Shown piece by piece: positions 1 to 64,000 of a stretch of DNA of 64,000 bases. The translations under genes were made by a program, and so were the position numbers. Origin of the DNA: Nitrospirota bacterium (GTDB taxonomy: Bacteria > Nitrospirota > JACRHL01); contig JAOUFN010000004.1 of assembly GCA_029858285.1 (NCBI GenBank), forward strand, positions 1-64,000. The letters run 5' to 3'. Positions within the stretch are counted from its first letter, which is position 1. Every line of letters begins with the position of its first letter. The notes under the pieces are model-generated. The model was not told the DNA's origin. It saw only the letters and a list, made by a program, of their open reading frames with translations, and ran no database searches.

Positions 1-60
1 GCCTGGCGGCCATTCCCTCGGGGGAGGCCGGGAACAGCCCCGCCACCGGCACGGCAAGCC

Positions 61-120
61 AGATGGTCAGCCACACCGTCAGCCAGATGGTCGGCCAGAT
101 GGTCGGCCATTTGGTCGGCC
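61..120. repeat. 12-bp tandem repeat, five units
   Basis: Five consecutive 12-mers: AGATGGTCAGCC, ACACCGTCAGCC, AGATGGTCGGCC twice, then ATTTGGTCGGCC. Units 3 and 4 are identical and the rest differ by one to four bases, which suggests an array that expanded and then diverged. Confidence 0.9.
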
Positions 121-214
121 GGGCAAAGGACCGGATACCAGGCCCGCCGTCACGGGGGGCAAACAGGGCATGAACGCGGCGGGGCGGCTGCATCGGCCAC
201 AGCGTAGGGGGTGC

Positions 215-303
215 GCAGACGCGGGTCAAGCGGACGCGGGTCAGGCGGACGCGGGTCAGGCGGACGCGGGTCAGGCGGACGCGGGTCAGGCGGACGCGGC
301 AAC
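215..303. repeat. 15-bp tandem repeat, five full units plus a partial one
   Basis: The unit GCGGACGCGGGTCAG is repeated exactly at 230-289 (four copies). It is preceded by a variant with two changes (215-229) and followed by a truncated copy. As 15 is a multiple of three, it leaves the forward frame open and would encode Ala-Asp-Ala-Gly-Gln units if translated. Confidence 0.92.
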
Positions 304-457
304 GGCCCCGCCGCCACCGGGCCGCTTTGCCGGACAGGGGGCAGGTCTGCTACCATCATGCGACGTGCGGTCGTCCGCAAAGCGGTGCCCCCCCGGGAAC
401 GCCAGAGATGGCGCGGTGTCCGGGGCGGGGCGGAACTCACCCGGAAGCAGGCTGGCA

Positions 458-820
458 TTGAGCAGGGACGGACACAAACCCAGGCGGCATATTTCCCCGA
501 CCGGCAGCCCCAGGCCGCTGGCCTCGGTGGAATTGGCGGACCTGTACGTTCGCCAGGGCGATTTCGACCGTGGCATCGCGGTGTATCGCCAGTTGCTGGA
601 GCAGGGGGTCAGCGGCACCGATGTGCACATGAAGCTGGTGGATGCCGAGGCCCTGTCCACGTTGTTGACCCTGCGCGGGGAACCCAATCACCACGAGTTC
701 GAGCGGGGCTTTCGCGCCGGGGAACAGGCCACCATGGAGCGCCGGGACCAGCTCGCGCGGGAAGAAAAAATCGCCCGGCTCAACGCCTGGCTGGACAGGA
801 TGCGCAAACGCTATGGTTGA
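458..820 (+). CDS. Small TPR-containing protein
   Basis: Predicted cytoplasmic protein of about 120 residues. Its core (LADLYVRQGDFDRGIAVYRQ, about residues 28-47) is one tetratricopeptide-like helical hairpin; the C-terminal third is charged and helical and ends in basic residues. TPR units of this form often sit next to Roadblock/GTPase modules. Its stop codon overlaps the start of the following Roadblock gene by 8 bp, implying translational coupling and a shared function. The start is uncertain: TTG 458 has a modest GGAAG upstream, GTG 527 is the alternative, and the frame remains open to the window edge. No substrate or partner can be read from the sequence beyond the likely link to the next gene. 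Confidence 0.6.
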   Translation: MSRDGHKPRRHISPTGSPRPLASVELADLYVRQGDFDRGIAVYRQLLEQGVSGTDVHMKLVDAEALSTLLTLRGEPNHHEFERGFRAGEQATMERRDQLAREEKIARLNAWLDRMRKRYG

Positions 821-1172
821 ACTGGTCCATTCCCTGCGCCGGGTGTGCAGCCACCTGGATGACGTGCGCGGCATCGCGCTGATGGGCATCGACGGCCTGA
901 GCGTCGAGGAAATCCGCCAGGACCCGCTGGTCGACCTGTCGGTGCTGGGCGCCGAGCTGAGCGTCATCTTCAAGGGCACGCGGGATTCCACCACCTCCGA
1001 GCAACTGGGCCATGTGCGTTCCATCCAGATCAACATGGAAAACGCCCTGGTGCTGGTGCAGACCATCAGCCGTGAATACTTTCTCATCCTGGTGCTGCGC
1101 GCCGACGGCAACGCCGGGCGTGGCCGCTTTTACCTGCAGCACGAGGCGGATCGCCTGGTGAGCGAGTTCTAG
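813..1172 (+). CDS. Roadblock/LC7-type domain protein
   Basis: A 119-residue soluble protein that spans a single Roadblock/LC7 fold: an N-terminal helix, then GIALMGIDGLSVEE, a central region, and the strand-rich ALVLVQTISREYFLILVLR. Bacterial members of this superfamily (MglB, for example) act as dimeric regulators of small Ras-like GTPases or as scaffolds. No MglA-type GTPase is present in this window. ATG 813 overlaps the end of the TPR gene. aroQ begins 24 bp downstream, so the pair probably shares its transcript with aroQ-efp-accBC. Confidence 0.7.
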   Translation: MVELVHSLRRVCSHLDDVRGIALMGIDGLSVEEIRQDPLVDLSVLGAELSVIFKGTRDSTTSEQLGHVRSIQINMENALVLVQTISREYFLILVLRADGNAGRGRFYLQHEADRLVSEF

Positions 1173-1196
1173 GCCGGGCCGGAGGAGTTTTTCCAC

Positions 1197-1706
1197 TTGG
1201 CGCAGCAAAAAGACACGCGGCCACAAGACGGGCGACCAACGGACATGCGGGCGGGCATGCAGAAATCCGTTCTTGTCCTGCACGGGCCGAACCTCAACCT
1301 GCTGGGGCAGCGTGAGCCGCAGACCTACGGCGGGGCCAGCCTCGACGCCATCAACCGCGGGCTGACCGACGAGGCCGCGAAGGCGGGCTATAGCCTGCAG
1401 ATATTCCAGAGCAACCACGAGGGCGAACTGGTAGACCTGATCCAGCGGCACGCCCCGTCCAGCGCCGGGGTGCTGATCAACCCGGCGGCCTTCACCCACA
1501 CCAGCGTCGCCCTGCGCGACGCCCTGCTGGCGGTGGCGCGGCCGGTGGTCGAGGTGCACCTGTCGAATATTTACCGGCGCGAGCCGTTCCGGCATCATTC
1601 CTACATCGCCGACATTGCCGTCGGCCAGATCAGCGGCTTTGGCCCCGACAGCTACCGGCTGGGGCTGTCGGCCCTGATGCACCATCTGAACACCGTTACC
1701 CCGTAA
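1197..1706 (+). CDS. aroQ: 3-dehydroquinate dehydratase, type II
   Basis: Catalyses the third step of the shikimate pathway, 3-dehydroquinate to 3-dehydroshikimate. The type II family is recognised by [20 protein letters not shown] near the N terminus (catalytic Tyr in TYG), [10 protein letters not shown], the [10 protein letters not shown] loop and the [17 protein letters not shown] segment with the catalytic His. The TTG start at 1197 is chosen because a strong GGAGGAG lies 9 nt upstream (1181-1187). In-frame ATGs at 1245 and 1257 are alternatives, and 1257 gives the usual family N terminus. The following efp gene has its ribosome-binding site at the end of aroQ, which indicates an operon. 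Confidence 0.95.
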
Positions 1707-1724
1707 GGAGGCAGCACACCGGTC

Positions 1725-2291
1725 ATGGGTACCATTTCCACCGCCGAGTTCCGCAACGGCGCCAAGGTCGAGATCGACGGCGTGCCATACAACATCGTGG
1801 AATTCCAGCACGTCAAACCCGGCAAGGGAGGGGCGTTCGTGCGCACCAAGCTCAAGTCCCTCAAGGACGGGCGGGTGCTGGAACGCACCTTCCGCTCCGG
1901 CGAAAAGCTGGACGCGCCGGACCTCACCTACACCACCATGCAGTACCTCTACCAGTCGGGCGACGACTATGTGTTCATGGACAACAGCACCTACGACCAG
2001 GTGACCATGAGCGCCGACCAGTTGGGGGATGCGGTGGATTTCATGGTGGAGAACATGGAGGTCAAGGTGCTTTACCACCAGAACCAGCCCATCGACGTGG
2101 AAATCCCCAATTTTCTGGATCTGGAGATTGTCGAGACCGATCCGGGCGTTCGGGGCGACACCGCCTCGGGTGGTTCCAAACCGGCCAAGGTCTCCACCGG
2201 GGCGGTCGTCAAGGTGCCGCTGTACATCGAGGTGGGGGAGCGCATCAAGGTGGATACGCGCACCCACAGCTACATCGAGCGGGCCAAATAG
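1725..2291 (+). CDS. efp: Elongation factor P
   Basis: A 188-residue translation factor that relieves ribosome stalling at polyproline motifs. It has the usual three beta-barrel domains. Lys34 in the VKPGKGGAF loop is the position modified by EpmA-type beta-lysylation or an equivalent, so this looks like a Lys-type EF-P rather than the Arg-type. AAGGAGG ends about 12 nt before ATG 1725. The gene sits between aroQ and accB, a common bacterial arrangement. Many proteins of this window have proline-rich linkers and would be natural EF-P clients (inference). Confidence 0.97.
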   Translation: MGTISTAEFRNGAKVEIDGVPYNIVEFQHVKPGKGGAFVRTKLKSLKDGRVLERTFRSGEKLDAPDLTYTTMQYLYQSGDDYVFMDNSTYDQVTMSADQLGDAVDFMVENMEVKVLYHQNQPIDVEIPNFLDLEIVETDPGVRGDTASGGSKPAKVSTGAVVKVPLYIEVGERIKVDTRTHSYIERAK

Positions 2292-2389
2292 CCCGCTGGT
2301 TGTGCACCCATCGCACGCCATAGTCTGGTAAGGTTATGACCCGGGAATCAACACCTTCCCGCCCAACGGTCGCAGTGAGAACGGGAACA

Positions 2390-2881
2390 ATGGATACCAA
2401 GAAAATCAAAGACCTCATCTCGTTTCTGCAGGAAACGCCGTTCGCGGAAATTGAGATCGAAGAGCAGGGTGTCAAGGTGCGCGTGGTGCGGGAGCACCCC
2501 CAGGCGGCACCCGCTCCCATGATGATGCAGGCGGCTCCGGCCCAGCACATGCCCGCTCCGGCGGCCATGCACGCGGAGGCGGGAGGCGGGGCGCCCAAGG
2601 TGGCCGTGGGCGGCAAGGACGTGCGCATCCCCCAGGAGGCCCCCGGCAAGGTGGTCACCTCGCCCATCGTCGGCACCTTCTACCGCTCCCCGTCGCCGGA
2701 CAAGCCGGCCTACGTCGAAGTGGGCGCCAAGGTGCGCAAGGGGCAGGTGATCTGCATCGTCGAAGCCATGAAGCTGATGAACGAAATCGAGTCCGAATTC
2801 GACGGCACCGTGGCCCAGGTTCTGGTGGGCGACGGCGACCCCGTGGAGTTCGGCCAGCCGCTCGTGCGTATCGAGCCGTAA
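2390..2881 (+). CDS. accB: Acetyl-CoA carboxylase biotin carboxyl carrier protein
   Basis: Carries the biotin of acetyl-CoA carboxylase in fatty-acid synthesis. With ATG 2390 as start the protein is 163 residues, close to the family norm. It has an N-terminal dimer/assembly helix ([13 protein letters not shown]), a flexible Ala/Pro/Met linker (about 37-68) and a C-terminal biotinyl domain with the EAMKLMNEI motif, in which Lys128 is the biotinylation site. A longer in-frame reading from 2336 exists but adds residues not typical of AccB. accC follows 9 bp downstream and the two are surely co-transcribed. Confidence 0.96.
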
Positions 2882-2890
2882 GGAACCCCC

Positions 2891-4357
<1,467 letters not shown>

Positions 4358-4380
4358 CCGCCGTCCCCCGGCACCACTGC

Positions 4381-4464
4381 GGGGAAACTGCCGGGAAAGC
4401 TTCCGGGAAAGCTTCCGGGAAAGCTTCCGGGGAAACTGCCGGGAAAGCTTCCGGGGGGGCTGCC
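4381..4464. repeat. 12-bp tandem repeat, seven units
   Basis: Seven contiguous 12-mers between accC and thiE. Four are GGGAAAGCTTCC, two are GGGGAAACTGCC and the last is GGGGGGGCTGCC. The two unit types alternate, which points to duplication of blocks rather than single units. The main unit is nearly self-complementary (GGAA...TTCC), so the array could also form hairpins after accC. Confidence 0.93.
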
Positions 4465-4533
4465 AGGGCAATTGCGGCGCACCTTCGGCAAGACATCGGG
4501 CGGCGGCGCCCGGTTCCGGGGTAGCATGGGGCC

Positions 4534-5202
4534 ATGGCGGATTCCACCCACAATCGAAAAAAGCGCCTGCTGGCCGTGCGCGGCGTCTACCTGATCGCCG
4601 ACGCCGCCACCCTGTCCGGCCCGCCCCTGGTGGCGGCGGTGAGCGCCGCCGTGGCAGCCGGGGTGGGGGTGGTGCAGTACCGCGACAAATCCACCGCGCC
4701 GTCGCAATTGACCCGCGCCCTTTTGCAGCAGGCCCGTGCCGTGTGCCGGGCGGCCCGGTCCGGGGGCGCCCTGTTCCTCGTCAACGACCGCGCCGACGTG
4801 GCGCTGCTGGTGGACGCCGATGGACTGCATGTGGGGCAGGACGATCTGCCGCTGAACGAGGCCCGCGCCCTGCTGGGGGCCGACGCCCTGCTGGGGGTTT
4901 CGACCCACGACGTGGCCGAGGCGCGCCGGGCGCAGGCGGAGGGGGCGGACTACATCGGCTTTGGCAACGTGTTCGGCACCGTCACCAAGGCGGACGTCAC
5001 CCCGGCCCAGGGGGTGGCGGCGCTGGCGGCGGGGTGCCGGGCGGTGCAGTTGCCGGTGTTCGCCATCGGCGGCGTGGGGCAAAGCAATCTGGCCCTGGTG
5101 CGGGCGGCGGGCGCCGCCGGCGGTGCGGTGGTCTCCGCCCTGCTGCGCGCAACCGACCCGGCACAGGCGGCGCGAGACCTGCTGGCCGCGTGGGGGGAGT
5201 GA
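4534..5202 (+). CDS. thiE: Thiamine-phosphate synthase
   Basis: Joins HMP-pyrophosphate and thiazole phosphate to give thiamine monophosphate. The 222-residue TIM barrel shows family motifs in order: GVVQYRDKS (phosphate-contacting), [41 protein letters not shown] and PVFAIGGV. It starts at ATG 4534, 176 bp after accC with a repeat array between. No THI-box riboswitch is apparent in that gap. The gene converges with the leftward mannose-1-phosphate guanylyltransferase gene, leaving only 34 bp between stop codons. Confidence 0.95.
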
Positions 5203-5236
5203 AGGGGGGGGGCGGTCAGTCCCGGCCCATGCCCCC

Positions 5237-6682
5237 CTACTTGTTCGTCCCCTTCCTGCCGTACTGGTCCTCGAAGCGCACGATGTCGTCCTCGCCCAGG
5301 TAGCTGCCGGACTGCACCTCGATCATCTCCAGCGGGATGGCGCCGGGGTTCTCCAGCCGGTGGCGGGTGCCGATGGGGATGTAGGTGGACTCGTTCTCCG
5401 CCACCAGAAACACCTCGTCGTTGCGGGTCACGCGGGCGGTGCCGGAAACGACAACCCAGTGCTCGGCCCGGTGATGGTGCATCTGCAACGACAGGGCCGC
5501 ACCGGGGTTCACCGTGATGCGCTTCACCTGATAGCGCCGGGCGATTTCCAGCACCGTGTAGGAACCCCACGGACGGTACACCGTGCGGTGGTGGATCACC
5601 TCGTCGCGTCCGGCGGCCTTCAGGGCCGAGACGATCTGTTTCACGTCCTGGGCGTGGCGCTGGTCGGCCACCAGAATGCCGTCCGGGGTTTCCACCACGA
5701 TGTGGCCGTCCAGCCCCACCGCCGCCACCAGCCGCGATTCGGAGCGGATGTAGGAATTGCGCACGCCGTGCAGCAGCACGTCGCCCTGCACCACGTTGCC
5801 GTCGGCGTCCGGCTGGCCGCTTTCCCACAGGGCGGTCCACGAACCCACGTCGCTCCAGGCCATGTCCACCGGCACCACGGCGGCGTCGGAGGTCTTTTCC
5901 ATCACCGCATAGTCAATGGAGTCCGCCGGACAGGCGGCAAACGCGGCGCTGTCCAGACGCATAAAATCCAGGTCGCGGCGGGCGTCGGTCACCGCCTTGC
6001 GGCAGGCGGCCAGCATGGCCGGGGCGTGGCGCTCCAGCTCCTGCACCAGGCGGCTGGCGCGGAAGGCGAACATGCCGCTGTTCCAGTGATAACCGCCCTC
6101 GGCCACGAATCCGGCGGCGCGGGTGGCGTCGGGTTTTTCCACGAACGCCGCCACCCGGAACACCCCCTCGGCGAGGCTCTGCCGGTCCTGGCGAATGTAG
6201 CCGTAGCCGGTCTCCGGGCGGGTGGGGTGGATGCCGAAGGTCACCAGTTGGCCGGCGGCGGCCTGCCCCACGGCGCGACCGATGGCCTGATGAAAGGCCC
6301 CCACATTGCCGATCACATGGTCGGCGGGCAGCACCAGCAGCACCGGGTCGGCGTTTGCGCCCTGCCCCCCGGCGGCGGCGATCAGGGCGGCGCACGCGGC
6401 GGCCGGGGCGGTGTTGCGCCCCTCCGGCTCCAGCACGATGGTGGGGGTATTGCTGCCGATCTGGCGCAACTGCTCCGCCACCATGAAGCGGTGGGCCTCC
6501 CCGGCCACCACGATGGGGGGGGCCAGGTTTTCCACGCCGTTCAGGCGCAGCAGGGTGTCCTGCAACATGGTGTGTTCCCCCACCAGGGCGATCAACTGCT
6601 TGGGATACAGCTCGCGGGACAGGGGCCACAGGCGGGAGCCGACGCCGCCAGCCAGAATGACGGGAATCACGGGGACGGACAC
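5237..6682 (-). CDS. manC: Bifunctional mannose-1-phosphate guanylyltransferase / mannose-6-phosphate isomerase (type II)
   Basis: Makes GDP-mannose from mannose-1-phosphate and GTP, with a fused phosphomannose isomerase, for surface polysaccharide or LPS sugars. The 481-residue protein has the N-terminal nucleotidyltransferase signature LAGGVGSRLWPLSRELYPKQ, then LEPEGRNTAPA, and a C-terminal cupin isomerase domain with RPWGSYTVLE and the metal site MHHHRAEHW. The start is GTG at 6682, with GAGG about 10 nt upstream. Family members are also called algA, cpsB or xanB; manC is used here for the activity. No other polysaccharide genes adjoin it. Confidence 0.93.
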   Translation of the reverse strand: MSVPVIPVILAGGVGSRLWPLSRELYPKQLIALVGEHTMLQDTLLRLNGVENLAPPIVVAGEAHRFMVAEQLRQIGSNTPTIVLEPEGRNTAPAAACAALIAAAGGQGANADPVLLVLPADHVIGNVGAFHQAIGRAVGQAAAGQLVTFGIHPTRPETGYGYIRQDRQSLAEGVFRVAAFVEKPDATRAAGFVAEGGYHWNSGMFAFRASRLVQELERHAPAMLAACRKAVTDARRDLDFMRLDSAAFAACPADSIDYAVMEKTSDAAVVPVDMAWSDVGSWTALWESGQPDADGNVVQGDVLLHGVRNSYIRSESRLVAAVGLDGHIVVETPDGILVADQRHAQDVKQIVSALKAAGRDEVIHHRTVYRPWGSYTVLEIARRYQVKRITVNPGAALSLQMHHHRAEHWVVVSGTARVTRNDEVFLVAENESTYIPIGTRHRLENPGAIPLEMIEVQSGSYLGEDDIVRFEDQYGRKGTNK

Positions 6683-6777
6683 AGGCAGTAAACCTCACGC
6701 GGGACGACAAAAACCGTGACGCCAGGGCGACGACGACAACCGGGTATCGCTCCATGGTAGCCGAACCGCGGCATGGC

Positions 6778-6825
6778 GCAAAGCCCGGTGCGTGCAAAGC
6801 CTTGCGCGTGCAAAGCCCGGCGGCG
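6778..6825. repeat. 16-bp tandem repeat, three units
   Basis: Three units of GCAAAGCCxxGxGCGT type at 6778-6793, 6794-6809 and 6810-6825 lie between the end of the RCC1 gene and the start of manC. Each begins GCAAAGCC. They fall in the leader or promoter region of manC. Confidence 0.85.
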
Positions 6826-6836
6826 CCTGCCGGTTG

Positions 6837-9110
6837 CTAGGGGGCGATGGCCGCCGGGTCGTACACCATCTGGTTCACTCCGGCCAGGCCGTTGCCAAGC
6901 TGGCCGTAATCGTTGACCCCCCAGCTCCACAGGGTGCCGTTGGTGCGGATCGCCAGGGTGTGGCCGCCAAGCGTCAGGTTGGGGCTGCCCCCTGCGGCAA
7001 CGGCGGCCCAGTTGGCGTCGGTGCCGATCTGCACCGGAGCGGCGCGGTTGACGAAGGTGCCATCCCCCAGTTCGCCGAACTCATTGTCGCCCCAGGCCCA
7101 CAGGGTGCCGTCGGTGCGGATGGCCACGGTGTGACGGGCGCCCGCGGCGACCGTGACCCAGTTGGTGGCGGTACCGACCTGAAGCGGTGCGACTTCGGAG
7201 AGGTTGGTTCCCTGCCCCAGTTGCCCGAAAGAGTTGTCGCCCCAGGCCCACAGGGTGCCGTCGGTGCGGACGGCCACGGTATGGGTGAACCCGGCGGAGA
7301 CCTGGCTCCAGTTGCTGGCCGCACCCACCTGCACCGGCACCGGGCTGCCGGTGAGCAGGCCGTCGCCGAGTTGCCCGCTGCCCCCCGCGCCCCAGGTCCA
7401 CAGAGTGCCGTTGGTCTGGATGCCCGCAGTGTGGCTGCCTCCGGCGGCAATGTCGAACCAGGTTGCGGCGCCGACCATAACCGGCTGGCCGATATTCGTG
7501 GGCGGGGCATTATTGCCCAACTGGCCGGAGCTGTTCAGCCCCCAGGTCCACAGCTTGCCAAGGGCGTCGATCAGGGCGCTGTGGCCGCCCCCGGCTGCCG
7601 CCATGGCCACGATGCCACCCGTGTAACCGGTGGCAGTCACCGGAAAGGGGCTATTGGTGAATGAATTGTCCCCGAGTTGTCCGGAAATGTTGAGCCCGAA
7701 CCCCTGCGGACTGACGGCGGTGGTGGTCCTCCACGTCACGGAGTGCCCGCCCCCGGCGGCCGCGCCGGCCCGGTTGGACGCCGTGCCGACCCAGGTCGGG
7801 GAAGATTCCCAGAAATTAACGCCGTTGCCCACCTGGCCGAAGGCGTTGTCGCCCCACGCCCACAGGGTGCCGTCGGATTGCGTCGCGACGGAGTGCAGGT
7901 CGCCCGCCGATACGGTGGCCCAGGTGGTGGCGACCCCCACCTGCGCCGGGGCGTTGCGGTCCGGGTTGACGCCGTTGCCGGTCTGGCCGTAGGGGTTTGA
8001 TCCCCACCCCCACAGGGTGCCGTCGGCCCGGCTGGCCACGGTGTGGTTGAGGCCGGCGGCGGCGCTGGACCAGTTGCTGGCCGCACCCACCTGCACCGGT
8101 GTGGGTTCAGAGGCGAGGGCCCCCGCGCCCAGCCCCAGTTGCCCGGAGGCGTTGTCGCCCCATACCCACAGGGTGCCGTCGGCACGGGTGGCCACGGTGT
8201 GGCGATCGCCCGCCGCAACGGACTTCCAGTTGCTGGACAGTGTGGCTTCCTGCACCAACGGGGTGGTCGGGGTGCTGCTGACCAGCGAGCCGTCGCCCAA
8301 CTGGCCGAGGCCGCCCTCGCCCCACGCCCACAGGGTGCCGTCGGACTTGATCGCGGCGGTAAAGCTGGTGCCGGCGGTCACCTGCTGCCAGGTGCTGCCG
8401 GTTACGGTTTGCGTGGGTACCAGCAGGTCGCTGACACCGCCGTTGCCAAGCTGGGCGAAGGTGTTCTGGCCCCAGGCCCACAGGGTGCCGTCGCTCTGGA
8501 TGGCCACGGTGTGTGCGCCCCCGGCGGCCACGGCTTTCCAGGTGCTGGCCACGCCCACCTGGGTGGGAACGGGGGTGGGGGTGAAGGAACTGGTGCCCAG
8601 CCCCAGTTCTCCGTAGACGTTATTTCCCCAGGCCCACAGGGTGCCGTCGCTCTGGATGGCCACGGTGTGCGCCCCCCCGGCGGCCACCGACTTCCAGTTG
8701 CTGGCCGTCCCCACCTGCACCGGCGCGGCTTCGGCGAGGTTCGCCCCCGCGCCCAGCCCCAGTTGTCCGGAGACGTTGTCGCCCCAGGTCCACAGGGTGC
8801 CGTCGGTGCGGATCGCCACGGTGTGGAAATCTCCCGCCGCCACGCTCTGCCAGCGGTCGGTGCCGATCTTCACCGGCGGATTGCGCCGACCGCGGGTGCC
8901 GTCGCCAAGCTGGCCGTAAAAATTGTCGCCCCAGGCCCACAGGGTGCCGTCGGTCTTGACTCCGACGCTGTGCAGGGCGCCGGTGTCAAAGCTCTTCCAG
9001 CCGGCCACCCCGCCACCGCCACCGCCGCCGCAAGCGGCGAGGAGCAGGACCCCCGCCAGCAGGCACCACAGGGTCAAAAACGGTAACCGGGAGCGGCGGG
9101 CGTTGTGCAT
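6837..9110 (-). CDS. RCC1-repeat (beta-propeller) lipoprotein
   Basis: A 757-residue exported protein. The N terminus has a basic region, a hydrophobic core and the lipobox LLAAC, with acylated Cys at about residue 27, then a run of glycines. The rest is about 14 RCC1-type repeats of 50-55 residues, each with a GTLWAWGDNxxGQLG-like core, so two seven-bladed propellers are likely. RCC1 propellers are protein-interaction scaffolds. Bacterial lipoprotein forms have no settled function; surface attachment or binding is plausible. A good promoter lies upstream (9190-9218). The near-identical repeats also make the gene prone to recombination. Confidence 0.9.
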   Translation of the reverse strand: MHNARRSRLPFLTLWCLLAGVLLLAACGGGGGGGVAGWKSFDTGALHSVGVKTDGTLWAWGDNFYGQLGDGTRGRRNPPVKIGTDRWQSVAAGDFHTVAIRTDGTLWTWGDNVSGQLGLGAGANLAEAAPVQVGTASNWKSVAAGGAHTVAIQSDGTLWAWGNNVYGELGLGTSSFTPTPVPTQVGVASTWKAVAAGGAHTVAIQSDGTLWAWGQNTFAQLGNGGVSDLLVPTQTVTGSTWQQVTAGTSFTAAIKSDGTLWAWGEGGLGQLGDGSLVSSTPTTPLVQEATLSSNWKSVAAGDRHTVATRADGTLWVWGDNASGQLGLGAGALASEPTPVQVGAASNWSSAAAGLNHTVASRADGTLWGWGSNPYGQTGNGVNPDRNAPAQVGVATTWATVSAGDLHSVATQSDGTLWAWGDNAFGQVGNGVNFWESSPTWVGTASNRAGAAAGGGHSVTWRTTTAVSPQGFGLNISGQLGDNSFTNSPFPVTATGYTGGIVAMAAAGGGHSALIDALGKLWTWGLNSSGQLGNNAPPTNIGQPVMVGAATWFDIAAGGSHTAGIQTNGTLWTWGAGGSGQLGDGLLTGSPVPVQVGAASNWSQVSAGFTHTVAVRTDGTLWAWGDNSFGQLGQGTNLSEVAPLQVGTATNWVTVAAGARHTVAIRTDGTLWAWGDNEFGELGDGTFVNRAAPVQIGTDANWAAVAAGGSPNLTLGGHTLAIRTNGTLWSWGVNDYGQLGNGLAGVNQMVYDPAAIAP

Positions 9111-9189
9111 GAAAGTTCCCCTCGTCCAGGATCAACGGCAAGGCGGCTGGCGTCGCTACGGGCGCCGGGCACGCCGACATGTGGGGCGC

Positions 9190-9218
9190 AGTATAGGGGA
9201 GGGGAAGTGATTTTCCAA
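9190..9218 (-). promoter_or_regulatory. Sigma-70-type promoter of the RCC1 lipoprotein gene
   Basis: Read on the minus strand: TTGGAA (9213-9218), a 17-bp spacer and TATACT (9190-9195). That is 4/6 and 5/6 matches to the consensus at ideal spacing. It would give a leader of about 70 nt before the ATG at 9110. Confidence 0.7.
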
Positions 9219-9242
9219 CGGGGGCCCGAAACCGGCCGGGGA

Positions 9243-9722
9243 TCAGCCGCCGGTATCGCCGGTGCCGCCATTCTTGCGGCGCACATGCACCACCTTGGTG
9301 AACTCGGCATGCGCCACGCCGTCCTTGTCCGCCAGGGTCACCCGGTATTCCCGGTCGATCTTGTCCTGCCCCTTCAGGGCGTCGCGGATGGCCTGCGCCT
9401 CGTGGTCGGGGACGTGAAACTCGGCAAACAGGGTGGCGCGTCCCGGCTTGCGAAAGCGGATGGTGGCGGACTTGTCCCACACGATGTAATCCGGCCCCAG
9501 GATGTGGATGAGCATGAGCATGTAGATGGGGTCCACGGCGGCGTACATGCTGCCGCCAAAAATGGTGTTCACGTAGTTGCGGGTGCGCCAGTTCAGGGGC
9601 AGTTTGATGCGCACCCTTGAAAAATCCCCGGAGAGATGGGTCAGCCTCGCCCCCGAACCCCGGTAGGCGGGGAAGAGGTTGAACCCCCAGCGAAGGAATT
9701 TGCTGCGCAGTGTTTCGCCCAT
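9243..9722 (-). CDS. DUF4442 hotdog-fold protein (PaaI-like)
   Basis: A 159-residue protein of the DUF4442 group, a hotdog-fold family related to acyl-CoA thioesterases. The family-typical core is LKLPLNWRTRNYVNTIFGGSMYAAVDP-like (here starting IKLPLNWRTRN), in which Asn and the FGGS loop correspond to the active-site region, followed by alternating strands. The C terminus is a short Lys/Gly tail. The natural substrate is unknown. A (GACC)6 tetranucleotide tract lies 29-52 bp upstream of the start codon. The divergence from the TetR gene's direction is none: both read leftward, but the 135-bp gap suggests separate promoters. Confidence 0.8.
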   Translation of the reverse strand: MGETLRSKFLRWGFNLFPAYRGSGARLTHLSGDFSRVRIKLPLNWRTRNYVNTIFGGSMYAAVDPIYMLMLIHILGPDYIVWDKSATIRFRKPGRATLFAEFHVPDHEAQAIRDALKGQDKIDREYRVTLADKDGVAHAEFTKVVHVRRKNGGTGDTGG

Positions 9723-9750
9723 GAATATAGTCCGTCTTCAAATACCTGCC

Positions 9751-9774
9751 GACCGACCGACCGACCGACCGACC
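9751..9774. repeat. (GACC)6 tetranucleotide microsatellite
   Basis: Six perfect GACC units lie in the spacer upstream of the leftward DUF4442 gene (start 9722). On that strand a TATATT hexamer lies 3 bp from the ATG, so the tract would overlap the -35 region or sit just upstream of it. Confidence 0.9.
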
Positions 9775-9857
9775 GGGCGGTACCGCAGGCCGTGCCCGGC
9801 ACGCCGTGCGGGAAACCCCGTGCGGGAAACCCCGTGCGGCCCCGGTCAGTCCATGCT

Positions 9858-10493
9858 TCAGTCCATGATCTGGATATTGACCGGTCGCGCCGGGGGCGGC
9901 GGCGCCAGTTGCGCCAGCAGTTGCCGCAAAATGTCGTCCATGCGCTGGTCCCCCCACATGCGCGCCGACAGCACCGCCCCCTGGGCGGCGCAGCCGATCA
10001 CCTCGGCCTGCCGCCGGGCCTCGCCGGGAAAGGCGAAAACCCCCGCCTGGCGCCCCTCCTCCAGGGTGGCGGCCAGCCACAGCAGGTGCGCCTGCGCCAG
10101 CAGCCGCGCCTGTTCGCGCACCGTCTCGGGAAGGTCGAAAAAGTCGCTGCTGACCATGGCCACCGGGCAGGCCTTGCCGTGGTCGCGGGCAAAACGGGTA
10201 TAGATGCGCAAATACGCCAGCATGCGGGCGTGGGGGTCCTGCCCCAGATGCAGGCGCACCCATTCGTCGAAGCTGGCGCGGAAGGCGGCCAGCACCGCCA
10301 CCCCCAAGTCGTCCTTGGAGGCAAAGTGATAGTGGATGCTGGCCTTGCGGATGCCCAGTTCATCGGCCAGATGCTGATAGCTGAAGGCCGCAAAGCCGTG
10401 GGTTTGCAACAGGGCCTGGGCGGTGCCGATCAGCCGCGCGCGGGTGTCGGAGGCGCGGGCGCCGGGGGTGGACGGTGTGGAGGAGGCGTTCAT
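9858..10493 (-). CDS. TetR/AcrR-family transcriptional regulator
   Basis: A 211-residue DNA-binding repressor. The N-terminal domain (about residues 15-65) carries the TetR helix-turn-helix, with FSYQHLADELGIRKASIHYHF as the recognition part. The C-terminal region is an all-helical ligand and dimer domain with a single Cys (ACPVAMVSS). An inverted repeat lies directly upstream of its start codon, so autoregulation is very likely. The downstream hotdog-fold gene is the nearest possible target; the ligand is unknown, though TetR proteins beside acyl-CoA enzymes often respond to acyl or electrophilic compounds (inference). Confidence 0.92.
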   Translation of the reverse strand: MNASSTPSTPGARASDTRARLIGTAQALLQTHGFAAFSYQHLADELGIRKASIHYHFASKDDLGVAVLAAFRASFDEWVRLHLGQDPHARMLAYLRIYTRFARDHGKACPVAMVSSDFFDLPETVREQARLLAQAHLLWLAATLEEGRQAGVFAFPGEARRQAEVIGCAAQGAVLSARMWGDQRMDDILRQLLAQLAPPPPARPVNIQIMD

Positions 10494-10502
10494 GTATCTA
10501 AC

Positions 10503-10528
10503 CTACCTACTGGTAGGTAGATTGTCAA
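10503..10528 (-). promoter_or_regulatory. TetR-type operator with overlapping promoter
   Basis: A perfect inverted repeat CTACCTAC-TG-GTAGGTAG occupies 10503-10520, nine bases upstream of the TetR-family start codon. On the minus strand an exact TTGACA -35 box (10523-10528) abuts it, so the repeat covers the spacer, the -10 and the ribosome-binding region. A bound dimer would block transcription, the standard autorepression layout of TetR regulators. Confidence 0.88.
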
Positions 10529-10556
10529 GGCATTCCCCCTCCGGCATTCCCCCTCC
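10529..10556. repeat. 14-bp perfect tandem duplication
   Basis: GGCATTCCCCCTCC occurs twice in direct succession, at 10529-10542 and 10543-10556, between the CCA-adding enzyme gene and the TetR promoter. Confidence 0.9.
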
Positions 10557-10571
10557 CTCCCGTCTCCCCCG

Positions 10572-12071
10572 TCAGCCCCCGGATTCCGCCAGCTTTTGCC
10601 GCAGCCACGCCTCCGCCTGCCCCCGGTCGTTCACCTCCCCCGCCGCCTGGGCCATTCGCAGCGCCCCCAGCAGGCGGCCGATGCGCCGCCCTTCCGGCAG
10701 GCCGAAGTGGTGCATCAGGTCGTGCCCGGTGAGCAGGGGCGTCGCCACGGCGGGGGCGATGTGGTCGCGCACCAGCGCCTCCACCTCCCGGTGCAGGGCC
10801 ACCAGGCGGGTGTCGGCGTCGGTGGCCTTGGCCACCCCCCGTCTGGCGGCCAGGTCGGCCCGCGCCAGCAGAAACAGGCCCGGCAGGTCGTCTCCCAGAT
10901 CGCGGTGCAGGCGCGCCACGGTGGGGCGCGTCAGCTTCCCCTCCGCGTGCACCCGCAGCAGGTGCAGGGGGCGCAGGTGGTGGCGGATGAGGCGGGTGAC
11001 GCGGCGTGTGAGCCGCCCCGGCAGGCGCAGGCGCGCGCCGATGACGGGAAACTGCTCGGCCCCGGCGATGTGGTGGCCATAAAAATGCGTCACACCGTCC
11101 GCGTCCTCGGTGCGGCAGCCGGGTTTGCCGATGTCGTGGAACAGGGTGGCCCACCGCAGGGTTTCGCGCAGTTCCTCCTGGTGCAGCCACGGCAGGGCAT
11201 CGCTGTCGCCGATATCGTCCATCAGCGCGCCGGGGTTGGCGACCATCTCTGCCAGTTGCGACACGGCCTCGAGGGTATGTTCCCAGACGTCCAGATGGTG
11301 GTAGTGGTTCTGCGCCACCCCCCGGCAGGCGGCAAGCTCCGGGACCAGCACCTCCAGCACGCCGTCCTCCATCAGCATGGACAGGGCCGGGGCCGGGCGG
11401 GGGGCGGCGAGCAGCCGGTCCAGTTCGTGGCGGACGCGCTCGGCGGCCACCCGGGCCAGGCCCTTGACCCGCGCCGCCGCCGCCTTGCGGGTGCCCGCCT
11501 CCAGTTCGAAGCCGAGGGTGGCGGCGAAGCGGTAGGCGCGCAGCACCCTCAAGGGGTCGTCGTCCAGCCCCTGTGCCGAGACCATGCGCAACACCCGGCG
11601 GTGCAGGTCGGGGCGTCCGCCGGTGGGGTCGATGAAGGTGTCCGGGGCGCTGCCCACCAGCGCCTCCAGCGGCAGGGCGATGGCGTTGACGGTAAAATCC
11701 CGCGCCGCCAGATCGGCCTCGATGGCGGGCGACGTGCCCGCCGGACCACCCGTCTGGCCGCGCAGGTCCACCAGATCGATCCACTGGATGCCCTGGGTGC
11801 CCCGCAGCGCCACCCGCGCCGTGCCGGTGGTCGCATCCAGTGGCACAAAGCTGCCGTGCCCGGCCGCCGCCAGCGCCCGGCCCAGAGCCATGGCGTCACC
11901 CGCCACGGCCACATCCAGGTCCGCCGGCCAGCGCGTGAGCAGAATATCGCGCAGGGTGCCGCCGGTGATCCACAGGCTCATGCCGCCCTGCCGGGCCAGC
12001 GCCGCCAGGGCGAGGACCGCGGGCTCGGCCTTGAGGGTTTCGGCGTATGCGAAGACGTAGGGCGGCAGCAT
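10572..12071 (-). CDS. cca: CCA-adding tRNA nucleotidyltransferase with HD domain
   Basis: Adds or repairs the 3' CCA end of tRNAs. The 499-residue protein has the class II nucleotidyltransferase head: WITGGTLRDILL, the DLDVAV acidic pair, RDFTVNAIAL and LRVLRAYRFAATLGF. An HD phosphohydrolase domain follows from about residue 260 (HYHHLDVWEHT, FHDIGKPG). This architecture is shared with poly(A) polymerase PcnB, but the domain order and absence of a long basic tail favour the CCA enzyme. The ATG at 12071 is divergent from the histidine kinase gene, 144 bp away. Confidence 0.88.
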   Translation of the reverse strand: MLPPYVFAYAETLKAEPAVLALAALARQGGMSLWITGGTLRDILLTRWPADLDVAVAGDAMALGRALAAAGHGSFVPLDATTGTARVALRGTQGIQWIDLVDLRGQTGGPAGTSPAIEADLAARDFTVNAIALPLEALVGSAPDTFIDPTGGRPDLHRRVLRMVSAQGLDDDPLRVLRAYRFAATLGFELEAGTRKAAAARVKGLARVAAERVRHELDRLLAAPRPAPALSMLMEDGVLEVLVPELAACRGVAQNHYHHLDVWEHTLEAVSQLAEMVANPGALMDDIGDSDALPWLHQEELRETLRWATLFHDIGKPGCRTEDADGVTHFYGHHIAGAEQFPVIGARLRLPGRLTRRVTRLIRHHLRPLHLLRVHAEGKLTRPTVARLHRDLGDDLPGLFLLARADLAARRGVAKATDADTRLVALHREVEALVRDHIAPAVATPLLTGHDLMHHFGLPEGRRIGRLLGALRMAQAAGEVNDRGQAEAWLRQKLAESGG

Positions 12072-12215
12072 GGGGCCAGTCTAGCAAACCCGGCCCGGCG
12101 CCGGGCGGTGTGCGGTCGGCGGGATTGCCGTTTCTTTGCACCGATGGAACGTTTGCGCCCCGAACAGCGTCCAACAACGGGCGGGAGGGAACCGGACCAT
12201 ACCGGAGGACGGAAC

Positions 12216-12947
12216 ATGGCCCGGAAACATCGGTCGAAAACGCCCTGCATGGAACCATCGCTGCTGGCCCAGTTCAGCCACGAACTGCGCACGCCGCTGC
12301 TGACCATGCTGGGCTTCGGGGAATTGCTGGGGCGGCAGTTTCCCCCCGGCAGTGAACAGCGCGACTACACCGACCACATCGGTGGCGCGGGGCGCTATGT
12401 GCTGCAACTGCTCGACGACCTGCTGGAAGCGGCGCGTCTGGATGCGGGGCAGGTGCGGCCCCAGGTGGCCGACGTGGAGTTGTCGTCCCTGGTGGCGGAG
12501 TGCGTGGGCATGCTCACGCCGGAGGCCTCCACAGCCGGGGTGTGGCTCTACTCCCGCGCCCCGGAAGGGCGCTCGATGGTGCGCGCCGACCGGCGCCACC
12601 TCAAGCAGGTGTTACTCAACCTGCTGGTCAACGCCATCAAGTACAACCGCAAAAACGGCAGCGTGACCATCTCCTGGCAGGCACAGCCGGAGGGATCGCT
12701 GCGCCTGTCGGTGACCGACACCGGCATCGGCCTCGACGCGCAACGCGCGCGGGAGGTGTTTGCGCCGTTCAACCGCCTGCCGGGGGCCAACCGCGTCGCG
12801 GCAGGCACCGGCATCGGCCTGTATGTGGCGTGGAAGCTGGTGCGCGCCATGCACGGCGACATTCAGGTGGACAGCACCCCCGGTCGGGGCGCCACCTTCC
12901 ATGTGCTGCTGCCGGGGGTGGCGCAGGCCGCCAGCGGCGCGGCCTGA
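12216..12947 (+). CDS. Short cytoplasmic histidine kinase without an input domain
   Basis: A 243-residue kinase made only of the transmitter. HisKA carries the phospho-acceptor His22 in FSHELRTPLL. The HATPase_c domain is complete: N box NLLVNAIKYN, G1 DTGIGL, F box FAPFNRL, G2 GTGIGLYVAWK. There is no transmembrane segment, PAS or HAMP region, so a signal must come from a partner protein or it acts as a phosphotransfer element. GGAGGACGG precedes ATG 12216. No response regulator adjoins; the nearest is 5 kb away on the other strand. It converges with tsaE, leaving 22 bp between stop codons. Confidence 0.9.
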   Translation: MARKHRSKTPCMEPSLLAQFSHELRTPLLTMLGFGELLGRQFPPGSEQRDYTDHIGGAGRYVLQLLDDLLEAARLDAGQVRPQVADVELSSLVAECVGMLTPEASTAGVWLYSRAPEGRSMVRADRRHLKQVLLNLLVNAIKYNRKNGSVTISWQAQPEGSLRLSVTDTGIGLDAQRAREVFAPFNRLPGANRVAAGTGIGLYVAWKLVRAMHGDIQVDSTPGRGATFHVLLPGVAQAASGAA

Positions 12948-12969
12948 CGAGCGGCGGTCCGGTGCCGGG

Positions 12970-13440
12970 TCACACCCCCAGGGCCGCCAGCAGGTGGGCG
13001 GGGGGGTGGGGGCCGTCCAGATGCAGGGTCAGCCTGCGCTCCTCGCCGGGGCCGGGGGTGATGCGCACCACCAGCGCGCTGGGGGGAAGCATGTCGCGCC
13101 CGTGCTCCGGCCACTCGATGACCGTGACGCCGGGGCCGTCCACCTCGTCGAACAGCTCCAGTTGGAACAGTTCCGCCGGGTGCTCCACCCGGTACAGGTC
13201 CACGTGGTACAGGGGCAGGCGCCCGTGATGGACGGCGAGCAGGGTGAAGGTGGGGCTGGTCACCTGGGCCGGGTCCAGTTGCAAGCCTTCGGCGATGCCC
13301 TTGGTGAGGTGGGTCTTGCCCGCCCCCAGCGGCCCGGACAGCAGGAGCACTTCGCCCCCCCGGCAGGCGGCGCCGATGGCGGCCCCGAGTCGGGCCGTTT
13401 CGGTTGCCGAACGGGTGGTGCGCAGGATGGGGGTGGTCAT
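12970..13440 (-). CDS. tsaE: tRNA threonylcarbamoyladenosine biosynthesis ATPase TsaE
   Basis: ATPase of the TsaB-TsaD-TsaE complex that makes t6A37 in ANN-decoding tRNAs. The 156-residue protein has the Walker A GPLGAGKTHL, the TSPTFTLL switch segment and HVDLYRVE, followed by the EWPEHG region typical of the family. It is the last gene of the leftward pdxJ-acpS-nnrD group, a frequent arrangement. A 16-bp duplicated sequence (13451-13466 and 13471-13486) lies just upstream of its start. Confidence 0.95.
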   Translation of the reverse strand: MTTPILRTTRSATETARLGAAIGAACRGGEVLLLSGPLGAGKTHLTKGIAEGLQLDPAQVTSPTFTLLAVHHGRLPLYHVDLYRVEHPAELFQLELFDEVDGPGVTVIEWPEHGRDMLPPSALVVRITPGPGEERRLTLHLDGPHPPAHLLAALGV

Positions 13441-13450
13441 GAGAGGGGCA

Positions 13451-13486
13451 GCCGGGGACAGTCGGGAACGGCCGGGGACAGTCGGG
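13451..13486. repeat. Direct repeat upstream of tsaE
   Basis: GCCGGGGACAGTCGGG occurs at 13451-13466 and again at 13471-13486 (20-bp period), in the short spacer between tsaE and the upstream membrane-anchored protein gene. Confidence 0.85.
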
Positions 13487-13542
13487 GTAAAGCGGGTAGT
13501 GGCGACACGGACGCCGCGCCCGGCGGCACCCGAAGGTGCCGG

Positions 13543-14223
13543 TCAGGCGCCGCTGAAGGCGTTGGCGGTGTTCCCCTCGGAGGACGCCGCAGGGGTCTGC
13601 GCGTCCCCGCTGGCGCGCGCCTCCAGATGGGCGGCCAGACCCGTAAGCCGGTGCAGGTCCTGTTCCAGCCGCGCCGCCTCCAGGTCCCTGGGGCCGCCGT
13701 AGGGTTTGCCCAGGGTGATGGCGTCGGGGCCGAGCACCACGTTGGGGTAGCGCTCCAGGGCGGCCAGAAACGGAGCCACGCCGCTGTTTTCGAACAGGGA
13801 CATGCTGTGCGCCTCGTCGGTGCCGTACACATAGCGGCCCGGCATCAGCCCGGCCAGATAGTCCCCGGCCACGGCGTTGAACGGTCCCTTGTCCGGAGCC
13901 TTGGTGAAATACCCCTCCTGCACCGCCAGGGTGGCGGCGGGCAGACGGGTGGGGGTGGTGGCCACCAGATACACGATGTCGCTGGTCTTGCGGTGCCCCT
14001 CGGAGAGGTGAAAGAACACCTCCACGGGGCGGCCGTCCACGGTGGCGACCAGATGCGGGTAGTGCATGCGGCTCTTCTGGGTGGTTTCTCCCCCCAGATG
14101 CCGGGCCGCGGCCTGCAGCATCTCGCCCATCTTTTTTTTGCCGCGGCTGCCGTAATAGAGCATGGAGGCCACCATGGCGGCGAGCAGAACCGCCACCATG
14201 ATCGCCACGTGCACGAAGGTCAT
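13543..14223 (-). CDS. Membrane-anchored protein of unknown function
   Basis: A 226-residue protein not assigned to a family. One N-terminal transmembrane helix (about residues 5-24, VAIMVAVLLAAMVASMLYY) is followed by a basic stop-transfer patch (GSRGKKK). A globular domain follows, probably cytoplasmic by the positive-inside rule. The C-terminal 30 residues are low-complexity Ala/Ser/Asn. No catalytic motif is visible. It is inserted between nnrD and tsaE in an otherwise widely seen gene order and shares their direction, so it is probably co-transcribed. A housekeeping role is possible, but nothing in the sequence proves one. Confidence 0.75.
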   Translation of the reverse strand: MTFVHVAIMVAVLLAAMVASMLYYGSRGKKKMGEMLQAAARHLGGETTQKSRMHYPHLVATVDGRPVEVFFHLSEGHRKTSDIVYLVATTPTRLPAATLAVQEGYFTKAPDKGPFNAVAGDYLAGLMPGRYVYGTDEAHSMSLFENSGVAPFLAALERYPNVVLGPDAITLGKPYGGPRDLEAARLEQDLHRLTGLAAHLEARASGDAQTPAASSEGNTANAFSGA

Positions 14224-14354
14224 TGAATCCTCGCGTGAAAGGCGTGTTGCGCGAAAGGCGCACTGTCAGATGGAGGCCATTGTCTCACGGAACACCCCCA
14301 CGGGCAAATCGGCCCGGTTTTTCCCCCCGCCGCCGCACGCCGCTCCCGGCGCGG

Positions 14355-15950
14355 CTACCCCAGCGGCCCCGCGCACAGGAACGGCTCCGGCACCTCGCCA
14401 TCCAGCAGGCGCTTGCAGGTGGCGGGCAGGCGCCGCGCCAGCTCCCCGGCGGCCAGTCCCGCCGGATGATGGGTTTCGGCCCAAAGGTCGGCGGCCAGCC
14501 CGTGCAGATAGACCGCCAGAGCGGCGGCTTCCACCGCCGCCAGTCCCTGGGCCAGCAGGGCGCCGATCATGCCCGCCAGCACGTCGCCGGTGCCGCCGGT
14601 GGCCAGCGCCGGGCCGCCGGTGGTGTTGATCCAGCTCTTGCCGAAGGGATCGGCGACCACCGTCTGCGCCCCCTTCAGCACCACCACCGCCTCCACCTCG
14701 CGCGCCAGTTGCAGGGCGGCGGCCACCCGGTCGGCCTGCACCGCGTCGGTGGTCACGCCGAGCAGGCGCGCCATTTCGCCGGGGTGGGGGGTGAGCACGG
14801 TGGGCAGGGGGCGTTTGGGGAACTGCGGCATGTGCCCTTCCCAGGCGTTGAGGCCGTCGGCGTCCAGCACCAGCGGGCCGTCCAGTGCGGTGACGAACTC
14901 CCGCGCCAGCCGAAAACTCTCCGCGTCCCGCGACAGGCCGGGGCCGAACACCGTCACCGAGCGCTCCCGCGCCGCCGACAGCAGGTCCGGACCGGCGGCG
15001 GCGGCCAGGTGGCCGTCGGCGGTTTCCGGCAGCGCCAGGGTCATCACCTCGGTCAGGCGGGTGGCCACCACCGGCTGAAAGCGCGCCGGGACCGCCGCCG
15101 TCACCAGCCCGGCCCCGGCCTTTAGGGCGCCGGTGGCGGCCAGCACCACGGCGCCGGTCATGCCGGTGCCGCCCCCGGCCACCAGCACGTGGCCAAAGGT
15201 GCCCTTGTGGGCGTCCGCCGGGCGGTCCGGCAGCCACCCCCGCGCCACCTCGGCGGTGATCAGTTGCAGGGGCGGATCGGCGCGCTGCACCACGGCGGCG
15301 GGGATGCCGATGTCGGCCACCACCAGCCGCCCGCTCAGGGCCAGCCCCGGTCCCAGAAAGTGGCCGCGCTTGGGCAGCCCGAAGGTGACGGTGAGGTCGG
15401 CGCGCACGGCGGCCCCCAGCACCTGCCCGGTATCGGCGTGGATGCCGCTGGGGAGGTCCATCGCCAGCACCGGCCGGGCCGCCTTGTTGACCTGCCCCAC
15501 CCACGCGGCGATGGTGCCCTTGAGGGGTTTGGACAGGCCGGTGCCGAGCAGTGCGTCCACCACCAGATCGGCGTCGGCCAGTGCCTCGGCCAGCCGCTTG
15601 CCGGTGATCTCGCTGGCGGCGTGCACGGCGCCGCCCACGCCGCACCACGCCTGCATGTGGGTGTGGGCGTCGCCGCCCACGTCGGTGGGATGCCCGGCGA
15701 GGAACACCGCCACCTCGGCCCCGGCGGCGCGCAGGTGGCGGGCCAGCACAAAGCCGTCGCCGCCGTTGTTGCCGGTGCCGCACAGCACCACCACCTGGCG
15801 CCCGCGGGCCTCCTCGAGCCAGGCCAGGGCGGCGGCGGCGGCCAGGGTGCCGGCATGTTCCATGAGCACCACGCCGGGCAGCCCCACGGTGTCGATGGTC
15901 TCCCGGTCCATGGCCTGCATTTCGGCGGCGGTAACGGCGTACATGGGCAA
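14355..15950 (-). CDS. nnrD: Bifunctional NAD(P)H-hydrate epimerase / ADP-dependent NAD(P)H-hydrate dehydratase
   Basis: Repairs hydrated NAD(P)H. The 531-residue fusion has an N-terminal NnrE epimerase domain (about 1-215) with the GVVLMEHAG and CGTGNNGGDGFVLARHL motifs, and a C-terminal NnrD dehydratase domain of the ribokinase-like fold (about 225-520) with LTPHPGEMARLLG, VVVLKGAQTVV and TGGPALATGGTGDVLAGMIGALLAQG. The gene lies 32 bp downstream of acpS in the pdxJ operon. Also known as yjeF. Confidence 0.96.
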   Translation of the reverse strand: MPMYAVTAAEMQAMDRETIDTVGLPGVVLMEHAGTLAAAAALAWLEEARGRQVVVLCGTGNNGGDGFVLARHLRAAGAEVAVFLAGHPTDVGGDAHTHMQAWCGVGGAVHAASEITGKRLAEALADADLVVDALLGTGLSKPLKGTIAAWVGQVNKAARPVLAMDLPSGIHADTGQVLGAAVRADLTVTFGLPKRGHFLGPGLALSGRLVVADIGIPAAVVQRADPPLQLITAEVARGWLPDRPADAHKGTFGHVLVAGGGTGMTGAVVLAATGALKAGAGLVTAAVPARFQPVVATRLTEVMTLALPETADGHLAAAAGPDLLSAARERSVTVFGPGLSRDAESFRLAREFVTALDGPLVLDADGLNAWEGHMPQFPKRPLPTVLTPHPGEMARLLGVTTDAVQADRVAAALQLAREVEAVVVLKGAQTVVADPFGKSWINTTGGPALATGGTGDVLAGMIGALLAQGLAAVEAAALAVYLHGLAADLWAETHHPAGLAAGELARRLPATCKRLLDGEVPEPFLCAGPLG

Positions 15951-15982
15951 GGCAACCCCCCTGTGCTACGGCCCCCCGCGGG

Positions 15983-16369
15983 TTACGGGTGGCGTCCCTC
16001 CAGAACCACCTGGGCGGCGGACCAGTCGGTGTCGTGGGTGATGGAGCAGTGCACCCGCACCACTCCCAGAAACTCGGCGCGCTCCAGGGCCTTGCCGCTC
16101 AGGGTGACCTCGGGCTTGCCCATGGGGTCGTGGCCGACCTCGATGTCGCGCCAGGCGATGCCGTCGCGAAAGCCGGTGCCCAGCGCCTTGACCAGGGATT
16201 CCTTGACCGCCCACATGCCGGCATAGTGCAGCGGCGCGTGGGGTTTTTTGTCGGAATAGGTGCGCTCGCCCTCGGTAAAAATGCGCTTCTTGAAGCGTTC
16301 CCCGTGGCGCTCGATGGCGTCCACGATGCGCTGGCGCTTGACCAGGTCCATGCCCACGCCGAGGATCAC
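15983..16369 (-). CDS. acpS: Holo-[acyl-carrier-protein] synthase
   Basis: Transfers 4'-phosphopantetheine from CoA to ACP. The 128-residue protein shows the AcpS signatures ILGVGMDLV (Mg-binding Asp) and [15 protein letters not shown], with the C-terminal HCSITHD segment. The GTG start at 16369 is chosen because it overlaps the pdxJ stop (GTGA arrangement) and gives the family N terminus. The pair is typical of Proteobacteria. Translation is probably coupled to pdxJ. Confidence 0.95.
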
Positions 16370-17103
16370 GGGCGGGACTTTTCCGCCGTGTGGCGCGGGA
16401 TCAGCGCCCGCATGTCGGCCACCGCCCGTTCCAGCCCGTGGAACACGGCGCGGGCCATGATGCTGTGGCCGATGTTGTATTCCTGAATCTGCGGGATGGC
16501 CACCAGCGGCTGGATGTTGTGGTAATTCAGGCCGTGCCCCGCGTTCACGCCCAGTCCCAGCGCGTCCGCCAGCAGGGCGGCCTCGCGGATGCGCGCCAGC
16601 TCCTTGATCTGGTCGGCGCCGCACAGGTTGGCATAGGTGCCGGTGTGCAGTTCCACGAAGTTGGCTCCCACGTCACGGCTGGCCTTGATCTGCTCCGGCG
16701 ACGGCTCCACGAACAGCGACACCACGATGCCCGCCTCCCGCAGGCGCCGGATGCGGGGCGCCAGCGCGGCATGCTGCCCGGCCACGTCCAGCCCCCCTTC
16801 GGTGGTCAGTTCGGCGCGCCGTTCCGGCACCACGGTGCAGATTTCCGGTTTCAGGTCGCAGGCGATGCCGACCATTTCGTCGGTGGCGGCCATTTCCATG
16901 TCCAGCCGGGTGTGGATGGATTCGCGCAGGCGCGTCAGGTCGCGGTCCTGAATGTGGCGGCGGTCTTCGCGCAGATGCGCCACGATGCTGTCGGCCCCGG
17001 CCATTTCGCACCGGGCGGCGGCGATCACCGGGTCCGGTTCCTGTCCCCCCCGCGCCTGCCGCAGGGTGGCCACATGATCCACGTTGACGCCCAGTTTGGC
17101 CAT
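16366..17103 (-). CDS. pdxJ: Pyridoxine 5'-phosphate synthase
   Basis: Condenses 3-amino-1-hydroxyacetone 1-phosphate with deoxyxylulose 5-phosphate to form pyridoxine phosphate. With ATG 17103 the protein is 245 residues and begins [20 protein letters not shown], the PdxJ hallmark. Other hallmarks are [44 protein letters not shown] and [11 protein letters not shown] longer reading up to 17229 adds residues outside the family. It heads the leftward operon pdxJ-acpS-nnrD-(membrane protein)-tsaE. Confidence 0.97.
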
Positions 17104-17442
17104 TTCCGACTCGGTTGCTCCCTTGCTGATCCGCCACCCGCCGCGACGCGGCGCCCGCATTATGGCATATCCGGCGGGGGGAGAGCCTGGCTGCGGGGCG
17201 TTGCAAGGCAGGCCAGCCCTGGCGGACAATCCGGGCCAGCCCTGGCGGACTATTTACGGATGCGTTTTCCCCCGGCACAATAGCCCCTCGTTCTGTCCAT
17301 TCGGGATGTGCGGCGCCGCCACCGCGCTGTTCGGGTGCCTGAGCCGGTGCCGGGGCATGGCCGGATTGTGGCCGGGTTGTGGCCGGTTGGGGTTCTGTGC
17401 GGGGCGCCCGGAGGAAACGTTTTTGGGGAAGGAACCGGGACC
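17104..17442. other. Divergent spacer with two small repeat tracts
   Basis: This 339-bp region between pdxJ (leftward) and the PEGA lipoprotein (rightward) must hold both promoters. A 17-bp sequence GGCCAGCCCTGGCGGAC is repeated at 17211-17227 and 17234-17250. A second tract of three roughly 11-bp units (GGCCGGxTTGT) spans 17359-17390. No RNA gene or ORF is convincing. Confidence 0.7.
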
Positions 17443-17814
17443 ATGCGCATGACGGCAGCGGACACGTTGGCGGGATTGGCGTTGGCGGCGCTGTTGCTAT
17501 CGGGCTGCGCCACGCCGCCGCCGGCGGCGTTGAGCGGCTACGCGGGCACCGAGGGAGGGATTCAGTTCCTGTCGGTGCCTGCCGACGCCGAGGTCGCGGT
17601 GGATGGAGAGCCCCGCGGCCGGGTGGCGGATTATTCCGGCCCCAACGTGCTGTGGATGGAACGCGGCCTGCACGTGGTGGAAGTGCGCCGGGACGGGTTT
17701 TACACCTTCTTCCGCCAGGTGGAGATCACCGGCGGGCTGGTGGAGGTGTTCGTGTTCACCATGCGCGAAAGCCGCGAGGTGGAAACCCGCGCCGACAAGG
17801 CCGGGCGGCGCTAG
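17443..17814 (+). CDS. Small lipoprotein with a PEGA-like domain
   Basis: A 123-residue protein starting at ATG 17443 behind GGAAGG. The signal peptide ends in the lipobox LLLSGC (Cys about residue 23), so it should be lipidated. The mature part resembles a PEGA repeat: IQFLSVPADAEVAVDGEPRG followed by GLHVVEVRRDGFYTFFRQVEIT. This is a small beta-sandwich found on surface and stalk proteins. The C terminus is charged. It stands alone, converging with the response regulator gene. Function unknown. Confidence 0.8.
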   Translation: MRMTAADTLAGLALAALLLSGCATPPPAALSGYAGTEGGIQFLSVPADAEVAVDGEPRGRVADYSGPNVLWMERGLHVVEVRRDGFYTFFRQVEITGGLVEVFVFTMRESREVETRADKAGRR

Positions 17815-17921
17815 GAATCTCCACAATCCGCCGCAGCGGGACATCCCTGTCCCGCCAGCACGGCTGGCCGGGTTCAGGCCCGGCGGACTTCAGGCCCGGC
17901 AGGTTGCCGGCCCGGCGAATG

Positions 17922-18332
17922 TCAGGCGGGCGAGGTCACCGGGGTGCCCAGCATCTCGCTGACCTTGTCGATCAGTTGCTGCGGGTCGAACGGCTTGTAC
18001 ATCACCGCGTCCGGCCGCGCAAAGTCGTTGAACAGCGACTCCCGCTCCGGATCGTGGTCCAGCTTGCGGGCGGTGAGCAGGCACACCTTCATGGCCTCCG
18101 GCAGCAGGCCGCAGGCCTGTGCCTCGTGCATGCGGCGGCTGACCCGGTAGCCGTTCTCCTTGGGCATCATCACATCCAGCAGGACCAGGTCCGGCTGGAA
18201 CGCGTGGGCCGCGCCGATCCCCTCGTGGCCGTTGCTGGCGCACTCGATTTCGAAACCGGCGCGCTCCAGCAGATAGCCCACCGACTCCCTGAGGTCGGGC
18301 TCGTCATCCACAATCAGCACCTTGTACGTCAT
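17922..18332 (-). CDS. Single-domain response regulator
   Basis: A 136-residue CheY-like receiver with no output domain. All canonical residues are present: the acidic pair Asp9/Asp10 (VDDE), phospho-acceptor Asp53 (LVLLDVMMP), Thr in CLLTARK and the conserved Lys in MYKPFD. AAGGAGGG gives an excellent ribosome-binding site for ATG 18332. It lies 80 bp downstream of a histidine-kinase-like gene on the same strand. Since that partner looks impaired for ATP binding, phosphate may come from elsewhere. Confidence 0.93.
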   Translation of the reverse strand: MTYKVLIVDDEPDLRESVGYLLERAGFEIECASNGHEGIGAAHAFQPDLVLLDVMMPKENGYRVSRRMHEAQACGLLPEAMKVCLLTARKLDHDPERESLFNDFARPDAVMYKPFDPQQLIDKVSEMLGTPVTSPA

Positions 18333-18412
18333 GTCAGGTCCCTCCTTCCTGGCGTTGTTCCCATCCGTCCGGCATGATTGATCCGGACGTCCCGTGTCAT
18401 CCCCCGTTCCCG

Positions 18413-20275
18413 TCAGGAGTCGTGCTCCGGACAGGGGGGAATTTCGTGCCGTGCGGCGCGCGCCCGTTCCAGCACCGAGCGGAAGGCCTCCCCTCCGCCG
18501 GGCGTACACCACCCTAACCTCATCGGCCCGCTGCGCGGATTACTGGAGCCACACGCCAGCACCCGCCCGGCGTCGCGTTCGGCGGCGCTGCCGCCGGGCA
18601 CCAGCATCACCACCGCAGGGGGGGTGGTGGTCACCGCCCAGCACCAGCCGGGGCGTGCGTTTTCCCGCAGCGTCCGTGCGGCGGCCTGTGCCGTCTCCGC
18701 GTCGGGCATTTCCGCCACGCCGCAGCGCGGTTCGGCCTGTTCCCGTATCAGGCGCGCCAGCCCGTCGCGCAGCGGCAGCAGGGCCAGCGCATCGGGCGGC
18801 AACAGGGGCAGGCGCAGCACAAAGCAGATGCGCCGGGCGCGGGGGCGAGCCCACACCGCGCCGCCGTGGGCCGCGATCACCTTGCGGCAGACCGCCAGTT
18901 CCAGGCCGAAGCGGCCGCTTTCCCAACTCAACCCCTTGTCTCCGGCGGCAAACGGATTGAACAGGGCCGCCGCCTGCTCCGGCGACACCTCGGCGCCGCT
19001 GAAGCTGATGCTCATCTCCACCCACCCCGTGGCGGGTTTCGGCAGGTCCGGCTCGGCCACGGGGGGCGCGCCCCACTTTGACAACTGGCGGGCGGCCACG
19101 CGCACCTGCCCGTGTTCCGGGCTGTGGCGCACCGCGCTTTCCATCAGGGTGGTCAGCAGGGGGCCAAGGCGCCCGGCATCGCCGTGCACGGTGGGCAGAT
19201 CGGCAGGCAGGCGCAGGTGCAGACGCACCTGGCCCCGTTCGGCGTCGGCCTTGAGGGCTCCCGCCACCTGCCGGGCCGCCTGCCCCAGGTCCAGCGGCTC
19301 CGAGGCCAGTGTCGCCTGCCGGGTTTCCAGCTTGGTGTAGTCCAAAAGGTGGTCGGCCAGGGTGCCGAGCCGCACCGCGTTGCGTTCCGCCATGTCCAGA
19401 AAGCGCGTGGCGGGCGATTCGGCGCCGTGCTCCACGCGCAGCAGGTGCAGGGCGTTGCGGATGGCGGTAAGGGGGGTGCGCAGTTCGTGGGCCGCCAGGG
19501 CGATGAATTCCGATTTGGCGTCGTCCAGCCGCGCCAGTTCCCGGTTGGCCGTTTCCAGTGCGCGGGCGTGGCGGGCCAGGTCGTCGCGCTGGCGGGTGAT
19601 GGCGTCCTGATCGGTATGGCGGCCGGTGACGTCCTCCATCAGTTCCAGGGTGGAGCCGCTGGCGGAGCCGTGCAGGGGCAGGCGGGTGCACAGCCACACG
19701 CGGCCGGATTCCGGGTCCGACACCTGGCTCATATGCAACGGCCCCATGGCCTCGGGGGTGAGTGTGCGCAACAGTTCCCGGCGCACCTGGCGGTGGATCG
19801 GGTTGCGGAAGCGATAGTTGCCGTTGCGGTCGCGCACCGCCGCCCCCAGGGGCAGGGCCTCCAGCACCCGCACCGGCCACAGCATGGCGGTAAGCTGGGT
19901 GTGTTCCGGCAGCGCGTTCAGCGCCGGGCCAAGCTGTTCGGGGGTCATTTCCGCCAGGCAGATCACCGCGCCCGCCCCCACCTGGGCGCACAGTGCCGCC
20001 AGCGACGGGCGCTGGCCGGTGTACAGCGCCACCACCGGGCAGCCGGGGGCCTGTTCGAGCAGCGATTGCAGGTCTCCCAGTCCGGCCTGATCGGTGACCA
20101 CCACCAGCAGGGTGAGATCCGGCACCGCGGGCACCTGCCCCGGCGCCAGCATCACCACCCGCGCGGGGAGGTTTTCCAGTGCCTCGCGCCAGGGGGCCGG
20201 CAGGCGGGAGAGTCCGGCCACCAGATAGGTGCGGCGGGCAACGTCATCAAATTCGAGTGGTGAAGCAACACCCAT
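18413..20275 (-). CDS. PAS-containing histidine-kinase-like protein with degenerate ATPase domain
   Basis: A soluble 620-residue protein. Residues about 20-125 look like a receiver-fold pseudo-domain (hydrophobic strands, then PVVALYTG and GAGAVI, but no acidic pocket or Lys). A PAS-like section (about 135-225), a coiled coil and HisKA with AAHELRTPLTAIRN (His present) follow. The HATPase_c region is eroded: the N box reads LMESAVRHS (Ser for Asn), the G1 D-x-G-x-G is absent, and only an F box (LFNPF) and a poor G2 (GRFGLELAV) remain. A 140-residue C-terminal extension has no recognised domain. It may be a regulatory pseudokinase for the adjacent receiver. Confidence 0.85.
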   Translation of the reverse strand: MGVASPLEFDDVARRTYLVAGLSRLPAPWREALENLPARVVMLAPGQVPAVPDLTLLVVVTDQAGLGDLQSLLEQAPGCPVVALYTGQRPSLAALCAQVGAGAVICLAEMTPEQLGPALNALPEHTQLTAMLWPVRVLEALPLGAAVRDRNGNYRFRNPIHRQVRRELLRTLTPEAMGPLHMSQVSDPESGRVWLCTRLPLHGSASGSTLELMEDVTGRHTDQDAITRQRDDLARHARALETANRELARLDDAKSEFIALAAHELRTPLTAIRNALHLLRVEHGAESPATRFLDMAERNAVRLGTLADHLLDYTKLETRQATLASEPLDLGQAARQVAGALKADAERGQVRLHLRLPADLPTVHGDAGRLGPLLTTLMESAVRHSPEHGQVRVAARQLSKWGAPPVAEPDLPKPATGWVEMSISFSGAEVSPEQAAALFNPFAAGDKGLSWESGRFGLELAVCRKVIAAHGGAVWARPRARRICFVLRLPLLPPDALALLPLRDGLARLIREQAEPRCGVAEMPDAETAQAAARTLRENARPGWCWAVTTTPPAVVMLVPGGSAAERDAGRVLACGSSNPRSGPMRLGWCTPGGGEAFRSVLERARAARHEIPPCPEHDS

Positions 20276-20409
20276 ACCCCATTCATCGGTAAAATAGGCG
20301 ACGAAAAAAACATCCCGTCGCGGATTTTTCGACCGGCCGCACCCATCGGGGTGACCTGCGGGGCGCGGGGCCGGGACTTTATTTCTCTGGTTTGGGTGAC
20401 ATTCTGGTC

Positions 20410-21054
20410 ATGGGCAGCAGGGTTCGTTCAGGGGGGCATATTCCGGTTCCACCCCATTGCGCGGTGGAACCGGAGCTTTTGGCCCGCGAGGGCTGGGAGG
20501 GGATTTTTGGCCGCACCGCCCCCCTGGTGGTGGAGGTCGGTTTTGGCAACGGCCAGAGTTTGGCCGAAATGGCCCGGCGCCAGCCGGAGTGCAATTTCGT
20601 GGGGGTGGAGCGCTACGGCACCGGCATCGAAAAGCTGGGCAAACAGATTCTCCGGGAAAACGTCGCCAACCTGCGTCTCATCAAGGGCGATGGCGTCGAG
20701 ACGCTGGAAAGCTGCTTCGCGCCGGGGTCGATCACCGCTTTCCACAGCAATTTTCCGGACCCCTGGCCCAAATTGCGCCACCACAAGCGGCGTTTCGTGG
20801 ACCCGGCCCTGGCGGCCATCCTGTTCCCGCTTCTGGCCCCCGTCGCCGACGTGTTTCTGGCCACCGACCACGAATGCTACGCGCGCCAGATGCGCGACGT
20901 GTTCGAGGCCCATCCCGGCTACGTGAATCAGGCCGGGACGGGGCAGTTTCTGTATGCCATGCCGGGGCGCATCCGCACCAAGTACGAGGTCAAGTTCGCG
21001 GCCCGTGGCGCCACCATCCATTACCTGTGGTACCGCCGCGCGGAGCGGGCGTGA
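20410..21054 (+). CDS. trmB: tRNA (guanine-N7-)-methyltransferase
   Basis: Methylates G46 in the variable loop of tRNAs with SAM. The 214-residue protein has VVEVGFGNGQ (SAM motif I), FVGVERYGTG (motif II), SNFPDPWPKLRHHKRRF (TrmB catalytic signature) and the C-terminal TKYEVKFA. ATG 20410 is preferred, with GGTGA upstream; TTG 20392 is in frame and gives six more residues. It is divergent from the kinase-like gene and overlaps the next methyltransferase by 4 bp. Confidence 0.96.
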   Translation: MGSRVRSGGHIPVPPHCAVEPELLAREGWEGIFGRTAPLVVEVGFGNGQSLAEMARRQPECNFVGVERYGTGIEKLGKQILRENVANLRLIKGDGVETLESCFAPGSITAFHSNFPDPWPKLRHHKRRFVDPALAAILFPLLAPVADVFLATDHECYARQMRDVFEAHPGYVNQAGTGQFLYAMPGRIRTKYEVKFAARGATIHYLWYRRAERA

Positions 21055-22250
21055 GCACGCAGCATCCGCCCCCCCCCGGCAGCGACCGCCTGCGCCAGCG
21101 GATTCGCGCCGAAATCGCGGCGCACGGCCCCATCCCCTTCGCCCGCTTCATGGAGCGGGCGCTGTACGAGCCGGGGCTGGGCTACTACACCGGCCCCCGC
21201 ACCAAGATCGGCAAGGAGGGCGACTTTTACACCAGCCTCGACGTTCACCCGGTGTTCGGCCGCCTGATCGGCGCCCAGGTGGTGGAGATGTCCCGCGCCC
21301 TTCCGGAGGGGCCGTTTACCGTGGTGGAGATGGGCGCCGGCAAGGGGTTGCTGGCGTTCGACATCCTGCGCGCGGTGCGCGATACCGCCCCGGCGCTGTT
21401 TGCGCGCCTGCGTTACGCCATCGTCGACATTTCCCCCGACCTGATGGCCCGTCAGCAGCGGCTTCTGGCGGAATTTTCCGGGTGCATTACCTGGCATTCC
21501 GGGTTGGAGGAGCTGGCGCCGGTGCGCGGCGTGTTGCTGTCCAACGAACTGGTGGACTCCCTGCCCCATCATCAGGTGGTGATGACCGCCGGGGGGCTGC
21601 GCGAGGTGTTTGTGGCGGTGGCGGGGGAGCGCTTTGTGGAGCGGCTTGCGCCGCCCTCGTCCCCGGAGCTGGCGCAAACCTTCGAAAAGCGGAACCTGAC
21701 CCTTCCCGAAGGCTACCGCACCGAAATCAACCTGGCCGCCCGGCGCTGGATGCGGCTGGCGGCGGAACGGCTCGACGCCGGTTACGTCCTGACCATCGAT
21801 TACGGCTACCCGGCCACGACCCTGTACCGCTCCGACCGCCGCACCGGTAGTTTCCTGTGTTATCACCGCCATATGGTCAGTGAGGACCCCTATGCGCGGG
21901 TGGGGGAGCAGGACATGACCGCGCATGTGGATTTTTCCGCCCTGGCCGACGCCGGGATGGCGGCGGGACTGACGCTGGACGGGTTCACCGATCAGGCCCA
22001 TTTTCTGGTGGGATTGGGCATCTCCACGTGGATGCAGCAGGTGCTGGATCGGGACGGTGGCGACCCGGAAAATTCGGACGAATTCCGCAGCATGCGGAGG
22101 CTGATGGACCCCTTGGGAATGGGCAAGGCGTTTAAGGTGTTGGTACAGCGTCGGGGAGTGCCGCCACAACCCCTCTCCGGGCTGCAGTTCCGGGCGTTTG
22201 ACGTCAGCGACCTGACGCTTCCGGAAAGCCCTCCGGAAAGCCCTCCATAA
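21051..22250 (+). CDS. SAM-dependent methyltransferase, MidA/NDUFAF7 family
   Basis: A 399-residue class I methyltransferase of the COG1565 group. Its eukaryotic member NDUFAF7 methylates an arginine of the NDUFS2 (NuoD-like) subunit of complex I. Family motifs are ARFMERALYEPGLGYY, EGDFYTSLDVHPVFG, VVEMGAGKG, LSNELVDSLPHHQV and TIDYGY. The GTG start overlaps the trmB stop. A full nuo operon occurs 4.5 kb downstream, so NuoD is a reasonable candidate target, though this is inference from the eukaryotic role. The C terminus ends in a 12-bp duplicated Pro/Glu/Ser repeat. Confidence 0.88.
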   Translation: MSTQHPPPPGSDRLRQRIRAEIAAHGPIPFARFMERALYEPGLGYYTGPRTKIGKEGDFYTSLDVHPVFGRLIGAQVVEMSRALPEGPFTVVEMGAGKGLLAFDILRAVRDTAPALFARLRYAIVDISPDLMARQQRLLAEFSGCITWHSGLEELAPVRGVLLSNELVDSLPHHQVVMTAGGLREVFVAVAGERFVERLAPPSSPELAQTFEKRNLTLPEGYRTEINLAARRWMRLAAERLDAGYVLTIDYGYPATTLYRSDRRTGSFLCYHRHMVSEDPYARVGEQDMTAHVDFSALADAGMAAGLTLDGFTDQAHFLVGLGISTWMQQVLDRDGGDPENSDEFRSMRRLMDPLGMGKAFKVLVQRRGVPPQPLSGLQFRAFDVSDLTLPESPPESPP

Positions 22251-22340
22251 AGTCCTTCAAAGGCATGAAAACAATCCCGGAAACGCCAAGTTATGGCGGT
22301 GTTTCACGGGGGGTTCCACGGCCGGATAATCAACAATCTA

Positions 22341-22369
22341 TTGACACGCCGGGAACCATGGGTTAGAAA
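22341..22369 (+). promoter_or_regulatory. Strong sigma-70 promoter of the small basic protein gene
   Basis: An exact TTGACA (22341-22346) and TAGAAA (22364-22369) are separated by 17 bp. A leader of roughly 65 nt would precede ATG 22441, with CAGGAG as ribosome-binding site. The perfect -35 is one of the best in the window. Confidence 0.8.
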
Positions 22370-22440
22370 TTTACCCGGAACCCCTGCGCGTATGGGGTGC
22401 GCAGAATTTACATTCATCACCAATGTTCAGGAGCGAAAGC

Positions 22441-22770
22441 ATGCCGAAAAAGGCAGTCACTGTAGAGTTAAAGGACGTCGATCTGAGTCGGCGTTTCCGC
22501 AAATATTCCGGCAAGCGTCCGGACCGCAAGGACAAAACCCGTCAGCGCGCCAAGGTGGACGTGGTGCAGACCGGTCCCGAGGAATTTGGCGTCACCATCC
22601 GGCGCGGCACTGTGACCGTCAAGAAGGCCGTTGCCACCGGCAGCACCCTGAACGTAAAGTCCCTGCGTGCGGCGGTCCAGCGCGATATCCGCGCCGGCAA
22701 GTACGACAGCGCCTTGTTTGACGCCTACGAGCGCCTTAAGGAAAAGAAAAAGACCGCGAAAAAACGCTGA
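22441..22770 (+). CDS. Small basic protein of unknown function
   Basis: A 109-residue, strongly basic protein with many Lys and Arg at both ends (starting MPKKAV, ending EKKKTAKKR) and no Cys. It has no signal peptide or transmembrane helix. The middle part has alternating strands (KVDVVQTGPEEFGVTIRRGTVTVKKAV), then a helix (SLRAAVQRDIRAGKYDSALFDAYERL). Nothing matches a family I know. Size and charge suggest nucleic-acid or ribosome association, but that is only inference. It has its own strong promoter and a hairpin terminator, so it is a monocistronic and probably well-expressed gene. Confidence 0.8.
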   Translation: MPKKAVTVELKDVDLSRRFRKYSGKRPDRKDKTRQRAKVDVVQTGPEEFGVTIRRGTVTVKKAVATGSTLNVKSLRAAVQRDIRAGKYDSALFDAYERLKEKKKTAKKR

Positions 22771-22842
22771 TCGGCAGCGGCGCGCCCGTGCGGGCGGGGG
22801 GGGGCGGCAGGGACCTGGGGCGGAAACGGTGAAGCGAAATGG

Positions 22843-22876
22843 AGGGGGCGGGCCGCCACGGCTCGCCCCCTTTCTC
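22843..22876 (+). terminator. Hairpin terminator after the small basic protein gene
   Basis: AGGGGGCG (22843-22850) pairs with CGCCCCCT (22864-22871), and the 13-nt loop forms an inner GCCG/CGGC stem. It is followed by the short T-rich TTTCTC. The T tract is weak, but the stem is very stable. Confidence 0.65.
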
Positions 22877-22957
22877 ATTCATATGGATGCGCGGCGGGAT
22901 GCGCGGCGGCTGTCCGCGTGGAACCCGGCGGGGGCGGATCGGGGGGATTCGGAAATA

Positions 22958-22983
22958 CCCGGAGGAAATTCCCGGAGGAAATT
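22958..22983. repeat. 13-bp perfect tandem duplication
   Basis: CCCGGAGGAAATT at 22958-22970 is repeated at once at 22971-22983, just upstream of the lipoprotein promoter region. Confidence 0.88.
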
Positions 22984-23027
22984 CCGGGTAGTTGACGCAG
23001 GGGCTGGATTTTGCGCAATATCGTGCC

Positions 23028-23501
23028 ATGAAAACTGCGGGAATCTGGGCGCTGGCCGGAATATTGTTCCTCACCCTGAGCGTCGGCTGTGCCGGCGGCA
23101 AGGGCAAACAAAAGCCTGCGGAGCTGGCGGCGCGTCAGGTGGAAACGGTAAACACGGTGCTCGGCGACATGGCCGGGGCCCTCAAATCCGGCGATGTGGC
23201 CGCCCTCGCCGGCCAGTGGCGGGACGATCGCCGTGCCGGGGCCCGTGCCCGCATTGAGCTTGGTTTGTCCCGCGGACCGGTGCGGGACGTGCGCTTCACC
23301 CTGCTCGGGGTGCGCGCCGAGGCGGGGCGGTTGACGGCTCGGGTGACCTGGGACGGCACGCGGCAGGGTGAATCCGTGGCGGGCACCTTCCAGTTGGAGC
23401 TGGAAGCCGGACCCCCGCCGCGTGTGGTGGCCATCACCGGCAGCGACCCGGTCAGCGGCGGCGCCGGACAGGTGGATGTCCCCGACGGGGCATTGCAGTA
23501 G
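23028..23501 (+). CDS. Small lipoprotein of unknown function
   Basis: A 157-residue exported protein from ATG 23028. The signal peptide ends in LSVGC (lipobox Cys about residue 20), so it is likely lipidated. The mature part starts with Gly/Lys-rich residues and a helix, then strand-rich segments (VRDVRFTLLGVRAEAGRLTARVTW) resembling a nuclear-transport-factor-2-like or other small alpha-beta fold; I cannot assign it. TTGACG (22992) and CAATAT (23016) lie at 18-bp spacing and would place transcription initiation at or near the ATG, making a leaderless message possible. Confidence 0.75.
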   Translation: MKTAGIWALAGILFLTLSVGCAGGKGKQKPAELAARQVETVNTVLGDMAGALKSGDVAALAGQWRDDRRAGARARIELGLSRGPVRDVRFTLLGVRAEAGRLTARVTWDGTRQGESVAGTFQLELEAGPPPRVVAITGSDPVSGGAGQVDVPDGALQ

Positions 23502-23655
23502 CAGCCGCCGGAAAAGGTGCCGGGGCCGGTCGCTCCGTGGTGCGGCGGTGGCCTTGCGGGCCGGAGCGGTTTTGATTCAAGGAACAACACGGATCCGCCG
23601 CGTGCGGGCCGTGGCGGATGTGGTGGCCCCTTCGGGGTCGTGAAACGGGGTGTGG

Positions 23656-25209
23656 ATGCGCGTCGAATCGACCGATTTTCTGGTGATCGGTGGTGGGGTG
23701 GCGGGTCTTTCCGCCGCCATTACCGCCGCTGCGGGCGGCAGCGTGCTGGTGGCGGGCAAGGGGCAGGGCTGCTCCCCGCTGGCCCAGGGCGGCGTGGCCG
23801 TGGCCCTGACGGACGACGACACCGAATCCCTGCACCTGGCCGATACCCTCTCCGCCGGCAAGGGCGAATGCGACCCGGCGGCGGTGCGGGTGATGGTGGA
23901 CGAGGGGCCGCAGCGCATCGCCGAACTGGTCCGCTGGGGGGCCCGCTTCGACATCGGTTCCGACGGCCGTTTTGCCCTGTCGCGGGAAGCCGCCCACAGC
24001 CGCCGCCGCATCCTGCGGGCGGGGGGCGACGCCACCGGTCGCGAACTGGTGCGCACCCTGGGTGGCCACGTGGCCGCCCTGCCCGGCGTGCGGTGCCTGG
24101 ACGACCATTTTGTGACCGATTTGCTGTGCCTCCCCGATGGCCGCGTGGCCGGGGCCCTGCTGGTGCCCCGGATGGGTGGCGAGCCGTTCGCGGTCGCCGC
24201 CCGCGCGGTGATTCTGGCGGCGGGCGGAGCCGGGCAGATCTATGCCCGCACCACCAATCCGGCCACCGCCACCGGCGACGGCATCGCCATGGGCGCCCGC
24301 GCCGGGGCCGCGCTGCGGCACATGGAGTTCGTACAGTTTCACCCCACCATGCTGGCCAGCCCCTATCCGCCGTTCCTGCTGTCCGAAGCGGTGCGCGGGG
24401 AGGGGGCGGTGCTGGTCAACGCCGGGGGCGAGGCGTTCATGTCGCGCTACCACCCGCAGGCCGACCTGGCCCCGCGCGACGACGTGTCACGGGCCATCTG
24501 GACCGAGATGGCCGCCACCGGCGCGACACATGTTTTTCTGGACATGCGGGGTATTTCCCGCGCAGGATTGAAGACACACTTCCCCACCATCACCGCCACC
24601 TGTGCGAAACTGGGGATCGACGTGGCCACCGGGCTGGTGCCGGTGGCCCCCGCCGCCCATTTTTTGATGGGCGGCCTGGCCACCGACGCGTGGGGGCGCT
24701 CCACGCTGCCGGGGCTGCTTGCGGTGGGGGAAGTGGCCTGTTCCGGGGTGCACGGCGCCAACCGGCTGGCCAGCAATTCCCTGCTGGAGGCGCTGGTGTT
24801 TGGCACCCGTGCCGGCAAGGCTGCGGTGACGGACGTGGCGCCGGTGCCGAGCGTGGAACGCGTGCGGGAACTGGCCGGGGTATGCTGCGCGGGGCCGTCG
24901 CAGGCTGCGCCAGTTCCACCGGGGGCGGCGGGTCTGCATGCGCTGCGCGTGCAACTGGGTGAGCGGATGTGGAACAATGTCGGGCTGTTGCGCAATGCGC
25001 GCGGCCTGCTCGACACCTTGGCGTGGCTGGGCGCCCGCCGCGAGGAGCTGGCTCCGGCCCCGGCAGATCCGGGGGTTACCGAGTGCCGCAACCTGTTGGA
25101 TGTGGCCGATGCCGTCACCCGCGCCGCCTTGCTGCGGCGGGAGTCGGTGGGAGCCCACTTCCGCACGGATGGAGTTGAAACGGAGAGGGCGGCAGCGGCT
25201 GCCGGATAA
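23656..25209 (+). CDS. nadB: L-aspartate oxidase
   Basis: First enzyme of de novo NAD synthesis, oxidising aspartate to iminoaspartate with FAD. The 517-residue protein has the N-terminal dinucleotide motif [36 protein letters not shown] (active-site region), the FHPT motif in [18 protein letters not shown] and the C-terminal flavin contact [20 protein letters not shown] 23656 is preferred; GTG 23650 is two codons upstream. nadA and nadC are not in the window. A Fis-type gene follows 16 bp downstream, so they are probably co-transcribed. Confidence 0.96.
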
Positions 25210-25225
25210 AGGGAGGAGAGACACT

Positions 25226-25546
25226 GTGGGCCGGAAACGGGAGACGACCAAGGTCGATGTCCATGCCACGTCCCTTGAGGATCTGGTGGCGGGCAAGGTG
25301 CGGGGATTCGTGCAGGTGATGGCGGGCGCCGGACAGACCGGTCTCTACCACATGCTGCTGGCCGAGTTTGAGCGGCCGTTGATCGCCATTACGCTGGAAG
25401 AGACCCGCGGCAACCAGGTGGCCGCCGCCAAGTTGCTGGGCATCAACCGCAATACCCTGCGCAAGAAAATCAACGATTTGAGTATCCCGGTGGAGCGCCG
25501 CCGTGGCCGTCCGCCACGCGAGCGCGTGGCCCACGCCTTCGGCTGA
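25226..25546 (+). CDS. Fis-family DNA-binding protein
   Basis: A 106-residue protein from GTG 25226, preceded by GGGAGGAGAG. The C-terminal half is a Fis-type helix-turn-helix ([20 protein letters not shown]) and is followed by a basic tail ([12 protein letters not shown]) resembling an AT-hook (GRPP). The N-terminal half would form the dimer helices. Fis proteins bend DNA and act in nucleoid structure and promoter activation. The AT-hook-like tail is unusual for Fis and may extend minor-groove contact. It is tightly linked to nadB. Confidence 0.85.
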
Positions 25547-25884
25547 CGCCCCTTTTCGTCCCCGGCGCATGTCCGGGGCGACGGTGCTGCATCACGGTTC
25601 CGTGCGGGGCATGGCCCCGGGAATGTGTCCCGGTCGGGGTGTGTCCGGTCTTCAAGCCTGGCAGGCGGGCTTTGGGGTGTGGCCTGCGGGCCCCCGCGGC
25701 GGGAGAGTCTTGTGATCCGCGATCCGGACCGGTGTCGCCGGGCGTCGCCCGCGTGGCGGTGGAGTGAGTGTCCATCCGTTGACCAGCCCCGGGTTGTCCT
25801 TCGATAATCAGGGTTCGGCGCCCGGTGGGGCGGTGTGGCGCCGGGGTGTTTTTTTGTTCGCTCGATTGTGAGGAGTCTCCACGC
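25547..25884. other. Intergenic region with hairpins and a promoter
   Basis: 338 bp without a supported gene. Two small GC hairpins follow the Fis gene: CCCCGG-N7-CCGGGG near 25560-25577, and CCGGGA-N5-TCCCGG at 25617-25633. Neither has a T tract. The promoter of the next gene lies at 25779-25808. Confidence 0.6.
25779..25808 (+). promoter_or_regulatory. Promoter upstream of the ferredoxin:thioredoxin reductase gene
   Basis: TTGACC (25779-25784) and GATAAT (25803-25808), each 5/6 matches to consensus, are separated by 18 bp. Transcription would start about 70 bp before ATG 25885. Confidence 0.72.
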
Positions 25885-26238
25885 ATGTCACAGGCCGCAG
25901 CCAAGGAGCAGGGCAAGCCGAAAAAAGACCTCGACACCTGTGTGGCGGAAACCCGCCTGTTCGTGCAGAAGGTGGTGGATCGGTTCGATCTCAAGTTCAA
26001 CCCGGATGCCGAAGTCAACGAGACCGTCATCCAGGGCCTCGCCCGCAACCAGCACCTGCACAACAAGCGCTACTGCCCCTGTTTTTTGATCCAGCACAAC
26101 CGCGAACTGGACCGCGTCTGCCCCTGCAAGCCGGGGCTGGAGGAAGAGGTGCCGCGGGACGGCCACTGCCACTGCGGCATCTTTTGTGCGCCGGACTTTT
26201 CTCCGGGCGCGCCCTACGCCCCCGCCCCGGCGGAGTAG
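25885..26238 (+). CDS. Ferredoxin:thioredoxin reductase catalytic (beta) chain homologue
   Basis: A 117-residue [4Fe-4S] protein that in known members passes electrons from ferredoxin to a thioredoxin disulfide. The diagnostic cysteines are all present: Cys64-Pro-Cys66, Cys79-Pro-Cys81 and Cys95-His-Cys97, with a further Cys101. No variable (alpha) chain gene is nearby, as is usual in non-phototrophs. A good promoter precedes it, and TGAGGAG precedes the ATG. An ABM-fold protein gene follows 4 bp later, and the nuo operon then has its own promoter. The partner thioredoxin is not in the window. Confidence 0.93.
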   Translation: MSQAAAKEQGKPKKDLDTCVAETRLFVQKVVDRFDLKFNPDAEVNETVIQGLARNQHLHNKRYCPCFLIQHNRELDRVCPCKPGLEEEVPRDGHCHCGIFCAPDFSPGAPYAPAPAE

Positions 26239-26242
26239 GCCC

Positions 26243-26581
26243 GTGTTCGTCGCCATGAACCGCTTTACCGTGACCGCCGGTCGCGAGGCCGAGTTCGAAA
26301 CCGCCTGGCGCGAGCGCGACAGCCGCCTGGCGGAGGTGCCCGGCTTCCGCGATTTTCTGCTGCTCAAGGGGGATGGGGAATACATCTCCCACTCCACCTG
26401 GGACAGCGCCGAGGCCTTTGCCGCCTGGACCGAATCCGAAGCCTTTGCCATGGCCCACCGCCAGCGCCTGCCCGAAGGGGTGCTGGCCGGTCCGCCGCGT
26501 TTTTCCGGGTACGATGTGGTCCTCCGGCAGGAGGCGCCACGGGCCGACCGCGCGGCGGTTCAGGCGCAGGTCCTCCGGTAG
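26243..26581 (+). CDS. Antibiotic biosynthesis monooxygenase (ABM) domain protein, HmoA-like
   Basis: A 112-residue dimeric ferredoxin-like (ABM) fold protein starting MFVAMNRFTV, with AEFETAWRERDSRLAEVPGF, FLLLKGD and SHSTWDSAEAFAAWTES. This pattern matches the HmoA/HmoB haem-degrading type and related heat-shock-like proteins. The catalytic Asn and Trp of that type appear to be conserved, but haem degradation is inferred from the family only. The GTG start at 26243 is preferred over ATG 26255 because it gives the family N terminus. Four bp separate it from the upstream reductase gene, so they are co-transcribed. Confidence 0.82.
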   Translation: MFVAMNRFTVTAGREAEFETAWRERDSRLAEVPGFRDFLLLKGDGEYISHSTWDSAEAFAAWTESEAFAMAHRQRLPEGVLAGPPRFSGYDVVLRQEAPRADRAAVQAQVLR

Positions 26582-26627
26582 CCGCCGCAGAGGCGGAAAA
26601 CAGCGCTCCGAAAGCGCCGCGAGAGGT

Positions 26628-26656
26628 TTGACAGAGGCAGCGGGTTTGCGTATTAT
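26628..26656 (+). promoter_or_regulatory. Near-consensus sigma-70 promoter of the nuo operon
   Basis: An exact TTGACA (26628-26633) and TATTAT (26651-26656) at 17-bp spacing make this the strongest promoter seen in the window. It gives a leader of about 75 nt before nuoA. No clear operator overlaps it, which suits high constitutive expression of complex I. Confidence 0.88.
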
Positions 26657-26737
26657 CCCGGCCTTGCCGTAACGACAACATGTCCGGATACCTGATGCGA
26701 GCGACCCGACGGAGTGGTGTCGCGTGAGGGGGTTTTT

Positions 26738-27109
26738 GTGACGACGGAATTTGTACCAACCGACTACCTGCCGGTCCTGATCTTTTTCCTGATCGCCGGT
26801 GCCTTCGGAGGCGTGACGTTTCTCCTCGGTCCGCTGGTGCGTCCCCACGCGCCGTACCGGGAGAAACTGCTGCCCTACGAGTGCGGCGCGCCGCCAATTT
26901 CGGACGCGCGTCAGCCGTTTCCGATGCGCTATTACATCATCGCCATGCTGTTCGTGCTGTTCGACATCGAGGCGGTGTTCATGTATCCGTGGGCGGTGGT
27001 GTTCAATCAGATCGGTTTGTACGGCCTGGTGGAGATGATCCTGTTCATCGCCGTCCTGGTGGTTGGCTATGTCTACGCGTGGGGAAAGGGAGCTCTGGAA
27101 TGGGACTGA
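26738..27109 (+). CDS. nuoA: NADH-quinone oxidoreductase subunit A
   Basis: Small membrane subunit of respiratory complex I. It has 123 residues and three transmembrane helices (about 12-34, 65-88 and 95-117). The conserved loop [11 protein letters not shown] carries the family Glu-Cys-Gly, and [16 protein letters not shown] is the second-helix signature. The GTG start at 26738 is favoured by GAGGGG 7 nt upstream; GTG 26714 is an alternative. It heads nuoABCDEFGHIJKLMN and overlaps nuoB by 10 bp. Confidence 0.97.
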
Positions 27110-27576
27110 CACGCGAATTCGATTCCGGCGTGATGACCACCACGGTGGACGCCGCGGTCAACTGGGCGCGCAAGAGCGCCCTGTGGCCGATGACCTTCGG
27201 TCTGGCCTGCTGCGCCATCGAGATGATCGCCACGGTGGCCGCGCGTTACGACGTGGACCGCTTTGGCGCCGGGGTGTTCCGCGGCTCGCCGCGCCAGAGC
27301 GACCTGATGATCGTGGCCGGCACCCTTACCCGCAAAATGGCCCCCGTGGTGCGCCGCATCTACGACCAGATGCCGGAACCGCGCTACGTCATCGCCATGG
27401 GCTCCTGCGCCACCAGCGGCAACGTCTACAACACCTATTCGGTGGTGCAGGGCGTGGACCAGATCGTGCCGGTGGATGTTTACATCGCCGGTTGTCCCCC
27501 GCGCCCCGAGGCGCTCATCGACGGCATCCTCATGCTCCAGAAGAAGATCATGGAGCAAAAGGTGTTTGCGAGGTAA
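27100..27576 (+). CDS. nuoB: NADH-quinone oxidoreductase subunit B
   Basis: Carries the terminal [4Fe-4S] cluster N2 next to the quinone site. The 158-residue protein has the tandem cysteines in [10 protein letters not shown], then MGSCATSGN and [11 protein letters not shown]; together these four Cys are the N2 ligands. It starts at ATG 27100 inside the end of nuoA, so translation is coupled. Confidence 0.98.
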
Positions 27577-27579
27577 GCC

Positions 27580-28083
27580 ATGGCCCAGCCCAGCGAAATC
27601 ATCAACAAGGTCGTGGCCGCCTTCGGGCAGCATGTGGTGGCGCACAAGGTGTTTGCGGACGAGCCGTACATCTCGATCCGCAAGGAGGCCCTGCGCGACA
27701 TCTGCCGCCTGCTCAAGGACGACCCGTCCATGGACTTCGACTATCCGTGCGAGGTCACCGCCGTGGACTACATGGGCGAGGCCGAGCGCTTCGAGGTCAT
27801 TCACGTGCTGTGGTCGGTGCGCCAGCGGCGGCGGGTGATCCTCAAGAGCCGCGTGGCCGGGGACGCCTGCGAGATCGACACGGTGTCGGACATCTGGCGC
27901 GGCACCAGCTTCATGGAGCGCGAGGTGTTCGACCTGTACGGCATCCGCTTCAACGGCCATGCGGACCTGCGGCGCATCATGATGACCGACGACTTCGAGG
28001 ACTGGCCGTTGCGCAAGGATTTCCCCATCGAGGGGAAGGGCTGGCGCGAGAATTACGATTTCATCCCGGTGGTGGGAGACTGA
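27580..28083 (+). CDS. nuoC: NADH-quinone oxidoreductase subunit C
   Basis: The 30-kDa-type subunit of the connecting arm, 167 residues. Recognised by the C-terminal signature SFMEREVFDLYGIRFNGHADLRRI followed by DDFEDWPLRKDFP (Prosite 30-kDa signature region). It is separate from nuoD here, unlike the fused NuoCD of enterobacteria. It starts 3 bp after nuoB ends. Confidence 0.97.
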   Translation: MAQPSEIINKVVAAFGQHVVAHKVFADEPYISIRKEALRDICRLLKDDPSMDFDYPCEVTAVDYMGEAERFEVIHVLWSVRQRRRVILKSRVAGDACEIDTVSDIWRGTSFMEREVFDLYGIRFNGHADLRRIMMTDDFEDWPLRKDFPIEGKGWRENYDFIPVVGD

Positions 28084-28089
28084 CGGGCC

Positions 28090-29328
28090 ATGCAAGCAGC
28101 AGAATACCTGTGGGATCCGGAAGGCGTTACGGAGGACGGGGAACTCCCGCTCCTGCGCACCGAAAAATTGATGCTCAACATGGGTCCCCAGCACCCCGCC
28201 ACCCACGGCGTGTTGCAGGTGATCCTGGAGCTTGAGGGCGAAAAAATCCTCAAGGCCACCCCGTATCTGGGCTACCTGCACCGGGGCACCGAGAAAATCG
28301 CCGAGAACGGCACCTACCAGCAGGTGATTCCGCTCACCGACCGCCTCGACTACGTCTGCGCCATGTCCAACAACTGGGCCTACGTGCGGGCGGTGGAAAA
28401 GCTCCTCGAGGTCAAGGTGCCGGAGCGCGCCGAATGGCTGCGCACCCTGGTCAACGAACTGTCCCGCCTTTCCGGCCACCTGTTCTGGCTGGGCACCCAG
28501 GCCCTGGACATCGGCGCCATGACGGTGTTCTTCTGGACCTTCCGCGAGCGGGAAGTGATCCTCGACGTGTTCGAGCGCCTGTGCGGCGCGCGCCTGACCA
28601 ACAGCTACATGCGCGTGGGCGGCGTGGAGCGTGACATGGACGACTGGTGCGTGGATAAACTGCGCGGCCTGATGGCCACGTTCCAGACGCGGGTGGACGA
28701 GTACGACACCCTGCTGAAGGACAACCGCATCTGGGTGGCGCGTACCCGCAACATCGCCATCATCACTGCCGAAGACGCGGTCAATTTTGGTCTTTCCGGT
28801 CCCGCCCTGCGCGGTTCCGGGGTCTACTACGACCTGCGCAAGTGCGAGCCGTTCGGCGTCTACGACCAGCTTGATTTCGAGGTGCCCCTGGGCAGCCACG
28901 GCGACACCTACGACCGTTACTGGGTGCGGGTGCGCGAGATGGAGCAGTCGGCGCACATGGTGACGCAGATCCTCGACCGCCTGCCCGGCATCGGTGGCCC
29001 GATCATGACCGACGACGGTCGCCTCAAGCGCCCGGACAAGATGCTGGTCAACCTGTCCATGGAAGCCATGATCCAGCACTTCAAGGTGGTTGCCCACGGC
29101 TTCGACGTGCCCAAGGGCGAGGTTTACTGCGGCACCGAGACCCCCAAGGGCGAACTGGGTTTCTACCTGGTCTCGGACGGCACCGGTAAGCCCTACAAAT
29201 GCAAAATCCGCGCGCCATCGTTCGTGCACTTGGGGGCGCTCGACCACATGTCCCGCGGCTACATGATCGCGGACATCGTCACCGTGTTCGGCACCTACGA
29301 CGTGGTGATGGGCGAGTGCGACCGCTGA
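28090..29328 (+). CDS. nuoD: NADH-quinone oxidoreductase subunit D
   Basis: The 49-kDa subunit forming the quinone pocket with NuoB. The 412-residue protein has MGPQHPATHGVLQ (with the quinone-site His), TPYLGYLHRGTEKIAE and the C-terminal IVTVFGTYDVVMGECDR typical of the Ni-Fe hydrogenase large-subunit superfamily. It is a candidate substrate of the MidA-like methyltransferase at 21051-22250 by analogy to NDUFS2 (inference). Confidence 0.98.
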   Translation: MQAAEYLWDPEGVTEDGELPLLRTEKLMLNMGPQHPATHGVLQVILELEGEKILKATPYLGYLHRGTEKIAENGTYQQVIPLTDRLDYVCAMSNNWAYVRAVEKLLEVKVPERAEWLRTLVNELSRLSGHLFWLGTQALDIGAMTVFFWTFREREVILDVFERLCGARLTNSYMRVGGVERDMDDWCVDKLRGLMATFQTRVDEYDTLLKDNRIWVARTRNIAIITAEDAVNFGLSGPALRGSGVYYDLRKCEPFGVYDQLDFEVPLGSHGDTYDRYWVRVREMEQSAHMVTQILDRLPGIGGPIMTDDGRLKRPDKMLVNLSMEAMIQHFKVVAHGFDVPKGEVYCGTETPKGELGFYLVSDGTGKPYKCKIRAPSFVHLGALDHMSRGYMIADIVTVFGTYDVVMGECDR

Positions 29329-29371
29329 CGGACGCCGACGGCCGACGCATGAGGTTTCTGGAGAGCTGAGC

Positions 29372-29887
29372 ATGAGCGCAAAAACCGAGAGTCAGAACAA
29401 GGTCCTGGACTTCACCCGCGCCATCGAGATCGCGGAGAGTGAGTTCGGCAGCAAGGGTCCGGTGATCCGCGTGCTGCAGGCGATTCAGGCCGAGTACGGC
29501 TTCATTCCCCCGGAGTTCCTGCCGGAAATGGCGGATATCCTCGAGGTGCCCCTGGCCCGGATCTTCGGGGCGTTGACCTTTTATTCGCAGTTTTACACCT
29601 CGCCGCGTGGCAAATACGTGGTCAAGGTGTGCGTGGGGACCGCCTGCCACGTGCAGGGGTCCAAGGACATTCTGGAGCGCATGAAAACGGAGCTCCAGGT
29701 GGGTGCGGGCGAGACCACCGAGGACATGATGTTCACCCTGGAACCGGTGGCGTGCATCGGCTCCTGCGGTCTGGCGCCGCTTTGTCTGATCAATACCGAA
29801 ACGGCCGCGAGTGTGACCCCCGCGAAGATGGCTGAGAAAGTTCACGCCATTCGGGAGCGGGAGGCCACCACCGTCGCGGAGGAATAA
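29372..29887 (+). CDS. nuoE: NADH-quinone oxidoreductase subunit E
   Basis: The 24-kDa-type subunit with the [2Fe-2S] cluster N1a. The 171-residue protein has the thioredoxin-like cluster ligands in CVGTACHVQGS and ACIGSCGLAP. The N-terminal helical bundle (AIQAEYGFIPPEFLPEMAD) is standard. The C-terminal GGAGG of this gene serves as ribosome-binding site of nuoF. Confidence 0.97.
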   Translation: MSAKTESQNKVLDFTRAIEIAESEFGSKGPVIRVLQAIQAEYGFIPPEFLPEMADILEVPLARIFGALTFYSQFYTSPRGKYVVKVCVGTACHVQGSKDILERMKTELQVGAGETTEDMMFTLEPVACIGSCGLAPLCLINTETAASVTPAKMAEKVHAIREREATTVAEE

Positions 29888-29891
29888 ATAT

Positions 29892-31835
29892 ATGGCCGAA
29901 AAAAATATGGCGGGCGAAAAGTCTGGCGACAAGGCGGGTGGGTCCACCGCCGTGATGGACGCACCGGCGGCTGCCTCCGGGCAGCTTCTGTCGGTGATGC
30001 CCAAGCGCTACGTGCCGTGGCCGGAAGACTCCGACAAGCCGCGCATCTGGATCGGCATGGGCACTTGCGGCACCGCCGCGGGGGCGGAGGCCCTGAAGAC
30101 CGAAATCCTGGCCTGGCTCAAGGAGCACAGCCTCGAGGCGGAGGTGTATCCCACCGGTTGCGTGGGCATGTGCCACAACGAGCCGCTGGTGGACGTGCAG
30201 GTCAAGGGTCGGCCCCGGGTGTCGTACAAGAAGGTGTCGTCCAAAAACCTGGCGCAGATCCTCAAGGAGCACCTGGTGGACGGCGCCGCGTCCAAGCGCG
30301 CCGCCTTCGGTCAGTTGGTCAATCCCGACGAGAAGCAGGAGCCCTACGAGGGCATCCCCAATTTCCATGACGAGCCGTTCTTCAAGCAGCAGGTGAAGAT
30401 CGTCATGCAGCGCTGCGGGGTGATCGACTACTGGTCCATCGACGACTACCTGGCCACCGGCGGCTACGAGGGGCTGAAGCGGGCGGTCACCATGCCGCCC
30501 GACGAAATCATCGACGAGGTCAAGAAGAGCGGCCTGCGCGGGCGGGGCGGCGCGGGCTTCCCCACCGGCATGAAGTGGCGCTTCGCGCGGGATGCCGAGG
30601 GCACCCCCAAGTACATGGTGTGCAACGCCGACGAGGGCGACCCCGGTGCGTTCATGGACCGCGCGGTGCTGGAGGGCGACCCCCACTCCCTGCTGGAGGG
30701 CATGATCATCGGTGCCTTCGCGGTTGGCGCCAAGTACGGCTACATCTACTGCCGCGCCGAGTACCCGCTGGCCATCAAGATTCTCACCCGCGCCCTGGAG
30801 CAGGCCCGCGAGCGCGGCTTTCTGGGCGAAAACATCCTCGGTACCGGCTTCTCCTACGACATCGTCATCAAGGAGGGGGCCGGGGCCTACGTGTGCGGCG
30901 AGGAAATGGCCCTGCTCAACTCCATCATGGGCGAGCGCGGCATGCCGGTGATCAAGCCGCCGTTTCCCGCCACCCGTGGCGTGTGGGGCAAGCCCACCAA
31001 CATCAACAACGTGGAAACCTTCGCCAACATCGCCGAGATCGTCAAGAACGGCGGCGACTGGTACGCCAAATGGGGTTCCGCCACCACCAAGGGCACCAAG
31101 ACCTTCGCCCTCACCGGCAAGGTCAAGCGTCCGGGGCTGGTAGAGGTGCCCGCGGGCACCACCATCCGCGCCCTGGTAGAGGAAATCGGCGGCGGCATGA
31201 CCCTGAAGAAGGTCGGATTCAAGGCCGCCCAGTTCGGCGGCCCCTCCGGCGGCTGTCTGCCGGAACAGTTCATGGAAACCGGCATCGACTACGAGTCTCT
31301 CAACACCGGCGGCGCCATCATGGGTTCCGGCGGCGTGGTGGTGATGGACGAATACAACTGCATGGTGGATACGGCGCGCTTCTTCATGGAGTTCACCGTG
31401 GACGAATCGTGCGGCAAGTGCACCCCGTGCCGGGACGGCACCGCCCTGATGCTGCAGATTCTCGAGCGCATCACCCACGGTGAGGGGCAGCTCGAGGACA
31501 TCCCCAAGCTGGAGCAGATCTCCGGCTTCACCAAGGCCAACTCCCTGTGTGGTCTGGGGCAGGTGGCGCCGAACCCGGTGCTCACCACCCTGCGCTACTT
31601 CAAGGACGAGGTGGTGGAGCACATCGTGGACAAGAAGTGCCGCGCCCACTCCTGCGACGAGCTGATCGAATACGTGGTCATGGAGGACAAGTGCACCACC
31701 TGCGGGCTGTGCAAGCCGCCGTGCCCCACCGACGCGCTGGAGTGGGAGAAGAAGCAGGTTGCCTTCATCAACCACGAGACCTGCATCCGTTGCAAGGCGT
31801 GCGTCATGGCCTGTCCGTTCATGGCCATCAAGTGA
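29892..31835 (+). CDS. nuoF: NADH-quinone oxidoreductase subunit F with extra N- and C-terminal redox domains
   Basis: NADH-binding FMN flavoprotein of complex I, 647 residues against about 445 in E. coli. The order is: a low-complexity start; a thioredoxin-like ferredoxin domain (about 45-125) in which I see only three Cys of the usual cluster set; the NuoF core with GRGGAGFPTGMKW and GAGAYVCGEEMALLNS; the N3 cluster motif SCGKCTPCRDG with the later Cys in SLCGLGQ; and a C-terminal 2x[4Fe-4S] ferredoxin (CTTCGLCKPPCP, CIRCKACVMACP). This layout is known from HndC/HydB flavoproteins of NAD(P)-linked hydrogenases and from some delta-proteobacterial NuoF. It suggests ferredoxin interplay or extra electron storage (inference). 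Confidence 0.95.
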   Translation: MAEKNMAGEKSGDKAGGSTAVMDAPAAASGQLLSVMPKRYVPWPEDSDKPRIWIGMGTCGTAAGAEALKTEILAWLKEHSLEAEVYPTGCVGMCHNEPLVDVQVKGRPRVSYKKVSSKNLAQILKEHLVDGAASKRAAFGQLVNPDEKQEPYEGIPNFHDEPFFKQQVKIVMQRCGVIDYWSIDDYLATGGYEGLKRAVTMPPDEIIDEVKKSGLRGRGGAGFPTGMKWRFARDAEGTPKYMVCNADEGDPGAFMDRAVLEGDPHSLLEGMIIGAFAVGAKYGYIYCRAEYPLAIKILTRALEQARERGFLGENILGTGFSYDIVIKEGAGAYVCGEEMALLNSIMGERGMPVIKPPFPATRGVWGKPTNINNVETFANIAEIVKNGGDWYAKWGSATTKGTKTFALTGKVKRPGLVEVPAGTTIRALVEEIGGGMTLKKVGFKAAQFGGPSGGCLPEQFMETGIDYESLNTGGAIMGSGGVVVMDEYNCMVDTARFFMEFTVDESCGKCTPCRDGTALMLQILERITHGEGQLEDIPKLEQISGFTKANSLCGLGQVAPNPVLTTLRYFKDEVVEHIVDKKCRAHSCDELIEYVVMEDKCTTCGLCKPPCPTDALEWEKKQVAFINHETCIRCKACVMACPFMAIK

Positions 31836-31843
31836 CCGGCCAG

Positions 31844-31895
31844 AGGCGGGGCCGGGGGTAAGGCGGGGCCGGAGGCGGGGGTAAGGCGGGGCCGC
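31844..31895. repeat. Short direct repeats between nuoF and nuoG
   Basis: AGGCGGGGCCGG recurs at 31844, 31861 and (as AGGCGGGGCCG) 31884, with the following GGGGGTA also repeated. The tract fills most of the 134-bp nuoF-nuoG spacer. Confidence 0.8.
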
Positions 31896-31969
31896 TGCGG
31901 CGGGCGGACGGGAACAGTCTGGCGGAATTGCGGCGCACCACGCCGCACACAGAAACGAAGAGGCGATTG

Positions 31970-34663
31970 ATGTCGACGGCCACCAAGGTTGCCACCATCA
32001 CGGTTACCATCAACGGGCAGACCACCCAGGTCCCCAAGGGAACCCGGATCATTCAGGCGGCGCAGCAACTGGGGATCGAAATCCCCACCTTCTGCTACCA
32101 CCCGCGCATGCGGCCCAACGCCGCCTGCCGCATCTGTACCGTGGAAGTGGTCAAGCCCATGAACAAGATGTTCATGGCCTGCTCCACCGAGCTGATGGAC
32201 GGCATGGAGGTGCTCACCGATTCGGAACGCACCCTCAAGGACCGCCAGACCAACCTGGACCTGCTCCTCACCCAGCATCCGCTGGACTGCCCGGTGTGCG
32301 ACAAGGGCGGCGAGTGCAAGCTGCAGGATTATTCCGTCAAGTACGGCTCCCTGGAGAACCCCTTCGCCACCCAGCGCAAGGATTTCCCCGAGGACATCCG
32401 CTCCGTGGCGCTGGACTTCAACAGCAACCGCTGCGTGCTGTGCGGCGCCTGCATCCAGATCTGCGGCGACATCCAGATGGTGGACGCCATCGGGTTTTCC
32501 AAGCGCGGTTTCATCACCGTGGTCGGCGCCCCCATGGGCGAGGCCCTGGACTGCGAGTTCTGCGGCCAGTGCATGGACGTCTGCCCGGTGGGCGCCATCA
32601 CCAGCCGCTTTGCCAAATACAAGTACCGCCCCTGGCAGGAGACCACCACCCTCACCACCTGTACCTACTGCGGCTGCGGTTGCCAGTACGACCTGCGCAC
32701 CGTGGACGGTGAAATCTCGCGGGTGACGCCGGTGGAAGGGGTTGGCCCCGGACAGGGCTCCCTGTGCGTGCGCGGCCACTTCGGCTACCACTTCATGGAC
32801 GACCCCCGGCGCCTCACCCGGCCGCTGGTGCGGCGTGGCGACAAGCTGGTGGAAACCACCTGGGACGAGGCCCTCACCGAGGCCGCCCGGGGTCTGGCCA
32901 GGGCCAAGGCGGGGGGCGCGAACCGCGTCGCAGGCATCGCCGGCGGACGCATGACCAACGAGGAAATCTACCTGTTCTCGCGTCTGGTGCGGGATGTGCT
33001 CGGTTCCCCGCATCTCGACTCCTCCCTGCGCTACGGCGCCATCAACGGCGTCACCGTCATGCAGCAGGCGCTGGGCGTCACCGGCATGATGAACAGCTTC
33101 GACGATCTGCGCCGGGCGGACAGCATCCTGCTGGTGGGCTGCGACATCACCCAGGAAGCGCCGATCTGCGGGCTGGCCGTCAAGGAAGCCATCAAGAAGG
33201 GCGAAAAGCCCGTGCTGGTGGCCGATTCCATGAAGACCGAGATCATGAAGCTCGGCGCCGCGCGGCTGGTTTACGCTCCGGGCACCGAGGTGGCGCTCAT
33301 CAAGGGGCTGGTGAAGGCGGTGGTGGACGAGGGGCTGATCGACGCCGACGTCGCCGCCAAATACCCCCGGGCGGTGGAGGCCATCCGCGCCGAACTGTCG
33401 GGCACCTACAAGGAAATCGAAACCCCCACCGGGCTGTCCAAAGCCGACATCGTGGCCGTCGCCCGCCAGTTCGCCAGCGCCCGCCGCGCCGTCATTCTGG
33501 CCGGACCCCGGGTGACCGGCGGCCTGAAGGGCAAGAGCGCCATGGCCATGCTGGTGGACCTGGCGTTCCTCACCGGGGCGCTGACCACGCCGGGGGCCGG
33601 GGTGAACGCCATCACCATGGAAAACAACGAGCTGGGCCTGGCCCTGCTGGGGGCCGCCCCGGAACTGCTGCCCGGCGGCCGCGGCTGGTCCGATGCCACC
33701 GCCCGCGCGCAGGTGGCCGAGGCCTGGAACTGCACCCTGCCGGAGCACGCCGGCGACACCATGATGGACATGTTCGAAGCCATGCGCGAAGGGCAGATCA
33801 ATGCCGCCCTCATCTCCGGTACCGACCCGGTGGGCCGCACCCCGGCCGGGGCGAAGGTGGCCGAATCCCTGCGCGCCCTGGACTGTCTTGTGGTGGCCGA
33901 CCTGTTCCTCACCGAGACCGCCAAGTGCGCCGATGTGGTGTTCCCGGTCCGTTCCTACGCGGAGATGGACGGTACCTTCACCAACATGGAAGGCCGGGTG
34001 CAGGAGATCCATTCGGCCATGAAGGCTCCGGGCAAATCGCGTCCGGGGGTGGAGGTGTGGTCCAACCTGGCGCGCGCCCTGGATCACCCGCTGGAATACG
34101 CCAGTGCCGCCGAAGTGCGGGCCGAGGCGGCGCGTCTGGCGCCGCAACTGGCCACCCTGGGGGTGCCCAACGGCGCCAGCGCGGGCGTCTCGGTGCCGAC
34201 CCTGGAGGCCTGGCTGCAGGGCGGGTACCTGCAGACCATGAACCACCGCTACGACCTGCCCGCCAAGCTCAACGAGGCCAGCGAGCACAACTTCCGCCTG
34301 TACCTGGGCGAGTTGCTGTACCATTCCGGCTCCATGTCGACCTACAACTGGGGCCTGATGAAGATCAACGCCGCCAACGAGCTGCTGATCAATCCCCGCG
34401 AGGGGCGCAAGCTGGGCATCAGGGACGGCGACCGGGTGACGGTCACCAGCCAGCTTGGCAGCGCCGTGGTGGTGGCCCGCGCCGACAGCCAGGTGATGCC
34501 CGGCACGCTGTTTTTCCCGCGCCATTCGGTGAACGCCGAAATGCGCAACCTGGTGCAGGTGGTGGTCGGCAGCCAGGAAGAGGGGGCGGTGCCCCTGTCC
34601 TGCCTCGAGCGGGTGACCCTGGCCAGGGTGGCCGCCAGCGCGGAAGCCGGGGCATCGGCATAA
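31970..34663 (+). CDS. nuoG: NADH-quinone oxidoreductase subunit G, FDH-type molybdopterin family
   Basis: Largest peripheral-arm subunit, 897 residues. N-terminal [2Fe-2S] domain (FCYHPRMRPNAACRIC), the HxxxCxxC cluster motif (HPLDCPVCDKGGEC), and two [4Fe-4S] motifs (CVLCGACIQICG and CEFCGQCMDVCP) as in [FeFe]-hydrogenases and FdhA. Then comes the molybdopterin oxidoreductase fold, beginning with CTYCGCGCQYDL and GSLCVRGHF. At the position where formate dehydrogenases have Cys or Sec, the sequence reads HLDSSLRYGAI with no Cys. It is therefore structural NuoG, not a formate dehydrogenase. ATG 31970 is chosen behind GAGG. Confidence 0.95.
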   Translation: MSTATKVATITVTINGQTTQVPKGTRIIQAAQQLGIEIPTFCYHPRMRPNAACRICTVEVVKPMNKMFMACSTELMDGMEVLTDSERTLKDRQTNLDLLLTQHPLDCPVCDKGGECKLQDYSVKYGSLENPFATQRKDFPEDIRSVALDFNSNRCVLCGACIQICGDIQMVDAIGFSKRGFITVVGAPMGEALDCEFCGQCMDVCPVGAITSRFAKYKYRPWQETTTLTTCTYCGCGCQYDLRTVDGEISRVTPVEGVGPGQGSLCVRGHFGYHFMDDPRRLTRPLVRRGDKLVETTWDEALTEAARGLARAKAGGANRVAGIAGGRMTNEEIYLFSRLVRDVLGSPHLDSSLRYGAINGVTVMQQALGVTGMMNSFDDLRRADSILLVGCDITQEAPICGLAVKEAIKKGEKPVLVADSMKTEIMKLGAARLVYAPGTEVALIKGLVKAVVDEGLIDADVAAKYPRAVEAIRAELSGTYKEIETPTGLSKADIVAVARQFASARRAVILAGPRVTGGLKGKSAMAMLVDLAFLTGALTTPGAGVNAITMENNELGLALLGAAPELLPGGRGWSDATARAQVAEAWNCTLPEHAGDTMMDMFEAMREGQINAALISGTDPVGRTPAGAKVAESLRALDCLVVADLFLTETAKCADVVFPVRSYAEMDGTFTNMEGRVQEIHSAMKAPGKSRPGVEVWSNLARALDHPLEYASAAEVRAEAARLAPQLATLGVPNGASAGVSVPTLEAWLQGGYLQTMNHRYDLPAKLNEASEHNFRLYLGELLYHSGSMSTYNWGLMKINAANELLINPREGRKLGIRDGDRVTVTSQLGSAVVVARADSQVMPGTLFFPRHSVNAEMRNLVQVVVGSQEEGAVPLSCLERVTLARVAASAEAGASA

Positions 34664-34698
34664 GGCCGTTTCTGGTGTTTGGATAAGGACGGACGGCA

Positions 34699-35724
34699 AT
34701 GGAAATCGGATGGATGGTTATAACGGCGTTGTTGCAGATCACCGTGGTGCTGATCACGGTGCTGCTCACCGTGGCCTACATGACCTACGCGGAGCGCAAG
34801 GTGCTGTCCTTCATGCAGGACCGCCTTGGCCCCATGGAGGTTGGTCCCTACGGCCTGCTGCAGCCGATTGCGGACGGTCTGAAGCTGTTCTTCAAGGAGG
34901 ACATCATCCCCGCCGGGGCCAACAAGATCATCTTCTCCATCGCCCCCATCATCTGCCTGATCCCGGCGCTGATCGGCTTTGCGGTCATTCCCTACACCGA
35001 AGGGTTCACCCTGTTCGGCATGCAGGGGGGCGTTATCGCCGACCTCAACGTGGGGCTGCTCTACATTTTTGCCTTTGCCGGTGTCGGCGCCTACGGCGTG
35101 ATCCTCGGGGGCTGGGCCTCGAACAGCAAATACGCCCTGCTGGGCGGCCTGCGCTCGGCGGCCCAGATCATCTCCTACGAACTGGCCATGGGTTTTTCCA
35201 TCGTCGGCGTGCTGCTGCTGTCGGGCAGCCTGTCCCTGGTGTCCATCACCCAGGCCCAGTCCGGCACCTGGTTCGGGTTCATCCCCCAGTGGAACGTGTT
35301 TTTGCAGCCGGTGGCCTTTGGGGCCTATGTGATCGCCGCCGTGGCCGAGACCAACCGCCTGCCCTTCGACATGCCGGAAGCGGAGTCCGAGCTGGTGGCC
35401 GGGTTCTTCACCGAATACTCCGGCATGCGTTTCGCCTTTTTCTTCCTGGCCGAGTACGGCAACATGATCCTGGTCAGTTGTCTGGCCTCGGTGCTGTTCC
35501 TGGGCGGCTACAACGCGCCGCTGCCGTTCCTGTCCTTCATCCCCGGCTTTGCCTGGCTGGCGCTGAAGACCTGGGCGCTGCTGTTCTTCTTCATCTGGAT
35601 TCGCGGCACCTTCCCGCGCGTGCGCTTTGACCAGTTGATGAAGTTCGGCTGGAAGGTGCTGATTCCGGTCACCCTGGTGAATCTGCTGGTGACCGCCCTG
35701 GGCGTGTACATCTACAACAACTGA
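34699..35724 (+). CDS. nuoH: NADH-quinone oxidoreductase subunit H
   Basis: Membrane subunit at the junction with the peripheral arm, lining the quinone channel. It has 341 residues and eight predicted helices. Signatures are YMTYAERKVLSFMQDRLGPMEVG, LQPIADGLKLFFKED and AETNRLPFDMPEAESELVAGF. It starts at ATG 34699, 36 bp after nuoG. Confidence 0.98.
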   Translation: MEIGWMVITALLQITVVLITVLLTVAYMTYAERKVLSFMQDRLGPMEVGPYGLLQPIADGLKLFFKEDIIPAGANKIIFSIAPIICLIPALIGFAVIPYTEGFTLFGMQGGVIADLNVGLLYIFAFAGVGAYGVILGGWASNSKYALLGGLRSAAQIISYELAMGFSIVGVLLLSGSLSLVSITQAQSGTWFGFIPQWNVFLQPVAFGAYVIAAVAETNRLPFDMPEAESELVAGFFTEYSGMRFAFFFLAEYGNMILVSCLASVLFLGGYNAPLPFLSFIPGFAWLALKTWALLFFFIWIRGTFPRVRFDQLMKFGWKVLIPVTLVNLLVTALGVYIYNN

Positions 35725-35780
35725 CGCGGCAACTTCGGAGCCGCGCCGGTTGGATGGCTGGAATATAGGACGAGCGAGCC

Positions 35781-36395
35781 ATGGGCCTGATAAAAACCGT
35801 CTTCATGACCGAGCTCCTGATGGGGCTCAAGATTGTGTTCATGCAGATGTTCAAGCCGTACTGCACCCTGCAGTACCCCCACGTCAAACACCCGATCCCC
35901 GACGGCTATCGCGGGCTGATGAGCCTGCTGCGCTACGAGGACGGCTCCGAGCGCTGCGTGGGGTGTTCCCTGTGCGAGGCGGCGTGCCCCTCCAACTGCA
36001 TCAAGGTGGTGTCCGACGAGGTGCCGGGCCAGCCTTTGGTGCGCTACGCCCGCGAGTACTACCTCGACATCTCCCGCTGCGTGTTCTGCGGCTTCTGCAC
36101 CGAGGCCTGCCCGGTGGACGCCCTGGCCATGACCAAGGTCTACGAGGCCTCCGTCTACGACCGCCGCGAACTGATGTTCGACAAACGCAAGCTGTACGCC
36201 CTGGGCGAACAGTTTCTGGAGGACGGCAAGGCCTACCTGGTGGCCCACGGCATGGACGACGGCACCCTGTATCCCAGGGAGGGGCTGGGCGACAACCGCT
36301 ATGCCTTCCCGCCGGTGGACACCGCCCACGGCGGTGAGCAGCCGGAGCAGATCGGCCTCACCCGCGAGGCGCTGGAAGTCGAGGAGATCCGCTGA
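35781..36395 (+). CDS. nuoI: NADH-quinone oxidoreductase subunit I
   Basis: Ferredoxin-like subunit with the two [4Fe-4S] clusters N6a and N6b. The 204-residue protein has CVGCSLCEAACPSNC and CVFCGFCTEACPVDA. The N-terminal amphipathic helix (GLIKTVFMTELLMGLKIVF) lies along the membrane. The stop codon overlaps the nuoJ start (TGATG). Confidence 0.98.
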   Translation: MGLIKTVFMTELLMGLKIVFMQMFKPYCTLQYPHVKHPIPDGYRGLMSLLRYEDGSERCVGCSLCEAACPSNCIKVVSDEVPGQPLVRYAREYYLDISRCVFCGFCTEACPVDALAMTKVYEASVYDRRELMFDKRKLYALGEQFLEDGKAYLVAHGMDDGTLYPREGLGDNRYAFPPVDTAHGGEQPEQIGLTREALEVEEIR

Positions 36396-36925
36396 TGATG
36401 GAAGCCATGTTCATCTACCTGGCCACGGTGTGCGTGGTGTGCGCGGTGCTCACCGTCACCCTGCGGCAGCCGGTGTACAACGTGTTGTCCCTGTTGACCC
36501 TGTTTTTCCACGTGGCCGGCCTGTATGTGCTGCTGAACGCCGAGTTCCTCGCGGTGGTGCAGATCATCGTGTACGCCGGGGCCATTCTGGTGCTCTACCT
36601 GTTCGTGCTGATGCTGCTCAACGTGCGCACCCAGTCGCGCCACCTGCACCGGCAGTGGCCGTTCGCGGTGCTGATTCTGGGCGCGGTGGGGGCCATGCTG
36701 GTGGGCGCGCTGCACTCCGGGGTGTGGGGCAGCGCCAGCGGCGAGTCCACCGCCGCCGCCATCCACGAAATCGGCGACACCCAAGCCATCGGCCTGCGCC
36801 TTTACACCGACTATCTGCTGCCGTTCGAGGTGGCTTCCCTGGTGCTGCTGGTGGCGATGATCGGCGCCATCGTGCTCACCAAGAAGAGCCTCATCGACGA
36901 CCACATCGACCAGATCAAGGAGTGA
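36395..36925 (+). CDS. nuoJ: NADH-quinone oxidoreductase subunit J
   Basis: Membrane subunit of 176 residues with five predicted helices. The third helix has [19 protein letters not shown], containing the family's signature Tyr/Gly region (pi-bulge helix). ATG 36395 overlaps the nuoI stop; ATG 36398 is the next codon and equally possible. Confidence 0.97.
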
Positions 36926-36929
36926 CGCC

Positions 36930-37232
36930 GTGATTCCCCTGTCGAGCTATCTGGTCCTGTCCGCCGTGCTGTTTTTCATCGGCGTGGTGGGAGTGCTGAT
37001 GCGCCGCAGCATCATCGTGGTGCTGCTGTCCATCGAATTGATGCTGAACGCGGTCAACATCAATTTTGTGGCCTTTTCCCACTACCTCGAATCCATTACC
37101 GGTCAGGTGTTCGTGTTCTTCACCCTCACGGTGGCCGCCGCCGAGGTGGCGGTGGGGCTGGCGCTGCTGATCGCCATCTACCGCAACCGCCGCACCGTGA
37201 ACGTGGAAGAACTGGATGTGATGAAGTGGTAG
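36930..37232 (+). CDS. nuoK: NADH-quinone oxidoreductase subunit K
   Basis: Antiporter-like small membrane subunit, 100 residues with three helices. It has the conserved Glu pair region: [19 protein letters not shown] and [17 protein letters not shown] start at 36930, 4 bp after nuoJ. Confidence 0.97.
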
Positions 37233-37382
37233 CGCCGTAGCGCCGCCACCGCCCGGTCCGGTCCGTGTTGTCCGTGTTTTGTCCGTGTCGTCCGCATCGT
37301 TTGTTTCGGGCCCTGTTCGGGCCCCGGTTTTGGCCCTTGTTTTAGCGGTTCTTCGGAGCCGCAAGCACGAAAGCTGTCTGTC
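37233..37382. other. nuoK-nuoL spacer with repeats and a GGGCCC stem
   Basis: The largest gap within the nuo operon (150 bp). It holds several copies of TGTCCGTGT-like repeats (about 37260-37300) and an inverted pair CGGGCCC-TGTT-CGGGCCC (about 37308-37325). No T tract follows, so it is a possible processing or partial-attenuation element at most. nuoL lacks an obvious Shine-Dalgarno sequence here. Confidence 0.5.
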
Positions 37383-39572
37383 ATGATGACCTCCTATGTG
37401 CTGATCCCCCTGCTCCCCCTGTTCTCGTTCATCGTGGTGGGGCTGTTCCAGAAGTGGATGCGCGGCCTCGCCCACCTGGTGTGCGTGCCCCTGGTGTTCG
37501 CCTCCTTTGGCATGTCGCTGCTGGCGTTCATCGACGTGATGCGGGGCGGACCGATCAACTTCGACCTCTACGAGTGGATTCCGGTGGGGGATTTCCGTCC
37601 CACTTTCGGCATCATGATCGACCAGCTCACCGCCTCCATGCTGCTGCTGGTGACTCTGGTTTCCTCCCTGGTGCACCTGTACACCGTCGGCTACATGCAC
37701 GGCGACAAGGGCTACGACCGCTTTTTCGCCTACATCTCCCTGTTCACCTTTTCCATGCTCGCCCTGGTGATGAGCAACAACTTCCTGCAGTTGTTCTTCG
37801 GCTGGGAAATGGTGGGTCTGTGCTCCTACCTGCTCATCGTCCACTGGTATGAGCGCGGCCCCGCCACCAAGGCGAGCCTGAAGGCGTTTATCCAGAACCG
37901 CGTCGGCGACCTGGGCTTTGCCCTGGGCATTTTCCTGATCTGGGTGACGGTGGGCAGCCTGGACTACGGCACCGTGTTTGCCGCCATTGGCGAGCATCAG
38001 GGCGAGACCGTGTCGCTCCTGGGCATGGACGTGAGCGTGATCACCATGATCGCGCTGCTGCTGTTCATCGGCGCGGTGGGCAAGAGCGCCCAGTTTCTGC
38101 TGCATTCGTGGCTGCCGGACGCCATGGAGGGTCCGACCCCCATCTCGGCGCTGATCCACGCCGCCACCATGGTGACCGCGGGCATTTTCATGGTGTCCCG
38201 CTGCCACCCGATCTTCAACCTGTCGCCCACGGCCATGACCGTGGTGGCCCTCACCGGCGGCTTTACCGCCCTGTTCGGCGCCACCATCGCCCTGACCCAG
38301 AACGACATCAAGAAGGTGGTGGCCTATTCCACCATGAGCCAGCTCGGCTACATGGTCATGGCCTGCGGTCTGGGCGCCTACACGGCGGGCATGTTCCACC
38401 TGCTCACCCACGGCGTGTTCAAGGCCCTGCTGTTCCTGGCCGCCGGTTCGGTGATCCACGCCCTGTCGGCGGAGCAGGACATCCGCCGCATGGGTCAGGC
38501 CCGGCGCTACATGCCCACCACCTACTGGACCATGCTGTGGGGCTCCCTGGCCCTGTCCGGCATCTTCCCCTTCGCCGGGTTCTTCTCCAAGGACGAGATC
38601 CTGTGGCAGGCGTTCAACGCCGGGCTGCTGGGCAAGGGGTTGTGGCTGCTGGGGCTGGTGGTGGCCTTCATGACCGCGTTCTACACCTTCCGCGTGTTCT
38701 TCATGGTGTTCTACGGCCAGGACAACATGGACAAGGAGGTCAAGCACCACGCCCACGAATCTCCGGCGGTCATCACCATCCCCCTGGTGGTGCTGGCGGT
38801 GGGCTCCCTGCTGGTGGGCTGGCTGGGCAACCCCCTGTTCGGCACCAACTATGTGCACCGGTTCCTCCAGCCGGTGTTCCACTCCTCCGTGTCCCATGTG
38901 CCGGAGGAGCACGCCGGTAGCCTTCCGGCCCTGACCGCCACGGCCTTTGCCGGTGAAACGGACGAGTCCGGCGCGGCCCACGAAGGCGTCCCGATGGAAG
39001 GCGCCCCGATGGAAGGCGCCCCGATGGAAGGCGTCCCGATGGAAGGCGCCCCGATGGAAGGCGCCCCGATGGAAGGCGCCCCGGCGGGCATGTCCGAAAA
39101 TGCCGGTGTTGCCGCCGGCCACGCCATGGCCGCCGCGCCGCACGCTGCGGGCGCAGCGGGGGAGCACGCCGGAGGCCACTCCAGGGGGCTGGAAATGCTC
39201 CTCATGGCGCTGTCGCTGGCGGTGGCCGCCGCCGGCATCTACATGGCGTACCTGTGGTACTACCGCCCCAATCCGGCCCCGGCGCAACTGGCGGCCACCT
39301 ATCAGGTGCTGTATCAGGGGTCGCTCAACAAGTGGTACTGGGACGAACTCTACGACATGGTGTTCGTGCGTCCCACCATGCGTCTGGCCCACGGCATGTG
39401 GCGGGTGGCGGACGAGATCGTCATCGACAAGGTGCTGGTGGACGGCGTGGCCATCACCACCCGCATCGGCGGCGAGATTTTGAAGTTTTTCCAGACCGGC
39501 CGGGTGCAGCACTACGCCATGGTGATGTCCCTGGGCATCTGTGTGATTTTCATCGGATTCTTCCTGCTCTAG
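37383..39572 (+). CDS. nuoL: NADH-quinone oxidoreductase subunit L with repeat-bearing insertion
   Basis: Distal proton-pumping subunit, 729 residues against about 613 in E. coli. The antiporter core is intact: FGWEMVGLCSYLLI, the key Lys region GAVGKSAQFLLHSWLPDAMEGPTPISALIHAATMV-like helix (with HAATM), and SQLGYMVMACGLGAY. A hydrophilic insertion (about residues 500-600) sits before the last part of the protein. It includes seven perfect-frame Pro-Met-Glu-Gly-Ala/Val units and an Ala/His-rich stretch. The final helices (IYMAYLWYY and LKFFQTG...) are present. ATG 37383 and 37386 are both possible starts. Confidence 0.96.
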   Translation: MMTSYVLIPLLPLFSFIVVGLFQKWMRGLAHLVCVPLVFASFGMSLLAFIDVMRGGPINFDLYEWIPVGDFRPTFGIMIDQLTASMLLLVTLVSSLVHLYTVGYMHGDKGYDRFFAYISLFTFSMLALVMSNNFLQLFFGWEMVGLCSYLLIVHWYERGPATKASLKAFIQNRVGDLGFALGIFLIWVTVGSLDYGTVFAAIGEHQGETVSLLGMDVSVITMIALLLFIGAVGKSAQFLLHSWLPDAMEGPTPISALIHAATMVTAGIFMVSRCHPIFNLSPTAMTVVALTGGFTALFGATIALTQNDIKKVVAYSTMSQLGYMVMACGLGAYTAGMFHLLTHGVFKALLFLAAGSVIHALSAEQDIRRMGQARRYMPTTYWTMLWGSLALSGIFPFAGFFSKDEILWQAFNAGLLGKGLWLLGLVVAFMTAFYTFRVFFMVFYGQDNMDKEVKHHAHESPAVITIPLVVLAVGSLLVGWLGNPLFGTNYVHRFLQPVFHSSVSHVPEEHAGSLPALTATAFAGETDESGAAHEGVPMEGAPMEGAPMEGVPMEGAPMEGAPMEGAPAGMSENAGVAAGHAMAAAPHAAGAAGEHAGGHSRGLEMLLMALSLAVAAAGIYMAYLWYYRPNPAPAQLAATYQVLYQGSLNKWYWDELYDMVFVRPTMRLAHGMWRVADEIVIDKVLVDGVAITTRIGGEILKFFQTGRVQHYAMVMSLGICVIFIGFFLL
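38982..39086. repeat. 15-bp coding tandem repeat in nuoL, seven units
   Basis: Seven head-to-tail 15-mers of GAAGGCGYCCCGATG type. Five match GAAGGCGCCCCGATG or differ only in the last codon, and two carry T in place of C (Ala to Val). Each encodes Glu-Gly-(Ala/Val)-Pro-Met. The near-identity implies recent expansion by slippage without loss of frame. Confidence 0.95.
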
Positions 39573-39688
39573 GGAGGGTCGGAGCCGGGCGGAGCCCCGG
39601 ACGGGTTGGACAGGTATTCTGGCTGCCGGGTGGATGTGGATTTTCCGGCAACGAAGTTGATGCAATTGCGCGCGAAGGGACGGGATTC

Positions 39689-41176
39689 ATGGACCATCTG
39701 CTTTCCTGGGTGATTTTCATACCCCTGCTGGGTGCGTTTGCCGCCCTGGCGATCCGCGATCACCAGACCGTCAAGGTGCTTGCGCTGGTGGTCACCGTGG
39801 GGGACTTCATCCTGTCCCTGCCCCTGTGGCTCAACTTCGATTCCACCGTGGCGGGTTTCCAGTTCGTCGAAAAATATGCCTGGATCCCCACCTTCAACAT
39901 CAATTACCACCTGGGGCTGGATGGCATCAGCCTGCTGCTGGTGATCATGACCACCTTCCTGGCGCCGTTCTGCGTGCTCTGCTCCTGGCACGCCATCGCC
40001 GACCGCAGCCGCGAGTTCATGATCAACCTGATGGTCATGCAGACCGCCATGATCGGCGTGTTCTGCGCCCTGGACATGGCCCTGTTCTACGTCTTCTGGG
40101 AGGCCATGCTGATCCCCATGTACCTGATCGTGGGGGTGTGGGGCGGCGCCAACCGGGTGTACGCGGCCATCAAGTTCTTCATCTACACGCTGGCCGGCTC
40201 CATGCTGCTGCTGGTGGCGATGACCTACATGTTCTTCAAGGGCGGCAACACCTTCGACATTCCCACCCTGATGAACGCCTCGTTCACCCCGCAGGCGCAG
40301 TTCTGGCTGTTCCTGGCCATGTTCGTGGCGTTTGCCATCAAGGTGCCGATGTTCCCGTTCCACACCTGGCTGCCCCACGCCCACGTGCAGGCGCCCACCG
40401 CCGGCTCGGTGATCCTGGCCTCGGTGATGCTGAAGATGGGCACCTACGGCTTCTTGCGCTTCTGCCTGCCCATGCTCACCGACGCTTCGCTGTCGATGAC
40501 GCCGTTCATCCTTTCCCTGAGTGTGGTGGCCATTGTCTACGGTGCCTACATGGCCCTGGCCCAGAGCGACATCAAGAAGCTGATCGCGTACTCCTCGGTG
40601 AGCCACATGGGGTTTGTGACCATCGGCATGTTCGTCTACAACCAGCTCGGCATCGAGGGGGCGATCCTGCAGATGATCAACCACGGCATCACCACCGGGG
40701 CCCTGTTCCTGTGCGTGGGCATCATCTACGATCGGCGCCACACCCGTGATCTGGCGGAGTTCGGCGGCCTGGCCAGGACCATGCCGGTGTTCGCCACCTG
40801 TTTCGTGATCTTTTCCATGAGCTCCATCGGCCTGCCGGGAACCAACGGCTTTGTCGGCGAGTTCATGGTGTTGCTGGGGGCCTTCACCTACGACCGCCTG
40901 ACCGGTGTGCTGGCCGCCACCGGCATCGTGCTGGGCGCGGTGTACATGCTCTATCTGGTGGCGCGCATGATCTGGAGCGAGTGCAGCAACCCCGAGAACC
41001 AGAAGCTCGCCGACCTCGACCTGCGGGAATTCGCAATTCTCGCGCCGCTGGTGCTGGTGGTGTTCTGGATCGGGCTGTACCCGGCGCCCCTGCTGGAAGT
41101 GATGCACAGTTCGGTGCTGCACCTGCTGGACCAGACCGGCGGCCTGGCGGGCGCCCCCGTCGTGGCCATGAAGTAA
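39689..41176 (+). CDS. nuoM: NADH-quinone oxidoreductase subunit M
   Basis: Proton-pumping antiporter-like subunit, 495 residues with about 14 helices. Signatures are FYVFWEAMLIPMYLIVGVWGG (key Glu), FVAFAIKVPMFPFHTWLPHAHVQAPTAGS and SSVSHMGFVTIG. ATG 39689 follows GAAGGGA. An intergenic stretch of 116 bp separates it from nuoL and holds nothing I can identify. Confidence 0.98.
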   Translation: MDHLLSWVIFIPLLGAFAALAIRDHQTVKVLALVVTVGDFILSLPLWLNFDSTVAGFQFVEKYAWIPTFNINYHLGLDGISLLLVIMTTFLAPFCVLCSWHAIADRSREFMINLMVMQTAMIGVFCALDMALFYVFWEAMLIPMYLIVGVWGGANRVYAAIKFFIYTLAGSMLLLVAMTYMFFKGGNTFDIPTLMNASFTPQAQFWLFLAMFVAFAIKVPMFPFHTWLPHAHVQAPTAGSVILASVMLKMGTYGFLRFCLPMLTDASLSMTPFILSLSVVAIVYGAYMALAQSDIKKLIAYSSVSHMGFVTIGMFVYNQLGIEGAILQMINHGITTGALFLCVGIIYDRRHTRDLAEFGGLARTMPVFATCFVIFSMSSIGLPGTNGFVGEFMVLLGAFTYDRLTGVLAATGIVLGAVYMLYLVARMIWSECSNPENQKLADLDLREFAILAPLVLVVFWIGLYPAPLLEVMHSSVLHLLDQTGGLAGAPVVAMK

Positions 41177-41209
41177 TACCTACGGGATGTGTAAGAGAGA
41201 ATTTTTGCC

Positions 41210-42652
41210 ATGAACATGTCCATCCCCATGGAAAGCGTCATCGCGCTGCTGCCGGAGATGATCGTCGCCACCTTCGGCTGCCTGGTCCTGTTGTTTGACC
41301 TGGTGCTGCCCCGCGGGCGCAAAAGCCCCCTGGCGTGGTTTTCGCTGGCCGGCGTGGCGCTGGCCGCCTACGCCACCTGGCGCCTGAGCAGTCAGACCAT
41401 TTCGGTGTTCGCCGATACCTTTCAGGTAGACCCCTACTCCAACTTTTTCAAGCTGGTGTTCTATGTCATCGTGGTCCTGACGGTGCTGATGTCCCGCGCC
41501 TACATGCAGCAGGACCGCATCCACATTGGCGAGTTCTACCACTTTGTGCTTCTGGTGCTGCTGGGCATGATGGTCATGGTGTCGGCCACCGACCTGATGA
41601 CCGTTTACATGGGGCTGGAGCTGGTCTCCATCTGCCTGTATGTGATGGCCGCCCTGAAGCGCTACGACAGCCGCTCCACCGAGGCCGGGCTCAAGTATTT
41701 CATCCTCGGCTCGTTCTCCAGCGCGGTGCTGCTGTACGGCATGTCGCTGGTGTACGGCGTGACCGGCACCACCAACCTGGCGGCGATCGGCGCGTTCCTG
41801 TCCCAGGGCGAGACCAACTCCGCGGCCACCGTGGGCCTGATTCTGATGGTGGTGGGGCTGGCCTTCAAGGTGGCGGCGGCGCCGTTCCACATGTGGGCGC
41901 CGGACGTCTATGAAGGCTCCCCCACGCCGATCACCGCGTTCATGAGCGTGGGCCCCAAGGCCGCAGCCTTCGCCGTCACCCTGCGCGTGCTGCTGGAGGC
42001 GTTCGGCGGCATGAAGTCCGACTGGGAGGCGATCCTCATCGTGCTGGCGGTGCTCACCATGGCGGTGGGCGCGGTGCTGGCGCTGGTGCAAACCTCCATC
42101 AAGCGCATGCTGGCCTACTCCTCCGTCGGCCACGCGGGCTACGCCCTGATCGGCGTGGTGGTGGGCGACTCCCTGGGCACCTTTGCCGTGATGTACTACC
42201 TGGCGGTGTACGCGGTCATGAACCTGGGTGCCTTTGGCGTGCTCATCATGCTGCGCAGTGCCGGCCTCAAGGGCGAGGAACTGGACGACTACAAGGGGCT
42301 GTCCCGCACCCATCCGTGGGCGGCGCTGTTCATGCTGATCTTCATGTTCTCCCTGGCCGGAATCCCGCCCACGGCGGGTTTTATCGCCAAGCTTTACATC
42401 TTCATGTCGGCGGTGAACGCGGGCCACATCTACCTGGCGGTGGCCGGTGCGCTGCTGGCGGCGGTGTCGGCCTTCTACTACATCCGCGTGATCGTGATGA
42501 TGTACATGAAGGAGCCGGAGGCGCAGCAGGAGTTGACCCTCACCACCGGCCTCAAGGTGGCGCTGGTGTTCTCCATGCTGTTTGTGCTCATCCTCGGCGT
42601 CTACCCGGAGCCGTTGGCCAACTACGCCCAGCTCTCCATCCTGCAATTCTAG
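41210..42652 (+). CDS. nuoN: NADH-quinone oxidoreductase subunit N
   Basis: Third antiporter-like subunit, 480 residues with 14 helices. It has the GLELVSICLYVMAAL segment with the key Glu, VGLAFKVAAAPFHMWAPDVYEGSPTPITAF and SSVGHAGYALIG. It ends the operon. No strong terminator follows, and the next gene begins 37 bp later, so readthrough into the helix-hairpin-helix gene is possible. Confidence 0.98.
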   Translation: MNMSIPMESVIALLPEMIVATFGCLVLLFDLVLPRGRKSPLAWFSLAGVALAAYATWRLSSQTISVFADTFQVDPYSNFFKLVFYVIVVLTVLMSRAYMQQDRIHIGEFYHFVLLVLLGMMVMVSATDLMTVYMGLELVSICLYVMAALKRYDSRSTEAGLKYFILGSFSSAVLLYGMSLVYGVTGTTNLAAIGAFLSQGETNSAATVGLILMVVGLAFKVAAAPFHMWAPDVYEGSPTPITAFMSVGPKAAAFAVTLRVLLEAFGGMKSDWEAILIVLAVLTMAVGAVLALVQTSIKRMLAYSSVGHAGYALIGVVVGDSLGTFAVMYYLAVYAVMNLGAFGVLIMLRSAGLKGEELDDYKGLSRTHPWAALFMLIFMFSLAGIPPTAGFIAKLYIFMSAVNAGHIYLAVAGALLAAVSAFYYIRVIVMMYMKEPEAQQELTLTTGLKVALVFSMLFVLILGVYPEPLANYAQLSILQF

Positions 42653-42689
42653 GCATGGCACACGGCGCGGGGAGGGGAGGGGCCGGAGC

Positions 42690-43175
42690 ATGACGTGTCC
42701 CGGCGCCTCCGCCCCGCCGCTGGCCGAGCAGGTGGCGCGCAGCCTGGAACGGGTGGCCGACCTGCTGGAGGGGTTCGGCGAAAATCCCCACCGGGTGCGC
42801 GCCTACCGCAACGGCGCGGGCAGCTTTCGCAGCCATGCGGGACAAATTGCCCGGCGTCTGGCGGCGGGCACCCTGGAGCGGCTGCCCGGCATTGGCCGCG
42901 AGCTGGCCGCCAAGGCCGCCGAGGTGGCGGACAGCGGCACCCTGGCGGCCATCGCCGAGCTGGAATCGCGCATCCCCGCCGCCGCCGCCCGGCTGGCGGC
43001 CCTGCCCGGCGTGGACACCAAGCTGGCCATTTACCTGAGCACCCGCCTGCACGTGGAAACCCCGTCCCACCTGCGGCAGCTTGTCGCCACCCACATGCTG
43101 CGCACCATCCCGTGGGTGGGCCCGGAAGGGGAGCTGGCAGTGCGCCGGGGCCTGACGGAACTGGCGGAGGGGTGA
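42690..43175 (+). CDS. Stand-alone helix-hairpin-helix protein (PolX N-terminal type)
   Basis: A 161-residue soluble protein that resembles the 8-kDa N-terminal domain of family X DNA polymerases. It has VARSLERVADLLEGFGENPHRVRAYRNGA, a region corresponding to the first helices, then the helix-hairpin-helix LERLPGIGRELAAKAAEV. A second, weaker helical repeat (LAALPGVDTKLAIYLSTRL) follows. No polymerase palm or PHP domain is attached. DNA binding is expected. The specific role is unknown. GGGGAGGGG precedes ATG 42690. Confidence 0.8.
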   Translation: MTCPGASAPPLAEQVARSLERVADLLEGFGENPHRVRAYRNGAGSFRSHAGQIARRLAAGTLERLPGIGRELAAKAAEVADSGTLAAIAELESRIPAAAARLAALPGVDTKLAIYLSTRLHVETPSHLRQLVATHMLRTIPWVGPEGELAVRRGLTELAEG

Positions 43176-43277
43176 TTTTTGCCCTTGCCCCGCGGGCGTT
43201 CACCCGTGCGGCACTTGCGCGGCGGGGTGACAACTCCCTATCCTGCTGCCCACCCCCTGTTTTCGGAACCAGAGATC

Positions 43278-43490
43278 ATGCCCACCCAGATCAACTACGT
43301 GCTCAAGGTGAAGGACGCCAAGCTGTCGGCGGTGAAGAAGGCCCTCACCGACGCGGGCATCGACGTGGTCAGTCTGGTGGAGGTGCACAAGGAGGAAATG
43401 GCCGCTCCGGCCCCCCCCGCATCGCCGTCTGCGGCCGCCCCTCCGACCGCCCCTCCGACCGCCCCTTCGGCGCCCCCTTCGGCAGGTTGA
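43278..43490 (+). CDS. Very small protein with Pro/Ala tail, unknown function
   Basis: A 70-residue protein. The first 38 residues form a compact alpha-beta unit (INYVLKVKDAKLSAVKKALTDAG, then IDVVSLVEVHKEE) reminiscent of a half ferredoxin-like or ACT-type fold. The rest is a low-complexity Ala/Pro/Ser/Thr tail with short repeats of APPT type. I recognise no family. ATG 43278 follows AGAGA. The short length lowers certainty, but the N-terminal part reads as a genuine protein. Confidence 0.6.
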   Translation: MPTQINYVLKVKDAKLSAVKKALTDAGIDVVSLVEVHKEEMAAPAPPASPSAAAPPTAPPTAPSAPPSAG

Positions 43491-43659
43491 TTCACCCTCC
43501 CCGGACCGGTACAATCCCCCTGTCGCCCGTGGGGGCGACGTAAACGTCCATAATCTGGGCTTTTTGCCGGGCGTTTTGCCGGGCTTTCCGGGTCGGCGTG
43601 GTGCGTCCCTGGAGGGTGTCAGCGATGCGCCGGGCCGCCGTTCTGTCGGGAGGCACTCC

Positions 43660-44277
43660 GTGAAAAATCGCTGGCTGAGAGCGACAGGCATGGCCATGGC
43701 GCTGGCGCTGCTGATAAGCGCGACCCTGAGCGCAACCTGGGTTCGCCCGGCCCGGGCGATCTGGGTCGAACTGACCCCGGAGCAGATCGACAAGGCCCAG
43801 AAGGTGGGCGGTTTCAACGCCAGCATGGGCAGCGTCGAAAAGCTCGTGGCCCCCTGGGTGGTGCAGGCCGAGGGCGGCCAGAAGGGCGCCGTCATCGTCA
43901 TGACCGAGTTCCTGGCCCTGGCGTTCGCCGCCCTGGATGCGGCGCGCAACTTCGCCTCCCTGCAACCGTGGGAGGTGCAGGACGCCATCGGCCGTTCCAG
44001 CGGCAAGCTGGTGTTTTCCGTCACCACCTTCGGCCCCTCCGCGGAATATGCCGACGGCCTGCGCGGCTGGGTGGTGGCGGGGGGCAAAAAGATTCAAAAC
44101 ACCCACTGGCAGAACGGCAAGCCGGAGGCCCAGCCGGACGGCGCCTTTGTGGCCGATTCCACCTTCTGGTTCCCCATTGCCGGGGTGAACCCGGAAAGCA
44201 AGATCGAACTGCACGTGGTCCACGACGAGCTCAAGCTGGAGTGGCGCTTCCCCATCGACCTGTCCACCATGCGCTAG
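43660..44277 (+). CDS. Secreted protein of unknown function
   Basis: A 205-residue periplasmic or secreted protein. The GTG start at 43660 is preferred because GGGAGG lies 5 nt upstream and gives a standard signal peptide (basic start, ALALLISATLSA core, cleavage after ARA before Ile-Trp). The mature protein shows LTPEQIDKAQKVG and later strand-rich regions (KLVFSVTTFGPSAEYADG, LHVVHDELKLEWRFPIDLS), consistent with a beta-sandwich. No catalytic motif. A GC hairpin follows the stop. Unrelated to the downstream groES transcript as far as I can see. Confidence 0.75.
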   Translation: MKNRWLRATGMAMALALLISATLSATWVRPARAIWVELTPEQIDKAQKVGGFNASMGSVEKLVAPWVVQAEGGQKGAVIVMTEFLALAFAALDAARNFASLQPWEVQDAIGRSSGKLVFSVTTFGPSAEYADGLRGWVVAGGKKIQNTHWQNGKPEAQPDGAFVADSTFWFPIAGVNPESKIELHVVHDELKLEWRFPIDLSTMR

Positions 44278-44599
44278 CCCCCGCCCGCGCGGGGCGCGCG
44301 GGTGCGCTGGCGGGCGTGCTGATTGCCTCGGGCGATGCCGTGGTGAATCCAGCCCCGGCCCCGGCGCGCGGCCGCTCCGCCCCCCTGGCTCCGGAACGCC
44401 GATCCGGGGGGATGCATTCCGGGGCGGGCGGGTTGGCCCAAAAAAATTTCCGGCGGGGGGTTGCCATCGGCTCCTGGGGGATTAAAAGAATACCTGCCGG
44501 TATGAAAACCATCGCTTTTTGGGCCGCTGTTTTTTTGCGCCCCCCTGGGCGCGTATCTGTAGAACCTGCTCCCGCATCGGGAGCGCAACGGAGGATGGA
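44278..44599. other. Region upstream of groES: hairpins, no CIRCE element
   Basis: 322 bp without a gene. CCCGCGCG-GGG-CGCGCGGG (44284-44302) may terminate the upstream gene. Closer to groES are two hairpins, described separately. I find no CIRCE (TTAGCACTC-N9-GAGTGCTAA) and no clear sigma-32 pair. A TTGCCA at 44461 is followed by AT-rich sequence, but the -10 box is ambiguous. Confidence 0.6.
44537..44584 (+). promoter_or_regulatory. Two tandem hairpins in the groES leader
   Basis: GCGCCC-CCCT-GGGCGC (44537-44552) and GCTCCCG-CAT-CGGGAGC (44568-44584) are perfect inverted repeats. The second ends 3-4 nt before the ACGGAGG ribosome-binding site at about 44588-44594. Such placement could influence translation start or mRNA stability; thermosensing is only a hypothesis. 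Confidence 0.55.
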
Positions 44600-44866
44600 A
44601 TGAAAATGAACCTGAAGCCACTCAAGGACCGCGTTCTGATCAGCTATGTGGAAGAGGCGGAAAAGTCCGCTGGCGGCATCTACATCCCGGACGCGGCCAA
44701 GGAAAAGCCCCAGCGCGGCAAGGTGGAAGCCATCGGCGGCGAGGTCAAGGAGGTCAAGGTCGGCAACGAGATCCTGTTCTCCAAGTACGCCGGTGACAAG
44801 TTCAAGGTGGGCACCAAGGACATGCTGATCCTGAAGGAAGAGGAAATCCTCGGCGTCATCAGCTAG
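44600..44866 (+). CDS. groES: Co-chaperonin GroES
   Basis: The 10-kDa lid of the GroEL chamber, 88 residues. It has [27 protein letters not shown] with the mobile loop ([11 protein letters not shown]), and the C-terminal strand [15 protein letters not shown] 44600 is preferred over ATG 44594; GGAGG precedes it. It is co-transcribed with groEL 53 bp downstream. Confidence 0.98.
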
Positions 44867-44919
44867 TCCCCCCTTTCCCGATCCGAACGAATTTTTGCAA
44901 CACAGGAGATAACCACATC

Positions 44920-46578
<1,659 letters not shown>

Positions 46579-46625
46579 CCCACCGGCCCCGACCGGCCCC
46601 CGGACCACCCGGTCCGGAAGCCTTC

Positions 46626-46668
46626 AAAGGCCCCGTTTCCCCAGCGCCTGGGAGACGGGGCCTTTTTT
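46626..46668 (+). terminator. Rho-independent terminator of groESL
   Basis: AAAGGCCCCGT (46626-46636) pairs with ACGGGGCCTTT (46655-46665). An inner TCCC/GGGA extension strengthens it, and a T6 run ends at 46668. This is the clearest intrinsic terminator in the window. Confidence 0.95.
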
Positions 46669-46768
46669 GTGCCCGCCGCGCGGGCCTTCCTGCCGTCCAG
46701 TCGGGGGGTGGCGCCCCCCCCCGCGCCGCCCCCCGGTGGAAGTTTTTTTATGGATCTCACCCCAAGTG

Positions 46769-46797
46769 TTGAAAAGAATGATGTTCTGGGCTATTTT
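46769..46797 (+). promoter_or_regulatory. Promoter of the amidase gene
   Basis: TTGAAA (46769-46774), 17 bp, then TATTTT (46792-46797). Start of transcription near 46804 would leave only 5 nt before an ATG at 46809. This supports the downstream TTG at 46890 as the amidase start. Confidence 0.65.
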
Positions 46798-46889
46798 TAC
46801 CAGTCGGGATGAGGGGTTTTACGGCAATATCCGGTCACCGCGCCCATGGGCGGCGGGGCCTTGAGTCTTCTGCGGGGAGGCAGGCCGGG

Positions 46890-49073
46890 TTGCGTTTGCG
46901 TTCCTTCAAGGGCTTTCTGCTCCTCGTCTGCGGCCTGATTCTCCCCTTGCTGTTCGCCGCGCGCCCCGCCCGCGCCGCCGAAGTGGGCATCACCGACATC
47001 CGCAGTTGGTCCGGGCCGGACAGCACCCGCGTGGTGGCCGATCTGACCGGCGAGGCCGACTATCAGGTAACCCGCAGCGCCGACGGCGCCGAACTGGTGA
47101 TCTCCATCCGCGCCAGCCATGCGATCACCTCGGGCCGCAGTTGGGGGCCGGTGGACAAGCGGGTCGGCCAGATCTCCCTGGAGGAGGGGAGCGGCGCCAG
47201 CGTGGTGCGGGTGAGCCTGACCGGACCGGCCTTTTACAAGCATTTCTCCCTGGCCCCTTACGGCAGCCAGAAACCCCACCGCATCGTGGTGGATGTGCTG
47301 CCCGCCCCGGCCAGGGCGGGCGCGTCGGAAATGGCCCCGACAGCCACCCCGGTATCCCTGCCGCCGCTGTCGCCGCCGCCGGGCCGGGGACCGTTCCTGG
47401 TGATGGTGGACGCGGGCCACGGGGGCGAGGATCCGGGGGCCATTGGCCGCTATTTCCGCACCAGTGAAAAACGCGTGGTGCTGTCCATCGCCCGCAAGCT
47501 GAAGGCCGAGCTGGACGCCATACCGGGCATCCGCGCGCAGATGACCCGCGACGGCGACTACTTCGTCCCCCTGGCGGACCGCATCCGCATGGCCGACGAG
47601 GCGGGGGCCGACCTGTTCGTGAGCATTCACGCCGATTCGTCCCACTCGCGGCGCACCCGTGGTACCCATGTGTACACCCTGTCGCCGCGCAGCTCCGAGG
47701 ACCGTCAGGCGATCCGCGTGGCGCAGATGGAAAACGCCTCGGACTACATCGGCGGCGCCGAGGCGGCGGTGCGGCTGCCCATCGTGTTCGACGGCAACGG
47801 CGCCCCCAACAGCACACTGGAGTCGCGGGTGCTGGGCGCCCTGGCCCTGGAACGGCTGCGCCCGGTCAACAGCAACGGACGCGAGGGGCGCCGGGGGCAG
47901 GCGCGCTTCTGGGTGTTGAAGGGCAACCGCCCCTCGATTCTGGTGGAGACCGGTTTCCTGTCCAACAAGAAGGACGAGCGTCAGTTGCGGGATGCCCGCT
48001 TTCAGAGCCATCTGGCCCGCAACCTGGCGCTGGCGATCCGGGACTATCAGGAAAGCCGCTCCGGCGGCGTGCCGGTGCGGCATGTGGTGCGCCGGGGCGA
48101 GAATCTGGGACTGATCGCCCGCCGCTACCGGGTCGGCGTGGACGAAATCATTGCCGCCAACCGGCTGCGCAACCCGTCGCGGCTGGCGGTGGGGCAGACG
48201 CTGGACATCCCCGGCCGCCGCACCACCCCGCCCACGGTGGGCAGGCGCCCGGACCTGCTGGCCGCCGCCTCCGTTTCGCCGCCCGCGACGACGCCCGCGC
48301 CCGCACCCGCGCCGACCCCGGTGGCGGCGGACAGGCCGGTGGAGGCCGTCGCCGCTCCCCCCTCCGTTCCCGCGCCGCCCACCCCGGTGGCGGTACGCCG
48401 CCATGTGGTGACGCGGGGTGAATACCTGGTCGCCATCGCCCGCAACTACGGGGTCACCCTGGAGGCGCTGGTGCGCGCCAACCAACTGGACCCCGGGCGC
48501 GCCCTGTGGGTGGGGCAGGCGCTGGTGATTCCGGCGGCGGCCAGCGCCGATGCCCTGGTGGCCAGCCTCGACGGCGGGACAGTTTCCGACGTTCCTTCCG
48601 ATACCCGCTCCGGCGCTTCGACCGAAACCGCATCCGACCCCCCGGCGGACCCCGCGGACCCCGCGGGCCGGATGCCGCTGGTGGACAAGTGGAAGGCCAT
48701 GTCCCGGGAAATGCACGCGGGAGAGGGCGCTGCGGCGTCGGCCCCCGAGGCCGCGCCGGAGCCCGGCATCCGCCCCTACACGGTGGTGCGCGGCGACAGC
48801 CTGAGCCGGGTGGCGGAACGCTTCGGCATGCGGGTGGCGGATCTGGCGCGGCTCAACGGGCTGTCGGTGCGGGCGCGGCTGGAGACCGGCCGGGGCCTGA
48901 AGGTCGTCGACAACGGCGGCGGGGCCGAACGCCTGCACGTGGTGCGCCGGGGTGATTCCCTGATGGGCATCGCCCGGCTGTACGCAGTGGCCCCCGACAG
49001 CATCCGCGACCGGAACGCCATCGACAATGCCGACCACCTGCCGGTGGGGGCGCGGTTGTTGATTCCCAATTAA
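46890..49073 (+). CDS. amiC: N-acetylmuramoyl-L-alanine amidase with AMIN, Amidase_3 and LysM repeats
   Basis: Periplasmic peptidoglycan amidase for daughter-cell separation. From TTG 46890 (GGGGAGG 9 nt upstream) it has 727 residues: signal peptide (cleavage after ARA), AMIN domain (about 30-120, septal targeting), a Pro linker, and Amidase_3 (about 165-390) with zinc ligands in VDAGHGGEDPG, the following Glu, SIHAD and the catalytic Glu in VETGFLSN. Four LysM modules follow (VRRGENLGLIARRY, VTRGEYLVAIARNY, VVRGDSLSRVAERF, VRRGDSLMGIARLY), separated by Ala/Pro linkers. Four C-terminal LysMs are more than usual. ATG 46809 is an alternative start. The symbol is by family; AmiA/B/C cannot be separated with certainty. 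Confidence 0.88.
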   Translation: MRLRSFKGFLLLVCGLILPLLFAARPARAAEVGITDIRSWSGPDSTRVVADLTGEADYQVTRSADGAELVISIRASHAITSGRSWGPVDKRVGQISLEEGSGASVVRVSLTGPAFYKHFSLAPYGSQKPHRIVVDVLPAPARAGASEMAPTATPVSLPPLSPPPGRGPFLVMVDAGHGGEDPGAIGRYFRTSEKRVVLSIARKLKAELDAIPGIRAQMTRDGDYFVPLADRIRMADEAGADLFVSIHADSSHSRRTRGTHVYTLSPRSSEDRQAIRVAQMENASDYIGGAEAAVRLPIVFDGNGAPNSTLESRVLGALALERLRPVNSNGREGRRGQARFWVLKGNRPSILVETGFLSNKKDERQLRDARFQSHLARNLALAIRDYQESRSGGVPVRHVVRRGENLGLIARRYRVGVDEIIAANRLRNPSRLAVGQTLDIPGRRTTPPTVGRRPDLLAAASVSPPATTPAPAPAPTPVAADRPVEAVAAPPSVPAPPTPVAVRRHVVTRGEYLVAIARNYGVTLEALVRANQLDPGRALWVGQALVIPAAASADALVASLDGGTVSDVPSDTRSGASTETASDPPADPADPAGRMPLVDKWKAMSREMHAGEGAAASAPEAAPEPGIRPYTVVRGDSLSRVAERFGMRVADLARLNGLSVRARLETGRGLKVVDNGGGAERLHVVRRGDSLMGIARLYAVAPDSIRDRNAIDNADHLPVGARLLIPN

Positions 49074-49128
49074 CCGCTTGCCGCGACATTTTCCCCCGGA
49101 ATTCCCGGCCGGTCGTTCGGGCCGCGGT

Positions 49129-50067
49129 CTACCCGCGCGGGTGGTAGCGGCGGTGAATCTCCTTGAGCCGCTCCCGCGACACATGGGTATAGATTTGCGT
49201 GGTGCCGATGTCGGCGTGTCCGAGCAGGGTTTGCACCACGCGCAGATCCGCCCCCCCCTCCAGCAGGTGGGTGGCGAAGGTGTGGCGCAGGGTGTGGGGG
49301 GAGATGTGGCGGATGCCGCAGCGGGTGGCCCGTTCGGACAGCATGTGCCAGCAGTTCTGGCGCGTCATCGGGCCGCCCCGGCGGCTGAGGAACACGCAGG
49401 GGGCGGCCTTTTTCTGTTGCCCTGCGGGTCTGTTGGCCCGGCCCCCGGGGCTTCCCGCCGCCAGCATCGGCCGCGCGTGCTGGAGATAGTCCGCCAGCCG
49501 CTCCCGCGCCGCCATGCCCATGGGCACCAGCCGCTCGCGGTTGCCCTTGCCGATCACCCGCACCCGCCCCGCCTCCAGGTCCAGCCCGTCCAGGGTCAGT
49601 TGCACGGTCTCCGACACGCGCAACCCGGCGGCATACATCAGTTCCACGATGGCGGCGTTGCGCAGCCCCAGCGGACCGGCCTCCAGGGCCGGGTCCAGCA
49701 GGCGCGCCATGTCGTCCAGGGACAAGGCGTCCGGCAACGGCCGCCACAGTTTGGGGGGGACCAGGTCCATGGCCGGGTTGTCGGGGCGGAGCCCCTCGTC
49801 CGCCAGATGGCGGGCAAAGCCGCGCATGGCCGAGGCGGCGCGGCGCGCCGAGGCCGGGGCGATTCCCTGCCCGGTCAGCCACCCCAGATGGTCCTCCAGA
49901 TGGTTGCGGGTCAGGTCTTCGGGACGCCCGACGCCGTTATGGGCGGCCCAGCGCGCCAGCCGTTCCAGATCGGTCCGGTAACCGGACGCGGTATGCACCG
50001 ACAGGCGCCGTTCCGCCACCAGATGCTCCAGATAGTCGCGGATGCGTTCCCGGAACGTCTCCGCCAT
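49129..50067 (-). CDS. xerD: Tyrosine recombinase XerD (or XerC)
   Basis: Resolves chromosome dimers at dif. The 312-residue protein has an N-terminal SAM-like DNA-binding domain (YLEHLVAERRLSVHTASGYRTDL) and the catalytic domain with Arg in AAGLRVSE, Lys in GKGNRERLVP, HTLRHTF, His in LLGHADI and nucleophile Tyr in TQIYTHV. ATG 50067 is preferred; a longer frame to 50196 passes through a 15-bp duplication and reads as low-complexity. The catalytic part contains an insert of about 15 residues (GSPGGRANRPAGQQKK) before FLSRRG. No phage genes surround it. Confidence 0.93.
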   Translation of the reverse strand: MAETFRERIRDYLEHLVAERRLSVHTASGYRTDLERLARWAAHNGVGRPEDLTRNHLEDHLGWLTGQGIAPASARRAASAMRGFARHLADEGLRPDNPAMDLVPPKLWRPLPDALSLDDMARLLDPALEAGPLGLRNAAIVELMYAAGLRVSETVQLTLDGLDLEAGRVRVIGKGNRERLVPMGMAARERLADYLQHARPMLAAGSPGGRANRPAGQQKKAAPCVFLSRRGGPMTRQNCWHMLSERATRCGIRHISPHTLRHTFATHLLEGGADLRVVQTLLGHADIGTTQIYTHVSRERLKEIHRRYHPRG

Positions 50068-50130
50068 CGCCGCCCCCGGACTCCCGGAGGAAGGGGGGGG
50101 CGCGGCCTCGGCGGGTCGGGGCGAGGCGGT

Positions 50131-50160
50131 GGCGTGGGGGGAATCGGCGTGGGGGGAATC
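50131..50160. repeat. 15-bp perfect tandem duplication
   Basis: GGCGTGGGGGGAATC is present twice head to tail (50131-50145, 50146-50160) in the divergent spacer between xerD and the LpoA-like gene. Confidence 0.9.
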
Positions 50161-50200
50161 AGGAAGAGAAGGCCGGATGTCTGCTGCGTGTGGCATCGGG

Positions 50201-50209
50201 TGTTATATT
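50201..50209 (+). promoter_or_regulatory. Extended -10 promoter of the LpoA-like gene
   Basis: TGT followed by TATATT (-10 at 50204-50209) matches the TGn-TATAAT extended -10 form. There is no good -35. Transcription would start about 20 bp before ATG 50235. Confidence 0.5.
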
Positions 50210-50234
50210 AGCCGGGTTACCACGGACGGTGCTC

Positions 50235-52523
50235 ATGGAACTTCAGACTGAAAATCTTGCAATGCGCACACAAGCGGGCGGATTCCGCCCTGGGTTTGTT
50301 TGGGGTCTGGCGGTCCTGATCCTGTCCGTCGGCCTGTTGCTCCCGGCCCCGGTGTCGGCCCAGCCAAAGGGGGCCCCGGCGCCCCAGGGGCCATCCGCCG
50401 AAGGCGCCGCAAAGCCGCCCCGGCCGCAGGCGATTCCCCGCCGCGACGACACCAAACCGGTGCTGGACGCCCACACCCTGTACGAATCGGGCCGCCTCGA
50501 CGCCGCCATTACCGCCTACAAGGAGGTGCTGGTGGCGTTTCCCGACACCATGCACATGGAGGCGGTGCTGTATCGGCTGGGGGATGCCCTCGACCGCCAG
50601 AACCGACTCGCCGAGGCGGCGCCATATTGGGAAAAGCTGATCGCCGACTTCCCGGATCATCCGGAAATCCCGCGCATCGAGGACCGGCTGCTGGTGGTCT
50701 ACCGCGAGCAGAAGAAGTTTTCCTCCGCCCTGCAAATCCTGCTGCGCCAGATGGGGCGCGCCCCGGTGGAGCAAAAGGGCGCGCTGCTGCGGGAGGTGGC
50801 CCTCACGCGCCTGGAACTGTCGGACACGGAACACGCCTTGAGGGACCTGGTGCGGCGCATCTCCCAATACCTGACGCCGGAGCAGGCCCCCGCCGCCGAG
50901 GAGGAAATCAGGAATCTGGTCGGGAAAATCCCCGTGGCCGATCTGGAGCCCCTGGCCGACAAATTCACCGAGCGGGTGCCCGGCGAATGGATCGTCGCGC
51001 GGCTGGCGCACTACCACGCCGGACGCGGCGACCAGTTCCAGACCTCGCGCTGGGTGGACCGCTACCTGAACGCCTTCCCCGCGGGCAGCCAGGCCGCCGG
51101 GATGGAGCAACTGATCCAGACCCAGGAGGAGCAGATCCTCAAGCGCACCCACCGGGTGGGGCTGTTCCTGCACCTGTCCGGAGACTTGAAAGGCTTTGGC
51201 GAACAGGTGCGGCGGGGGGCGCAACTGGCCTACGACACGGCGGCCCCCAAGCTGCCGGGAAATTTCCTCGGGCTGTGGGTCTACGACATGGACGGGCCGG
51301 CGCCGCTCCTTGGCGGCCATCTGCGCAAGCTGCTGCGGCACGCCAGCCCGGAAGTGGTGGTGGGCCCCATGCTCAGCAGCGAAGTGGCTGAATACGCCCA
51401 CGTGGCCCGCAACGAGGGGGTGCCCATGATCGCCCCCCTGGTAGAGCGTCCCGAAGAGGGGGGTGACGGGGTGGTGGGGCTGGGCGTGTCCCCGGCCATG
51501 GAGGGGGTGGCTGCGGCGCGCCACGCCTTCGGCACCCTGCACCTGAACAAAATGATCGTGCTGTACGCCGACACCGCCTACGGCCGGGCGGTGAAGGAGG
51601 CCTTCGTCACCGAGTTTGCCGGTCTGGGTGGCCAGGTGAACATGGCGGCCCCGTTCCAGCCGGACGGCGGGGACGCCAGCCAGGCGCTGCGCAAGATCAT
51701 CAAGGACGACACAGAACACAACGGCGGGATTCCCGGCATCACCCAGGATCAGGTCAAGCAGGCGCACCGCGTGGCGCCCGACGCGCCGCCCCTGGAGGTG
51801 CGTCTTTATGAGCCGGGCTTCGACGGCGTGTTTATGGCCGGCAACTGGGAGCAGACCGTGCTGGTGGCGCCGCACCTGCCTTTCAACGACATTACCACCC
51901 CCCTGATCGGCTCCGGCGCGTGGAACGATCCGCGCCTGCTGCGCAACGCCGGTGGCGCGGTGATCGGTGCGGAGTTCCCGGCGGTGTTTTTCCGCGGCAC
52001 CCCGCAGGCGCAGGCGTTCATCACCGCCTACCACAAGATTTATGACAGTGATCCGGGGCTGTTCGTGGCCCTTGGCTACGACGCCATGAATCTGGCCATC
52101 CGCGCCCTGCGCAGCGGCAATGCCGCGGAAGGGGTGGCGGGCCCCTTCGACGGGGTGACCGGCCACTTCGAGGTGGGCGCCGACGGCACCGTGGTGCGCT
52201 CCCTGTCCATGCTGCGGGTGAGTCGGCGCGGCCTTACCGAGGTGGCGCGGGTGTCCCTCAAACCGCGTCCCGGCGGCGGGCTGGATGTGCTGGAGACCAC
52301 CACCGCCAGCGGCGGCGAGGAGGTCATCGAGGGGTTGCCGGAAGAGGAGTCCCTGCCCCCCGCGGGCGCCCCCGGAAGTGGCGGGGTGCCGGAAGACGTG
52401 CCCGAGAGCCCGATGGCTGGCGGTTCGGCGGCGGACGCGGCTTCTGCCCCCGCTTCCGCACCCGGCGCGGCGGGCCAGACCGGGGGGCGTGCCGCCGCGC
52501 CGGCCCCGGTCGCGGCGCACTGA
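50235..52523 (+). CDS. Penicillin-binding protein activator, LpoA/LppC-like
   Basis: A 762-residue periplasmic protein. After a signal peptide (LAVLILSVGLLLPAPVSA) and a Pro/Ala linker, residues about 80-300 are TPR-like helices (LYESGRLDAAITAYKEVLVAFPD, LYRLGDALDRQNRLAEAAPYWEKLI). A type I periplasmic-binding fold follows from about 305 (VGLFLHLSGDLKGFGEQVRRGAQLAYD to YDAMNLAIRALRSG). This is the LpoA layout, but no lipobox Cys is present, so it is soluble or held otherwise. The C-terminal 90 residues are low-complexity Ala/Gly/Pro/Ser. ATG 50235 is preferred; ATG 50262 gives a shorter signal. It overlaps the next gene by 1 bp. Confidence 0.8.
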   Translation: MELQTENLAMRTQAGGFRPGFVWGLAVLILSVGLLLPAPVSAQPKGAPAPQGPSAEGAAKPPRPQAIPRRDDTKPVLDAHTLYESGRLDAAITAYKEVLVAFPDTMHMEAVLYRLGDALDRQNRLAEAAPYWEKLIADFPDHPEIPRIEDRLLVVYREQKKFSSALQILLRQMGRAPVEQKGALLREVALTRLELSDTEHALRDLVRRISQYLTPEQAPAAEEEIRNLVGKIPVADLEPLADKFTERVPGEWIVARLAHYHAGRGDQFQTSRWVDRYLNAFPAGSQAAGMEQLIQTQEEQILKRTHRVGLFLHLSGDLKGFGEQVRRGAQLAYDTAAPKLPGNFLGLWVYDMDGPAPLLGGHLRKLLRHASPEVVVGPMLSSEVAEYAHVARNEGVPMIAPLVERPEEGGDGVVGLGVSPAMEGVAAARHAFGTLHLNKMIVLYADTAYGRAVKEAFVTEFAGLGGQVNMAAPFQPDGGDASQALRKIIKDDTEHNGGIPGITQDQVKQAHRVAPDAPPLEVRLYEPGFDGVFMAGNWEQTVLVAPHLPFNDITTPLIGSGAWNDPRLLRNAGGAVIGAEFPAVFFRGTPQAQAFITAYHKIYDSDPGLFVALGYDAMNLAIRALRSGNAAEGVAGPFDGVTGHFEVGADGTVVRSLSMLRVSRRGLTEVARVSLKPRPGGGLDVLETTTASGGEEVIEGLPEEESLPPAGAPGSGGVPEDVPESPMAGGSAADAASAPASAPGAAGQTGGRAAAPAPVAAH

Positions 52524-53236
52524 TGGCGCAATTGTCGGAGTCAATTCGCACGGCGGCCATGATCGCCCTGCCGCTGGTGTTTGCCGTCACCCTGCACGAG
52601 GCCGCCCACGGCTGGATGGCGAACCGCAAGGGCGATTCCACGGCGCGCCTGCTGGGGCGCATCACCGCCAACCCCCTGCCGCACATCGACCCGGTGGGCA
52701 CGGTGCTGGTGCCCTTGCTGCTGCTGCTGTCCGGGGCCGGTTTTCTGTTCGGCTGGGCCAAGCCGGTGCCGGTCAATTTCCGCGCCCTGCGGCGCCCCCG
52801 CATCGACATGGCCTGGGTGGCGGCGGCGGGGCCGGGCGCCAACCTGCTCATGGCGCTGGCGGCGGGGGTGGCGTGCCAGGCCGTGGTGTGGATGCTGCCC
52901 GAATTGGGCCTGGTGCTGCGCTGGCCGCCGTTTTCCATGCCGGGAGAGATTCCGGAAGGCTACCGCCTGTCCCTGCCCCTGCTGTTGATCTTCAAATGCG
53001 CGGTGGAGCTGAACGTCATTTTGATGTGCTTCAACCTGCTGCCGATTCCCCCGCTGGACGGGGGCCGCGTGGCGGTGGGCCTGCTGCCTCCGGGTCCGGC
53101 CCACACCCTGTCATTGATCGAGCCGGTGGGCATTTTCGTGGTCCTGGCCCTGGTGTGGCTGGATCCGGGCGGGGCCATGCACCAGGTGTTCTGGCCGGGG
53201 GTGCTGGGGCTGGCGCGGCTGATTCTGGGGGGCTGA
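52523..53236 (+). CDS. Site-2 protease family membrane metalloprotease (M50)
   Basis: A 237-residue integral membrane protein with about six helices. The zinc motif is His25-Glu-Ala-Ala-His29 in the first helix, and the partner motif LLPIPPLDGGRV (Asn-Pro-Asp region) lies near the C terminus. It lacks the PDZ domain of RseP, placing it in the small S2P group common beside housekeeping genes. Substrate unknown. The ATG overlaps the upstream stop codon (TGATG), so it is coupled to the LpoA-like gene. Confidence 0.92.
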   Translation: MAQLSESIRTAAMIALPLVFAVTLHEAAHGWMANRKGDSTARLLGRITANPLPHIDPVGTVLVPLLLLLSGAGFLFGWAKPVPVNFRALRRPRIDMAWVAAAGPGANLLMALAAGVACQAVVWMLPELGLVLRWPPFSMPGEIPEGYRLSLPLLLIFKCAVELNVILMCFNLLPIPPLDGGRVAVGLLPPGPAHTLSLIEPVGIFVVLALVWLDPGGAMHQVFWPGVLGLARLILGG

Positions 53237-53547
53237 CGGCCAAATGGCGCGGCGGACGCGGCGGCCAGAACGGCGGCCCCCGGATGGCCCGTTGCAATGG
53301 GCCATTGCCAAAGGGAGGGGAAATCCCGTAAGTCATGGGGATGAATGGTGCGGGATGGGCCGACCCGTGGGGGTCCGCCAGCAGCGTCCCGTCCCCGCGA
53401 ACACCCGGTAGCACGAAAAATTAAAAGATGGCATTGACGCCTTCTGGAAGCTAATGCTACTTTAATAAAAAACGTGCTACCAATCGGTTTCATCCCTGCG
53501 GGCGAAGGCCCCAACGGGGTGTCCGGCTAACATCAGCAGGAGGATCC
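53237..53547. other. Intergenic region ahead of the metal-uptake locus
   Basis: 311 bp without a gene. A hairpin ATGGCCC...GGGCCAT (53284-53305) follows the protease gene. A longer interrupted stem may form between GGTGCGGGA (53347-53355) and its partner region 53388-53405. The promoter and motif copies of the porin-like gene follow, described separately. Confidence 0.6.
53407..53481 (+). promoter_or_regulatory. Promoter with flanking GTAGCACG motifs upstream of the porin-like gene
   Basis: TTGACG (53434-53439), 18 bp, TACTTT (53458-53463, preceded by TGC as in an extended -10). It is bracketed by GGTAGCACG (53407-53415) and its exact complement CGTGCTACC (53473-53481). Each is followed inward by an A/T-only run of 11-12 bases. 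The downstream copy overlaps the expected transcription start, the upstream one lies about 60 bp before it. Layout suggests a regulator bound at two sites. Confidence 0.65.
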
Positions 53548-54789
53548 ATGCGACGGTTGAATGAAATGTGGACGGCGGTCACCCTGGCCGCGGGACTGGC
53601 GATGGGGGTGAGCGCCCCCGTGTGGGCCCATGAGGACGGGGAGGAGGGCGGCCACCTGATCCCCCACCATGTGGACGGCCTGTCCGTGGAGGGCGGCATG
53701 ACCTGGTACCTGCAGGGCACCGACGGCCTGAAGAAGGGGGCGCAGCCCGGCGACGCCGCCGACCTGACCTACACCCTGGATTTGGGGGTCAGCGCCCGGG
53801 TCACCGAGGGCACCTCGCTCAACGTGGCCTTCGAGGCCGGTGACGGCAACGGCGTGAACGGCCGCCTGGGGTCCCTGTCCACCGCCAACTACGACGCCTT
53901 CATCACCGAGGTGTCGGCGGGGCAGAATTTCCCCAATCTCAGTCAGGCCTATCTGGAGAGCAAGTTCGCGGATGGCGGGGTCGTCCTCGAGTTCGGCAAG
54001 CTGGACATCCATTCCCACTACGACGACAACGCCTTCGCCAACGACGAGACCGCCCAGTTCCTGAGTGGCATCTTCACCCGCTCCGCGGGCACCAGCTACG
54101 GCGAGCTGGACGGCTACTACGCGCCGGGCGTGGCGCTGACCGTCGCCGCCGGTTCCCACCTGACCCTGCACGGCGTGCTGGCCAACGGCAACGGCTCCGG
54201 CTTTGACGGCGTCAGCGACCGTCCCTACGCCGCCGCCCAGGTCACCCTGAATCACTGCGGCGGGGAGTGGAGCGAGGGCAATGTGCGCCTCTACGGCATC
54301 CGCGACGCCCGCCGCTACCTGGATTTGAACGGTCGGCAAACCGAAAACATCGCCTGGGGCGTGAGTGTGGATCAGGCCCTCGGTCCCGTCGGCCTGTTCG
54401 GGCGCTACTCGGCCCAGAAGGACGACATCCAGCTCATCAACAAGTGGGACGCGGCCACCGCCACCTACAGCATCGTGGAGCCCGCCAACCTGGTGAAGGG
54501 CGCCTGGAGCGGCGGCGTGCAACTGGGCGGCGCCCTGTGGGGGCGCGAGGCCGACGCGGTGGGCATCGGCTACGGCGTGGTGCAGGCCAACGGCAAAAAC
54601 CCCGAGTGGGTCGCCACGGCCGGCATCGCCAACCCGGACGACGAGACCCATCTGGAGGTCTATTACAGTCTGGCGGTGTCCGACCATCTGGCGTTCACCG
54701 CCGACGTGCAGCAGATCGGCAGCAACGGCGGCGATCCGGCGGCGGACGCCATCCGTATCTACGGCGTGCGCGGCCAGATCAATTTCTAG
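53548..54789 (+). CDS. Outer-membrane porin-like beta-barrel protein
   Basis: A 413-residue exported protein. The signal peptide ends after VWA, and the mature N terminus is acidic and His-rich ([14 protein letters not shown]), fit for metal binding. The rest alternates polar and hydrophobic residues in strands and ends in a terminal Phe, as outer-membrane barrels do. OprB-like or other carbohydrate-type porins share the [21 protein letters not shown]-like region (here starting VLEFGKLD). Its position ahead of NikK- and CbiMQO-like genes suggests entry of Ni or Co across the outer membrane (inference). GGAGGA precedes ATG 53548. Confidence 0.75.
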
Positions 54790-54914
54790 TTCCCGGTGCG
54801 ACCGGGCGGATCGCCGCGGATGGGCGGTTCCGCCCGGTTGCCTTTCGGGTGGGCGCAAAAACGGGGGTGGCCGGCGCATCAGGCCGCGGCCCGGAACCAA
54901 AAAAGGAGCGAGTC

Positions 54915-55691
54915 ATGAAACGGTTGAGTGTTTGCGCGGCCCTGGCGGCCTGTTTGACGGCCACCCCGGCGCTGGCCCATTTTCAGATGATCATCCCCTC
55001 CGACGACATGGTGGTGCAGGGGGAGTCGAAAAACCTCACCCTCGACCTGCGTTTCTGGCACCCCCTGGAGGGGCACGGCATGCCCATGGCCAGGCCGCTC
55101 CGCGTCGGCGTGCTCGCCCGCGGCAAAAAAACCGATCTGGCCGCCAGCCTGAAGCCGGTCAAGCTCAAGGACCGCACCGGCCAGATGCGTGACGGCTTTA
55201 CCGCCAGCCACACCATCGGTCGCGGCGACCACGTCTACTTTGTCGAGCCCGCCCCTTACTGGGAGTCCGCCGAGGACAAGTTCATCATCCACTACACCAA
55301 GGTGGTGGTGAACGGTCTGGGGGTGGAGGATGCGTGGGACCAGCCGGTGGGCCTCAAGACCGAGATCATCCCCCTCACCCGTCCCTACGGCCTGTACAGC
55401 GGCAACGTGTTTCAGGGGCGGGTGCTGCTGAACGGCAAGCCGGTGCCCGGCGCCGGGGTGGAGGTGGAGTTCTACGACGAAAAGGGCGCCGTTCATCCCC
55501 CCGCCGGCCCCATGGTCACCCAGGTGGTCAAGGCCGACGCCATGGGGGTGTTCACCTACGCCATGCCGCGCGCGGGCTGGTGGGGCTTTGCCGCCCTGAG
55601 CACCGACGACAAGCCGATGAAATTCAAGGGCCAGGACAAGGAGGTGGAGATCGGCGCCGTACTGTGGGTCAAGACCTACGACATGAAGTAG
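54915..55691 (+). CDS. DUF4198 (NikK-like) periplasmic protein
   Basis: A 258-residue secreted protein with signal peptide ending ALA before His-Phe-Gln. The exposed His at the mature N terminus is typical of this family (COG5266, associated with Ni/Co ECF transporters and called NikK in some genomes) and may bind metal directly. Motifs visible are [27 protein letters not shown] and the C-terminal domain [20 protein letters not shown] of the carboxypeptidase-regulatory-like fold. AAAAGGAGC is the ribosome-binding site. It should deliver or capture metal for the downstream transporter. Confidence 0.88.
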
Positions 55692-55712
55692 GGCGGAGGA
55701 AAACGGGGGGTC

Positions 55713-55743
55713 GGTAGCCAATTTTTAAATTTCGTGCTACGAT
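55713..55743 (+). promoter_or_regulatory. cbiM promoter region with GTAGC/GCTAC motif
   Basis: GGTAGCC and GTGCTAC, separated by an A/T-rich core, lie at 55713-55740. TAGCCA (55715-55720) and TACGAT (55738-55743, with TGC in front) form -35 and extended -10 boxes at 17-bp spacing. On the minus strand the same element reads GTAGCACG followed by 13 A/T bases, matching the two copies upstream of the porin-like gene. Confidence 0.6.
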
Positions 55744-55766
55744 CCCTTTCAGCGTGACAGAGCGTC

Positions 55767-55828
55767 CCCGCCCCGCCAGTCCGGGGCGGGAGCGGGTGTC
55801 CGGGTCGGCCCCGCCGGTTGGCCCGGAC
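55767..55828 (+). promoter_or_regulatory. Two strong hairpins in the cbiM leader
   Basis: CCCGCCCCG-N6-CGGGGCGGG (55767-55790) and GTCCGGG-N17-CCCGGAC (55798-55828, with an inner CGGC/GCCG stem) are perfect inverted repeats. They lie between the promoter and ATG 55879. No cobalamin B12 box is present. They may form a structured leader or an attenuator. Confidence 0.6.
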
Positions 55829-55878
55829 CCCTGCCGTTTGTGTTGTCAGTTATCAGTTGTCATTAGGATAAGCCCATC

Positions 55879-56997
55879 ATGCATATCTCCGACGGCATCC
55901 TGAACGCCCCGGTGTGGATCGGCGGCTACGCCGCCACAGCCGCCCTCACCGCCGCCACCCTGTACAAGGTGGACATGGAGGAGATCCCCAAAATCTCCGT
56001 GCTCACGGCGGTGTTTTTCGTGGCCGACCTGATCCACGTGCCCATGGGGCCCGCCAGTGTGCACCTGATTTTGAACGGCCTGCTGGGGGTGATTCTGGGG
56101 TGGCGTGCCTTTCCCGCCGTGCTGCTGGGGGTCACCCTCCAGACCATCCTGCTCGGTCACGGCGGCCTCACGGTCATTGGCGTCAACACGCTGGACCTGG
56201 GAGGCGGGGCGCTGGTGGGGTTCCTGGTGTGGCAACTGCGCCACCTGATGCCCGGCCTGAAAAACCGCGAAATGGTGTTCGGCGCGCTGGCCGGGGCCTT
56301 CGCCGTGGCCTCCAGCGGCATGATCATGGCCAGCGCCCTGCTGTTCACCGGCAAGGAATTTCTGTTTCAGGCCAAGATGGTGCTGGTGGCCCACGCCATC
56401 ATCATGGTGCTGGAGGCCACGGTGGTCGGCTTTGCCGCCAGCTACCTGGCCAGGGTGCGGCCGGATGCCCTGGCGGGCCAGCGCAAGCGCCCCGTGGACC
56501 TGCGCGGCGTGACCCCGTTGCTGGTGGCCCTGTTGATCGGCGCGGCCCTGCTGGCGCCGGTTCCGGCCCATGCCCATAAACTGCTGGTGGACTACACCCC
56601 GCGCAAGGAGGGGGTGCTGTTCGAGGCCTTTTTTCCCGATGGCAAACCGGCCCAGCAAATCGGTGTGCGGCTGCTCACTCCCCAGGGCGAGGTGATCGCC
56701 AGCGGCACCACCAACGTCCACGGCGGCTACCTGTTTTCCATCCCCGCCGCGGGCGACTATGCGGCCGACGCGGACGCCCAGATGGGCCATTTTGCCCGCC
56801 TCGACATTCCCGCCTCCGCCCTCGAAGGGGTGGTGGAGTACGGCGCCGCGCCGGTGGATGAGGAGGCGCTGGGGGCGGTCAAGGTGCACCGCGAGGCGTT
56901 CCCGCTGGCAAGGGTCGTGGTCGGCTTCGGCATTCTGGCGCTGTTGGGGGGCGGTTCCTGGCTGCTGTCGCGCCGCCGCAAGCAGGGGGCCGCGTAA
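55879..56997 (+). CDS. cbiM: CbiM/NikM substrate-binding membrane protein fused to a NikL-like domain
   Basis: S-component of a nickel or cobalt ECF transporter. The protein starts MHISDGIL; in this family the free N terminus and His2 coordinate the metal. Residues about 1-205 form the CbiM membrane domain (HVPMGPASVHLILNGLLG). A second hydrophobic segment ending AHAH (about 220-234) then leads to a periplasmic domain (about 235-345, strand-rich) and a last helix with RRRKQ. That C-terminal half corresponds to NikL, which is usually separate. 372 residues in total. It is followed at once by CbiQ and CbiO. Ni versus Co cannot be decided, but NikK/NikL-type partners favour Ni. Confidence 0.92.
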   Translation: MHISDGILNAPVWIGGYAATAALTAATLYKVDMEEIPKISVLTAVFFVADLIHVPMGPASVHLILNGLLGVILGWRAFPAVLLGVTLQTILLGHGGLTVIGVNTLDLGGGALVGFLVWQLRHLMPGLKNREMVFGALAGAFAVASSGMIMASALLFTGKEFLFQAKMVLVAHAIIMVLEATVVGFAASYLARVRPDALAGQRKRPVDLRGVTPLLVALLIGAALLAPVPAHAHKLLVDYTPRKEGVLFEAFFPDGKPAQQIGVRLLTPQGEVIASGTTNVHGGYLFSIPAAGDYAADADAQMGHFARLDIPASALEGVVEYGAAPVDEEALGAVKVHREAFPLARVVVGFGILALLGGGSWLLSRRRKQGAA

Positions 56998-57000
56998 CCC

Positions 57001-57789
57001 ATGCCGTTGGATATCGACCGTTACGCCAGCGTCGGCTCCTCCATCCAGCGCTGGGACCCGCGCTTCAAGATTTTCTCGCTGGGGCTGTTCGCGTTTTCCG
57101 TGGCCCTGCTCAAAACCCTGCCCGTGGCCGGGCTGGCGCTGCTGGCGGCCATGGGTTTTCTGGCCCTCACCGGCATGCCCCTGGCATTCATTTCCGGCGG
57201 CCTCAAGTGGGTGATCCTGTTCCTGCTGCCGTTCTTCGGCATTCTGCCGTTCACCTATCCGGGGGAGCCGGCCATGTACCTGCTGGGCCTGCCCTTCAGT
57301 TGGGAGGGGATGCGCCTGGCGGTGCTGATCATCACCAAGGCGGTGGCCATCGTGCTCACCAGCTACGCGGTGTTCGGCTCGGCGCGTTTCGACATCTCCA
57401 TGCTTGCCATGCAGCGTCTCAAGTGCCCTTCGGTGCTGGTGCAGATGCTGCTGTTTTCCTACCGCTACATCTTCGTGTTCATGGAAGAGATGGCGCGCAT
57501 GTCCACCGCCATGCGGGTGCGGGGTTTTGTCATGGGCACCAACCTGTATACCCTGAGGGTGGTGGGCAATTTTGTCGGCAGCCTGCTGGTGCGCAGCTTC
57601 GAACGCACCGAGCGGGTCTACAAGGCCATGCTTTCCAAGGGCTATCAGGGGCAGCTCCACACCCTGGTGGTGTTCCGCTCGCGGCCCAAGGATTTTTTCA
57701 AGGCGGCGCTGGTGCTGGCGGTGGCGGTCCTGCTGCTGGCCGGTGACTTTACCGGCACCTTCCCCGAGGCCCGCCAGGGCTGGTATTGA
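57001..57789 (+). CDS. cbiQ: ECF transporter transmembrane protein CbiQ/NikQ
   Basis: T-component coupling the ATPase to CbiM. The 262-residue protein has five to six helices and the two cytoplasmic Ala-Arg-Gly-type coupling motifs: MRVRGFVMG (about 172) and ERVYKAMLSKGYQG (about 205). The N-terminal WDPRFKIFSLGLF is typical. ATG 57001 is 3 bp after cbiM. Confidence 0.95.
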   Translation: MPLDIDRYASVGSSIQRWDPRFKIFSLGLFAFSVALLKTLPVAGLALLAAMGFLALTGMPLAFISGGLKWVILFLLPFFGILPFTYPGEPAMYLLGLPFSWEGMRLAVLIITKAVAIVLTSYAVFGSARFDISMLAMQRLKCPSVLVQMLLFSYRYIFVFMEEMARMSTAMRVRGFVMGTNLYTLRVVGNFVGSLLVRSFERTERVYKAMLSKGYQGQLHTLVVFRSRPKDFFKAALVLAVAVLLLAGDFTGTFPEARQGWY

Positions 57790-57842
57790 CGGCCCCTTGC
57801 GGCGCGCGTCTATCATGTGTACCCACTGGAGACTGTAATCCC

Positions 57843-59105
57843 ATGTCGGACCCCGTTTTCGCCACCCAGCCCGAATTTGCCATCCAGGCCGACAACGTCG
57901 TCTTCAGCTACCCGGACGGCCACCAGGTGCTCAAGGGGTTGAGCTGCACCATCCGCCCCGGAGAAAAGGTGGCGCTGATCGGTCCCAACGGGGCGGGCAA
58001 ATCCACCCTCATGAGCCACCTGAACGGCGTCAACATCGCCACCAGCGGCGCAGTGCGCATCGGCGGGGTAGAGATCAACCGCTCCAGCCTCAAGGCCGTG
58101 CGGCGCAAGGTCGGCATCGTGTTCCAGGACCCGGACGACCAGCTTTTCTGCCCCACCGTGTTCGACGACGTGGCCTTTGGCCCGCTCAACCTCGGCCTGT
58201 CCCGCGACGCCATCGCCCGGCGCGTGGAAGAGGCGCTGGAGACCGTGGGCCTGCGCGGCTACGAGGAGCGCTCCAGCTACCACCTGTCGTTCGGCGAGCG
58301 CAAGCGCCTGGCGCTGGCCACCGTGCTCAGTTACCAGCCCGACATTCTGGTGTTCGACGAGCCGTCCACCAACATGGACCCGCTCAACCGCCGCAAGCTG
58401 ATCGACTGGCTGCGGGGCACCGACAAGACCATTCTGCTGTGCACCCACGACCTGGACATCGCCCTGGAGGTCTGTGACCGCTGCCTGATGCTGGTGGACG
58501 GCCGCATCGTCGCCGACGGACCGGCCTCGGAGATTCTCTACGACCGCCACCTGCTGGAGGCCAACCACCTGGAGCTGCCCCTGGCCCTGATGACCCACGA
58601 ACTGCTGCACGACAAGCTGATGGCCGGAGAGATGGACGAGGAGCACCGCCGCATCATCGAGCAGTTCCTGCACGCCCACCGCCACGTCCACGGGCCGGAA
58701 GGGCACGAGCACGTCCACCTGCACGCCCACGACCACGGCCACGGCCACCTGCACGAGGGGGCCGACACCGACCACGCCCACGACGCGGATCAGGAGCACG
58801 ACCACATCCACGCCGCCGGGCACGACCACGCCGCCGGGCACGACCACGCCGCCGGGCACGACCACGACGCGCCCATGTCCCACGGGGATGATTGTTGCGA
58901 CGACGACCACGACCATTACCACGAGCACGACGACGACCACGGCCACGACCACGGTCACCACCACGCCGACCATGTGGGCATCCCCCACACTCACGGGCAC
59001 GGGGACGACCACGACCATCAGCACCACGACCACGAGCACGACCACCACGGCCAGGCTCACGGGCATCAGCACGGCACCGGCCATCACGACAAAAAACCGT
59101 TGTAA
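57843..59105 (+). CDS. cbiO: ECF transporter ATPase CbiO/NikO with a large histidine-rich tail
   Basis: ATP-binding subunit of the Ni/Co transporter. Residues 1-275 form the ABC domain: Walker A IGPNGAGKST, Q-loop VFQDPDDQLF, signature LSFGERKRLALA (Gly-Glu-Arg instead of Gly-Gln-Lys), Walker B ILVFDEPSTNMDP, His-loop CTHDLD. Residues about 276-420 are an extraordinary tail with about 50 His among some 145 residues, mostly in His-Asp, His-Gly and His-Ala-Ala-Gly pairs, and one Cys-Cys. Part is encoded by an exact 18-bp tandem repeat. It would bind many metal ions in the cytoplasm: a store, sensor or buffer is plausible. Confidence 0.94.
   Translation: MSDPVFATQPEFAIQADNVVFSYPDGHQVLKGLSCTIRPGEKVALIGPNGAGKSTLMSHLNGVNIATSGAVRIGGVEINRSSLKAVRRKVGIVFQDPDDQLFCPTVFDDVAFGPLNLGLSRDAIARRVEEALETVGLRGYEERSSYHLSFGERKRLALATVLSYQPDILVFDEPSTNMDPLNRRKLIDWLRGTDKTILLCTHDLDIALEVCDRCLMLVDGRIVADGPASEILYDRHLLEANHLELPLALMTHELLHDKLMAGEMDEEHRRIIEQFLHAHRHVHGPEGHEHVHLHAHDHGHGHLHEGADTDHAHDADQEHDHIHAAGHDHAAGHDHAAGHDHDAPMSHGDDCCDDDHDHYHEHDDDHGHDHGHHHADHVGIPHTHGHGDDHDHQHHDHEHDHHGQAHGHQHGTGHHDKKPL
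58812..58865. repeat. 18-bp coding tandem repeat in cbiO, three units
   Basis: Three exact copies of GCCGCCGGGCACGACCAC encode Ala-Ala-Gly-His-Asp-His. The array lies in the middle of the His-rich tail. Confidence 0.93.
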
Positions 59106-59128
59106 CAGCGGCATAAGGACCCATTTCC

Positions 59129-59788
59129 ATGAATCTGCCCACACTGCGTTCGCTGCCCCGGTCGTTCCGGGTGATGATCACTGGTTTTTTGCTGGTGCTG
59201 GGAACCGGATACGGTCTGGCGGCCTTGAACGCAGCGCTGGAGGTGGGCATTTCCCCCGCAGCCATTTCCGACCACTACGGCGAACCGTCCCTGTCCGGGG
59301 AGGAGGCCGCCGTGATGGCCGAACAGGGCTATGTGGAGGAGGAGTTCAGCCTTGGCGACGAGGGGGGCGTGGCCCACTCCGCCGACCACTCCGCCGACGC
59401 GGAACACGCCGGTGACATGCACCATGCCGACGATTTTGGCGCGGAACCCATGGACGCCCACGACGGCGAGACGGGCGGGGAGGCCATCGAGCTGGAAGAC
59501 CTGGTGGAGTTGTCCCACATCCACCTGCTCGCCTTCTCCCTGATCCTCTTCTGCGCCGGCACCCTGGCCTGCCTCAGCAGTTGGAGCGAGGGCGTCAAGT
59601 CGGTGCTGGTGGGCGCCCTGGCGGCGTGCCTGCTGCTGGACATCGGCAGCCTGTTCCTGGTGCGCTTCGTCAGCGCCGGGATGGCGTGGCTGACCTTTGT
59701 CGCCGGTTCCGGCATCGGCATCTGCCTGCTGCTCATCAGCCTGCGGGTGCTGTGGGACCTGTGGGGCCCCGAATCACCGGCGGCATGA
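59129..59788 (+). CDS. Membrane protein with acidic/His-rich loop, unknown function
   Basis: A 219-residue protein with four predicted transmembrane segments (about 15-37, 132-152, 157-177 and 183-206). Between the first and second is a long hydrophilic loop (about 40-128), very rich in Asp, Glu and His (HSADHSADAEHAGDMHHADD), which would be periplasmic by topology. No known family. Position directly behind cbiO and the His/acidic loop suggest a metal-related role, perhaps metal capture (inference). It probably belongs to the cbiMQO transcript. Confidence 0.78.
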   Translation: MNLPTLRSLPRSFRVMITGFLLVLGTGYGLAALNAALEVGISPAAISDHYGEPSLSGEEAAVMAEQGYVEEEFSLGDEGGVAHSADHSADAEHAGDMHHADDFGAEPMDAHDGETGGEAIELEDLVELSHIHLLAFSLILFCAGTLACLSSWSEGVKSVLVGALAACLLLDIGSLFLVRFVSAGMAWLTFVAGSGIGICLLLISLRVLWDLWGPESPAA

Positions 59789-59832
59789 CCCGTGCGATCC
59801 ATCACACACCGGTACACACAGGGAGAACCGAT

Positions 59833-60486
59833 ATGCCGATGACGACACTGTTGCACAAGGCCCTGCCCCTGGGCTCATCCCGCCTGCGGACCGCGGCGCG
59901 GGCGTGGCCGCTGGCCGCGGGTCTTTTTTTGGTGGCGGGCGTGCTGCTGGCGCTGGCCGCGCCGCGTCCGGCCCTGGCCCACGAGAGCCATGCCGGGCCG
60001 CTGATCACCTTTTTGTCGGACAACGACGCCCTCAAGGAAATGCTCCCCGCCGACGCCGCCCTCACGCGCCGCAAGCAGGCCCTGTCGCCGGAGGGCGCCG
60101 CATGGGCCAAAAGCACCCTGGGGGTGGCCGTCAAACCCCAGATGTATGAATTCATTCTGGCGCGGGACAAGTCCGGCGGTCAGGTGGTGGGCGCCGTGAT
60201 GCTCCTCGACACCGAGGTGGAGCACGGCGAGGCGCGTCTGGCGGTGGGGGTGGACGCTCAGGGGGGCATCACCCGCGCCGCCGTGCTGTCCGTCAACCGC
60301 AAATATGTGCCCGAGGTGACGGGTCAGGCCGGGCGCGGGTTCATTCCCGACCTGACGGGCGCCACCGTGGCGCAGGCCGCCTCCCGCGCCGCCATGGCCA
60401 AGGGCGAGGTGGGCCGCAGCGTGTTCGGTCAGTTGCGCGACATGGCGGCGGCGCTGGCGGCGCTGCTGCACACGCTGGAATCGTAA
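59833..60486 (+). CDS. Exported FMN-binding-domain protein
   Basis: A 217-residue protein starting at ATG 59833 behind GGGAGA. The signal peptide or anchor ends at ALA before His-Glu-Ser-His. The C-terminal half shows the FMN_bind signature: DLTGATVAQAASRA with Thr178 as the likely covalent FMN attachment point (Ser/Thr-Gly-Ala-Thr motif of RnfG/NqrC-like proteins). Such flavoproteins need ApbE, which is not in this window. Unlike RnfG it has no partner Rnf genes here. The gene ends the metal-uptake run and is followed by a terminator. A periplasmic redox step in metal handling is possible, but unproven. Confidence 0.8.
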   Translation: MPMTTLLHKALPLGSSRLRTAARAWPLAAGLFLVAGVLLALAAPRPALAHESHAGPLITFLSDNDALKEMLPADAALTRRKQALSPEGAAWAKSTLGVAVKPQMYEFILARDKSGGQVVGAVMLLDTEVEHGEARLAVGVDAQGGITRAAVLSVNRKYVPEVTGQAGRGFIPDLTGATVAQAASRAAMAKGEVGRSVFGQLRDMAAALAALLHTLES

Positions 60487-60511
60487 ATCCCGCCCCGAAG
60501 GGCCACGGCCT

Positions 60512-60554
60512 GCGGCGCGCGCCCCCCGGTGCGGGGCGCGCGCCGCGCCGCTTT
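60512..60554 (+). terminator. Strong intrinsic terminator after the FMN-binding gene
   Basis: A perfect 14-bp GC stem (60512-60525 pairing with 60533-60546) with a 7-nt loop is followed a few bases later by TTTT. It separates the FMN-binding gene from the HMA-domain gene; the T tract is short, so some readthrough is possible. Confidence 0.8.
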
Positions 60555-60573
60555 TGCACAAGGAGACCACCCC

Positions 60574-60780
60574 ATGCAAACCACACTGAAAGTGGACGGA
60601 ATGACCTGCAACGGCTGCGTCAACAACGTGACCAACGTGTTGCGCGGCCTGCTTGGCGTGAAGGACGTCAAGGTATCGCTGGAGTCCGGCCTGGCGGTCG
60701 TCACCCACGAGGAGGCCGTGGCCGTGCCGATCCTGATCGGCGCCGTCGAGGCCGCCGGTTATGAAGCCACCCACGCCTGA
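60574..60780 (+). CDS. Heavy-metal-associated (HMA) domain protein, CopZ/MerP-like
   Basis: A 68-residue stand-alone HMA domain with the metal motif Met10-Thr-Cys12-Asn-Gly-Cys15 and the conserved GVKDVKVSLESGLAVV strand. These proteins bind Cu(I) or related soft metals and hand them to ATPases or sensors. No signal peptide, so cytoplasmic. AAGGAG precedes the ATG. The metal is unknown; the neighbouring Ni/Co locus and the oxidase-like operon both make metal supply relevant. The next gene's possible start (ATG 60761) overlaps its end. Confidence 0.93.
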   Translation: MQTTLKVDGMTCNGCVNNVTNVLRGLLGVKDVKVSLESGLAVVTHEEAVAVPILIGAVEAAGYEATHA

Positions 60781-60781
60781 C

Positions 60782-61783
60782 ATGTCCCTGCCGACGGATG
60801 GGGGTGCCGGGGACGTGGCGGTCCGCCGCGAACGGGAACACCGGGAGGAGTACGACCGCCGCTACCGGGTCGGCTACATGCAGGCCTGGCCGGAAGGCAA
60901 AAAACGGCGGGTGGCGGGGTTTGTCCGCTCTCTCGGCCTGCCGTCCACGGGTGTGGCGCTGGATTTCGGGTGTGGCACCGGCGAATTCACCGCCCTGCTC
61001 CAGGCCACCCTGCCCGGATGGGAGGTGTGGGGGGTGGAACTGAGCCCGGAGGCTGCACGCATCGCCCGGGAAAAAGTCCCGGACGCGCGTTTCGTGGACC
61101 CTGCGGTGTTGCGGGACAGCGCGCCACGGTTCGACCTGATCTTTTCCCATCATGTGCTGGAACACGTGGAGGATCTGGACCAGACCTTCAGCGGCCTGAA
61201 CCGCCTGCTGTTGCCGGGGGGGCACATGGTGCACATCCTGCCGTGCGGCAATCCGGGCAGCCTGGAACACACCGTCTGCGGGTGGCGCAACGGGGGGATC
61301 GACGCCGCCAGCGGCCGTTTTTTTTTCGAGGAACCGGGGCACCTGCGCCGGGCCGATACCGCCACCTTTCTGCGCCTGGCCCACGCCGGGGGGCTGCGGC
61401 TCGTGGGGGAACGGTACAGCGGGCATTTTTTCGGCGGGCTCTCGTGGATCACCGGCGCCAGCCCCCACACGGTCCTGCCCATGTGCAGCCCCAGGGGGGT
61501 GAGGGCGGGCGCGTGGCCGCAATTGCTGGCGTTCTCGGCGGTGGTCATGCTGCTCAACGGCGTCCGGTTTCCGGAATTTTTCCGCACGCGGAATCACGCC
61601 CGGACCCTGGCGGGCGCCAGTTCCCGCGTCGAGCGTGCAATGGCCGGATTCCTGTGGCCGGCCGCCTGGATCTCCGGGGCATGCGCCCGCCTGCTGGAGC
61701 GTCTGGCGGACCGGGAGTGGGTCCGGCGCGGCGCCGGGCGGGGCGGCAGCGAGATGTACCTGCACCTGCTGAAAGAACCGTAA
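60782..61783 (+). CDS. Class I SAM-dependent methyltransferase, substrate unknown
   Basis: A 333-residue soluble protein. Rossmann-type methyltransferase with motif I LDFGCGTGEFT, acidic motif II VELSP, and FDLIFSHHVLEHVEDLD typical of the Methyltransf_11/23 group. The C-terminal 130 residues include a hydrophobic section (LLAFSAVVMLLNG) and basic residues. ATG 60782 gives no overlap with the HMA gene; ATG 60761 adds seven residues and overlaps it by 20 bp. Substrate cannot be read from the sequence. Confidence 0.85.
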   Translation: MSLPTDGGAGDVAVRREREHREEYDRRYRVGYMQAWPEGKKRRVAGFVRSLGLPSTGVALDFGCGTGEFTALLQATLPGWEVWGVELSPEAARIAREKVPDARFVDPAVLRDSAPRFDLIFSHHVLEHVEDLDQTFSGLNRLLLPGGHMVHILPCGNPGSLEHTVCGWRNGGIDAASGRFFFEEPGHLRRADTATFLRLAHAGGLRLVGERYSGHFFGGLSWITGASPHTVLPMCSPRGVRAGAWPQLLAFSAVVMLLNGVRFPEFFRTRNHARTLAGASSRVERAMAGFLWPAAWISGACARLLERLADREWVRRGAGRGGSEMYLHLLKEP

Positions 61784-61802
61784 CCGGCGACCTCCCCGGC
61801 GC

Positions 61803-61817
61803 ACCGGGTCCCCCGGT
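61803..61817 (+). terminator. Small hairpin after the methyltransferase gene
   Basis: ACCGGG-TCC-CCCGGT followed by TTG. Short and without a proper T tract, but placed 20 bp after the stop codon and immediately before the next promoter. Confidence 0.4.
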
Positions 61818-61857
61818 TTGTGAAAGTGTCGCCAATCGGCCTATAATCCCCCGATTG
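61818..61857 (+). promoter_or_regulatory. Promoter and inverted-repeat operator of the cytochrome operon
   Basis: TTGTGA (61818-61823) and an exact TATAAT (61842-61847) at 18-bp spacing. A perfect inverted repeat CAATCGG-N11-CCGATTG (61833-61839 and 61851-61857) is centred on the -10 box. A dimeric repressor bound here would block the promoter. The sequence does not match the FNR box (TTGAT-N4-ATCAA). Confidence 0.75.
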
Positions 61858-61916
61858 CAAAAAAGTGTGCCGCCCGGCGCGCGCCTTGCCGCCGGGCCAA
61901 CACGGGAGTTTTTTCC

Positions 61917-62192
61917 ATGCCCGAGATGCCGTCCCTTTGGGTTCCCTATGTGTGGGTGCTGTCCGCCGTCTTCCTGCTGATCTTCGTGGTCATCGCCGTG
62001 ACCTGGGGGTTCAAGCGGGGGCAGTTCAACGAGGACATCAAGTACCAGATGTTCGAGGATCTGGACGACGACATGTACCTCGATGACCGGGAGCAGGCCC
62101 TGGCCATGCACCAGAAGAAAATCGCCCGCGAGGCGCGCCTGAAGCAGGAGGCCGGGGAGGCCGGCCGTGGGGGAGCTGCGGCAGGCTCGTGA
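61917..62192 (+). CDS. Small CcoS-like membrane protein
   Basis: A 91-residue protein with one N-terminal transmembrane helix (about 8-32, VWVLSAVFLLIFVVIAVTWG), then WGFKRGQFNEDIKYQMFEDLDDD and a charged coiled tail. The helix followed by Arg/Gly-Gln-Phe-x-(Asp/Glu) resembles CcoS, a small protein needed for cbb3 oxidase maturation; the extended tail is longer than in CcoS. The match is suggestive, not firm. It heads the right-edge operon and overlaps the cytochrome gene by 4 bp. Confidence 0.6.
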   Translation: MPEMPSLWVPYVWVLSAVFLLIFVVIAVTWGFKRGQFNEDIKYQMFEDLDDDMYLDDREQALAMHQKKIAREARLKQEAGEAGRGGAAAGS

Positions 62193-62731
62193 AGAAAGGC
62201 GAAAACGTCGTCTGGGGGGTGGCGGGTCTCATCACCCTGGCGGCCGTGGGCATGGGCTATGTGGCCTACAACGCCCCGCCCCAGGTCATGCCTACCTATC
62301 AACTCGATAGCCCCGCCGCCGCCCGTGGCGAGATGGTCTACCGCGAGCAGGGCTGCTCCTCGTGCCACAAAATCTGGGACCTGGGCAGCAGCCGGGGCGG
62401 TCCGCTGGACGGCATCGGCTCGCGCCGCGACGCCGAATGGCTGTCCCGCTACCTGGGAGCGGAAAATCCGCAAATCCTGCTCCCTTCCACCCGGAAGCGC
62501 ATTTACCAGATGCCGTCCTTCGCCCACGTTCCGGAGGACCGCCGCGCCGACCTGGTGGCCTACCTGTCCAGCCTCAAGGAACGGGCCATCGAAGAGGCTC
62601 ATGCCGCCGCTGCCACCGCCGGTGAGCCGCTCCCCGGCGGCCCCGCCGGGGCGGCAAACTCTTCGGCGTCTTCGGCGTCTTCGGCGTCCGGGGCCGCGCC
62701 GGACCCCGCACCGGAGAACCACCATGACTGA
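62189..62731 (+). CDS. Membrane-anchored monohaem c-type cytochrome
   Basis: A 180-residue protein with an uncleaved N-terminal helix (about 8-28) and a periplasmic cytochrome c domain. The haem site is Cys56-Ser-Ser-Cys59-His60, and the distal ligand is most likely Met108 in IYQMPSF. The segment GIGSRRDAEWLSRYLGAE and DLVAYLSSL resembles CcoO/CcoP and NorC domains. The C-terminal 45 residues are Ala/Ser/Pro-rich and include three tandem copies of a 9-bp unit. GTG start overlaps the upstream stop. It should feed or accept electrons in the complex formed by this operon. Confidence 0.88.
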   Translation: MKKGENVVWGVAGLITLAAVGMGYVAYNAPPQVMPTYQLDSPAAARGEMVYREQGCSSCHKIWDLGSSRGGPLDGIGSRRDAEWLSRYLGAENPQILLPSTRKRIYQMPSFAHVPEDRRADLVAYLSSLKERAIEEAHAAAATAGEPLPGGPAGAANSSASSASSASGAAPDPAPENHHD

Positions 62732-63206
62732 GCCCCGCGACCCGATTGCCGACGCCGCCCCCCGCGACAGCTCCCCCGCCCCCGCCCGCGCCGCCAGCGG
62801 GGTGCCGGACGGGTTGTCACGGGCCATGGCGGGCATCGGCGTGGCCGTCGGCTGCACCGTCTACTACCTGCTGTCAAAGGCGTTCGGGGTGACCATCGAG
62901 GTGTTTGACGGCATCAACACCTTCACCAATCCGGCCTGGTTCGCCGCCGTCACCGTGGCGCCCCTGGCCTCGGGCTTCGTCACCGGCGTCATCGCCCGCC
63001 ACAACGGCAAGTGGCTGGCCATGGCGCCGCTGCTGCTGCTGCACCCGGTGGACTACTTTCAGGCCGTGGCCAGCCACCGGGGCGTGATGCTGTCGTTCGG
63101 GATTTTCGTGTTTTTGATGATCGTCATGCTGGAACTCGCGCTGATGGCCGGATGGGCCGGAGAACTGCTGCGCAACCGGCTGGCGGGGAGGGCCGTGAGC
63201 GCATGA
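62724..63206 (+). CDS. Polytopic membrane protein of unknown function in the cytochrome operon
   Basis: A 160-residue protein. After a disordered Pro/Ala-rich N terminus of about 28 residues there are three to four hydrophobic segments (SRAMAGIGVAVGCTVYYLLS, FAAVTVAPLASGFVTGVIA, WLAMAPLLLLHPVDYF, FGIFVFLMIVMLELALMAGWAG). Two His (in ARHNGK and LLHPVD) may face the membrane edge. I cannot assign a family. The start overlaps the cytochrome gene by 8 bp, and its end overlaps the next gene by 4 bp, so it is part of the same translational unit and likely the same complex. Confidence 0.75.
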   Translation: MTEPRDPIADAAPRDSSPAPARAASGVPDGLSRAMAGIGVAVGCTVYYLLSKAFGVTIEVFDGINTFTNPAWFAAVTVAPLASGFVTGVIARHNGKWLAMAPLLLLHPVDYFQAVASHRGVMLSFGIFVFLMIVMLELALMAGWAGELLRNRLAGRAVSA

Positions 63207-63919
63207 ACTCGGAGACCGTCACCGTTTCCCGCGAGGGGCAGGAACGGCACATCCCCCTGTCACTTCTGGAACTGCCCCAGGGCTTTTCCGACCGCGAGTT
63301 GAAGACCGCCGTGGCCGCCGTGCTGGACACCACCCCCGCCGATTTCGACCGCCACGTGGTGGAGCGCCACGGCAGCCGCATCCTGCTCACCGAGCTCACC
63401 GACGGCGGCGACCGGCTGGTGGCCGGGTTCGTGGTGTGGGCCGTCACCTTCCTGCTGGTAGGCACCATTCAGGGGGTGGTGCAGGTGATGCCCGATGTGC
63501 GCCGCTGGATTTTCTCCACCGGTGGCGCCGGGCACCTGATCGACCCCCTGGCCCACGCCCACGTCAACCTGGTGGGCGGGGTGGTGATGATGGCCATGGC
63601 CACCGCCTACTACCTGCTGCCCCGTGTGCTGCGCCGCCCCCTGCATTCGGTGCGTCTGGCGCGCTTGTCCCTGTGGGGCATGGCGGGCGGGGTGTCGTGC
63701 TGGTACCTGTCCATGGTCACCCTGGGCTACCTGGAAGGCAGCCTGATGCTGGCCGAGGGTCTCGGCTTTCACGACGCCATGGCGAGGTTCCAGCCGTGGC
63801 ACACCCTTGGCTTTGTGGTGCCCGCGTCCATCATGGGCATCGGCCACTGGCTGTTCATCGCCAACGTCTACCTGACGGTGTTCCGTCGCCAGTCCGGGCG
63901 GGCCGGGCAGGCCGGATAA
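63203..63919 (+). CDS. Haem-copper-oxidase-like protein matching only the C-terminal helices of CcoN/NorB
   Basis: A 238-residue protein. A soluble N-terminal part (about 1-68) is followed by four helices (71-92, 114-140, 152-178 and 199-226). The stretch DPLAHAHVNLVGG with His118 and His120, then ATAYYLLPR and RLARLSLWGMAGGVSCWYLSMVTLGYLEG, resembles helices 10-11 of cbb3/NOR subunit I, where H-x-H ligates the high- and low-spin haems. The eight preceding helices of a real oxidase, including those with the copper-B histidines, are absent. It thus could bind haem but not reduce oxygen by the known mechanism. The soluble domain is unassigned. ATG 63203 is chosen. Confidence 0.75.
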   Translation: MNSETVTVSREGQERHIPLSLLELPQGFSDRELKTAVAAVLDTTPADFDRHVVERHGSRILLTELTDGGDRLVAGFVVWAVTFLLVGTIQGVVQVMPDVRRWIFSTGGAGHLIDPLAHAHVNLVGGVVMMAMATAYYLLPRVLRRPLHSVRLARLSLWGMAGGVSCWYLSMVTLGYLEGSLMLAEGLGFHDAMARFQPWHTLGFVVPASIMGIGHWLFIANVYLTVFRRQSGRAGQAG

Positions 63920-63941
63920 CATCGGGGATACCCCGCAGCCA

Positions 63942-64000
63942 ATGTCCATCATCGACGACTTTACCGGGCGGCCCCAGGCCGCCCCCGATCACGAGGCGGA
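63942..64000 (+). CDS. Start of a further gene, cut by the window edge
   Basis: ATG 63942 opens a frame that reads MSIIDDFTGRPQAAPDHEA and runs off the right edge. GGGGATA lies 10-16 nt upstream. The 22-bp gap and direction indicate membership of the cytochrome operon. Too short to name. Confidence 0.5.
   Translation, partial: MSIIDDFTGRPQAAPDHEA

Follow-up and report, generated by a model that had tools for sequence, protein, structure and literature searches.

Putative NikR operators with self-complementary half-sites at nickel-uptake promoters of a Nitrospirota bacterium

The 64-kb stretch of Nitrospirota DNA analyzed here (the window) carries a cluster of genes for nickel/cobalt uptake:

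53548-54789, + strand: OprB-family porin gene (Pfam PF04966, E 3.8e-23), candidate outer-membrane nickel channel
54915-55691, + strand: nikK-like gene (DUF4198; Pfam PF10670, E 4.9e-59)
55879-56997, + strand: cbiM/nikM with a NikL-like C-terminal part (PF01891, E 1.3e-44; NF058648 NikL, E 2e-18 but below cut-off)
57001-57789, + strand: cbiQ/nikQ (PF02361; TIGR02454 over cut-off)
57813-59105, + strand: cbiO/nikO ATPase (PF00005) with a long His/Asp-rich tail, the latter read from the sequence

The tail of the ATPase, at 58700-59105, looks as if it stored or sensed metal. Two genes without a Pfam match follow nikO (59129-60486), and similar-looking ORFs follow nikO in the related genomes G003 and G001; these are possible accessory parts of the transporter. 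Hydrogenase and urease were both dropped as the nickel user of the window's genome. Its sole match to [NiFe]-hydrogenase (PF00374) spans 69 positions in an ORF that reads like NuoD of complex I, and urease was not found in it, but only in G002.

A first-pass annotation of this DNA had described three copies of GTAGCACG, each followed by 11-13 A/T bases, as a regulatory motif shared by nickel/cobalt uptake promoters. The copies are present, at 53408-53415 on the + strand and at 53473-53480 and 55733-55740 on the - strand (the last shifted by one from the coordinate first given), with unbroken A/T runs of 11, 12, and 13 bases, respectively. Two of them lie 5´ of the porin gene, which the DUF4198 gene follows, and one lies between the DUF4198 gene and cbiM/nikM. 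The bare 8-mer is unremarkable in the window, with three copies seen against 0.79 expected and at least three in 5 of 100 shuffles. When the A/T run is included and up to three mismatches are allowed, the window holds four matches against a shuffle mean of 0.20, a count reached in 0 of 100 shuffles. Across the whole genome (2.56 Mb in 57 contigs), GTAGCACGW10 has three exact matches, all of them the window sites, and four more with two mismatches each; the reversed control gave six matches in all. The unrelated random copies that the first-pass annotation had feared thus do not occur for the exact motif.

Related genomes revealed a second half-site at a spacing of 13 or 14 bp, and GTAGCACG as a one-sided motif was given up. 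The full unit in the window consists of two 7-bp halves with 13 bp between them, and GTAGCACG with its A/T run is the strong half of each. One half of every site is a perfect GTRNYAC, and the other is degenerate, one or two letters off. The sites are listed with their scores and ranks in the window under the matrix described below.

53408-53434, + strand: putative NikR-type operator A, GTAGCAC-N13-ATGGCAT; on the upstream side of the predicted porin -35 box, which it touches; score 23.2, rank 3; orthologous site in G003
53454-53480, - strand: putative NikR-type operator B, GTAGCAC-N13-GTAGCAT (plus strand ATGCTAC-N13-GTGCTAC); overlaps the -10 box predicted there; score 30.0, rank 1; one mismatch to the grammar pattern given below
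55714-55740, - strand: putative NikR-type operator C, GTAGCAC-N13-TGGCTAC (plus strand GTAGCCA-N13-GTGCTAC); score 25.5, rank 2; orthologous sites in G001, G002, and G003

Downstream of site C, GTGACAG reads as a third half-site; by eye it is not kept in G003 or G001.

A check for nikR found one gene in the window's genome, on another contig (C29; E 4.6e-33, over the NCBIfam cut-off). The encoded protein has a ribbon-helix-helix domain (PF01402, 31.9 bits, cut-off 20.5) and a NikR_C domain (PF08753, 113.5 bits, cut-off 22). Residues H78, H89, H91, and C97, which by E. coli NikR we take to be the nickel ligands, are invariant across the four genera of the class, and the best PDB match is sequence u23460 of entry 2bj1 (1.2e-46), a Pyrococcus NikR. 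The nikR promoter itself contains GTGCTAC-N14-GTATTAC (C29:93177-93204, 77 bp before the nikR start), and the 7-mer of the window is therefore also found at nikR. G003 and G001 have GTGTTAC-N14-GTGATAC at the matching place, and the region upstream of G002 nikR has no site within two deviations. The "uncharacterised metalloregulator" of the first-pass annotation thus very probably gives way to the one NikR of the genome, whose own promoter holds the same kind of site.

The four class genomes, G000 (the window's own) to G003, represent four genera of one family. Each has one nikR and one cbiM, and NikR-type sites are kept at nickel-transport promoters in all four. G003 has a syntenic porin-nikK-nikM cluster with operator-type sites at the same three places as the window: GTAGCAC-N13-GTAGCAT, GTGGCAC-N13-GTAACAC (minus strand), and GTAGCCA-N13-GTGCTAC. 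The porin sites of G001 are GTAACAC-N13-ATAGCAA and GTGTTAC-N14-GTGTCAC, and its nikM site is GTAGCCG-N13-GTGCTAC. The G002 nickel cluster is without the porin and nikK, and two facing sites precede its cbiM together with a proximal GTAGTCA-N13-GTGTTAC. At the nikM promoters the site is thus kept in four of four genomes (GTAGCCA, GTAGCCA, GTAGCCG, or GTAGTCA, then N13-GTGYTAC), the conservation in related cbiM promoters on which the first-pass annotation had made its motif depend.

A site matrix trained on the three other genera only (G001-G003) was then applied to the window's genome. The window sites took ranks 1-3 (30.0, 25.5, and 23.2); the next hit scored 17.9, and 20 Markov shuffles reached no more than 15.0. 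In a search of 17 kb, the nikR site came first with 22.4 (next hit 13.5, best shuffle 11.9). A search of the four genomes with the grammar GTRNYAC-N-W11-N-GTRNYAC, at up to three mismatches, returned 14 sites (4, 2, 5, and 3 in G000 to G003), and the reversed pattern returned 8. Ten of the 14, including all with 0-2 mismatches, lie in nickel-transport promoters or in one promoter on contig C448 of G002; the other four all have three mismatches. Position C44:4754 in the window's genome is a grammar site with three mismatches. A larger regulon in this genome was rejected: the extra near-matches on C7, C16, C38, and C52 are inside or across open reading frames, and that at C50:5467, apparently intergenic, is without a second half.

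The G002 promoter (G002:C448:7648-7719, locus L051) reads TTGACA-N17-TACTTT, with two NikR-type sites around it, each with one mismatch. It is followed by a small Cys-containing ORF, which has no Pfam family, and two very His-rich ORFs, possibly NikR-controlled nickel-binding proteins.

Sites at cbiM were also compared with the presence of NikR. With a 1.5-kb flank, a site within two deviations lies upstream of cbiM in 6 of 7 genomes with NikR versus 2 of 23 in which no NikR was found (Fisher p 0.0003), where several NikR-less genomes are incomplete and many NikR-less loci have nikK immediately before cbiM, without an intervening promoter. With the four motif-defining genomes set aside, 2 of 3 compares with 2 of 23 (p 0.052). 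The sites at the two NikR-less loci are chance-grade, and one genome with NikR, G031, has no site at its cbiM locus.

The putative operators coincide with predicted promoters, all of whose positions are consensus readings and not mapped starts:

53434-53463, + strand: predicted porin promoter, TTGACG-N18-TACTTT, by consensus only
55715-55743, + strand: predicted nikM promoter, TAGCCA-N17-TACGAT; operator C contains or touches both of its boxes; same layout in four of four genomes

The predicted nikR promoter is TTGACA-N17-TACAAA; for the distal cbiM promoter of G002, no pair of boxes was found by script. At the predicted porin, nikM, and nikR promoters, the -10 box opens with the TAC of a half-site. 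The -35 box of nikM falls within the other half-site, and at the porin the last base of site A is also the first of the -35 box. The centres of sites A and B are separated by 46 bp in the window's genome and likewise in G003. This coincidence of half-sites with predicted -10 and -35 boxes suggests repression by occlusion of RNA polymerase. The degenerate halves (ATGGCAT, ATGCTAC, and GTAGCCA) are those overlapping promoter boxes, which suggests a compromise between the operator and promoter codes.

The window motif is very probably the operator of NikR, a nickel-responsive ribbon-helix-helix repressor encoded on another contig, and the sites most likely switch nickel uptake off when nickel is sufficient. 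We infer NikR binding, nickel dependence, and the direction of regulation from the positions of the sites, their conservation, their coincidence with nikR and with nickel-transport genes, and an intact NikR. In the mechanism we propose, the operator would be two copies of GTRNYAC 13-14 bp apart, with centres 20-21 bp (about two helical turns) from each other and an A/T-rich spacer. With plentiful Ni(II), a Ni-NikR tetramer would set one two-fold symmetric ribbon-helix-helix dimer on each half-site, covering the -35 and/or -10 boxes in the promoters of porin-nikK, nikM, and nikR, which would block RNA polymerase. When nickel is scarce, NikR would let go and uptake would rise.

There is a slim chance that GTAGCACG is instead read by an uncharacterised cobalt or nickel metalloregulator, Fur/Nur-like or of another family. 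The HMMs do annotate the cluster as cobalt-type CbiMQO, and the half-sites are one letter off the published GTGTTAC consensus, but the published letters, GTAACAC/GTGTTAC, stand at the same places in G002, a member of the same family. The presence of the site in nikR's own promoter also argues against such a regulator, as do the single Fur-family gene found in the genome and the cbiM loci of nine genomes of family f8 in which no NikR was found (some incomplete), where the stretches examined hold no site.

Slighter still is the probability that the A/T tract serves chiefly as an UP element or bend of the promoter, with an incidental 8-mer beside it. Site A does lie directly before the predicted -35 box and in contact with it, where UP elements are found, and the 8-mer without its A/T run is no unlikely find in the window. 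However, site C lies over its predicted promoter rather than upstream of it, and different genera, and the nikR promoter too, preserve both halves at a spacing of 13-14 bp; a UP-element role could coexist with NikR binding. The element might also act at the RNA level, either as a riboswitch for cobalamin or NiCo or as an attenuator. Cobalamin riboswitches are common before cbiM-type operons. B12 elements are listed in PMC545781. This reading we regard as extremely improbable, since window positions 45000-64000 contain no Rfam match above a family's gathering score, and the sites overlap predicted promoter boxes, not leaders, and occur on both strands.

The reading of the motif as a NikR operator leads to the form of the half-site. 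The reverse complement of GTRNYAC is again GTRNYAC; orientation is therefore uninformative, and direct, inverted, and everted pairs are equivalent. Everted or inverted orientation was dropped as a diagnostic for this reason. The resemblance to NikR half-sites that the first-pass annotation had seen holds up, and the reversed orientation it had raised as an objection falls away.

We sampled 29 regions of 320 bp upstream of nikR (25 from the wider phylum and four from the class; L085, without upstream DNA, was excluded). An exact GTRNYAC-N13/14-GTRNYAC pair is present in 14 of the 29, against a maximum of 0 in 60 shuffled sets, a count that is partly fitted because the R/Y letters were added after the wider nikR loci had been viewed; the outer GT...AC frame was taken from the window's family before them, and many of the 29 loci are related. 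Allowing one deviation, with an A/T-rich spacer, the pair is found in 20 of 29 (maximum in 60 shuffled sets, 1); nine regions have no site within one deviation, and six, G002 included, none within two. Nine of the 14 exact pairs are direct repeats, such as GTAACAC-N13-GTAACAC in G214 and G240 and GTGCTAC-N13-GTGCTAC in G371 and G101, and five are inverted, such as GTGTTAC-N13-GTAACAC in G245 and G140. Four nikR genes of family f25 (L078, L079, L082, and L084) have no upstream site within two deviations; their NikRs are 68-71% identical with an RFGVS strand and may have their targets elsewhere than at nikR.

The NikR recognition strands read RFG[VI]S, with L049 as the single exception. The strand of this lineage thus differs from that of E. 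coli NikR, which we take to be RVTIT. L049, whose strand (RITMS) resembles that of E. coli, shows no GTRNYAC pair within one deviation in 12.6 kb. L050, with an RFGVS strand, has GTGACAA-N13-GTGTTAC before nikM. These few cases suggest that strand type may be tied to half-site type. Upstream of nikK at L049 (4195-4230) there is an inverted repeat, TGTGATCTG-N9-CAGATTACA, which may be a different type of operator.

Known systems were compared on the basis of PMC545781, PMC5385501, PMC7055735, PMC9860126, and PMC11247825. The delta-proteobacterial NikR signal is given as GTGTTAC-[N13/14]-GTAACAC, with an "opposite orientation" form, GTAACAC-[N13/14]-GTGTTAC, in D. psychrophila and D. vulgaris (Rodionov et al., 2004, PMC545781). 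The window sites share its 7-bp halves, its N13/14 spacing, and its location before nikMQO and nikK. The G002 sites have exactly its letters, whereas the window's genome uses GTAGCAC/GTGCTAC, and direct repeats, common here, are absent from the signal as described in PMC545781. A self-complementary GTRNYAC half-site explains the opposite-orientation sites of these two species.

H. pylori NikR is described as recognizing a TRWYA-N15-TRWYA dyad with 20 nt between centres that overlaps core promoters (PMC5385501). Its half-site is likewise self-complementary, so that orientation is uninformative there as well, and GTRNYAC-N13-GTRNYAC contains TRNYA-N15-TRNYA. Unlike in that account, the half-site here has a fixed G and C at its ends and any base, rather than W, at its centre, and no activation is seen. 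H. pylori NikR also controls the outer-membrane proteins HopV and HopW (PMC5385501). By analogy, the OprB-family porin, the first gene after the NikR-type sites also in G001 and G003, is a candidate outer-membrane nickel channel. The E. coli operator, reported as GTATGA-N16-TCATAC (PMC7055735), has the same 28-bp frame, outer GT...AC, and spacer length, but GTATGAC does not fit GTRNYAC, and the window halves are GTAGCAC/GTGCTAC, with no GTATGA/TCATAC. In the literature searched, we found no orientation-free grammar beyond the H. pylori TRWYA motif, and we do not claim it as unpublished.

Our data replace a suggested unknown regulator with a known one, NikR, and extend probable control by NikR to a class of bacteria for which few genomes exist. 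They give a concrete rule, a self-complementary half-site in free orientation with a 13-14 bp spacer, that can be used for annotating nickel regulons and accounts for the oppositely oriented sites of 2004 (PMC545781), and they point to the OprB-family porin as a candidate nickel channel. On balance, we lean toward a wider proposal, in which the half-site recognized by NikRs with an RF[GS][VI]S strand is self-complementary (TRNYA at its core, GTRNYAC in the present case), such that pairs 20-21 bp apart would be equivalent operators whether direct, inverted, or everted, and the regulon of this lineage would gain the OprB-family porin and, in a single genus, a promoter that precedes His-rich protein genes. 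If this is true, an orientation-free grammar unites the delta-proteobacterial, "reversed," and H. pylori motifs, and many direct-repeat NikR sites exist that searches for inverted repeats miss.
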